In this document: positions 1-29,369 of the stretch, piece by piece
Layout of the letters: the number at the start of each line of letters is the position of its first letter
Numbering within the stretch: the first letter of the stretch is position 1
Program-made: the position numbers and the translations under genes
Virus record (IMG/VR): IMGVR_UViG_3300014913_000824
Coordinates: 1 to 29,369 of that record
Direction: 5' to 3' (one strand)
Source: a virus
DNA length: 29,369 nt
The notes under the pieces: model-generated
What the model saw: only the letters and a program-made list of their open reading frames with translations
What the model was told of the DNA's origin: nothing
Databases searched by the model: none

Positions 1-896
1 ACAGAAGATTGTTGGGCAGGATGCACCAATCGGAAAGGTGTCAGATAGTCGAGAGCAATTGCTTCATTGGCTTTACGGAGTATAGCCGTGAAGTGGAATA
101 GCTGCAGTGCTGTAATTAGCGGAGGCAGACCCCACTGTGGGTTGATGCCTGCGGGCCCTCCCATCTTCATGTGGAAGACAACATTAGGTGCAAATCGGAA
201 GGGCTTATGTTTTTGGATGGCCTTCAGGAACCCCATAGGTAATGTGTCGATAAGGGTCTTGTGCCCCTCGTTTACCCTGAGAATCACGTCCTGAGGAATA
301 TCGTAGTAGTAGATAGACTCCCCTGTCATGGGGTTGTGGTCGATAGTAATCTTTTTCGGGTCCCACCGAATAAAGTTAATGCGTCGGCTCTGTACTATCT
401 TGTGGTCCTCAACATCCTTACCCTCAGTAGCCACTTTGTTGTTGCAGGACTTACATGTGTACTTGAACTGTAGGTTCTTTACACTGAAAGAATAGTTAGT
501 GTTCTGTATGTTAGACAGTGTCTTGCATCGGGGGCATCTCAAATATCGAATAAAAGGCTGGTACATAGACATAAACATGTTCCCGTACACAAACTTATCC
601 AAGGTAGCTTTGATCAAAAGCTCCCTGGATCGGAGCACCTGCTCGTGTAGATACTTATGTTTTTGTTTTTGGTTCTCATTGGTAGTGTTGTACGTGAGCT
701 GTGTAATCGGGTATTCCCCGAACTTACGCAGTACCGCATAGATATGTGCCGAATTGTAGAACAGGTACTCACACCACTTAAATAAGTCCCGCAATCTCTT
801 GGGAGTATATAGCTGGCTCTGCGTATAGTAGGGGCTAGAGTGTGTCGCCCCTTTAGCATTCGTAGAAAAAGGATCAATTACCTGATAATCTGCCAT
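1..896 (-). CDS. Phage portal protein, C-terminus beyond window
   Basis: The reading frame is open from the ATG at 896 down to base 1 (298 codons, no stop), so the C-terminus lies outside the window. An AAGGAG (905-910) sits 8 bases before the ATG. The portal forms the dodecameric ring at the capsid vertex through which DNA is packaged. The call rests on the overall pattern: an alpha-helical N-terminal part, then PQWGLPPLITALQLFHFTAI (about residues 258-277) and KANEAIALDYLTPFRLVHPA, which resemble the crown and wing regions of portal families in large phages. A zinc-ribbon-like insertion is visible at C121-x2-C124 and C148-x2-C151. The large terminase is also on the minus strand, but 16 kb away, which is unusual because these genes are normally neighbours. 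No homology search was possible, so the family is inferred. Confidence 0.75.
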   Translation of the reverse strand, partial: MADYQVIDPFSTNAKGATHSSPYYTQSQLYTPKRLRDLFKWCEYLFYNSAHIYAVLRKFGEYPITQLTYNTTNENQKQKHKYLHEQVLRSRELLIKATLDKFVYGNMFMSMYQPFIRYLRCPRCKTLSNIQNTNYSFSVKNLQFKYTCKSCNNKVATEGKDVEDHKIVQSRRINFIRWDPKKITIDHNPMTGESIYYYDIPQDVILRVNEGHKTLIDTLPMGFLKAIQKHKPFRFAPNVVFHMKMGGPAGINPQWGLPPLITALQLFHFTAILRKANEAIALDYLTPFRLVHPAQQSS

Positions 897-954
897 TTGG
901 CATGCTCCTTATGTGCACATTCCGCTATCAAAGCATAGTCCAGGAGGACTTTCC

Positions 955-2997
955 ATGAAAATCGACTTTACCACTATTCTAAATGTACCTGTATTTGCAG
1001 TACATGAAAATGGTCTGCCTTGGAAACGGGTATATGGCGCGACCCGTGACCGTAAGAATAAGCGCTGGATGTTTCCTGCCTACAATCCATTTCTTCCGTA
1101 CGTACTTCACGACCTGCCCTGTGTTTGTCCTGATGCTGAGTTTACTCCAACAGCGCAGGAATGGCTAGACAATATACTTACAGAAGAAGCAGCCCAGGCA
1201 CAGGCAGAAGCTCACGAATACAAGGGACCGCATGTTCCGTTTGAACACCAGGTAGCGGGTGTGGCGGAGCTTCTGCGTAATCACAGATGGCTGCTCAGAT
1301 GGGAGATGGGGACAGGTAAGACCCGTGTGCCTATTGATGTTTTGGATGAACTCAAGCTAAAGGCACTTGTTCTGTGTCCTCTGATAGCTACAGACAATTG
1401 GGCGGACGAAGTACACATGCATACAGATGGTACGTTGACGTCTCGCATCATGGCAGGCAAAAGTGCCCAACATAAGCTGGATGTTATGTCCTATGAATCG
1501 GACGTTGATGCCTTTATCGTGACGTACGATACTGCAAAGCGTTACGGTATTCCGACTATCTACCGTGAAGCTTGGAAGGTATTCGAAGATGCCGGATCAT
1601 ACCCCACTGAAGCGTTGAAGGCCACATTACGGCGTACGAACTCACGCACCAAACAGACAGAAATGGCCAAAAATTGGGTAAAAGGAAAGCCTACCCGAGA
1701 ACTTACTTTGGAGGTCAAAGAAGCTGTGGGAGATACTCCACAATGGTTAGTGGATTTAAATTTTCAAGTTGCAATCTGTGACGAGTCACATCGATTCAAA
1801 TCAATGGAGACTCAGCGTACCAAAACAATTCTGGAGCTTGTGAAGCATATGCCCAGACGTTGGTGGCTTACTGGAACAGTATCCCTGGGAGATCCTAGAG
1901 ATCTTTATCCTCAGTTACGGGGACTAGGGCGATTTCTGGCACCAGAAAGCTACAGTGACTACGTGAGTAACCACGTAGCCTTCTCGACGACACACAAACA
2001 TATGGTGACTGGATTTAAAGGGATCCACCTGCTGAATAAGCGGGTTAATATGTGCTCCAGTGAACGTCGACTATTGGACTGTGTAGATCTCCCTGCTCGG
2101 AAAGACATAAACCTGATGTTCGAATTGTCACCTGCGCAGATGCGGGACTACAATAGTGCGATACAAGAGATGGTTATTGAGACCCCTGACGCAGATCCCA
2201 TTGAGCTGCAGCACGGGGCTATGCGTATCGCCAAACTGTTACAGCTTTGTAGCGGGTTTCTGTACAACACCAAAGGAGACGAAACCTGTGACGGCTGTGC
2301 GTACTTAGCCCAGTGTGTAACTGAGAGCATTGCTCCTGGATCTCGCCGATGTGCCAAGAAGGATACAGTAGGCGCAGCTGCTACTCGTGAAGTACTGCGC
2401 TATCCTACCAATCCTAAGCTGCAGGTATTGAAAGAACTCCTTAGGGATCTTTTCGAGGAGCAGAACAACAAGGTTATTGTCTGGGCAACGTTCCAGGCGG
2501 AGATGGACGACATAGAAGCATTGCTAAAGAAACTTGACGTACAGTATGTGCGTGTAGATGGGAGCAACACAAAAGACATAAAGAAACACAGCACGCAATT
2601 CCAAACGGATCCAGACTGTAGGGTATACCTTGGGCAGATACGGACAGGGATTGCAATTACAATCACTGCCGCTGCGTATACCGTGTACTACAGCAGGTCC
2701 TGGTCGCTGGAAGATTGGGAGCAATCCCGAGGAAGGAACTATCGAATAGGACAAAAGAATCCCGTCACCGTGTATCGGCTAGTGGCTCGGGGTTCAGTAG
2801 AAGAGAAGCAATTACTGGCACTCGGGAACCGCAGAGACCTCTCTCGAGCACTGACAAACGTCGTCAGCTGTTTAAGCTGTTCTAAATATTCTGAGTGTGT
2901 TATTAACGGAACACAGCCTTGGGCAGAAGAGTGTGTGCTGAGTACTAGCATGCCTCGTGTAGTAGCAAAAACCGGCATCATACGCCCTAAACGATGA
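955..2997 (+). CDS. SNF2/DEAD-type superfamily 2 DNA helicase
   Basis: This is a two-domain SF2 helicase or translocase, likely acting on replicating or recombining phage DNA. Motif I is MGTGKT (residues 118-123), motif II is DESH (276-279), motif III is WLTGT, and motif VI is GRNYRIGQ (593-600), the SNF2-like form of the arginine finger motif. The frame is open upstream to a GTG at 913, but the ATG at 955 follows AGGAGGA by 6 bases and is preferred (680 residues). Two cysteine clusters have identical spacing, C-x2-C-x5-C-x11-C: C445/C448/C454/C466 inside the second RecA-like domain, and C639/C642/C648/C660 at the C-terminus. They probably bind zinc or an iron-sulfur cluster. It is the first gene of a plus-strand operon, and the gene at 3005 starts 8 bases after its stop. 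Confidence 0.9.
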   Translation: MKIDFTTILNVPVFAVHENGLPWKRVYGATRDRKNKRWMFPAYNPFLPYVLHDLPCVCPDAEFTPTAQEWLDNILTEEAAQAQAEAHEYKGPHVPFEHQVAGVAELLRNHRWLLRWEMGTGKTRVPIDVLDELKLKALVLCPLIATDNWADEVHMHTDGTLTSRIMAGKSAQHKLDVMSYESDVDAFIVTYDTAKRYGIPTIYREAWKVFEDAGSYPTEALKATLRRTNSRTKQTEMAKNWVKGKPTRELTLEVKEAVGDTPQWLVDLNFQVAICDESHRFKSMETQRTKTILELVKHMPRRWWLTGTVSLGDPRDLYPQLRGLGRFLAPESYSDYVSNHVAFSTTHKHMVTGFKGIHLLNKRVNMCSSERRLLDCVDLPARKDINLMFELSPAQMRDYNSAIQEMVIETPDADPIELQHGAMRIAKLLQLCSGFLYNTKGDETCDGCAYLAQCVTESIAPGSRRCAKKDTVGAAATREVLRYPTNPKLQVLKELLRDLFEEQNNKVIVWATFQAEMDDIEALLKKLDVQYVRVDGSNTKDIKKHSTQFQTDPDCRVYLGQIRTGIAITITAAAYTVYYSRSWSLEDWEQSRGRNYRIGQKNPVTVYRLVARGSVEEKQLLALGNRRDLSRALTNVVSCLSCSKYSECVINGTQPWAEECVLSTSMPRVVAKTGIIRPKR

Positions 2998-3004
2998 GGT
3001 ACGG

Positions 3005-3364
3005 ATGCGAATTATTCTGGAAAAGAAAGACCTCCTTAGCTTGCTGGGGAAGGCCCTGGGGTACCCACTCGAAGATGACGATGTAGAGGTGACTGCTGAT
3101 CCCTTTGAGGTGCGTATCAGTAGCGTCCGCTTAGGCGAGCTGGCACACACTGATGCACCACCGGTCTCCACAATCTCTCCACCAACACCAGTAGAGGTGA
3201 TGACCGGGTACCCGGATGACGATGACCCTTCAATGGACGGACTCATCCATCAAAATGAACGTATGCAGGAGCAGGGCGGAGATGCCCCTATGGTTAGAGA
3301 GCATCTAGGTATGGCAGAGAGCTATACTGCACCCCCTCCAGGCGTAGAACGAAACTCGAGGTAA
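3005..3364 (+). CDS. Hypothetical acidic protein, 119 residues
   Basis: The family is not recognised. The first 20 residues (MRIILEKKDLLSLLGKALGY) could form an amphipathic helix. They are followed by acidic stretches (EDDDVEV, then YPDDDDPS around residue 70) and a Pro-rich low-complexity C-terminal half that looks disordered. There is no signal peptide, membrane segment or cysteine. GAGG overlaps the stop codon of the upstream helicase and precedes the ATG by 5 bases, which suggests translational coupling. The next gene begins 6 bases after the stop. Position and coupling suggest a small accessory partner of the helicase or the nuclease that follows, but this is only inference from context. 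Confidence 0.6.
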   Translation: MRIILEKKDLLSLLGKALGYPLEDDDVEVTADPFEVRISSVRLGELAHTDAPPVSTISPPTPVEVMTGYPDDDDPSMDGLIHQNERMQEQGGDAPMVREHLGMAESYTAPPPGVERNSR

Positions 3365-3370
3365 AAACTT

Positions 3371-4222
3371 ATGACAAAACCATATGAATCAAAGTTTGTA
3401 TACCCACCTGATTTCTTTGACCCCAAACTCCCGAAAGGAGTGATGTCCCCTTCACAACTAGATACCTATCGGCGCTGTCCCCGGCAATATATGTACGCAT
3501 ATGTAGAAGGGCTTATCAGTCCTCCGGGTATCGCTATGGCAAAAGGACGCTCAGTGCACCATGGAGCGGAAGTCACACACCAGCACACAATTGACCACGG
3601 GGAACCGTTGCCCTTAGAGGCGGCTACCCAGTCAGTAGCCGACCACTATGACGGAGAGCTGGAAGACATTGAGGATCTGGAAGGCAATGACCCAGGACTA
3701 TTGAAAGACAGGACACTGTATTGTTTCCAGGCGTACTACACACAGGCGGTGCCTAAGATACGTCCTGTAAAAGTGGAGCATGCTTTTGCACAGAAGATAG
3801 GTATTGTACCTATGCGTGGACTCATTGACCTGGTGGATGAAATCACTGCAGCGCCAGATGATCTTACTGTGGATGACGACCCAGAGAACCCTCCAATGCT
3901 AGAGGTGGTCTCAGACTTAAAAGTCGTTAAAGCCAAGTGGTCTGCTCAAAAAGTACGGCACGCACCTCAGCTCACTATCTACGCCATTGTTGAGAACCAA
4001 TCACGCATTCGTGTCGACCTTCTTCTCGATCAGAAGTCAGGCATCCGCTACGCTCCTCTAAGGGCAGAACGTACCGCTATTGACAAAAGACTGGTGATTG
4101 AAGATATTGAGGAGACGGCATACAACATTAAAGAAGGCTATTTTCCACGGTGTGATCCTACCTCGTGGGCGTGTACCACATCATTCTGTGGGTACTATGA
4201 AAGGTGTAGAGGAGCGAAATGA
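3371..4222 (+). CDS. PD-(D/E)XK nuclease, Cas4/RecB-like with Fe-S cysteines
   Basis: This is a RecB-family exonuclease-like protein of 283 residues. C36 in the RRCPRQY motif pairs with C-terminal cysteines at C268, C273 and C279 (C261 is also nearby), the layout of Cas4 and AddB enzymes that hold a 4Fe-4S cluster. Active-site candidates are H63 or H64, D153 in MRGLIDLVDE, D182-x-K184, and the Q200-x3-Y204 motif. In phages such enzymes process DNA ends during recombination or replication. The third C-terminal spacing is C-x4-C-x5-C rather than the more common C-x2-C-x5-C. A second, diverged nuclease of the same kind is at 9384. The stop overlaps the start of the next gene as ATGA. Confidence 0.85.
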   Translation: MTKPYESKFVYPPDFFDPKLPKGVMSPSQLDTYRRCPRQYMYAYVEGLISPPGIAMAKGRSVHHGAEVTHQHTIDHGEPLPLEAATQSVADHYDGELEDIEDLEGNDPGLLKDRTLYCFQAYYTQAVPKIRPVKVEHAFAQKIGIVPMRGLIDLVDEITAAPDDLTVDDDPENPPMLEVVSDLKVVKAKWSAQKVRHAPQLTIYAIVENQSRIRVDLLLDQKSGIRYAPLRAERTAIDKRLVIEDIEETAYNIKEGYFPRCDPTSWACTTSFCGYYERCRGAK

Positions 4223-5424
4223 AATCCATTACGGCGTATACAGGCATGGCACAAAAGAAGTTCTGGGATACAGTAAGCAGCGAAGCAGATAGTGCGCACA
4301 CGCTGCTTGTTGAGGTCTGGGAGGAAATCCAAAAAGGTGTCGTAGTGTCTCAGGAGGACGCTGTTGCCTGCCTGGACGCGCTGTTTATTGACTCGCATGC
4401 TCGGATCAAAAAGCACTCTAAGGCTCTGGCTAAGTACTACCCTACGAAGCAGTATTCGAAGAACAAGCTCAAAGACCTGGAGCATGTGTGGTGGGTAGAC
4501 CACTTCACTGCAGGGATCTCTGCGATGTCTACGCTGAATTGGTTCAGTGCCAAGCAGCGCAAAAATGCAAAAGGGAAGATGAAATATAATGGGGCCTCTA
4601 CGCACTTCGTCATGCCCCACTACCAGCTTCCGTTTTATATTATTCCACTTACGCACAAGGCGTGGCATGAACCAAAGCGGAATAAGGACTCCTGGTCAGT
4701 AGAGATGGTTAATGCGGGGGGCCTCCGCCTGTTTAAGGACCAGTGGTGTTACTGGCCAAGCGGACACAAGGATCCCGAGACAGGTAAGAGGATTCCGTAT
4801 TCCAAATCTTTGCCCAAAAATTTGGTAAAAGAGCTTCCACCAGTAAGACTCGATGTGCCTTTTAGAGGACACTCTGTGATGCAGCCTTTTACTATTGATC
4901 AGATAAAGAACTGCATCACGCTTAAGCGGCTCGTACGTTTCGCAACAGGGTCCCGTTTATCGCAGGAACGTATGTCTCAACACCAGGACTGGAGAAAAGG
5001 AAAGTCCGATATGGGACCGCTATGGCCTTATGTAGAGATAAACGAGGCCGCCTTCAACATTCTTCCTATTGATGAGTACGGGTTCATACAGCAGTACGAG
5101 TACTTGCTAGATGAGGTAGGTGAAGTGGTTGAATTTACGGGCATAGAAGATGAAGAGGAGAATCCTGAGTACGGCACAAAGGTGCCTACCCATGATAATG
5201 ACGACGATGACGAGAAGGACGCTGTGCTGGACATGGAAGACGTGCAGATTGCTCTGGTAAACCTGGGACATGCTATAGCAGTAGACGGTGTTTTCGGAAA
5301 GAACACCCAGAGAGCTGTGATGCGGTTTCAGGATGATTGGAATAAACGCAACCCCGAATCTACCATACAGGTAGACGGGATACCTGGCCCGAATACGTGC
5401 CAATGTATAAAGGAGAGTAGCTGA
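4219..5424 (+). CDS. Endolysin: N-acetylmuramoyl-L-alanine amidase with PG-binding domain
   Basis: This 401-residue protein would cleave the amide bond between N-acetylmuramic acid and L-alanine in peptidoglycan at lysis. An Amidase_2 domain lies at about residues 88-275. Probable zinc ligands are H95 (in VDHFTAGI), H150 (in KAWHEP) and H255 (in SQHQDWRKGKSDMGPLWP, whose end matches the usual K-x-D-x-GP-x-FPW signature). The C-terminal 60 or so residues form a PG_binding_1 domain with the repeated GVFGKNTQRAV and GIPGPNTC motifs. An acidic linker (NDDDDEKD) joins them. The first 85 residues are unassigned. No signal peptide is seen, so release would need a holin, and none is found in the window. 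Its site among replication genes is unusual. GGAG lies 4 bases before the ATG. Confidence 0.88.
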   Translation: MKSITAYTGMAQKKFWDTVSSEADSAHTLLVEVWEEIQKGVVVSQEDAVACLDALFIDSHARIKKHSKALAKYYPTKQYSKNKLKDLEHVWWVDHFTAGISAMSTLNWFSAKQRKNAKGKMKYNGASTHFVMPHYQLPFYIIPLTHKAWHEPKRNKDSWSVEMVNAGGLRLFKDQWCYWPSGHKDPETGKRIPYSKSLPKNLVKELPPVRLDVPFRGHSVMQPFTIDQIKNCITLKRLVRFATGSRLSQERMSQHQDWRKGKSDMGPLWPYVEINEAAFNILPIDEYGFIQQYEYLLDEVGEVVEFTGIEDEEENPEYGTKVPTHDNDDDDEKDAVLDMEDVQIALVNLGHAIAVDGVFGKNTQRAVMRFQDDWNKRNPESTIQVDGIPGPNTCQCIKESS

Positions 5425-5825
5425 TGACCCTAAAAATGAAGCTGGACAATGAGTGTGGGCGCTGTGGGAAAACTACAACAGTGGAGACGAACATGGAGGG
5501 AGCAAAGGCGCACATCGAGCGTGATGAAGCGTTGAACACTGTTATTGCAGCAATGGAAGTGGTCGCAACTGAGCTCGACGTAGAGACTGCTCCCGAACTC
5601 ATAGTGTTCCACCGTTACGGAGGCAAGGGTGCCTATAAGGTGGAGACGCTGAACAATCTGTGCAGCAGCACGGACACTGCAAAACGGAAGCGTGGCTGTT
5701 CTGCAAGAGTAAAGAACCTTCTGGATGAAGTTTTCGCCAGAGTGGAGCGGCCTCCAACGAAGAAGGTTGCGAAGAAGTCTGATACGAAAGAGAAGACTCC
5801 AGACGCGAAACCTAAGAAGGGGTAG
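5424..5825 (+). CDS. Hypothetical Cys-containing protein with basic tail
   Basis: This 133-residue protein has no recognised family. Near the N-terminus, CGRCGK is a zinc-knuckle half-site, and CSSTDTAKRKRGCSAR near residue 93 could supply the other two ligands. The last 25 residues are rich in Lys, Thr and Pro (KKVAKKSDTKEKTPDAKPKK), probably a disordered nucleic-acid-binding tail. AGGAG stands 8 bases before the ATG, which overlaps the endolysin stop by one base (TGATG). It belongs to the same operon as its neighbours. A small DNA- or RNA-binding protein is plausible, but the function is unknown. Confidence 0.65.
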   Translation: MTLKMKLDNECGRCGKTTTVETNMEGAKAHIERDEALNTVIAAMEVVATELDVETAPELIVFHRYGGKGAYKVETLNNLCSSTDTAKRKRGCSARVKNLLDEVFARVERPPTKKVAKKSDTKEKTPDAKPKKG

Positions 5826-5827
5826 CT

Positions 5828-5983
5828 ATGGAAAAGTATGGGGTTGAAGAAAAGAAGTCTGAAGATAAAACTGCACAGGAAGACATCCCTAAATGTCCCA
5901 GCTGCGGTAGAAGGTTACGGAACCCAACGGAAACAGGAGTTGTGTTATGCCCGAGATGCGGAAGCGAACCATTCGAAGAGTAA
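5828..5983 (+). CDS. Zinc-ribbon miniprotein, 51 residues
   Basis: This short frame encodes MEKYGVEEKKSEDKTAQEDI followed by a compact zinc ribbon: CPSCGR, a hairpin of about 13 residues, then CPRCGS and an acidic end. The two CPxCG knuckles are typical of stand-alone zinc ribbons common in phage and archaeal genomes. A G-rich ribosome binding site (AAGGGG) overlaps the stop of the previous gene, and the start is 3 bases past that stop. Its 3' part overlaps the next gene by 37 bases in another frame. The role is unknown; such proteins often act as transcription or replication adaptors. Confidence 0.72.
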   Translation: MEKYGVEEKKSEDKTAQEDIPKCPSCGRRLRNPTETGVVLCPRCGSEPFEE

Positions 5984-6201
5984 CCGTAGCTCCTAAGCAG
6001 ATCCTCCGTAGGATCAGGGCACTGTACATGGTTACGTACAATGACCCTCGGCCTCTTCAACCCCTATCGATTGAGTTGTTCCATACGTTGGGTGACATCT
6101 TAGAAGGTGTGCCTCCGGAAGAGCTCGATCTTCATTTGATCGACAAAACAGCACTCATAGACGAATTGGACTATGACGCAGATGACAAGGAATCATCGTA
6201 A
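5947..6201 (+). CDS. Hypothetical 84-residue protein
   Basis: No family is recognised. The N-terminus is basic (MPEMRKRTIRRVTVAPKQIL), the middle is hydrophobic and helical, and the C-terminus is acidic (DELDYDADDKESS), a charge layout common in small nucleic-acid-binding or adaptor proteins. The ATG at 5947 lies inside the zinc-ribbon gene but is preceded by AGGAG 7 bases upstream, which supports this start over the ATG at 5956. The parB-like gene follows 11 bases after the stop. Confidence 0.6.
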   Translation: MPEMRKRTIRRVTVAPKQILRRIRALYMVTYNDPRPLQPLSIELFHTLGDILEGVPPEELDLHLIDKTALIDELDYDADDKESS

Positions 6202-6212
6202 AGGAAACAAAG

Positions 6213-7127
6213 ATGACACAGAAAAAGAAGCAAGAAGCGGAAGTGGGAAATGTTCTCCCTGAATCTATCTCCGTAAGTCAGGTGGTACTGCCCGATAAGT
6301 GGAATCGGGACAAAGCAGGTGATCTGAAAGGCCTGATCCGCTCAATCAAACAAGCTGGGCAGTTAGTGCCCATCGTTGTGCGGAAGGTGGGAAAAGACAA
6401 GTATGAAGTATCCGATGGACGCCGCAGACTCCTGGCACTAAAGGAGATTGGTGAGAAGACAGTACGTATTACTTCTGCTCAAGGTGCACCTGAGGATGAC
6501 TACATCAACAGCCTGGTGATCAACCTGCAACGTGCCGGACACAATCCCATGGAGAAAGCTCGGGTGTACCGAGAGCTCAGTGAGACTGGGATGCTGCACA
6601 AAGACATTGGGAAGAAGTGTGGCGATGTAACGGAAAGCTCCATCAGCCAGCACCTCGCATTCTTCGAGCTGCCGGCCAAGATGCAACGGGCATTGCGTGA
6701 CGCTAACATCACCCCCGGACACGCGCGCCAACTACTTCGGGCAAACGAGGAAGAAGACATGGCCTTCCAGGAGAAGCTGTACGATAAGATGTCCGCACAT
6801 GGGATGTCCGTATCTGACTCCGAGGAAGTGGTGGCACATTATGTACACCGTAAAGAAGAAAAGGCTCAGGCAAAAGCTGCCAAGTCAAAGAAGCCTACTG
6901 ACGGAAAACCTGCCAAGACAAAACCTGCACGTGCAGGAAGGAAGATTGCGGCTGTCAATTACGACGAGTACGACATTAAGCCTCCGGCAGAAAGCAAGAT
7001 TCGAGAGTATCTACGTACATACGACGACATGCGAACAAAGACTCGCAGTCCCCGGAAGCAAGCGCACTACAAAGATGTGTTGTTTGGGATGGAACTCGTT
7101 GCAGGTATTATAGAGTTCGAAGACTAG
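6213..7127 (+). CDS. parB: ParB/Spo0J-family DNA-binding protein
   Basis: This is a 304-residue ParB-like protein. The N-terminal ParB/sulfiredoxin-fold domain (about residues 15-110) includes SIKQAGQLVPIVVRKV and DGRRRLLALKEIG, which corresponds to the nucleotide-binding ERR box of CTP-dependent ParB. A KorB-type helix-turn-helix follows at about 130-190 (KDIGKKCGDVTESSISQHL, then ITPGHARQLLR). A Lys/Ala/Pro-rich linker (about 215-250) leads to a C-terminal domain. No ParA ATPase gene is adjacent, so a role in plasmid-like segregation is not assured; orphan phage ParB-like proteins can act in gene regulation or DNA organisation. AAGGA lies 7 bases before the ATG. The stop overlaps the convergent sigma factor stop by 4 bases. 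Confidence 0.88.
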   Translation: MTQKKKQEAEVGNVLPESISVSQVVLPDKWNRDKAGDLKGLIRSIKQAGQLVPIVVRKVGKDKYEVSDGRRRLLALKEIGEKTVRITSAQGAPEDDYINSLVINLQRAGHNPMEKARVYRELSETGMLHKDIGKKCGDVTESSISQHLAFFELPAKMQRALRDANITPGHARQLLRANEEEDMAFQEKLYDKMSAHGMSVSDSEEVVAHYVHRKEEKAQAKAAKSKKPTDGKPAKTKPARAGRKIAAVNYDEYDIKPPAESKIREYLRTYDDMRTKTRSPRKQAHYKDVLFGMELVAGIIEFED

Positions 7128-8143
7128 ACGCAAATATCAGATACTTGTTTCAGAGATTTTCGGTCCATCTCTAAACGCAAAAACTTCAATACATCTTCTT
7201 TAATTTGACGTACTCGCTCTGGAGTAATTCCGGTTATTGCAGCCAATTGATGTAGACTCTTGGATTGTGACCGACGTTCCCCTTGCGGGATATTGTAGTA
7301 TTGCATTAAGATAAAACGATCTCGTTCGCGAACTATCATCTTGGTGATTACTTTATGTACTAATGAAGTAGTATCTTTTCCAATGGTGTCTGCTTCGATA
7401 TTATGGTTATCGGTAATTGGGAGGTTATCGATAGTCATGAACGAGTGGATTGCAGCACTGTCGTCCACTAGAATAAACTCATGTGCGGGTTTAGTACATG
7501 GGTATTCTAGGGCGGCATCTAACAGCTCGACATCTTCTACACGTAAATCACAGTGTTTACATATGTAAACCCCACACTTCTGTGCTTTGCTTTGTGCTTT
7601 TTGTCGATGGGAAGGAATGTGAATTAGATGACTACTGTGTATTTCATCCATCATTTCTTTTCTAATCCACCAGGCAGCATACGTTAAGAAACGTGTTTCC
7701 CGAGTTACATCGAATTTATCTACTGCAATAATTAAACCTAGATTCCCTGCAGAAACCAGGCGCTGTACGTGTATTGGATTCTTAGTAATCTTACGTGCAG
7801 TTGTCATTACGAAACGTAAATTAGAGACTATTAACTTATTTCGTGCTTCAAGATTCCGATCCGAGCCACAAGAGGGACAATACTTTGGTGCGATAACTAC
7901 GTCGTATTTAAGTGAACATTCCTCGCAAACATGTGCTCTGTTTCTGGTTAGTGCTGGAGTTAATGTAGCACACCTGGGACAGTTAGTAACTGGTACGCGT
8001 TGAGGGAGACAACGCGAACAGTGTGCGCATGTATGGTACTGTAATAGCAGTGCTTTTTCCTCAGACGCAGTCAACACAGGGTGTTTACCTACATCCACAT
8101 AATAATCGCGGAATACACGATCCGCAAAGAAATCATCTGGCAT
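7124..8143 (-). CDS. Sigma-70 family RNA polymerase sigma factor with Cys-rich insertions
   Basis: This phage-encoded sigma factor (339 residues) would redirect host RNA polymerase to phage promoters. Region 1.2-like sequence (DYYVDVGKHPVLTASEEKAL) starts the protein. Region 2 spans about 98-180: ARNKLIVSNLRFVMTTARKI, then SAGNLGLIIAVDKFD and FLTYAAWWIRKEM, the -10 recognition helix. Region 4 has the helix-turn-helix LHQLAAITGITPERVRQIKE. Between regions 1.2 and 2 is an insertion with nine cysteines (C39, C42, C45, C55, C58, C73, C76, C89, C92), and a second group (C190, C195, C198, C216) follows region 2. Such insertions are not normal in RpoH- or RpoD-type factors. The ATG at 8143 has AGGAGG 7 bases upstream, so the longer upstream frame is rejected. 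The base composition looks more AT-rich than the flanking genes. Confidence 0.88.
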   Translation of the reverse strand: MPDDFFADRVFRDYYVDVGKHPVLTASEEKALLLQYHTCAHCSRCLPQRVPVTNCPRCATLTPALTRNRAHVCEECSLKYDVVIAPKYCPSCGSDRNLEARNKLIVSNLRFVMTTARKITKNPIHVQRLVSAGNLGLIIAVDKFDVTRETRFLTYAAWWIRKEMMDEIHSSHLIHIPSHRQKAQSKAQKCGVYICKHCDLRVEDVELLDAALEYPCTKPAHEFILVDDSAAIHSFMTIDNLPITDNHNIEADTIGKDTTSLVHKVITKMIVRERDRFILMQYYNIPQGERRSQSKSLHQLAAITGITPERVRQIKEDVLKFLRLEMDRKSLKQVSDICV

Positions 8144-8180
8144 TAGAGTACCTCCTGATGTTGACTGTAATAAAAACAAC

Positions 8181-8209
8181 TAGACAGCGCAAGTATACAG
8201 CGCTAATAT
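8181..8209 (+). promoter_or_regulatory. Candidate sigma-70-like promoter
   Basis: In the divergent gap between the sigma factor and the gene at 8258, TAGACA (8181-8186) and TAATAT (8204-8209) are separated by exactly 17 bases. Both hexamers match the vegetative consensus at 5 of 6 positions. Transcription would start near 8216 and give a leader of about 40 bases before the AAGGAG site of the next gene. This is one of the few gaps in the window long enough for a promoter. Confidence 0.5.
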
Positions 8210-8257
8210 CCTTAGCTCTCAACAAAACAAAAAATGAGCACAAGGAGAAAGTAACCA

Positions 8258-9292
8258 ATGACTAAGAAGAAAAACGACGTCTCCCCCGCAAAAGAAACCC
8301 CCGAAAAAGAACCAGAGAGCGCTATCGTCCCTGCAAATGAATTCGGAGGTTCCATGCTGCTGAAGCAGCTAGGTGAGAATAATGATCTCTTTGTACAGCA
8401 GTATGGCGAGAAAATACTGCGTATTGACAAAGAGAACTTTGACGAAGACAAGGTATGGGAAATAATCTGGGCACTCCCGGATGAGATGCAGGACCCACTC
8501 TCAGACATCATGCAGAGAATGAATACCGAACGCAAAGGTATCCTCTCGTCCAACAGCCAACCGGAATTCCTCGAGCTCCGGTTGTTCCAGGGAACAGGTG
8601 CAGACCCTAATCGCCCGGAGACTGCGATCCCCGGACAGTTCTATCTGTCATCTAAAGAGAACGTAGGTACGGTGTTCTCCGGTACGGTCCTCACCATATG
8701 GGAAGGAAGCACCATGTGGGGAGATCGAGACGGAGACAGCGCGATACGGATGCCGCTATGTACCTCGATGGATCGCAAGCGAGGTTCCAAGTTCGGTGAC
8801 TGCGAATCCTGTCCATATCGCCCCTGGAAAGACAACAAGCCGAATGACTGTAACAACGATGTGATGGCTTTCATGCTGTCCAAGGATATGAAGGACATAG
8901 TTCTGGTAAGGTTCCAGCGGACTTCCGAGCCTGCAGGACGCCAGCTCATGAAGCTGGTTAAGCGCAGCAAGAATCCCTGGCAACGTTGGTACAACATTAC
9001 ATCGGAGAAGCGTACCTCTTCGCAGGACAAGAGCAGGCGCTGGTATGTGATGCAGGTACAGGCAGCAGAAGGCGATGAGCAGAGTGTAGACCCGAAGCTC
9101 CACGCATTCTGTGACGCAATGTGCACCTCTGCGGAGCGTGACTTCCTGTACGCAGGGATTGCCAGGATCTACCGGCAAGCTCAGCGTGTAATGGAGGAGG
9201 ATGCAGACGTGCCCTCCGTGGGAGTAGAGCCTGATGACGACGACACAACTAATGACATGACGTCAATGCCCAAAGCATCTGACGATATGTAG
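8258..9292 (+). CDS. Putative ssDNA-binding or recombination-associated protein
   Basis: This is a 344-residue soluble protein. The N-terminus is charged and probably disordered (MTKKKNDVSPAKETPEKEPE). The core contains a cysteine group (MPLC, then GDCESC about 12 residues before NDC), followed by VRFQRTSEPAGRQLMKLVKR and NPWQRWYNITSEKR, rich in basic and aromatic residues. The C-terminal 30 residues are acidic (EPDDDDTTNDM to the end), like the tail of phage ssDNA-binding proteins that recruits replication partners. The assignment rests on this architecture and on its place between ParB and nuclease, primase and polymerase genes; the family itself is not recognised. AAGGAG lies 10 bases before the ATG. 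The gene has its own candidate promoter and terminator, which suggests a separately and strongly expressed transcript. Confidence 0.6.
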   Translation: MTKKKNDVSPAKETPEKEPESAIVPANEFGGSMLLKQLGENNDLFVQQYGEKILRIDKENFDEDKVWEIIWALPDEMQDPLSDIMQRMNTERKGILSSNSQPEFLELRLFQGTGADPNRPETAIPGQFYLSSKENVGTVFSGTVLTIWEGSTMWGDRDGDSAIRMPLCTSMDRKRGSKFGDCESCPYRPWKDNKPNDCNNDVMAFMLSKDMKDIVLVRFQRTSEPAGRQLMKLVKRSKNPWQRWYNITSEKRTSSQDKSRRWYVMQVQAAEGDEQSVDPKLHAFCDAMCTSAERDFLYAGIARIYRQAQRVMEEDADVPSVGVEPDDDDTTNDMTSMPKASDDM

Positions 9293-9298
9293 GCCTTT

Positions 9299-9368
9299 GG
9301 GATAGGAGGGAGAGGGGGAGGAGTTTTGATTATTTTCGCCTCTCTCTCTCCTTCCTGTCCCTTTTTTT
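9299..9368 (+). terminator. Rho-independent terminator
   Basis: A long purine-rich arm (9299-9323) pairs with a pyrimidine-rich arm (about 9339-9361), starting GGGATAGG against CCTGTCCC and tolerating a few G-U pairs and mismatches. The loop is AT-rich (TTTTGATTATTTTCG). Seven T residues follow at 9362-9368. It lies 7 bases after the stop of the gene at 8258 and ends that transcription unit. The next gene's AGGAG follows at once. Confidence 0.85.
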
Positions 9369-9383
9369 ACTGAGGAGACCCCT

Positions 9384-10226
9384 ATGCCTTTCGACATTAC
9401 CCCATCAGAAACAGTATTGAAGTATGCCCCTTGGTCACTAAGTAAGGCGAATACTGCTAAGGATTGTCCTCGCAAGTTCTACTTCAATTACGTCGTAAAG
9501 AAAAAAGGGGTAACCAACGCAGATGCTTTGGTAGGTCAAGCGACCCACTCTGCACTGGAGTTCGCATTGGAAGGGCGTCCCCCATTACGGGCCATTGAGT
9601 TTGCAATGGAAAAGTATCCGCTGACAACTAATGAGCAGGAACGGGTAATGGCGTTTCAGCCTGCAATTGAAAACTTCTTGCGAAGCTTCAAACACTACTG
9701 CACTCAGCATCACGCACAACCTCCGCAGTACGAACAGAAACTTGCAGTAGATATCAACGGAAAAGCCGTCGCTAACTTTTTTGATAATAAAAAAGTATTC
9801 TTGCGCGGCGTACTAGATATTGCAGTACTGTTTAAGCGCAAACCATACGCTTTGGTACTCGACCACAAGACAGGTAAAGACCGAGGACTACACTACTACG
9901 CACAGCAGTTTCTGATTTACCGTATTCTAATGAAAGCTCAGTACCCTAATCTGACCAAGATACTCTCAGGAATCAACTGGGTAAAAGCAGACCGTATTGA
10001 TCTGGGCGACTTTGTAGATACCCCTAACATCGAAGGCCCTATGGCGGCCTTTATTGAGTTCCTGAACGAATCAACCAAGGATCTCGGAGACCTCTCTGAG
10101 TACAGACAGAACCGACTATGCGATTGGTGTGACTACAAATCGCAGTGTCCTATGTTCAACCCGAAGGCAAGTGCCGATGTCATCGAAACAGAAGAAGACG
10201 AAAGGACTGACCTCCCAACAACTTAA
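9384..10226 (+). CDS. PD-(D/E)XK nuclease, Cas4/AddB-like (second copy)
   Basis: This 280-residue nuclease has the same architecture as the one at 3371 but little obvious identity outside motifs. C28 in AKDCPRKFYF and the C-terminal C246-x2-C249-x5-C255 (CDWCDYKSQC) form a Cas4/AddB-type 4Fe-4S site. Catalytic candidates are H55, D145 in LRGVLDIAV, D160-x-K162 in VLDHKTGK, and Q174 in QQFLIYR. GAGGAG is 6 bases before the ATG. The C-terminal acidic tail overlaps the start of the primase gene by 50 bases. It probably processes DNA ends for replication-linked recombination. Confidence 0.87.
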   Translation: MPFDITPSETVLKYAPWSLSKANTAKDCPRKFYFNYVVKKKGVTNADALVGQATHSALEFALEGRPPLRAIEFAMEKYPLTTNEQERVMAFQPAIENFLRSFKHYCTQHHAQPPQYEQKLAVDINGKAVANFFDNKKVFLRGVLDIAVLFKRKPYALVLDHKTGKDRGLHYYAQQFLIYRILMKAQYPNLTKILSGINWVKADRIDLGDFVDTPNIEGPMAAFIEFLNESTKDLGDLSEYRQNRLCDWCDYKSQCPMFNPKASADVIETEEDERTDLPTT

Positions 10227-13200
10227 ACGTATCTGGCAGCAGATAAGCGTTGACGACTGGCTCGAACTTTTTAGAGCGTACCTGCCACAAAATGGCTTTG
10301 CTCTACGTGCCAAAAATACGTTATTGGGTCGATGTCCGAATCCTGACCACGCAGACCAAACTCCTTCCTTCTGGCTATTTACAGGTCCAGACACAGGTGA
10401 TCGCTGTTACGGTACCTGTTTCGGGTGCGGCTTTTACACTAGGGACCCCATTGAACTAGTTTCAATGGCCCAAGGTGTCGGGAATACAGAGGCGCTGCAG
10501 TACCTTCAGGAAAGGTACGCACTCAGCTTCCTTCCCAAGAAGGCCGCAGCCGAGCTAGAAGCTCGACGTATGAATCAGCAGGTAAAGAACGCAATTTATA
10601 CTGCTGCAAAGTTCACTCTTGTGGACGCAATCGCAAATCCTAACGTGCATCCGTATGCAAAAGAAGGGACTGACTGGCTCCTTAACCACCGTAAGATAGA
10701 CAAAGGCTCTCTTGCACAACTGCCTGTAGGGCTTATGCCTCCTCTTTTAGACCTGCAGAAGACTCTGACAATGCAATACAAGCAGAGGCTCAAGAGTTGG
10801 AAAGCGAAAACAAGTGGTCCAAAACCGGAAGACTTAACGGACGCAGTAACCACGTACCTGGAAGCTACGTATAACAGTAGCAAGTACAATGGGTCGATTA
10901 TGTTCCCGCTACATACGAGCCCTCGTGACATAGGAAGGATAAAGCTCCGAGTCCCTACTACGGGAGAAAAAGAGATAGTCTTTCCAGCGGATGAGTACGA
11001 AGAGTACTTAGGGCTGTTCGGACTCGGCTGGGACCAGTACAGCGCTTTCTTTAAGAATGGGAAGCTGCCTGCTATCTATCTCGTAGAAGGTGAAATGGAC
11101 GCCCTGACAGTGATGGACCGCTTCTTACGTGCTGGAAAGATACAGTTCCCTATCGTATCCGCAGGAGGCTCCAGTAGCGTTTCGTACTTCGAGCCTATCC
11201 TACATGGCGCAGGCGTAGAGTCTGTCTACTTCGTAGGAGATAGTCCTATTGCAGGTAACGGTGACACAGTAATCCAAGGTTGGTTAGGGGGTATGAAGAA
11301 GCTCCCTACCCGCATCTTTGTAGGGTGGGATGCGCTGCAGCCAGCCACAGACATAGATGAAGCTGTACACGACCCTAAGATAGGCATGCCCAAAGTAGAA
11401 GAGGTGCTGTGGAAGAAGTCCGCACAGAACTTTGTGATGCCATGGAGCTGGGCCTTTGACAGGGCGCGGCAAGAGCTTGACGCAATGGACGCGGAAGACC
11501 ATCGCGCACACATCGAGAAAGCCTCAGAGCATGGTAGGTACTTAAAGCATAGACTCGATGAAGCGGCATACGTGAACGCCATCGCAAAAGCTTATGAGCA
11601 TATCCCTGAGCGTATTCTGAAGCTGGAGATAACTACCCGAGAAAATAACGCTCTAGGTTTTATCTATCGAATCAGAGAAGCTCTTGCTGACTTGTTTCAT
11701 GTTGTCGGCACTGAGGTAAAGAAAGGAGGTAGAGCTCTTGTTCTGTATCACAAAGAGAAACACCACTTTGTACGCATACTCCTAGATAGTGATACAGCTA
11801 TCGCAGGAGAGTTCGCACCTCTCGGGGGAATGTTATTGGAGTTCATCCAGAATAACGTAGGCTTCCCTTCTTTCCTGGAGCACCCGAACGACGCGGAAGG
11901 TGGCGCGCTACGCAATACTACCCTGGCTCTTCGTCTCTTTATGAAAGAGGCGATCAGTAGTCTGGCGCAAGGTGCTGTAGATATCGGGTATGCCGACAGG
12001 CGTACAGATGGTTTCCACTGGATAAGTGTGCAAGGAAATGCCCCACTTCAATACCTGGTAGTGAACAATGAGACCTTTCGTTTTGAGGGAGGCTCAGAGA
12101 CTTCTCCGTCTACCCCTGTAAAACTTCCTGCACCTGTAGATAACGACATCATCTTCGGACACTTGGAAGCTCTGAGTGCTAAGAAGAATTGGCTACCCGA
12201 AACTCCCACCGCGGAATCTCTCGTAGGAGCATCAAAAGAGGACCTGCTGGAGCTCTACAATAACTTGGTTGAATTTTACAGGTGTGGATTCCAATTCCAC
12301 GACCACGACAATACCTGTAGGTTATTAGCTGCTTCAGTGATGATGATGCCCGTAATGGATGCAATGTCCCGACCCCCTCTCTTTACAATCTTAGGTGCGA
12401 CAAGTTCAGGTAAATCCTCCCTCGTTGCCACCCTCGCTCATTCCCCTGAGAAAGAAGAAATCCAGATGCTGTACCACTCGGTAGCGTATTCTGGGAAGTA
12501 CACTGAAGCAGGTGTAACTCAGGCAGCGTTTGGTGACAGTAGACTTCGTGTCTTGGATGAATTCGAGTTAGACAGAGGTAACCATGTAGAAATACAAAAG
12601 CTGTATGACTTTTACAGGGCTTTTGTTAATGGTGAGGCTGAACGTCTGACTGGTTCTCCGGGAGGACGGCCCAATCAGGTGCACGTACGCCACGCAATTA
12701 TTCTCTCTTCAATCTCTACATCGGAAAGGCCTCAAGATAGAAATCGGTGGCTCGCAATTAATACTGTTTCTGTACCGCAACGGGATCCTTCTGAGATTTC
12801 TATCCTGAAAAAATTCAGTGCCGAGAAAATACGTAAGATGCGAAAGGTTCTCAACATGGGCGTATTTGCCCACGCACACGAGCTAAAGAAGGCGAGAGAG
12901 AGTATCAAGTATGAGTTCAACACTGCGCTTCGAATGGCGCTTCCTGTTCCTGTAGAAGCTAGATTCGCTGAGAACTTATTTGCGGCAGCAGCTATGTTGA
13001 AATTCCTGGGGATAGATTGGAAAGCTTTTATTGCGTCCTACGTGGACGGCAATGAACATACCTTCACAGACATAGAGGCTGTATCTGAATCCGACAGCAA
13101 ACTGAACCTGCTATTACGCGGTACTGGTATTTACGACCACGAGATGCGCCAGAAAACAAACGTGAGTATGCTGCTATTACAGAGTGACAAGCGTGAAGCT

Positions 13201-13599
13201 ATTAACAATTCAGCCTGCGGAGCATACTACGACGCACCTAAGAAACTACTGTTGTTCCTTCTCGATCAGGCGATCCCTCAGTTGATTCGCCCAGAGACTA
13301 TCAAGGAACAGAAAATCACACCTATGCGAATGCGGGAGATTCTCAAGCGCCACAAGAATGCGTTGTCTCCTGATGAAATACTACAGTCCGGTGTAATCAA
13401 TCGCGCTCAATCTTGTTTGGGAGCCGGGATCCAATTGGCAGACGTAAGCGTCTTCCAGGCGGACAGATGGTTGCAACCTTCAATCCACATAGCCCCTTCT
13501 CTTCCCAAGGAGGAGGAAGAAAAAGAAGCTCCACCTGTGGAACAGGAAGAGGAGGAGGAAGTAACAGATGACGACCTCACAAACAATTTCAAATGGTGA
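10177..13599 (+). CDS. Primase with C-terminal AAA+/helicase-like ATPase
   Basis: This 1140-residue replication protein has three recognisable parts. An N-terminal zinc finger of CHC2 type is at about residues 50-95 (CPNPDH, then CYGTCFGCGF). A TOPRIM catalytic core includes LVEGEMDALT (E304) and YFVGDSP (D355). A C-terminal P-loop ATPase has Walker A GATSSGKSS (740-748), Walker B RVLDEFELD and a sensor-like IILSSIST. It would make RNA primers and may unwind or load at forks. A region of about 350 residues between TOPRIM and ATPase is unassigned. The C-terminal tail is Glu-rich. The frame is open from 10129, but the ATG at 10177, with AAGG 9 bases upstream, reduces overlap with the nuclease and is preferred. 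It overlaps the polymerase gene by 32 bases. Confidence 0.88.
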   Translation: MSSKQKKTKGLTSQQLKRIWQQISVDDWLELFRAYLPQNGFALRAKNTLLGRCPNPDHADQTPSFWLFTGPDTGDRCYGTCFGCGFYTRDPIELVSMAQGVGNTEALQYLQERYALSFLPKKAAAELEARRMNQQVKNAIYTAAKFTLVDAIANPNVHPYAKEGTDWLLNHRKIDKGSLAQLPVGLMPPLLDLQKTLTMQYKQRLKSWKAKTSGPKPEDLTDAVTTYLEATYNSSKYNGSIMFPLHTSPRDIGRIKLRVPTTGEKEIVFPADEYEEYLGLFGLGWDQYSAFFKNGKLPAIYLVEGEMDALTVMDRFLRAGKIQFPIVSAGGSSSVSYFEPILHGAGVESVYFVGDSPIAGNGDTVIQGWLGGMKKLPTRIFVGWDALQPATDIDEAVHDPKIGMPKVEEVLWKKSAQNFVMPWSWAFDRARQELDAMDAEDHRAHIEKASEHGRYLKHRLDEAAYVNAIAKAYEHIPERILKLEITTRENNALGFIYRIREALADLFHVVGTEVKKGGRALVLYHKEKHHFVRILLDSDTAIAGEFAPLGGMLLEFIQNNVGFPSFLEHPNDAEGGALRNTTLALRLFMKEAISSLAQGAVDIGYADRRTDGFHWISVQGNAPLQYLVVNNETFRFEGGSETSPSTPVKLPAPVDNDIIFGHLEALSAKKNWLPETPTAESLVGASKEDLLELYNNLVEFYRCGFQFHDHDNTCRLLAASVMMMPVMDAMSRPPLFTILGATSSGKSSLVATLAHSPEKEEIQMLYHSVAYSGKYTEAGVTQAAFGDSRLRVLDEFELDRGNHVEIQKLYDFYRAFVNGEAERLTGSPGGRPNQVHVRHAIILSSISTSERPQDRNRWLAINTVSVPQRDPSEISILKKFSAEKIRKMRKVLNMGVFAHAHELKKARESIKYEFNTALRMALPVPVEARFAENLFAAAAMLKFLGIDWKAFIASYVDGNEHTFTDIEAVSESDSKLNLLLRGTGIYDHEMRQKTNVSMLLLQSDKREAINNSACGAYYDAPKKLLLFLLDQAIPQLIRPETIKEQKITPMRMREILKRHKNALSPDEILQSGVINRAQSCLGAGIQLADVSVFQADRWLQPSIHIAPSLPKEEEEKEAPPVEQEEEEEVTDDDLTNNFKW

Positions 13600-16500
13600 G
13601 CCGGACATTGAATGTGGGCTTTGCGCTGAAGACGCATGGAACGGCTCGCGCTGTGCGAGTTGCCCTCTAAGTAGAAAGCGACACTATACCCGAGGAATTG
13701 GTGCCGACCTACACTCCGCAGACTTCTTTGTCGTAGCAGAATCTCCGCACATCCTGGGACCATCCGGAAGCATGGATAACCATTCCGGATGGAACCTGGA
13801 TACGGAGAAGCTGGTACTTAATCTAGTGTCCGACTACAAAAAGAGAATGCGCGGAGATCACGCTGAACTCGAAGGGAGATACACTTACGCCGTAAGGTGC
13901 ATAGAAGATAAGCCCAAGAAGAAAATAATCGACTGCTGTTCTACACTCTTCCATACTGAGCTTACGGAATACGCCGTAGAGCACCGGCCTATTATGGTCT
14001 TTGCTTTAGGCCCGGCAGTGCTCAAATCGTTGGGAGTTAAGTACGGTAAATACAATGACATCCAGGGAAAGTTTCTTGAGGTTACAATACAAGGACGCAG
14101 AGTACTCGTATACCCCTCACTCTCTAAGCGGCAACTGGCCTCAAAAGCAGGGTACGTTGACGTGACAAAGAGGCACCTCGGTAATTTTCTGGATGGTGCT
14201 GTAGGCAACAAGAACGGGCATACGGTGGCTACTGAGGTAAGCATGCCGCAGCTCACTGAAGAGTATGAGTTTCCTCGGACCCCTGCTGAAGTAGAAGACC
14301 TCGCGCTACACATCATTAACTATGCACGTCCAGGAGAAGACCCTGCAGGGGCGATGCTGTCTATCGATACGGAAACGAATACGCTTTTTCCCCATAGGCC
14401 TAAGCTGAAAATGCTTAGTGTAGTGGCCGCATGGGATAAAGGTAAAGCGTGCTCTATTCCATTCGAACACCCTGATACACCTTGGGACCCTGGGGAAGTA
14501 CGCCAATCAATCTGGAAGATACTAACTTGCAATAAGCCTAAAGTAGGACACAACTTCAAATTCGACATCAAAGTACTTGAGCGAAAAGGGTTCAAGGTTA
14601 GACAGGCACGTTGGGACACCATGCTGGGAGAACATCTCCTGGAAGAAGACAAGAAGGGATACTACAGTCTGAAGCATCTTACCAAGCTGATGCTCCCACG
14701 GTACGCAGGGTACGAGGATCAGCTGCACGACATTCTGACCCTTCTGGAAGCTCCTACACAAGTACTGCAATTGAAACAAGAAGAAGAGAACGTGCCTCCT
14801 GTTGTTCCTAAGTCCAAATTGAAAGGAGCCGCAAAGAAACTGGCGCAAGACATAGGGTATCTGCACATCCCCCTGAAGGAACTGAACGAGTACGGCGCAA
14901 TAGATGCAGACGTGACACGTCAGTTAGCGGGAATGCAGCGTAAGCGCATGCTTATTGAGCAGAAACACATAGTAAAAAGGCGTAATGAATATCTGCGAAT
15001 GCCGAACGCCTACTTCCGAGCTATTGGCCAGCCGGGCACAACTGAAAGCGCTCCTCTAGAACACCTGATGCAGCACCACTGTATTCCAGCGACCAAGACA
15101 TTGGCGCAAATGGAGTCAATTGGTATGCGTGTGAATCGGGAGTACGTAGATGATTTGCTTATAGATATGGATCAATCCTTACGGGAGTCCCGACAGGAAC
15201 TCAACCAGATGATTCCTCCTGGGATCACTTTCAACGGGGAGCCTTTCAATCCTGGGAGTGCTCCAAATATCCGTAAGGTACTTTTCGGTACAGGCTACCT
15301 TCACCCCAAAACTAAGGAGACTATTTGTTATAAGGGAATCATAGACCCTCCTACGACTGCCACAGGCCTGGTATCTACTAACCAGGCATTCTTGCGTAGC
15401 ATCCTTGTGCAGCACGAGTGTCCTTTTGCAGCTGCTATTCTCTCCTTCCGCGCTACGAGTAAAGCGCGCAATACTTTCGTGGCTAACATCCACGCCCTAA
15501 GTGCAGAAGACGGACGTATGCACACCTCTTTCCATATCGCAGGCGCTTCGACGGGACGTTTGTGTGTTTCAGGGGACACTCTTCTGGAAACTACCTCAGG
15601 AACGTTTAGAATCTCAAAACTCGACTTAGTTAGCTTTCCAAATGCACAGATACTGACACACAAGAATCGTCTGCGGAGAATACTGAATGTATTCTACAAG
15701 GGAAAAGAGCAGATGTACCGCGTTGTACTTGAGAGTGGAGAACAAATTGACGTCACGAAAGGACATCGGTTCTTTACTCCCTCAGGAGTACAGCATCTTT
15801 CTGATCTCACTATCGGAGCACAGGTTACATCCATAAAAAGTGGTCGAAAAAATCCGTTCTGCTCTAGCCCAATCGTAGACATCAGCCCCATAGGTGTAAA
15901 AGAGGTTTGGGACATCGAGGTAGAAGAAGACCACTCTTTTGTCGCCCAGGGGTATGTCAACCATAACTCATCGTCCGACGAGAACATGCAAAATGTTCCG
16001 CACAGGATACGGAATCACAACCTCAAACAAATATTTATCCCTACGCACCCAGACAAGGAGGTAATAGGAAACGCAGACGCTAAGGCTGCAGAGGTACGGG
16101 TATACGCCGCTTACAGCGGAGATGCCAACCTGATCAAAGCCCTCAACGATGGAATGGATCCACATAGCTTCTTTGCCTCAATGGTCTACAGCCCTGACGT
16201 AATTCTAAAAGGGATACCTTCTGATCTGAAACATGAAACACTTGCGACTGTAGGCATTGATGATATTCATAGCTGGAGCTACGCGGACTTCCAGAACAGA
16301 GACAATTTCTCAGGCACAGATACGGCCTACGGCTCACGCCTAAATTCTCTGCGAAAAACTATCAAGCGTGTGGTCTTCGGCATTCTATATGGAGCTTCAC
16401 GTAGGAAGATCTCACAGATCGTAGGCATTCCTCCTGCACAGGCAGAGGTTATTATCCGCGCATTGTTCAGTATGTTCCCGACAATAGAGAAGTACATCAG

Positions 16501-16990
16501 GCGGACAGAAGAGCAGGTCAAGCTTCTCGGAATGGTAGAGACCTTCTTCGGTCGCAGACGACGCTTTGACCTGAAAAGACTTACGTACTCCATGCGCAGC
16601 AAAGCTAACCGCCAAGCAGTCAACTTCAAAATCCAAAGCACTTCATCTGACATGGTACTCAATGTGATGTGTAAGATGGAAGAGCCTCTCAGACGGGACT
16701 TCAGAGGCAGGATGCTAATCACAGTGCATGACTCTGTCGTGTTCGAGCTTCCTAAGGAATACGTATCTCAGATGCCTGACTTCGTACAGGATTACGGGGT
16801 AAAGCAGGTAGCGGAACGTTTCCCTTGGATGCCCGTACCGTTTGAGTGGGATGTAGAAGTAGGTCCAAGCTACGGAGAACTTACTTCCGTAGAGAACTAT
16901 CTGAACGATAATCCAGAGTATATCCAGGGAGATGCCGACGAGCACCTGGAGCAGGATATCCGAAGTGAGTTTATAGATATAGGTAATTGA
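13568..16990 (+). CDS. polA: Family A DNA polymerase with N-terminal UDG-like domain and intein
   Basis: This is the phage replicative polymerase, 1140 residues before splicing and 1005 after. Residues 15-205 resemble family 4 uracil-DNA glycosylase: C16/C19/C29/C32, VRC111, CC123-124, and the FALGPAVLKSLG helix. The HPS motif expected near 182 reads YPS, so glycosylase activity is doubtful. A DnaQ-like 3'-5' exonuclease follows: D267-x-E269, VGHNFKFDIKVL and YGAIDADVT. The polymerase domain has motif A around D837 (NADAKAAEVRVYAAYSGD), motif B TIKRVVFGILYGAS, and motif C VHDSV (H1054, D1055). The intein separates GRL from SSSDENMQNVP just before motif A. SPO1-like phages are known to carry UDG-like domains on their polymerases. 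GGAGG lies 9 bases before the ATG, and the gene is coupled to the primase gene. Confidence 0.93.
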   Translation: MTTSQTISNGEPDIECGLCAEDAWNGSRCASCPLSRKRHYTRGIGADLHSADFFVVAESPHILGPSGSMDNHSGWNLDTEKLVLNLVSDYKKRMRGDHAELEGRYTYAVRCIEDKPKKKIIDCCSTLFHTELTEYAVEHRPIMVFALGPAVLKSLGVKYGKYNDIQGKFLEVTIQGRRVLVYPSLSKRQLASKAGYVDVTKRHLGNFLDGAVGNKNGHTVATEVSMPQLTEEYEFPRTPAEVEDLALHIINYARPGEDPAGAMLSIDTETNTLFPHRPKLKMLSVVAAWDKGKACSIPFEHPDTPWDPGEVRQSIWKILTCNKPKVGHNFKFDIKVLERKGFKVRQARWDTMLGEHLLEEDKKGYYSLKHLTKLMLPRYAGYEDQLHDILTLLEAPTQVLQLKQEEENVPPVVPKSKLKGAAKKLAQDIGYLHIPLKELNEYGAIDADVTRQLAGMQRKRMLIEQKHIVKRRNEYLRMPNAYFRAIGQPGTTESAPLEHLMQHHCIPATKTLAQMESIGMRVNREYVDDLLIDMDQSLRESRQELNQMIPPGITFNGEPFNPGSAPNIRKVLFGTGYLHPKTKETICYKGIIDPPTTATGLVSTNQAFLRSILVQHECPFAAAILSFRATSKARNTFVANIHALSAEDGRMHTSFHIAGASTGRLCVSGDTLLETTSGTFRISKLDLVSFPNAQILTHKNRLRRILNVFYKGKEQMYRVVLESGEQIDVTKGHRFFTPSGVQHLSDLTIGAQVTSIKSGRKNPFCSSPIVDISPIGVKEVWDIEVEEDHSFVAQGYVNHNSSSDENMQNVPHRIRNHNLKQIFIPTHPDKEVIGNADAKAAEVRVYAAYSGDANLIKALNDGMDPHSFFASMVYSPDVILKGIPSDLKHETLATVGIDDIHSWSYADFQNRDNFSGTDTAYGSRLNSLRKTIKRVVFGILYGASRRKISQIVGIPPAQAEVIIRALFSMFPTIEKYIRRTEEQVKLLGMVETFFGRRRRFDLKRLTYSMRSKANRQAVNFKIQSTSSDMVLNVMCKMEEPLRRDFRGRMLITVHDSVVFELPKEYVSQMPDFVQDYGVKQVAERFPWMPVPFEWDVEVGPSYGELTSVENYLNDNPEYIQGDADEHLEQDIRSEFIDIGN
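15563..15967 (+). other. Mini-intein (Hint domain only) in the DNA polymerase
   Basis: The insert runs from C666 to N800 of the precursor (135 residues). Block A is CVSGDTLLET. Block B is VTKGHRFFT, with the T730-x2-H733 pair. Block F is VWDIEVEEDHSFVAQGYVNH, followed by the terminal N800. The next extein residue is S801. All residues needed for standard Cys-initiated, Asn-terminated splicing are present. About 60 residues separate blocks B and F with no LAGLIDADG or HNH motif, so no homing endonuclease is encoded. Removing it restores the family A signature GRLSSSDENMQNVP, which supports both boundaries. Insertion beside the nucleotide-binding core is typical of inteins, which favour invariant sites. 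Confidence 0.93.
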
Positions 16991-17035
16991 GTTTTCGTGG
17001 CCCTCAAACACATTAATTGGAGCCAACCTCTCGGC

Positions 17036-17052
17036 TGAGATGTAACATCTCA
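17036..17052. repeat. Perfect inverted repeat, TGAGATGT-A-ACATCTCA
   Basis: Two 8-base arms flank a single central A in the gap between the convergent polymerase and terminase genes. No T-tract follows, so it is not a classical terminator by itself. It could be an operator or part of a compound termination region with the second repeat at 17082. Confidence 0.5.
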
Positions 17053-17081
17053 AAGAAGCGTCCTGTGTTCAAAGCAATTCC

Positions 17082-17107
17082 GGATTAATTCCACCGCGAA
17101 TTAATCC
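17082..17107. terminator. Possible bidirectional terminator, perfect 10-bp stem
   Basis: GGATTAATTC and GAATTAATCC form a perfect 10-bp stem around the loop CACCGC, between the convergent stops of polymerase (16990) and terminase (17119). The stem is AT-rich and only short T-containing stretches follow on either side, so termination may be weak. A protein-binding palindrome is an alternative. Confidence 0.4.
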
Positions 17108-17118
17108 TAGTTTAGCAA

Positions 17119-18744
17119 TTAATGGTAGAACTTCATATCGTTCTGCACCAGTTTGAGGGCCACCCATCCAAAGATGGCCGCGTGGAGGCAGTCGTCCGGT
17201 CGCTGCGGCGAATGTCTCCACACCTTGCGGCCACTCTGGGTTACTTCTTCATACTCGTTAAGAATGTCTTCTATAGCTACGTGCATTTCAGACAAAGGCC
17301 CAAACTCTACTTGAGCCTTCTTCAGTATCATGAAGAAGTTATCTATGAGGGTAGTTCTGTCTGCGGTATATCTGTCCCTGCCGTTCCATTTGATAGGTTC
17401 TTTCTGTGCACCGTACTGTACCTGATGGACTCTGTGCGGTCCGAGCTTAGTAGCTAACGTACTGTTTGCGAGCATTCCTTCTCCGGCATCACCTATTACC
17501 ATAGATACTTCGTAGCCCGCACAGATTGTTGCGATCTCCTCTACGGTATGTACGGGGTTGGTGTTAGGGAATACTTTGTAGTACTTACAAACTAATTTTT
17601 GGTCATGAGGCCGGAACCCCCAGATCCACAATACCGTCCGAGAGAGCCCAGACTGCCCTCCTCCTGACCAATCAACCCCTGCCACATGTAAGGAGTACCC
17701 TTGGAAGTCAGGGGCAGCAGGGAACTGTACGAGGGCTGGTCCCAGGCATAGGGACTCGAGCTCTTCCAGACTGATAAGACGAGCACCTATCGCGTCTGAA
17801 ACCCCCAACACTTCATTTTTGAAGACCGCCATGCTGGTGGCCTCCTCGTACTTACGCAGGATACGGGCCCATCTCTTCTCCGCAAGAGCCAACCTGTCCG
17901 GCCCCTGTCCCTGCATAGCAGCAGGAACATTCGAAGGCATTATCAGCTGATTGATATGGAATCCTTTTAAGATTGTTTCTGGATGTATCTGGTCAATCTT
18001 AGGAGGGTTCGTGTCTATCCATTGCCCGTTGCGGGGATTAAGCGGTGCCCGACAGCCCAGACACTCAGGTCCGCGCTTACCTATGCAGGCATCTGACACA
18101 ATAAACTGATGTTTCTTGCAGGCGTCACATTGGATCACCCACTCTGTCTGCGTGCTCTTCTCCCATAAGTACTCAATGGTGTTCTCCATTGTCTTGGGAG
18201 TACCTGCGTAAGTTTCAAACTGATAGTCAGACTCGGAAAGGGTCTCGTTCCCTACAATAACAACAGGGTCATACAGCAGGTCCTGTATCTCATCATAGTT
18301 GGTGCGGTCTACGGAGGGTCCACGCAGCCTGTCCGCATCGTCCAACGCGTACGTAAACAGCATCTCTGCTCCATTAGTGAACTGCTTATGGAACACACGG
18401 TCTGAGAGTTCAGGGTGCAGAAAGCGCCTGTTAATAATAGGAGAGTACCGCATAGTCTTCTGTACTCTGGAATTGGAGAAACGTACTGTCTGCTCCTTGC
18501 TGGGAGTAACGAACATTGAGGAAAAATGAGGTATAAGACTGCACTCAACAATGCAAAAGTTGGCCAGGGTAGTAGACTTACCTACCTGCCGACTTGTCTT
18601 TAACAAGGTGCGTAAGTGCCTACCGTCGTATATGGCGCGATGCATTGGCCAATCATCCAAGCGGAAATCTTTACCGTCTAGTTTGATCCAGGCCTCAGCT
18701 ACATCGCTCAAGTATGCGCTAAGTGGTGCCATCGCACTAACCAT
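17119..18744 (-). CDS. terL: Terminase large subunit
   Basis: This is the DNA-packaging motor of the phage, 541 residues from the ATG at 18744. The ATPase domain has Walker A SRQVGKSTT (K56), Walker B YDEIQDL and coupling motif YAGTP. A zinc ribbon (CDACKK, then CLGC about 20 residues later) lies between ATPase and nuclease. The RNase H-like nuclease has VAGVDWSGGG, VIGDAGEG and a C-terminal PDDCLHAAIFGW carrying the third acidic residue. No small terminase is evident nearby. The start is uncertain: neither the ATG at 18744 nor the one at 18732 has a Shine-Dalgarno site, and the frame stays open into the moxR-like gene. The divergent neighbour starts only 17 bases away. Confidence 0.93.
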   Translation of the reverse strand: MVSAMAPLSAYLSDVAEAWIKLDGKDFRLDDWPMHRAIYDGRHLRTLLKTSRQVGKSTTLANFCIVECSLIPHFSSMFVTPSKEQTVRFSNSRVQKTMRYSPIINRRFLHPELSDRVFHKQFTNGAEMLFTYALDDADRLRGPSVDRTNYDEIQDLLYDPVVIVGNETLSESDYQFETYAGTPKTMENTIEYLWEKSTQTEWVIQCDACKKHQFIVSDACIGKRGPECLGCRAPLNPRNGQWIDTNPPKIDQIHPETILKGFHINQLIMPSNVPAAMQGQGPDRLALAEKRWARILRKYEEATSMAVFKNEVLGVSDAIGARLISLEELESLCLGPALVQFPAAPDFQGYSLHVAGVDWSGGGQSGLSRTVLWIWGFRPHDQKLVCKYYKVFPNTNPVHTVEEIATICAGYEVSMVIGDAGEGMLANSTLATKLGPHRVHQVQYGAQKEPIKWNGRDRYTADRTTLIDNFFMILKKAQVEFGPLSEMHVAIEDILNEYEEVTQSGRKVWRHSPQRPDDCLHAAIFGWVALKLVQNDMKFYH

Positions 18745-18761
18745 AGTAACAGGAGGATCAT

Positions 18762-20015
18762 ATGGCAAGAAAAGAAGCGAAAGAAACATTGTCCTACGCC
18801 GAGAGATACGACATCCCTTCGGGGAACATCAGCGAGATCAAAGAACAACTCAAGTTCGCCATGGAGCACAAAGCATTCAGAGGAGTGTGGTGCCTCGTTG
18901 GGGAAGCGGGTATGGGGAAGTCCCAAATCGTGCACCAGGTAGCCGAGGAGATGGGTGCGACTGTATGTGACGTGCGGACAGCACACTTCGGACTGATGGG
19001 AACGGGAATACCGTCCGTGAAAGATGCCAAGGGAGAGAACTTCTTCAAGATCAAACTTCCAGAAATCTTTCCAGGGGAAAACGAAAAGGTAATCTTAAAC
19101 TTTGACGAGCTGAACCAGGGTCAAGCGCACGCGATATCTATGTTCTTCTCAATGATCGAAGATAGGAAGATGTTCGATTACATGCTTCCGAAGGATACTC
19201 TAGTAGTGGCAACCATGAATCCGAATACGGAGCAGTACGCCGTAACGCAGATCGAAAACAACGCCGCACTTCGTCGCCGATTGAAATTCGTGTATGTAAT
19301 CCCGAGTGCCAAAGAGTTTCTCAAGCATGCGGCATCGGAGAACTTCCACTCCACGGACGTGGATATCGAGGCTCTCGGAGGAAGAAAGCCTTGCCATCCG
19401 GCTATTCTCGAGTATTTCGAAACGAAGCCTACCGAGATCGACAACAAGAGGGCAAGAGAGTCGAACAAATCCTATGTATGTCCTGCAACTATCCAAACAA
19501 TCTCAATGAACGCGTACCTCCTTGAGCAAGAAAAGATTCCTCTAGAAGGAAGCTTTGCCTATCTGATGTTTGCCTCGAGCATCGGGCAGGCCTCAGCATC
19601 AAGCATCTCAGCGTTCATGAAGGATAGCGCTACAGCTATCAACCCCCTGGACGTGTTAGAGCGTTATTCTAAGGTGAAGAAGAAGGTGGACAAGCTCATA
19701 TCTAGCTCCAACAACGAAGTATTGATGGAGCTGAATATGAATGTACTGAGCATTCTGTTCAGCAAATGTCCTGCCAACATCACACGAACTGCGAAGAACT
19801 TTGTGAAGTTCATCGTGGATCAGCCCACGGAGAATACAGGCTCAATAATGTACTCGATTCGCAAGGTAGCTGAAGACAACGGGTCGGAAGATTACCTGAA
19901 GGATCTGATGCGGGAGATGTACCAACATGACGAGTGGGTGGAAGCCCATAAGAACATGGACGAAGCGCACAGAGCTGTGGATCAGGATTTCCGATCAGGT
20001 AAGGCGAAAGCCTAG
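18762..20015 (+). CDS. MoxR-type AAA+ ATPase
   Basis: This 417-residue ATPase has Walker A GEAGMGKS (47-54), Walker B ILNFDELNQ (D115, E116), sensor 1 VVATMNP and a downstream NNAALRRRLKFVYV arginine-finger segment, all typical of the MoxR branch. MoxR proteins work as chaperone-like remodelers with VWA-domain partners, and such a partner is encoded at 21818. AGGAGG at 18751-18756 lies 5 bases before the ATG. Two minus-strand genes separate it from the VWA gene. The 3' end overlaps the convergent gene at 19995 by 21 bases. The substrate is unknown; assembly or remodelling of a replication or virion complex is possible. Confidence 0.9.
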   Translation: MARKEAKETLSYAERYDIPSGNISEIKEQLKFAMEHKAFRGVWCLVGEAGMGKSQIVHQVAEEMGATVCDVRTAHFGLMGTGIPSVKDAKGENFFKIKLPEIFPGENEKVILNFDELNQGQAHAISMFFSMIEDRKMFDYMLPKDTLVVATMNPNTEQYAVTQIENNAALRRRLKFVYVIPSAKEFLKHAASENFHSTDVDIEALGGRKPCHPAILEYFETKPTEIDNKRARESNKSYVCPATIQTISMNAYLLEQEKIPLEGSFAYLMFASSIGQASASSISAFMKDSATAINPLDVLERYSKVKKKVDKLISSSNNEVLMELNMNVLSILFSKCPANITRTAKNFVKFIVDQPTENTGSIMYSIRKVAEDNGSEDYLKDLMREMYQHDEWVEAHKNMDEAHRAVDQDFRSGKAKA

Positions 20016-20747
20016 CAGCTCCTCAGCTAAATCTTCCGACCGCTCCCGAACATAAAGATAGCAAATTGCCAACTTGGTAAGCTGTACGTCTACCGGTGTC
20101 TCCGAGAAAGTAGTACTCTCGAGCCGGTTTTGATTTACAGCTTTCCAAGCTTTGGCGACATCTTTTTTCATCGGTGCAGTATCCACAGGATACAAGCTGG
20201 TCAGCGCATCAGTAGAATAGCGGAGAGGCTTTGGAGGGTAAATACATCCCGCACGCTTCAACACTACAGCTGTAAACATCTGTACGTCCTCGTCGAACTC
20301 CGGGATCATCTCTGGATCATCAGGGTCTAGCCCTCGGATTATTCCAGCCTCATAAACTGCCCAGCACATGTGGCTTATCGCAGGCTCCTGAAGTGCTTCA
20401 GGATCGAAAGGCTGGTCGTTAAGTGCCTGTACAGTCTGTTGGAATACAATGCTGTCCCAGTAGAAAGAGGGATTCAGAACCAAGGTAATAGCAGCTTGCA
20501 ACTTGTTGCGGGCCTCTTCTTCCCATATGTAGCCGTCCCCTTCGAAGGTCTGCCACATAGTCTCCGGTTCCCAAGTGAGGATGTCCAGACTGTATACAGT
20601 CCTGGCTGCCATGTACAACGCAGCAGCCGTATGGTTGTCGGGAGCCTTCATCAATTGTTCGGCATACTCCTCCTGTGCTGCGGTCTTCGTAAGCTTCCGC
20701 TGCATGGTAGGGATATGCGATACAAGTTTATCTACGGGTTCGTACAT
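19995..20747 (-). CDS. Hypothetical protein of the packaging/virion block
   Basis: This 250-residue soluble protein has no recognised domain. It is rich in Tyr, Trp, Asp and Pro and appears mainly alpha-helical. No signal peptide, membrane segment or catalytic motif is visible. Its ATG overlaps the stop of the gene upstream (TAATG), so the two are translationally coupled. Both lie on the minus strand, between the terminase and the three putative virion genes to the right, which suggests a head, tail or connector component. That role is inferred from position only. Confidence 0.7.
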   Translation of the reverse strand: MYEPVDKLVSHIPTMQRKLTKTAAQEEYAEQLMKAPDNHTAAALYMAARTVYSLDILTWEPETMWQTFEGDGYIWEEEARNKLQAAITLVLNPSFYWDSIVFQQTVQALNDQPFDPEALQEPAISHMCWAVYEAGIIRGLDPDDPEMIPEFDEDVQMFTAVVLKRAGCIYPPKPLRYSTDALTSLYPVDTAPMKKDVAKAWKAVNQNRLESTTFSETPVDVQLTKLAICYLYVRERSEDLAEELLGFRLT

Positions 20748-21757
20748 TACTTTTTATAAGGCTTTAGCTGTGTGACCAAAGTGGTCTTCACATCCTGAGG
20801 AAGAGTCATGATCACTTCGCTCAACTTGTCGGGACTCACCTCTCCGTCAGTTGTGATCTCGGACACCACATCATCTCCTAAAGCATCTTTCCAGAACGTA
20901 ACGGGGATCCCACCCAGCAATGTCTTATCAAAAAACTCACCGTTAATCTGGACTTGTTCCGAGGCCAGTTTCTCTGTGTTGAATACACTACGGAGAGGAT
21001 CTGGGACTCCTTTTGCATAGTACGCATCTACCCCCGACTGTTTGTCGAGACCTTCCAGTAGTCTTGCTACCTTCACCTGCTCTACCGTTTCTGCAATGTA
21101 CGGGTCCCGTTTCTGTAGTTCTTTTTCCAGCATACTATATGCAGGTGCCACCTCTGATCCAAGCTTAGTCGCAACGGAGCACCTTGCAGCCACATAGTCC
21201 TGCAGACGCCTGGTGCTTGTCATAGTGAAGCTGCCCAGCTTATGGGTGAGGGGGCGTAACTCTACGGCGTATCGCGCAGCAACCTTCACCAGATTACGCA
21301 TGGCAGTAGCACGGTCTGCTATATCCAGCTCATTGTAGCGGGAATGAAGGGCTTCCTCTGCGTACCCAACATCTGCGGCCTCCTTAATCCTGAAACGGCT
21401 TTTCTCAGGGAGAAGCCACTCCTCATTAGATGCTTCTTTCTCGAGTTGAAGGGGGGCCTCAAACGCAGAGGTGTCGATGTCGTAAGCGTCTACTGCAGTG
21501 TCCAGCCGTTCAGTTACATCTGAAGGAAGGGCGCTTGCATGCTTACTGTAGCCGTACGAAATGATCGCATGCTCACGATTGTGGATAGGGAACTGTCGGC
21601 GTCCAGGCCACGCAAACGCATGGTCCGGCAGGTCACTGAGTTCCTGTACTCCCAGCTCTGCTTCTTTAGTCATCTCCCGCATGTGAGGATACTCATCCAA
21701 AACAACCCGAAGCAGCGCATGGCCGGCGTCATTCGTCTGGTCGATAATTTTATGCAT
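20747..21757 (-). CDS. Hypothetical protein with AFAWP/FPIH motif
   Basis: This 336-residue protein begins MHKIIDQTND. The ATG at 21757 follows AAGGA by 6 bases, so upstream ATGs are rejected. A segment near residue 45 (LPDHAFAWPGRRQFPIHNRE, then HAI) resembles a short module found in phage capsid-maturation proteins, in which AFA, an Arg and a Pro-Ile-x-His-like segment precede a helix. The same region is followed by a helical array and a C-terminal domain. A link to prohead maturation or a virion role is inferred from this resemblance and from coupling to the gene at 19995, not from an identified active site. Confidence 0.7.
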   Translation of the reverse strand: MHKIIDQTNDAGHALLRVVLDEYPHMREMTKEAELGVQELSDLPDHAFAWPGRRQFPIHNREHAIISYGYSKHASALPSDVTERLDTAVDAYDIDTSAFEAPLQLEKEASNEEWLLPEKSRFRIKEAADVGYAEEALHSRYNELDIADRATAMRNLVKVAARYAVELRPLTHKLGSFTMTSTRRLQDYVAARCSVATKLGSEVAPAYSMLEKELQKRDPYIAETVEQVKVARLLEGLDKQSGVDAYYAKGVPDPLRSVFNTEKLASEQVQINGEFFDKTLLGGIPVTFWKDALGDDVVSEITTDGEVSPDKLSEVIMTLPQDVKTTLVTQLKPYKK

Positions 21758-21817
21758 CTTTAGTCCTTCATCCATTTTCAGTGAAACAACAAGAATTATA
21801 GACGAGGAAGTAAAAAA

Positions 21818-23368
21818 ATGAAAACTCAAAATGCTCTAAGCGAAGTCCTTCAGTGGGCTTGTAGCCCGAGAGGAGGAAACAACCTCTACGGGAGGATCTT
21901 GAACGGCTGTAGCCGTAAGCCTACACCAGGGCTTGGAACGGCTGCAGTGGCCCTGACCCCACAAGGGAAATACCTATTCCTATACGACCTGGAATGGTTT
22001 ACGGCTCAGCCAAGAGCGTTCCAAGTGTTGGTAGTTGTGCACGAAGCTGCGCACTTGGTCCTGGAACACATACCGAGAGTGTTTCGGTACATGGTACACT
22101 TTGATGACCATAAGCAGTACAAGCGATACGAGCCCATCTTCAACATCGCCATGGATATGGCAGTGAATGACGTGGCGCTACGCCCATTTGTGGAGCAGAA
22201 TCGCGATTACTTTGGAGACGTGGCTAAGCCTCTGGTTTGGCCTGAGCAAAGGGACTACCCCAAGAACAAAACATTCGAAGAGTACACCGCGCTCCTTATT
22301 GAAGATCTACAAGAGCACGGCTTCGACGTAGATGCCTATCGGATAGGAGAATTCAAAGGCGCACAAAGTAGTCCTGATGCGGGAGGTTCCGGTGATTCCG
22401 GTGATTCTGAGGAGGAGAAAGAGTCAAAGGGTTCTGGAGGCTCTGACGAAGAGAAAGAAGAGAAAGAGGAGAAGGCTCCTCAGAACGTAAGCGAACAGAT
22501 GATGCAAGACGAGAGCGTCCCGTCATGGTTCCGGGATCTATTGAGACAGCAGGCTCCGGGCCACATATCCCACCTGGATATAGTCGAGGGTATGACCGAG
22601 TCCGAGATCGAACGAGCTATTGAGCAGGCTAAGCGTGAAGGAAAGCGCATAGTCAATTCTGCGGTAGAGCAGACACACAAAGGCCGGGGTGTTATCCCTG
22701 GGCATCTGCAGCACCTGATAGACGCGCTACTGGAAGAACCTACGATTCCGTGGGAAGTAGTACTGCGTGGGATGCTCAAGTCATCCATATCGGCAAAGCT
22801 TCGTGAGAGCACCGTTATGCCCAACGCAGGGCTCGCGCACCTGGAAGCGGACCTCATAGAGCCTTACCCCTTCTACCAGCGAGACATGACGTTCCACATT
22901 GATCTGTGCGTAGATACCTCCGGGTCAGTTTCGGATACTGAGTATATACAGTTCATGGGAGAGATTGCAGGCATACTGCGCGCAGAAGAAGGAGTATCCG
23001 CCCGCTTCATCGCATTCGATCATGCTATCCAGCAAGAGGAGCTACTCTCCTCCGATAGCAGCGCCTTTACCGACTCTCCCGAAGGGATGCGCCGTTACGG
23101 GTACGGAGGAACACAATTCAATTCAGTACTTAGGCGGGTATTGGGAACAGATACAGAGGACGATTGGCTGGAAGATGCAGACAGGATAACCGAGAGGGTA
23201 CCTACTGCGGATCTGGTGATTATATTCACCGATGGGTATGCCCCGATATCCTCAGATAAAGGCGGTCCTATTCCAGAACTGTCACCTCCGGCCCCTCTCA
23301 TATGGGCAATTACCCCTTCAGGGAAAACACATCCTGACATGGTAAGAACACTCCAGATAGGAGGGTGA
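21818..23368 (+). CDS. Metallopeptidase-like (HExxH) protein with VWA domain
   Basis: This 516-residue protein has the architecture of DUF2201-type proteins: an N-terminal metallopeptidase-like domain and a C-terminal von Willebrand A domain. H75-E-A-A-H79 lies in VVVHEAAHLVLEH, and the nearby MDMAVND helix is typical of this group. The VWA MIDAS site is D366-x-S368-x-S370 (DTSGSVSD), with a later FTDGYAP segment. A low-complexity Glu/Ser/Gly/Lys linker (about 185-225) joins the halves. Proteins of this kind are usually encoded with MoxR ATPases, and one is at 18762. GAGGA lies 9 bases before the ATG. It begins a tightly packed operon that continues with the RT gene. Whether it is an active protease cannot be said. 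Confidence 0.88.
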   Translation: MKTQNALSEVLQWACSPRGGNNLYGRILNGCSRKPTPGLGTAAVALTPQGKYLFLYDLEWFTAQPRAFQVLVVVHEAAHLVLEHIPRVFRYMVHFDDHKQYKRYEPIFNIAMDMAVNDVALRPFVEQNRDYFGDVAKPLVWPEQRDYPKNKTFEEYTALLIEDLQEHGFDVDAYRIGEFKGAQSSPDAGGSGDSGDSEEEKESKGSGGSDEEKEEKEEKAPQNVSEQMMQDESVPSWFRDLLRQQAPGHISHLDIVEGMTESEIERAIEQAKREGKRIVNSAVEQTHKGRGVIPGHLQHLIDALLEEPTIPWEVVLRGMLKSSISAKLRESTVMPNAGLAHLEADLIEPYPFYQRDMTFHIDLCVDTSGSVSDTEYIQFMGEIAGILRAEEGVSARFIAFDHAIQQEELLSSDSSAFTDSPEGMRRYGYGGTQFNSVLRRVLGTDTEDDWLEDADRITERVPTADLVIIFTDGYAPISSDKGGPIPELSPPAPLIWAITPSGKTHPDMVRTLQIGG

Positions 23369-23371
23369 TCC

Positions 23372-23953
23372 ATGACAACAATCTACTGCGTAAAAATACG
23401 CCGTAAACTGCTCAAGTCATTACGGAGAGTATTGTCCGACTCCTTCCACGTCTTTCCGTATGACAGGGTGTACCTTGTACCGAAAACGAAAGTACACGTA
23501 ATTCCTCGGATGTTTCCCTACTGCCTCGAGATGCCCCTCACGATACCCCTCCTAGACGCACTGAACCAAGTTCACGTGGAGTACGTGCGGAAAGTACCGC
23601 TGCACCGAGATAGCAGCACAGAAACTGCTACGCCCACTAAGACATACAACTTTTTCGAAGGTGGAAAGTATACCGACTGGAGCGGCTGGGCGATGGTCGT
23701 ACCTACTCAAATAAAGCAGCATTGCCGTCCGGAAAACATACGAAACGTAGGCGTCAAACATCTCCAGTACGTTCACAGCGGAGCAATGCGCCCCTACGCC
23801 AATACGCGTGCAGAGATGCCATCGATAAAACTGCATACTCCAGAGCGTACTATCGCACTACTCTGCGCAGTGTGTGATCACATTTTAGAATATCAGGCAG
23901 GAAAATGCGTTCCTGGAACTGGAAAATGTGAACAGCAAGGGGGCGCAAGATGA
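23372..23953 (+). CDS. Hypothetical Cys-motif protein, RT-operon partner 1
   Basis: The family of this 193-residue protein is not recognised. The N-terminal 60 residues are basic and hydrophobic (VKIRRKLLKSLRRVL), and the middle has aromatic clusters (YNFFEGGKYTDWSGWAMVVP). The C-terminus carries C165-x2-C168-x10-C179-x6-C186, a probable metal site just before a Gly/Gln tail. GGAGGG precedes the ATG by 6 bases. It starts 3 bases after the VWA gene and overlaps the RT gene by 4 bases (ATGA), so co-translation with the RT is likely. It occupies the position where a retron would place its non-coding RNA. Confidence 0.65.
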   Translation: MTTIYCVKIRRKLLKSLRRVLSDSFHVFPYDRVYLVPKTKVHVIPRMFPYCLEMPLTIPLLDALNQVHVEYVRKVPLHRDSSTETATPTKTYNFFEGGKYTDWSGWAMVVPTQIKQHCRPENIRNVGVKHLQYVHSGAMRPYANTRAEMPSIKLHTPERTIALLCAVCDHILEYQAGKCVPGTGKCEQQGGAR

Positions 23954-25089
23954 CACACGGGTTCTCTAACACAGAAGTCGTCATGATTAAAACACCTGAT
24001 ATCCCGGAAGACATGCCCTTTCTGATCGACGACTGCACTCTGGCTTTTTTCCTGGGCTTTAATACCAGGATTCTCTGGTACGCAATCACGCGCAAAGACG
24101 AACTGTATACTCGACTAACAATCCCTAAAAAGTCTGGAGGTAGCAGGGTAATACATGCTCCCGATAAGGTGATGAAACTTTTCGGAAAGAGGATCCTCGA
24201 GCGCCTTCTCAATCCTCTTCAGAAACAGCTAGGGGACCACGTAACCGCTTATCGTGAAGGGCGCTCAACGCAAATGGCAGTGGAACAGCATGTCCCTGAG
24301 TGCCCTATCTGCGATACAGCTCCTCCGGGAACGGAACATGACTGCCCGCACAGAGGCACATACTTCAATCTCGACCTGAAGAACTTCTTCCCCAGTACAC
24401 GCAGAGTATGGATACGCCAGTACTTCAAGCAGGTGATCGGGTACAGCCATTACGTATCTGATCTCCTGGCGTCCCTGGTCACAGTCTACGCGTTCACAGA
24501 TTCTTCCGGCTACCAGTTCTCAGGGGTACCGCAAGGTAACCCTGCCAGCGGTGCTATCTGCAATTTAGTTGCGGACTGGATGCTAGATACTCCGATGCTC
24601 GCACTCATAGATGACCTGAATAAAGAACAGGGTCTGGAAGGAGAATACGCATGGAAATACACGCGATACGCCGATGACCTGGCATTCACTTGTGGCAAGA
24701 GGTTCTCTTACTACAAAAGAATGGCAATTCTTAACAAGCTGATGAACGTGTGTACTCGCAGCGGTTACGCCGTAAACCACACCAAAACCCGCATATGGGA
24801 TGGACGCCACCGTAAGGCATTGCTGGGAGCGGTGTTTAACACCCATACGAATATCCCAAGAGATCAGTACATCTCTGTCAGATCCTTAACCTACAACTGC
24901 TGGAAGCACGGCTTTGAATCCCAATGTTCCAGAGCAGGCAAAGACTCAGAAGAAGAGCTGCGTTGGTGGCTCTTAGGGCGAATAAACTACATGGAACAAA
25001 TACATTCCGGCAAAGGACAGCAGCTTAAGTCTGTGTACAACGCTGCAGTGCAGAAATATGACAAAAACAAAACGCATCCAACAGCTTAA
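23950..25089 (+). CDS. Retron-like reverse transcriptase with Cys/His insertion
   Basis: This is a 379-residue RNA-directed DNA polymerase. The fingers start at LTIPKKSGGSRVIHAP (about 56-71). AYREGRSTQMAVEQH (100-114) fits the region X position of retron RTs. The palm has NLDLKNFFPST (D142), GVPQGNPAS (192-200) and RYADDLAFT (YADD 240-243). LLGAVFN (291-297) sits where retron RTs have VTG. Between region X and the first catalytic Asp is an insertion CPICDTAPPGTEHDCPH (118-134) that could bind zinc. The QGNPAS sequence and YADD argue against a diversity-generating retroelement. AAGGGG lies 6 bases before the ATG. The gene overlaps both neighbours, so no msr-msd locus fits directly beside it. 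Confidence 0.9.
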   Translation: MTHGFSNTEVVMIKTPDIPEDMPFLIDDCTLAFFLGFNTRILWYAITRKDELYTRLTIPKKSGGSRVIHAPDKVMKLFGKRILERLLNPLQKQLGDHVTAYREGRSTQMAVEQHVPECPICDTAPPGTEHDCPHRGTYFNLDLKNFFPSTRRVWIRQYFKQVIGYSHYVSDLLASLVTVYAFTDSSGYQFSGVPQGNPASGAICNLVADWMLDTPMLALIDDLNKEQGLEGEYAWKYTRYADDLAFTCGKRFSYYKRMAILNKLMNVCTRSGYAVNHTKTRIWDGRHRKALLGAVFNTHTNIPRDQYISVRSLTYNCWKHGFESQCSRAGKDSEEELRWWLLGRINYMEQIHSGKGQQLKSVYNAAVQKYDKNKTHPTA

Positions 25090-26344
25090 CCGTGTATTCA
25101 CCTATGCAGTAGGTCCATCAGGAAACACTGAGCTTCTATTCTCATCACTTGACCCTGAAGATAACATACTGTCTCCGGAGACCTTTGAGCTAATACAAAA
25201 CACTGCGTTGGTGCACAAGCTTGTAGGGCATCCCAACATCGTATACAGCCACGATATCCCAGTACCTCATCCTGTGATTCGCGTTACGTCTGAGACAGAC
25301 GGTTACCTGGCCCGACAATTATCTACGGCAAAGAGGGGGGACTGTATCTACATTAACGGCAGCCCATCAGAGATGGAGCACGTAGACCTTTCTCAGACAT
25401 ACGATTCGTGCTCTCTTCCACACAAATACGCCCTAGGATGCCATGAGTGCATCCGCCTTAAGGCCGATGAGGTACCGGCGATGTGTAGGATTAGGGAGCT
25501 ACTGACCACTCCCCGTGAGTACGGGTACCGCGCAGAAGAGGACCTGCTGGACGTCCTGGAACATCTTGAAACTACGATAGGACCATTCACATACATAAGT
25601 CCTGCGCATACGCGGACAGCGTACTTTACCCAGAACGACCGTCCGATAAACCAGCACAGCTTCGCTAATGTATCCGAGAACCTCGAGTCCGCAGCGAAAG
25701 GAGGAAGAGAAGCTCATCGGGTAATTAAATTCAAGAAGACAGAATGTTCACGGTGCCTAGTACAGTCCGTCTGTGACACAGAAGTGAAGTGGTGCCCTTC
25801 GCCTTACCTCAAATCTGAAAAGGAGTACAGTGCTGCGTCAGTAGCGAAAACACATATACCTTTTACCCGTGCGCAGATTAAATATCTGCTCATTAACAGC
25901 GGCCGCCTCCACGCCAGGTACAACCGCAGGCTATACGCACTTACGTTCCACCTAGAGTCACCTGACCAGACGCTCCAATTCGGTCTCCGGAGGACCACTG
26001 CAAGCTGGTTTAATTTCACACCTTTCAAAACGTTCAAAGAAGCAGAAAGGGTAATCCAGTCTCACGGCTACGACAGGAAGTGGGACGATGACCGCTACGG
26101 GAAACTGACCAACCTGCAACTAGGTATTCTACTGGCAGCCGCCAGGGAAACGTACAGCCCAACCAACCAAAATGGGTGGAGAACTACGAGCTACCCTAAG
26201 CACTACCTCGAAGGACACCCTCGCGCAGGGTACACACTGAGATATGCGAGAGGGAGAGAAGGACATCTTCCCTGGAACACCATCATCCAAAGCTGGGAAG
26301 GTCTCTACCTAAATTGGGGGAGATTCGACCACTCAATCCGCTAA
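25058..26344 (+). CDS. Hypothetical Cys-rich protein, RT-operon partner 2
   Basis: This 428-residue protein has no recognised family. Two cysteine groups are visible: C118, C128, C131 and C143 (the last three C-x2-C-x11-C), then C230-x2-C233-x5-C239-x6-C246, close in spacing to the clusters of the helicase at 955. The C-terminal third is basic and aromatic (RLHARYNRRLYALTF, RYARGREGHLPWN), consistent with nucleic-acid binding. It overlaps the RT gene by 32 bases and has no clear Shine-Dalgarno, so translation may depend on that of the RT. Its stop meets the convergent virion gene at 26341. Confidence 0.65.
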   Translation: MTKTKRIQQLNRVFTYAVGPSGNTELLFSSLDPEDNILSPETFELIQNTALVHKLVGHPNIVYSHDIPVPHPVIRVTSETDGYLARQLSTAKRGDCIYINGSPSEMEHVDLSQTYDSCSLPHKYALGCHECIRLKADEVPAMCRIRELLTTPREYGYRAEEDLLDVLEHLETTIGPFTYISPAHTRTAYFTQNDRPINQHSFANVSENLESAAKGGREAHRVIKFKKTECSRCLVQSVCDTEVKWCPSPYLKSEKEYSAASVAKTHIPFTRAQIKYLLINSGRLHARYNRRLYALTFHLESPDQTLQFGLRRTTASWFNFTPFKTFKEAERVIQSHGYDRKWDDDRYGKLTNLQLGILLAAARETYSPTNQNGWRTTSYPKHYLEGHPRAGYTLRYARGREGHLPWNTIIQSWEGLYLNWGRFDHSIR

Positions 26345-27396
26345 ACACTAAGAGGATCAAACGTGGGGCACACGGCTACTACTGCAGCTAGGGCCGTGTC
26401 CTCCGCCTCTTGTGCTACTACTAAAGAGGCTTCGGCCTCTTCTTTTGCTGTCACTGAAGTTGCAACGGCCTGGTCTTTAGCTTGTTTCTGTCCAAGAGCG
26501 GCTGTGTAGTTCGCCGCTGCAGCGGCACAGAATGCTGCAAACTCAGCATCCAATGTAGCTCCGTAGTTTTCCGAGGACTGGAATAGTGCGAGAGGTCCTG
26601 TTTGGAAATTTGCAGGGTCACTACTGTAAGAATTCAGTGCAGTGAATACCGTGCTCCAGTCGGGATCTGTAGGTGCTACCGGGTAAGTAGACCCAGAGTG
26701 AGCATCATAAGCCGCAGTGATACTCGTAATGAACCCGCTGTATCTGTTGTTCTGCGTTACAATGCTGGAAGAGAATGAGCCTACCGCACCGTAGTAATTT
26801 GTCCATGCCACCAGTCGGGCTGAGTCACAGAAAGATTTTTCACTCTGATAGATAGCAACAATCTGTGCGGCAGCAGACGCCTCCGCTTCAGCGACAGTTA
26901 CATCAGTGTCTGCGTCAGTTACGGTACCTTCCGCAGCAACGCGAGCCACCTTGGCTGCAGTGTACGCGTTGATAAGCGCCTGTTCGTAGGAAGGATCTAC
27001 TGTGGGGTATACATCAGAAGAAGACCCTTCAAACTCAGTGACGTATGTGTACCAGGCCTTTACTCCGTCATTAACGCGAGACTTTACGGCGTCTTTTGCC
27101 TGTACTGCGACATCCAGCGTTAAATACTCTCTCCGAAGTTCTGACGATAGGTACGTAGTCTCTCCTGCAATAATTGCAGCGGTGCGGTTATTGTTAACGT
27201 TCTCCAAGTCGTAAGGATTACCTACACGCTCGAAGGTGTCATCTTTAGGATCAGCAGGGTCGACTACGCTGTACACAAAGAACTGCAGGTAAGGTAGTTC
27301 CCCTTTGTCCACCACAGTAGTGATGATCGTGTACTTCAGCGTACCGTCCGCTAACATTTCCTGGAGACATTCCTGGTCTACTGTTGTAGTTAACAT
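26341..27396 (-). CDS. Putative virion protein, Ala-rich helical (351 aa)
   Basis: The N-terminal 70 residues (IITTVVDKGELPYLQFFVYS, then NPYDLEN) look like a beta-rich module shared with the two genes just upstream. The rest is low in Cys and rich in Ala, Glu, Thr and Ser with heptad-like helices (for example KQAKDQAVATSVTAKEEAEA), as in fibrous or rod-like phage structural proteins. No catalytic motif is seen. AGGA lies 5 bases before the ATG, overlapping the previous stop. It is the last gene of the three-gene minus-strand operon. A tail-fibre, collar or head-decoration role is inferred. Confidence 0.65.
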   Translation of the reverse strand: MLTTTVDQECLQEMLADGTLKYTIITTVVDKGELPYLQFFVYSVVDPADPKDDTFERVGNPYDLENVNNNRTAAIIAGETTYLSSELRREYLTLDVAVQAKDAVKSRVNDGVKAWYTYVTEFEGSSSDVYPTVDPSYEQALINAYTAAKVARVAAEGTVTDADTDVTVAEAEASAAAQIVAIYQSEKSFCDSARLVAWTNYYGAVGSFSSSIVTQNNRYSGFITSITAAYDAHSGSTYPVAPTDPDWSTVFTALNSYSSDPANFQTGPLALFQSSENYGATLDAEFAAFCAAAAANYTAALGQKQAKDQAVATSVTAKEEAEASLVVAQEAEDTALAAVVAVCPTFDPLSV

Positions 27397-27398
27397 TG

Positions 27399-27770
27399 CT
27401 ATCCTGTGTACGTGTAGTCGTTAGTTCCTTCGAAGCCGTCAATAGCTTTCGGGAACTCTCTTGCTAAAAATGCTACTCGTTCTTTTGTGTAGTTCGAATA
27501 AGCTTCGGCACTCTCTACCGTATTACGGTCTTCTATTACCCCTGCTTTTCGGTAGTAATTGTAGCCGTGGAGTTCTGCCTCTTCCGAAGTAACGTACGGG
27601 ATATTTTCTATGTCAAATGGGGTAGCTACGTGTGAGAACTCATTGCAGTCGGCAGTGTACACGAAAATTTCAGGAGCAATCCCTGTAGCGTATAGCACGT
27701 CCATCTTTACGCGGTAACCTCCGCCCTCAATAAGCGACTGCACAACCCTAAGGTCAATAGTGACACTCAT
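27399..27770 (-). CDS. Putative virion protein, 123 residues
   Basis: This small protein consists mostly of the module shared with its neighbours: IEGGGYRVKMDVLYATG, then EIFVYTADCNEFSHVATPFD and IEN near residue 55, followed by a helical tail with Tyr-rich ends. GAGG lies 7 bases before the ATG, which overlaps the stop of the gene upstream (ATGA). The next gene downstream starts 2 bases after its stop. A minor virion or attachment component is likely from context; the family is not recognised. Confidence 0.62.
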   Translation of the reverse strand: MSVTIDLRVVQSLIEGGGYRVKMDVLYATGIAPEIFVYTADCNEFSHVATPFDIENIPYVTSEEAELHGYNYYRKAGVIEDRNTVESAEAYSNYTKERVAFLAREFPKAIDGFEGTNDYTYTG

Positions 27771-28444
27771 TCGTATACCTCAATGTCTATTCCGGAGAAT
27801 TCCGTCTCGTCTATATTCGTGGCATCCACGAGCGCCTGTGCTTCAGAGCTAAGAGCTGCCTGCTTATTCGCCCCTACAGTGATATCCGCGAACATATCTA
27901 CGTGCTCTGAAATACGCACTGCATCTGAGTTGCCGATACTGTTTCGAACAGTGTATCCGTTGGTTCCTGTGCTGTACGGTATCGGCCAGGGAAGAGGTCC
28001 TGAGGGCCCTGGGTACCCGGAATAAACCTGGAATGACCCGCGACAGAAAGAGGGGAAAGGATACACCGCACCCGCAACATCAATTTCAATTATCGCACCG
28101 AACTGTGCGAGAACCATGAAGTCCAGGAACGTACCTACGTGTCCGAGCTTCACCCACTCATCCCGCATAGGTAGACGTAAGGTGTCTCCTGGATTGACGG
28201 TCACGCCAGAAAACTCTGTAGCATTGTAGAACACCAAAGGAGTGGCCACTGCCAGATCCACGAGTTCTGTAGGATTCGCAATACGCAGGATACGTTCGTC
28301 CTGCGAGGTACTTGCTTCCTGGATTATGATGGACTCCTCCAAAGTGCCGGCAGGTTCCGTCGCAGGAAACGGCAGCACTTCAGTTTTCATGTAGTACCCT
28401 GAGCCCAAAATATCTTTATCGTATTCAATGGTTAGCTGGGCCAT
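27767..28444 (-). CDS. Putative virion protein, 225 residues
   Basis: This is the first gene of the minus-strand operon. The N-terminus (ILGSGYYMKTEVLPFPATEP, then ILRIANPTELVDLA) resembles the start of the two following proteins. The middle is beta-rich and Gly/Pro-rich (YSGYPGPSGPLPWPIPY), including a short collagen-like GPSGP stretch seen in tail-associated proteins. No enzymatic motif is present. The Shine-Dalgarno is weak (AAAGG 11 bases before the ATG). The divergent gap of 45 bases to the resolvase gene should hold its promoter, but no convincing hexamers were found. Confidence 0.65.
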   Translation of the reverse strand: MAQLTIEYDKDILGSGYYMKTEVLPFPATEPAGTLEESIIIQEASTSQDERILRIANPTELVDLAVATPLVFYNATEFSGVTVNPGDTLRLPMRDEWVKLGHVGTFLDFMVLAQFGAIIEIDVAGAVYPFPSFCRGSFQVYSGYPGPSGPLPWPIPYSTGTNGYTVRNSIGNSDAVRISEHVDMFADITVGANKQAALSSEAQALVDATNIDETEFSGIDIEVYE

Positions 28445-28489
28445 TTACCGTTTGACCTTTCTCGTATTATCTGCCAAAAATAGTAAGCC

Positions 28490-29047
28490 ATGTCAACACT
28501 ACCGTCAAGAAGTTACCTAGGGATTGATCCTTCTCCTCGCAGCACGGGCCTCGCAATTCTCATCCAGGGTAGCCTGTACACTGAGACAATAAAAACCCAG
28601 TGCAAAGGGGCAGACCGCCTATTTGAGATCCATGACCGAGTACATACGCTCCTAACTGAAAAAGGCGCAGAGCTAAGCGGGGCCTGTATCGAAGGGGCAG
28701 CGTACAACGCGAATACTCGAGCAGACGACATGGGACAAGTACGGGGGGTCCTCCTCCTGGCGTTGCTCCAATTCAAGCTTCCGTTCCTGGTTATTCCTCC
28801 TGCACAGCTAAAGAAATACGGTGCTGCCCACGGCGCAGCTACCAAGAACAAAATGATTGCAGCAGCGAAAAAAGAGTGGGGTATCCTGCTGCCCGATGAT
28901 GAAGCGGACGCTGCATGGCTCGCACACCTAGCGCAGGGGTTCTTCGATACCCCTCCTGTGAAGCGTCATCAATTAGAGGTAATTCACGGTATAAGGGAGA
29001 CCGTGCACAAAGACCGTGCCCACTTTACTTACACCAAAGGCATGTAA
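28490..29047 (+). CDS. RuvC-like Holliday junction resolvase
   Basis: This 185-residue RNase H-fold nuclease has the RuvC acidic quartet: D13 in YLGIDPSPRSTG, E68 in CIEGAAYN, and D136/D137 with D140 in LPDDEADAAWLAHLA. IPPAQLKKYGAAHGAATKNK matches the RuvC-type segment before the last acidic residues. It would resolve branched DNA before packaging. No Shine-Dalgarno is visible before the ATG at 28490, and the residues just after it are less conserved, so the start is moderately certain. The ribonucleotide reductase gene follows after 3 bases. Confidence 0.9.
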   Translation: MSTLPSRSYLGIDPSPRSTGLAILIQGSLYTETIKTQCKGADRLFEIHDRVHTLLTEKGAELSGACIEGAAYNANTRADDMGQVRGVLLLALLQFKLPFLVIPPAQLKKYGAAHGAATKNKMIAAAKKEWGILLPDDEADAAWLAHLAQGFFDTPPVKRHQLEVIHGIRETVHKDRAHFTYTKGM

Positions 29048-29050
29048 AAA

Positions 29051-29369
29051 ATGTTTCAACTCAAGCAATTGTTCACAGAAGAAGAAGATCCGTTCGCCCA
29101 AATTCAATGGGAAAAAACCGACATCACAACCAAGGACAAAGATGGCAATACTATCTACGAGTGTCTCGATGCAGAGTTCCCCGCTGACTGGAGCGATGAA
29201 TCTCGGCAAGTAGTAGCCAGCAAGTACTTCAAAAAATCCAGTACTGATAGAACTCCCGAAACCAGCAGTCGCGCGATGAGTCACCGCGTAGTGAAGGCAA
29301 TTTCGTCTAATGGCGTCGAACAGCAATTCTTTGCGGATGACGCAGAAGCCGCTGTGTTCAGTAAAGAAC
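29051..29369 (+). CDS. nrdJ: Class II (B12-dependent) ribonucleotide reductase, N-terminus
   Basis: Only the first 106 codons are in the window, open to the right edge. The sequence FAQIQWEKTDITTKDKDGNT, then FPADWSDESRQVVASKYFKK, is characteristic of the N-terminus of adenosylcobalamin-dependent reductases. It would make deoxynucleotides from ribonucleotides without oxygen, using host-supplied cobalamin. AAAGG lies 10 bases before the ATG. The active-site cysteines lie beyond the window, so activity cannot be checked. Confidence 0.88.
   Translation, partial: MFQLKQLFTEEEDPFAQIQWEKTDITTKDKDGNTIYECLDAEFPADWSDESRQVVASKYFKKSSTDRTPETSSRAMSHRVVKAISSNGVEQQFFADDAEAAVFSKE

What the first reader, a model, noticed from the sequence alone, without database searches (positions are those of the whole stretch)
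21818..26344. Four-gene operon coupling a VWA/HExxH protein, a retron-like RT and two Cys-rich partners
Seen: VWA gene, 3-base gap, Cys-motif gene, 4-base overlap, RT, 32-base overlap, Cys-rich gene. Known: retrons normally have an msr-msd RNA next to the RT, and MoxR/VWA pairs act as remodelers. Inference: an RT that uses a template other than an adjacent ncRNA, working with two metal-binding proteins, possibly as a defence, counter-defence or DNA-repair module of the phage.
Basis: partly seen in the sequence, partly recalled or inferred. Interest (0 to 1): 0.75.

Follow-up and report, generated by a model that had tools for sequence, protein, structure and literature searches.

The report
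Phage reverse transcriptase with cysteine-rich partners
A group of large, uncultured bacterial viruses carries a compact three-gene set around a reverse transcriptase that descends from the retron (bacterial defence) enzymes but has lost their signature motifs and shows no RNA gene beside it, and that comes with two previously undescribed cysteine-rich proteins; its job is unknown and testable.

Summary
The operon is real and old. About 30 distinct large phages (contigs up to 195 kb) have this RT, nearly all as g2-RT-g4 between the same core genes. In other relatives the trio is absent as a whole (whole contigs searched), either replaced after the VWA gene or missing together with VWA. The RT nests within retron RTs (PDB profile match to Ec67 6e-43) but forms its own clade (99/92), separate from type XIII retrons. 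All examined sequences have lost the N of NAxxH and the VTG triplet, while the sister retrons keep both. There is no adjacent spacer for an msr-msd, no conserved RNA element embedded in the genes, and no DGR repeat pair. g2 and g4 carry invariant Cys sets and match no family or fold. MoxR-VWA is a known phage pair, proposed for virion assembly, separable from the trio. Best reading: a retron-lineage RT domesticated as a phage function, two metal-binding proteins probably standing in for the retron RNA. The anatomy is shown; the mechanism is inference. Defence is unsupported; DGR and missing-primase roles are disfavoured.

The parts
21818..23368 (+). VWA protein with N-terminal HExxH metallopeptidase domain (DUF2201_N + DUF2201; phrog_1314)
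   Evidence: HExxH and MIDAS invariant in 14 relatives
22040..22054 (+). HExxH motif (residues 75-79)
23372..23953 (+). g2: 193 aa, new family, C-terminal CxxC-x10-C-x6-C
   Evidence: no useful Pfam, PHROG, PADLOC, NCBIfam or PDB match
23864..23929 (+). g2 invariant Cys4 (C165, C168, C179, C186)
   Evidence: 22 sequences
23950..25089 (+). RT: retron-lineage reverse transcriptase, 379 aa
24274..24291 (+). retron region X position: MAVEQH instead of NAxxH
24301..24345 (+). CxxC...HxC insert in the RT, present in part of the clade
24373..24375 (+). motif A catalytic Asp (D142)
24667..24678 (+). motif C YADD
24820..24828 (+). LLG in place of the retron VTG triplet
25058..26344 (+). g4: 428 aa, new family with two Cys4 sets
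   Evidence: no useful family or fold match
25409..25486 (+). g4 first Cys set (C118, C128, C131, C143)
   Evidence: C118, C131, C143 invariant; C128 in most
25745..25795 (+). g4 second Cys set (C230, C233, C239, C246; CxxCx5Cx6C)
   Evidence: invariant in 19
18762..20015 (+). MoxR-type AAA+ ATPase, partner of the VWA protein (phrog_1297)
   Evidence: order conserved
20747..21763 (-). m338, homologue of a protein annotated structural in Salmonella phage Arash; lies between MoxR and VWA
19995..20747 (-). m250, core gene between MoxR and VWA

Best explanation
g2-RT-g4 is a co-inherited cassette of a lineage of large tailed phages. Its RT comes from within the retron RT radiation but has been domesticated: it keeps the polymerase motifs and has lost the two retron-specific motifs and the adjacent msr-msd. 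Shown: the anatomy, co-occurrence of the trio, purifying selection, loss of motifs, absence of an adjacent or embedded conserved RNA, invariant Cys sets. Inferred: g2 and g4 bind zinc or an iron-sulphur cluster, form a complex with the RT, and give it the template or primer choice that the msr RNA gives a retron. Inferred: the RT makes DNA on a phage or host RNA (or on phage DNA ends) as part of phage genome metabolism or packaging, since the cassette sits between the primase/PolA/terminase block and later core genes including structural homologues and RuvC. Inferred: the MoxR-VWA-metallopeptidase pair is an AAA+ assembly or remodelling machine that may act on this complex or on the virion.
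For: Order conserved in all 24 main-clade loci with RT identity down to 30%. Inserts of 60 bp or more fall at VWA-g2 in 8 loci and after g4 in 4, but at g2-RT in only 1 of 25 and at RT-g4 in none. The trio is present together in 26 m338-selected loci (in two, a partner is cut off or missed by the profile) and wholly absent in 10 relatives searched over their whole contigs, 4 of which keep VWA. RT clade 99/92, its sister keeping NAxxH, VTG and space for upstream RNA. N of NAxxH and VTG lost in all sequences examined. No spacer, no suppressed synonymous window, no Rfam hit, no intergenic element shared by three related genomes. Invariant Cys.
Against: No biochemical evidence of any kind. Whole core gene order is collinear in these phages, so synteny alone overstates coupling, and the presence/absence pattern rests on about two phylogenetic events. 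In the distant relative G020 the RT lies next to terminase, away from VWA and a g2-like gene, with no g4 detected. Some genuine retrons also lack VTG or the N of NAxxH (PMC6868368, PMC4244168). AlphaFold models of g2 and g4 are only moderate (pLDDT 73-75) and match nothing, so metal binding is read from Cys alone.
Confidence: 0.45

Rival explanations
1. It is a divergent retron: an msr-msd RNA lies in trans elsewhere in the genome or hidden in coding sequence, msDNA is made, and g2/g4 are its effectors, excluding rival phages.
For: RT sequence is closest to retron RTs; the sister lineage looks like genuine retrons; VTG is present in only 47% of retron/retron-like RTs in one survey (PMC4244168).
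Against: Both retron motifs lost in all sequences; no room beside the RT, no synonymous-site suppression in VWA, g2, RT or g4; no conserved intergenic element among G013, G014, G016; no Rfam hit; position in the core, not in a variable island.
Confidence: 0.2
2. The RT is an Abi/DRT-like enzyme that makes template-free or protein-primed DNA to block rival phages or host defence.
For: RTs working without a template RNA are known (AbiK, DRT1: PMC8934634, PMC13275509); the cassette lacks an adjacent RNA.
Against: Profile similarity to DRT and AbiK is far weaker (1e-6 to 6e-5) than to retron RTs (1e-42); the cassette is in the conserved core.
Confidence: 0.15
3. RT, g2/g4 and MoxR-VWA are unrelated genes that stay together only because core gene order is frozen in this phage group.
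For: Flanking structural genes are equally collinear; in G020 the RT is separate from VWA.
Against: g2, RT and g4 are absent together in ten whole contigs, four of which keep VWA; overlaps and lack of inserts mark g2-RT-g4 as one unit.
Confidence: 0.15
4. The RT is a diversity-generating retroelement with distant template and variable repeats.
For: Phages use DGRs for receptor switching (BPP-1).
Against: No A-biased TR/VR pair in G001, G002 and the probably complete G016, while the same search finds the BPP-1 pair; motif B is mostly QGxPxSG, not the IGSLTSQ of BPP-1 Brt.
Confidence: 0.03

Closest known systems
Retrons, nearest named type XIII (PADLOC RT_XIII)
   Same: Same RT lineage, YADD motif, RT encoded with accessory proteins
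   Different: 158-236 bits in clade members tested against 431-613 for type XIII RTs; no N-terminal extension; NAxxH and VTG lost; no adjacent ncRNA; partners match no PADLOC family
Phage-borne retron RTs of L041, L044, L064 (sister lineage)
   Same: Nearest relatives in the tree (91/90), on viral contigs, linked to Cys clusters (here fused at the RT N-terminus)
   Different: Keep NAxxH and VTG and have 0.7-1.5 kb upstream with strongly structured RNA in two of three; no g2 or g4
MoxR-VWA(metallopeptidase) pair of jumbo phages and N4-like phages
   Same: Same two families; PMC7824862 proposes a virion-assembly chaperone
   Different: Here joined to an RT and two Cys-rich proteins
AbiK / DRT reverse transcriptases
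   Same: RTs some of which act without a template RNA
   Different: Only remote sequence similarity; known ones act in bacterial defence
Diversity-generating retroelements
   Same: RT in a tailed phage
   Different: No TR/VR found, different motif B

Membership tests
Retron | RT of the retron lineage | tested here: met
   (but below the curated NCBIfam retron cut-offs)
Retron | NAxxH in region X | tested here: not met
   N lost in every sequence, H kept in all but the L256/L258/L259 branch
Retron | VTG triplet opening region Y | tested here: not met
   xLG in every sequence that covers the site; but VTG is not universal in retron-like RTs (PMC4244168)
Retron | msr-msd RNA next to the RT | tested here: not met
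   g2 and RT overlap or lie within 4 nt in 24 of 25 loci; no conserved element
Retron | msDNA product | not testable with these tools
   needs RT-DNA sequencing
Retron type XIII | RT inside the type XIII clade | tested here: not met
   separate clade, far lower score
Diversity-generating retroelement | TR/VR repeat pair with A-specific differences | tested here: not met
   (positive control found)
Group II intron RT | maturase-type RT over family cut-off | tested here: not met
   60 bits against a cut-off of 300; PDB profile 2e-18 against 6e-43 for retron
Abi/DRT | RT over Drt family cut-offs | tested here: not met
   Drt2 21.6 bits against 390, Drt3a 17.2 against 200
MoxR-VWA phage chaperone pair | AAA+ and VWA with HExxH metallopeptidase domain in linked genes | tested here: met
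   PMC7824862
MoxR-VWA phage chaperone pair | acts in virion assembly | not testable with these tools
   a proposal in PMC7824862

The most novel reading that the evidence does not exclude
A core phage machine in which a retron-derived reverse transcriptase takes its template and primer from two metal-binding proteins, not from a dedicated RNA, and makes DNA needed for replication or packaging: a normal-life-cycle role for reverse transcription in double-stranded DNA phages, outside defence and receptor switching.
Probability: 0.3. Interest if true: 0.87.

Novelty: new variant of a known kind. Interest (0 to 1): 0.68.

Why it matters
Known functions of bacterial and phage RTs are mostly defence (retrons, Abi, DRT), CRISPR adaptation, mobility and receptor diversification. 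An RT kept through deep divergence in the core of large phages, with the retron RNA apparently gone and two new Cys-rich families in its place, would show how a retron RT can change its template source and would give reverse transcription a housekeeping role in a DNA virus. The sister retrons that keep the motifs and have room for an upstream RNA make the change testable.

Tried and rejected
DGR: no TR/VR in three main-clade contigs, positive control passed. RT as the missing primase: a DnaG-type zinc ribbon or Toprim match in an ORF of about 1100-1190 aa (upstream of PolA where mapped), or a Prim-Pol, is found in 8 of 9 genomes searched; only the 78.7-kb G001 rang for neither; DnaB was not found in any. 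Embedded RNA: no window of suppressed synonymous change. RNA in trans: no intergenic element shared by G013, G014 and G016; Rfam empty. g2 as DciA: 1 of 22 members, 23 residues. g4 as WhiB-like or transposase: E 3 and scattered hits. Homology of g2/g4 with the Cys N-terminus of the sister RTs: hhalign E 0.13-0.15, not significant. Foldseek of g2 (PDB) and g4 (PDB and viral): nothing at E 0.001. Literature searches found no description of this RT group; the library lacks most subscription papers.

Full report
What is there. The window is a 29,369-base virus record. From the terminase start to the gene after g4 the only non-coding stretches are about 55 bases before VWA and 3 bases before g2. 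The same virus is the 78,677-base contig IMGVR_UViG_3300014914_000004. The VWA protein has a DUF2201_N metallopeptidase domain and a VWA domain; the upstream AAA+ gene 18762-20015 is its MoxR partner. This pair is known: a review of jumbo phages describes it, with the peptidase fusion, and proposes virion assembly (PMC7824862); an N4-like phage carries it next to helicase and polymerase genes.

How widespread. A scan with the RT alignment gave some 24 related loci on contigs up to 195 kb, with RT identity down to 30%. All carry Term(-), MoxR, m250(-), m338(-), VWA, g2, RT, g4, m351(-) in that order as far as each contig reaches. A second scan with the structural gene m338 found 56 loci, including phages without the cassette. 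Together about 30 distinct viruses have the RT (34 distinct sequences, some from the same virus). Nearest cultured relatives by terminase are Salmonella phage Arash and Vibrio phages D181, D148 and D69, at 28-30% identity. Arash has m250 and m338 homologues, the latter annotated structural, but no MoxR, VWA, RT, g2 or g4 in the 51 kb examined. One member, G016, has a 123-base identical repeat at both ends and is probably complete at about 179.8 kb.

Which genes belong together. Inserts of 60 bp or more occur between VWA and g2 in 8 loci and after g4 in 4, but between g2 and RT in 1 of 25 and between RT and g4 in none. In four contigs (G021-G024) MoxR and VWA are followed by an unrelated 383-400-aa gene, with no RT, g2 or g4 anywhere on the contig. 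In others (G025-G027) MoxR and VWA-g2-RT-g4 are missing from both sides of m250-m338, and no VWA, RT, g2 or g4 is found elsewhere on the contig. On the terminase tree these states need only two changes, so the evidence is consistent but few events deep; and since all core genes are collinear, order alone proves little. The exception is G020: its RT is next to terminase, while MoxR, m250, m338, VWA and a g2-like gene lie more than 10 kb away.

What the RT is. By profile it matches retron RTs first (Ec67 6e-43, Ec86 2e-42), then group II (2e-18), DRT (1e-6) and AbiK (6e-5). PADLOC places it nearest type XIII, with 158-236 bits in main-clade members tested against 431-613 for type XIII RTs. In a maximum-likelihood tree the 21 phage RTs are one clade (99/92), sister (91/90) to three RTs on other viral contigs and apart from the type XIII group (95/95). 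The retron motifs NAxxH and VTG (defined in PMC6868368) are lost in all of them, while the sisters keep both. VTG loss alone would not exclude a retron, since it is found in 47% of one retron-like set (PMC4244168). Motif B ends in SG in most members, where retrons have SP.

Where an RNA could be. g2 and RT overlap or lie within 4 bases in 24 of 25 loci. Fourfold-degenerate sites show no conserved window in VWA, g2, RT or g4. Rfam finds nothing in the whole G001 contig. No intergenic element is shared by G013, G014 and G016. Two of the three sister RTs, by contrast, have strongly structured upstream stretches (z -5.7 and -8.6). An RNA in trans with little sequence conservation is not excluded.

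The partners. g2 has an invariant C-terminal Cys4 (22 sequences). g4 has seven invariant Cys and an eighth in most, in two sets (19 sequences). Neither matches Pfam, PHROGs, PADLOC, NCBIfam or PDB usefully. AlphaFold models (pLDDT 72.9 and 74.6) have no fold match. Part of the RT clade also carries a CxxC...HxC insert.

Likely working. Shown: a selected, co-inherited g2-RT-g4 unit with polymerase motifs kept and no retron hallmarks beyond RT descent. Inferred: g2 and g4 are metal-binding partners that give the RT its template or primer, and the product serves phage DNA metabolism or packaging, given the setting between primase/PolA/terminase and later core genes. The RT is unlikely to replace a primase, since a DnaG-type or Prim-Pol primase was found in 8 of 9 genomes searched; it is not a DGR by the repeat test.

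Verdict. A new variant of the retron-lineage RTs with two new partner families, in a core rather than defence setting. Function remains open; interest 0.68.

Noticed in passing
L041:7617-8909, L044:7638-8987, L064:7644-9029: Sister RTs on viral contigs keep NAxxH and VTG, have an N-terminal extension with two CxxCx5C-type clusters and 0.7-1.5 kb upstream with strong RNA structure in two of three: probable genuine phage-borne retrons of an unnamed type.
   Followed up: partly
L256:5624-6724, L258:5804-6910, L259:518-1507 (minus strand): RTs of one branch have YSDN instead of YADD at the active site.
   Followed up: no
L231:5974-7152, L239:5754-6956, L242:6201-7352 (minus strand): A 383-400-aa protein takes the place of g2-RT-g4 after VWA in relatives (no Pfam match in the two tested).
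   Followed up: no
window 13568-16990: DNA polymerase A with a probable intein (Intein_splicing at residues 705-800, below the Pfam cut-off); the L006 orthologue is about 120 aa shorter.
   Followed up: no
window 10129-13599: 1156-aa ORF upstream of PolA without Pfam match; its position corresponds to ORFs with a DnaG zinc ribbon in related genomes.
   Followed up: partly
window 913-2997, 3371-4222, 4219-5424, 6213-7127, 9384-10226: SNF2-type helicase, two PD-(D/E)XK nucleases, an amidase with peptidoglycan-binding domain, and a ParB-like protein.
   Followed up: no
L091 (QMZE01000001.1): The 78,677-base phage contig is deposited as part of an Archaeoglobales MAG (isolate name points to Guaymas); likely mis-binned or a clue to the host.
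   Followed up: no
L193:3055-3825, 3806-4372 (minus strand): In G020 two further cysteine-containing genes without Pfam match follow the g2-like gene after VWA.
   Followed up: partly
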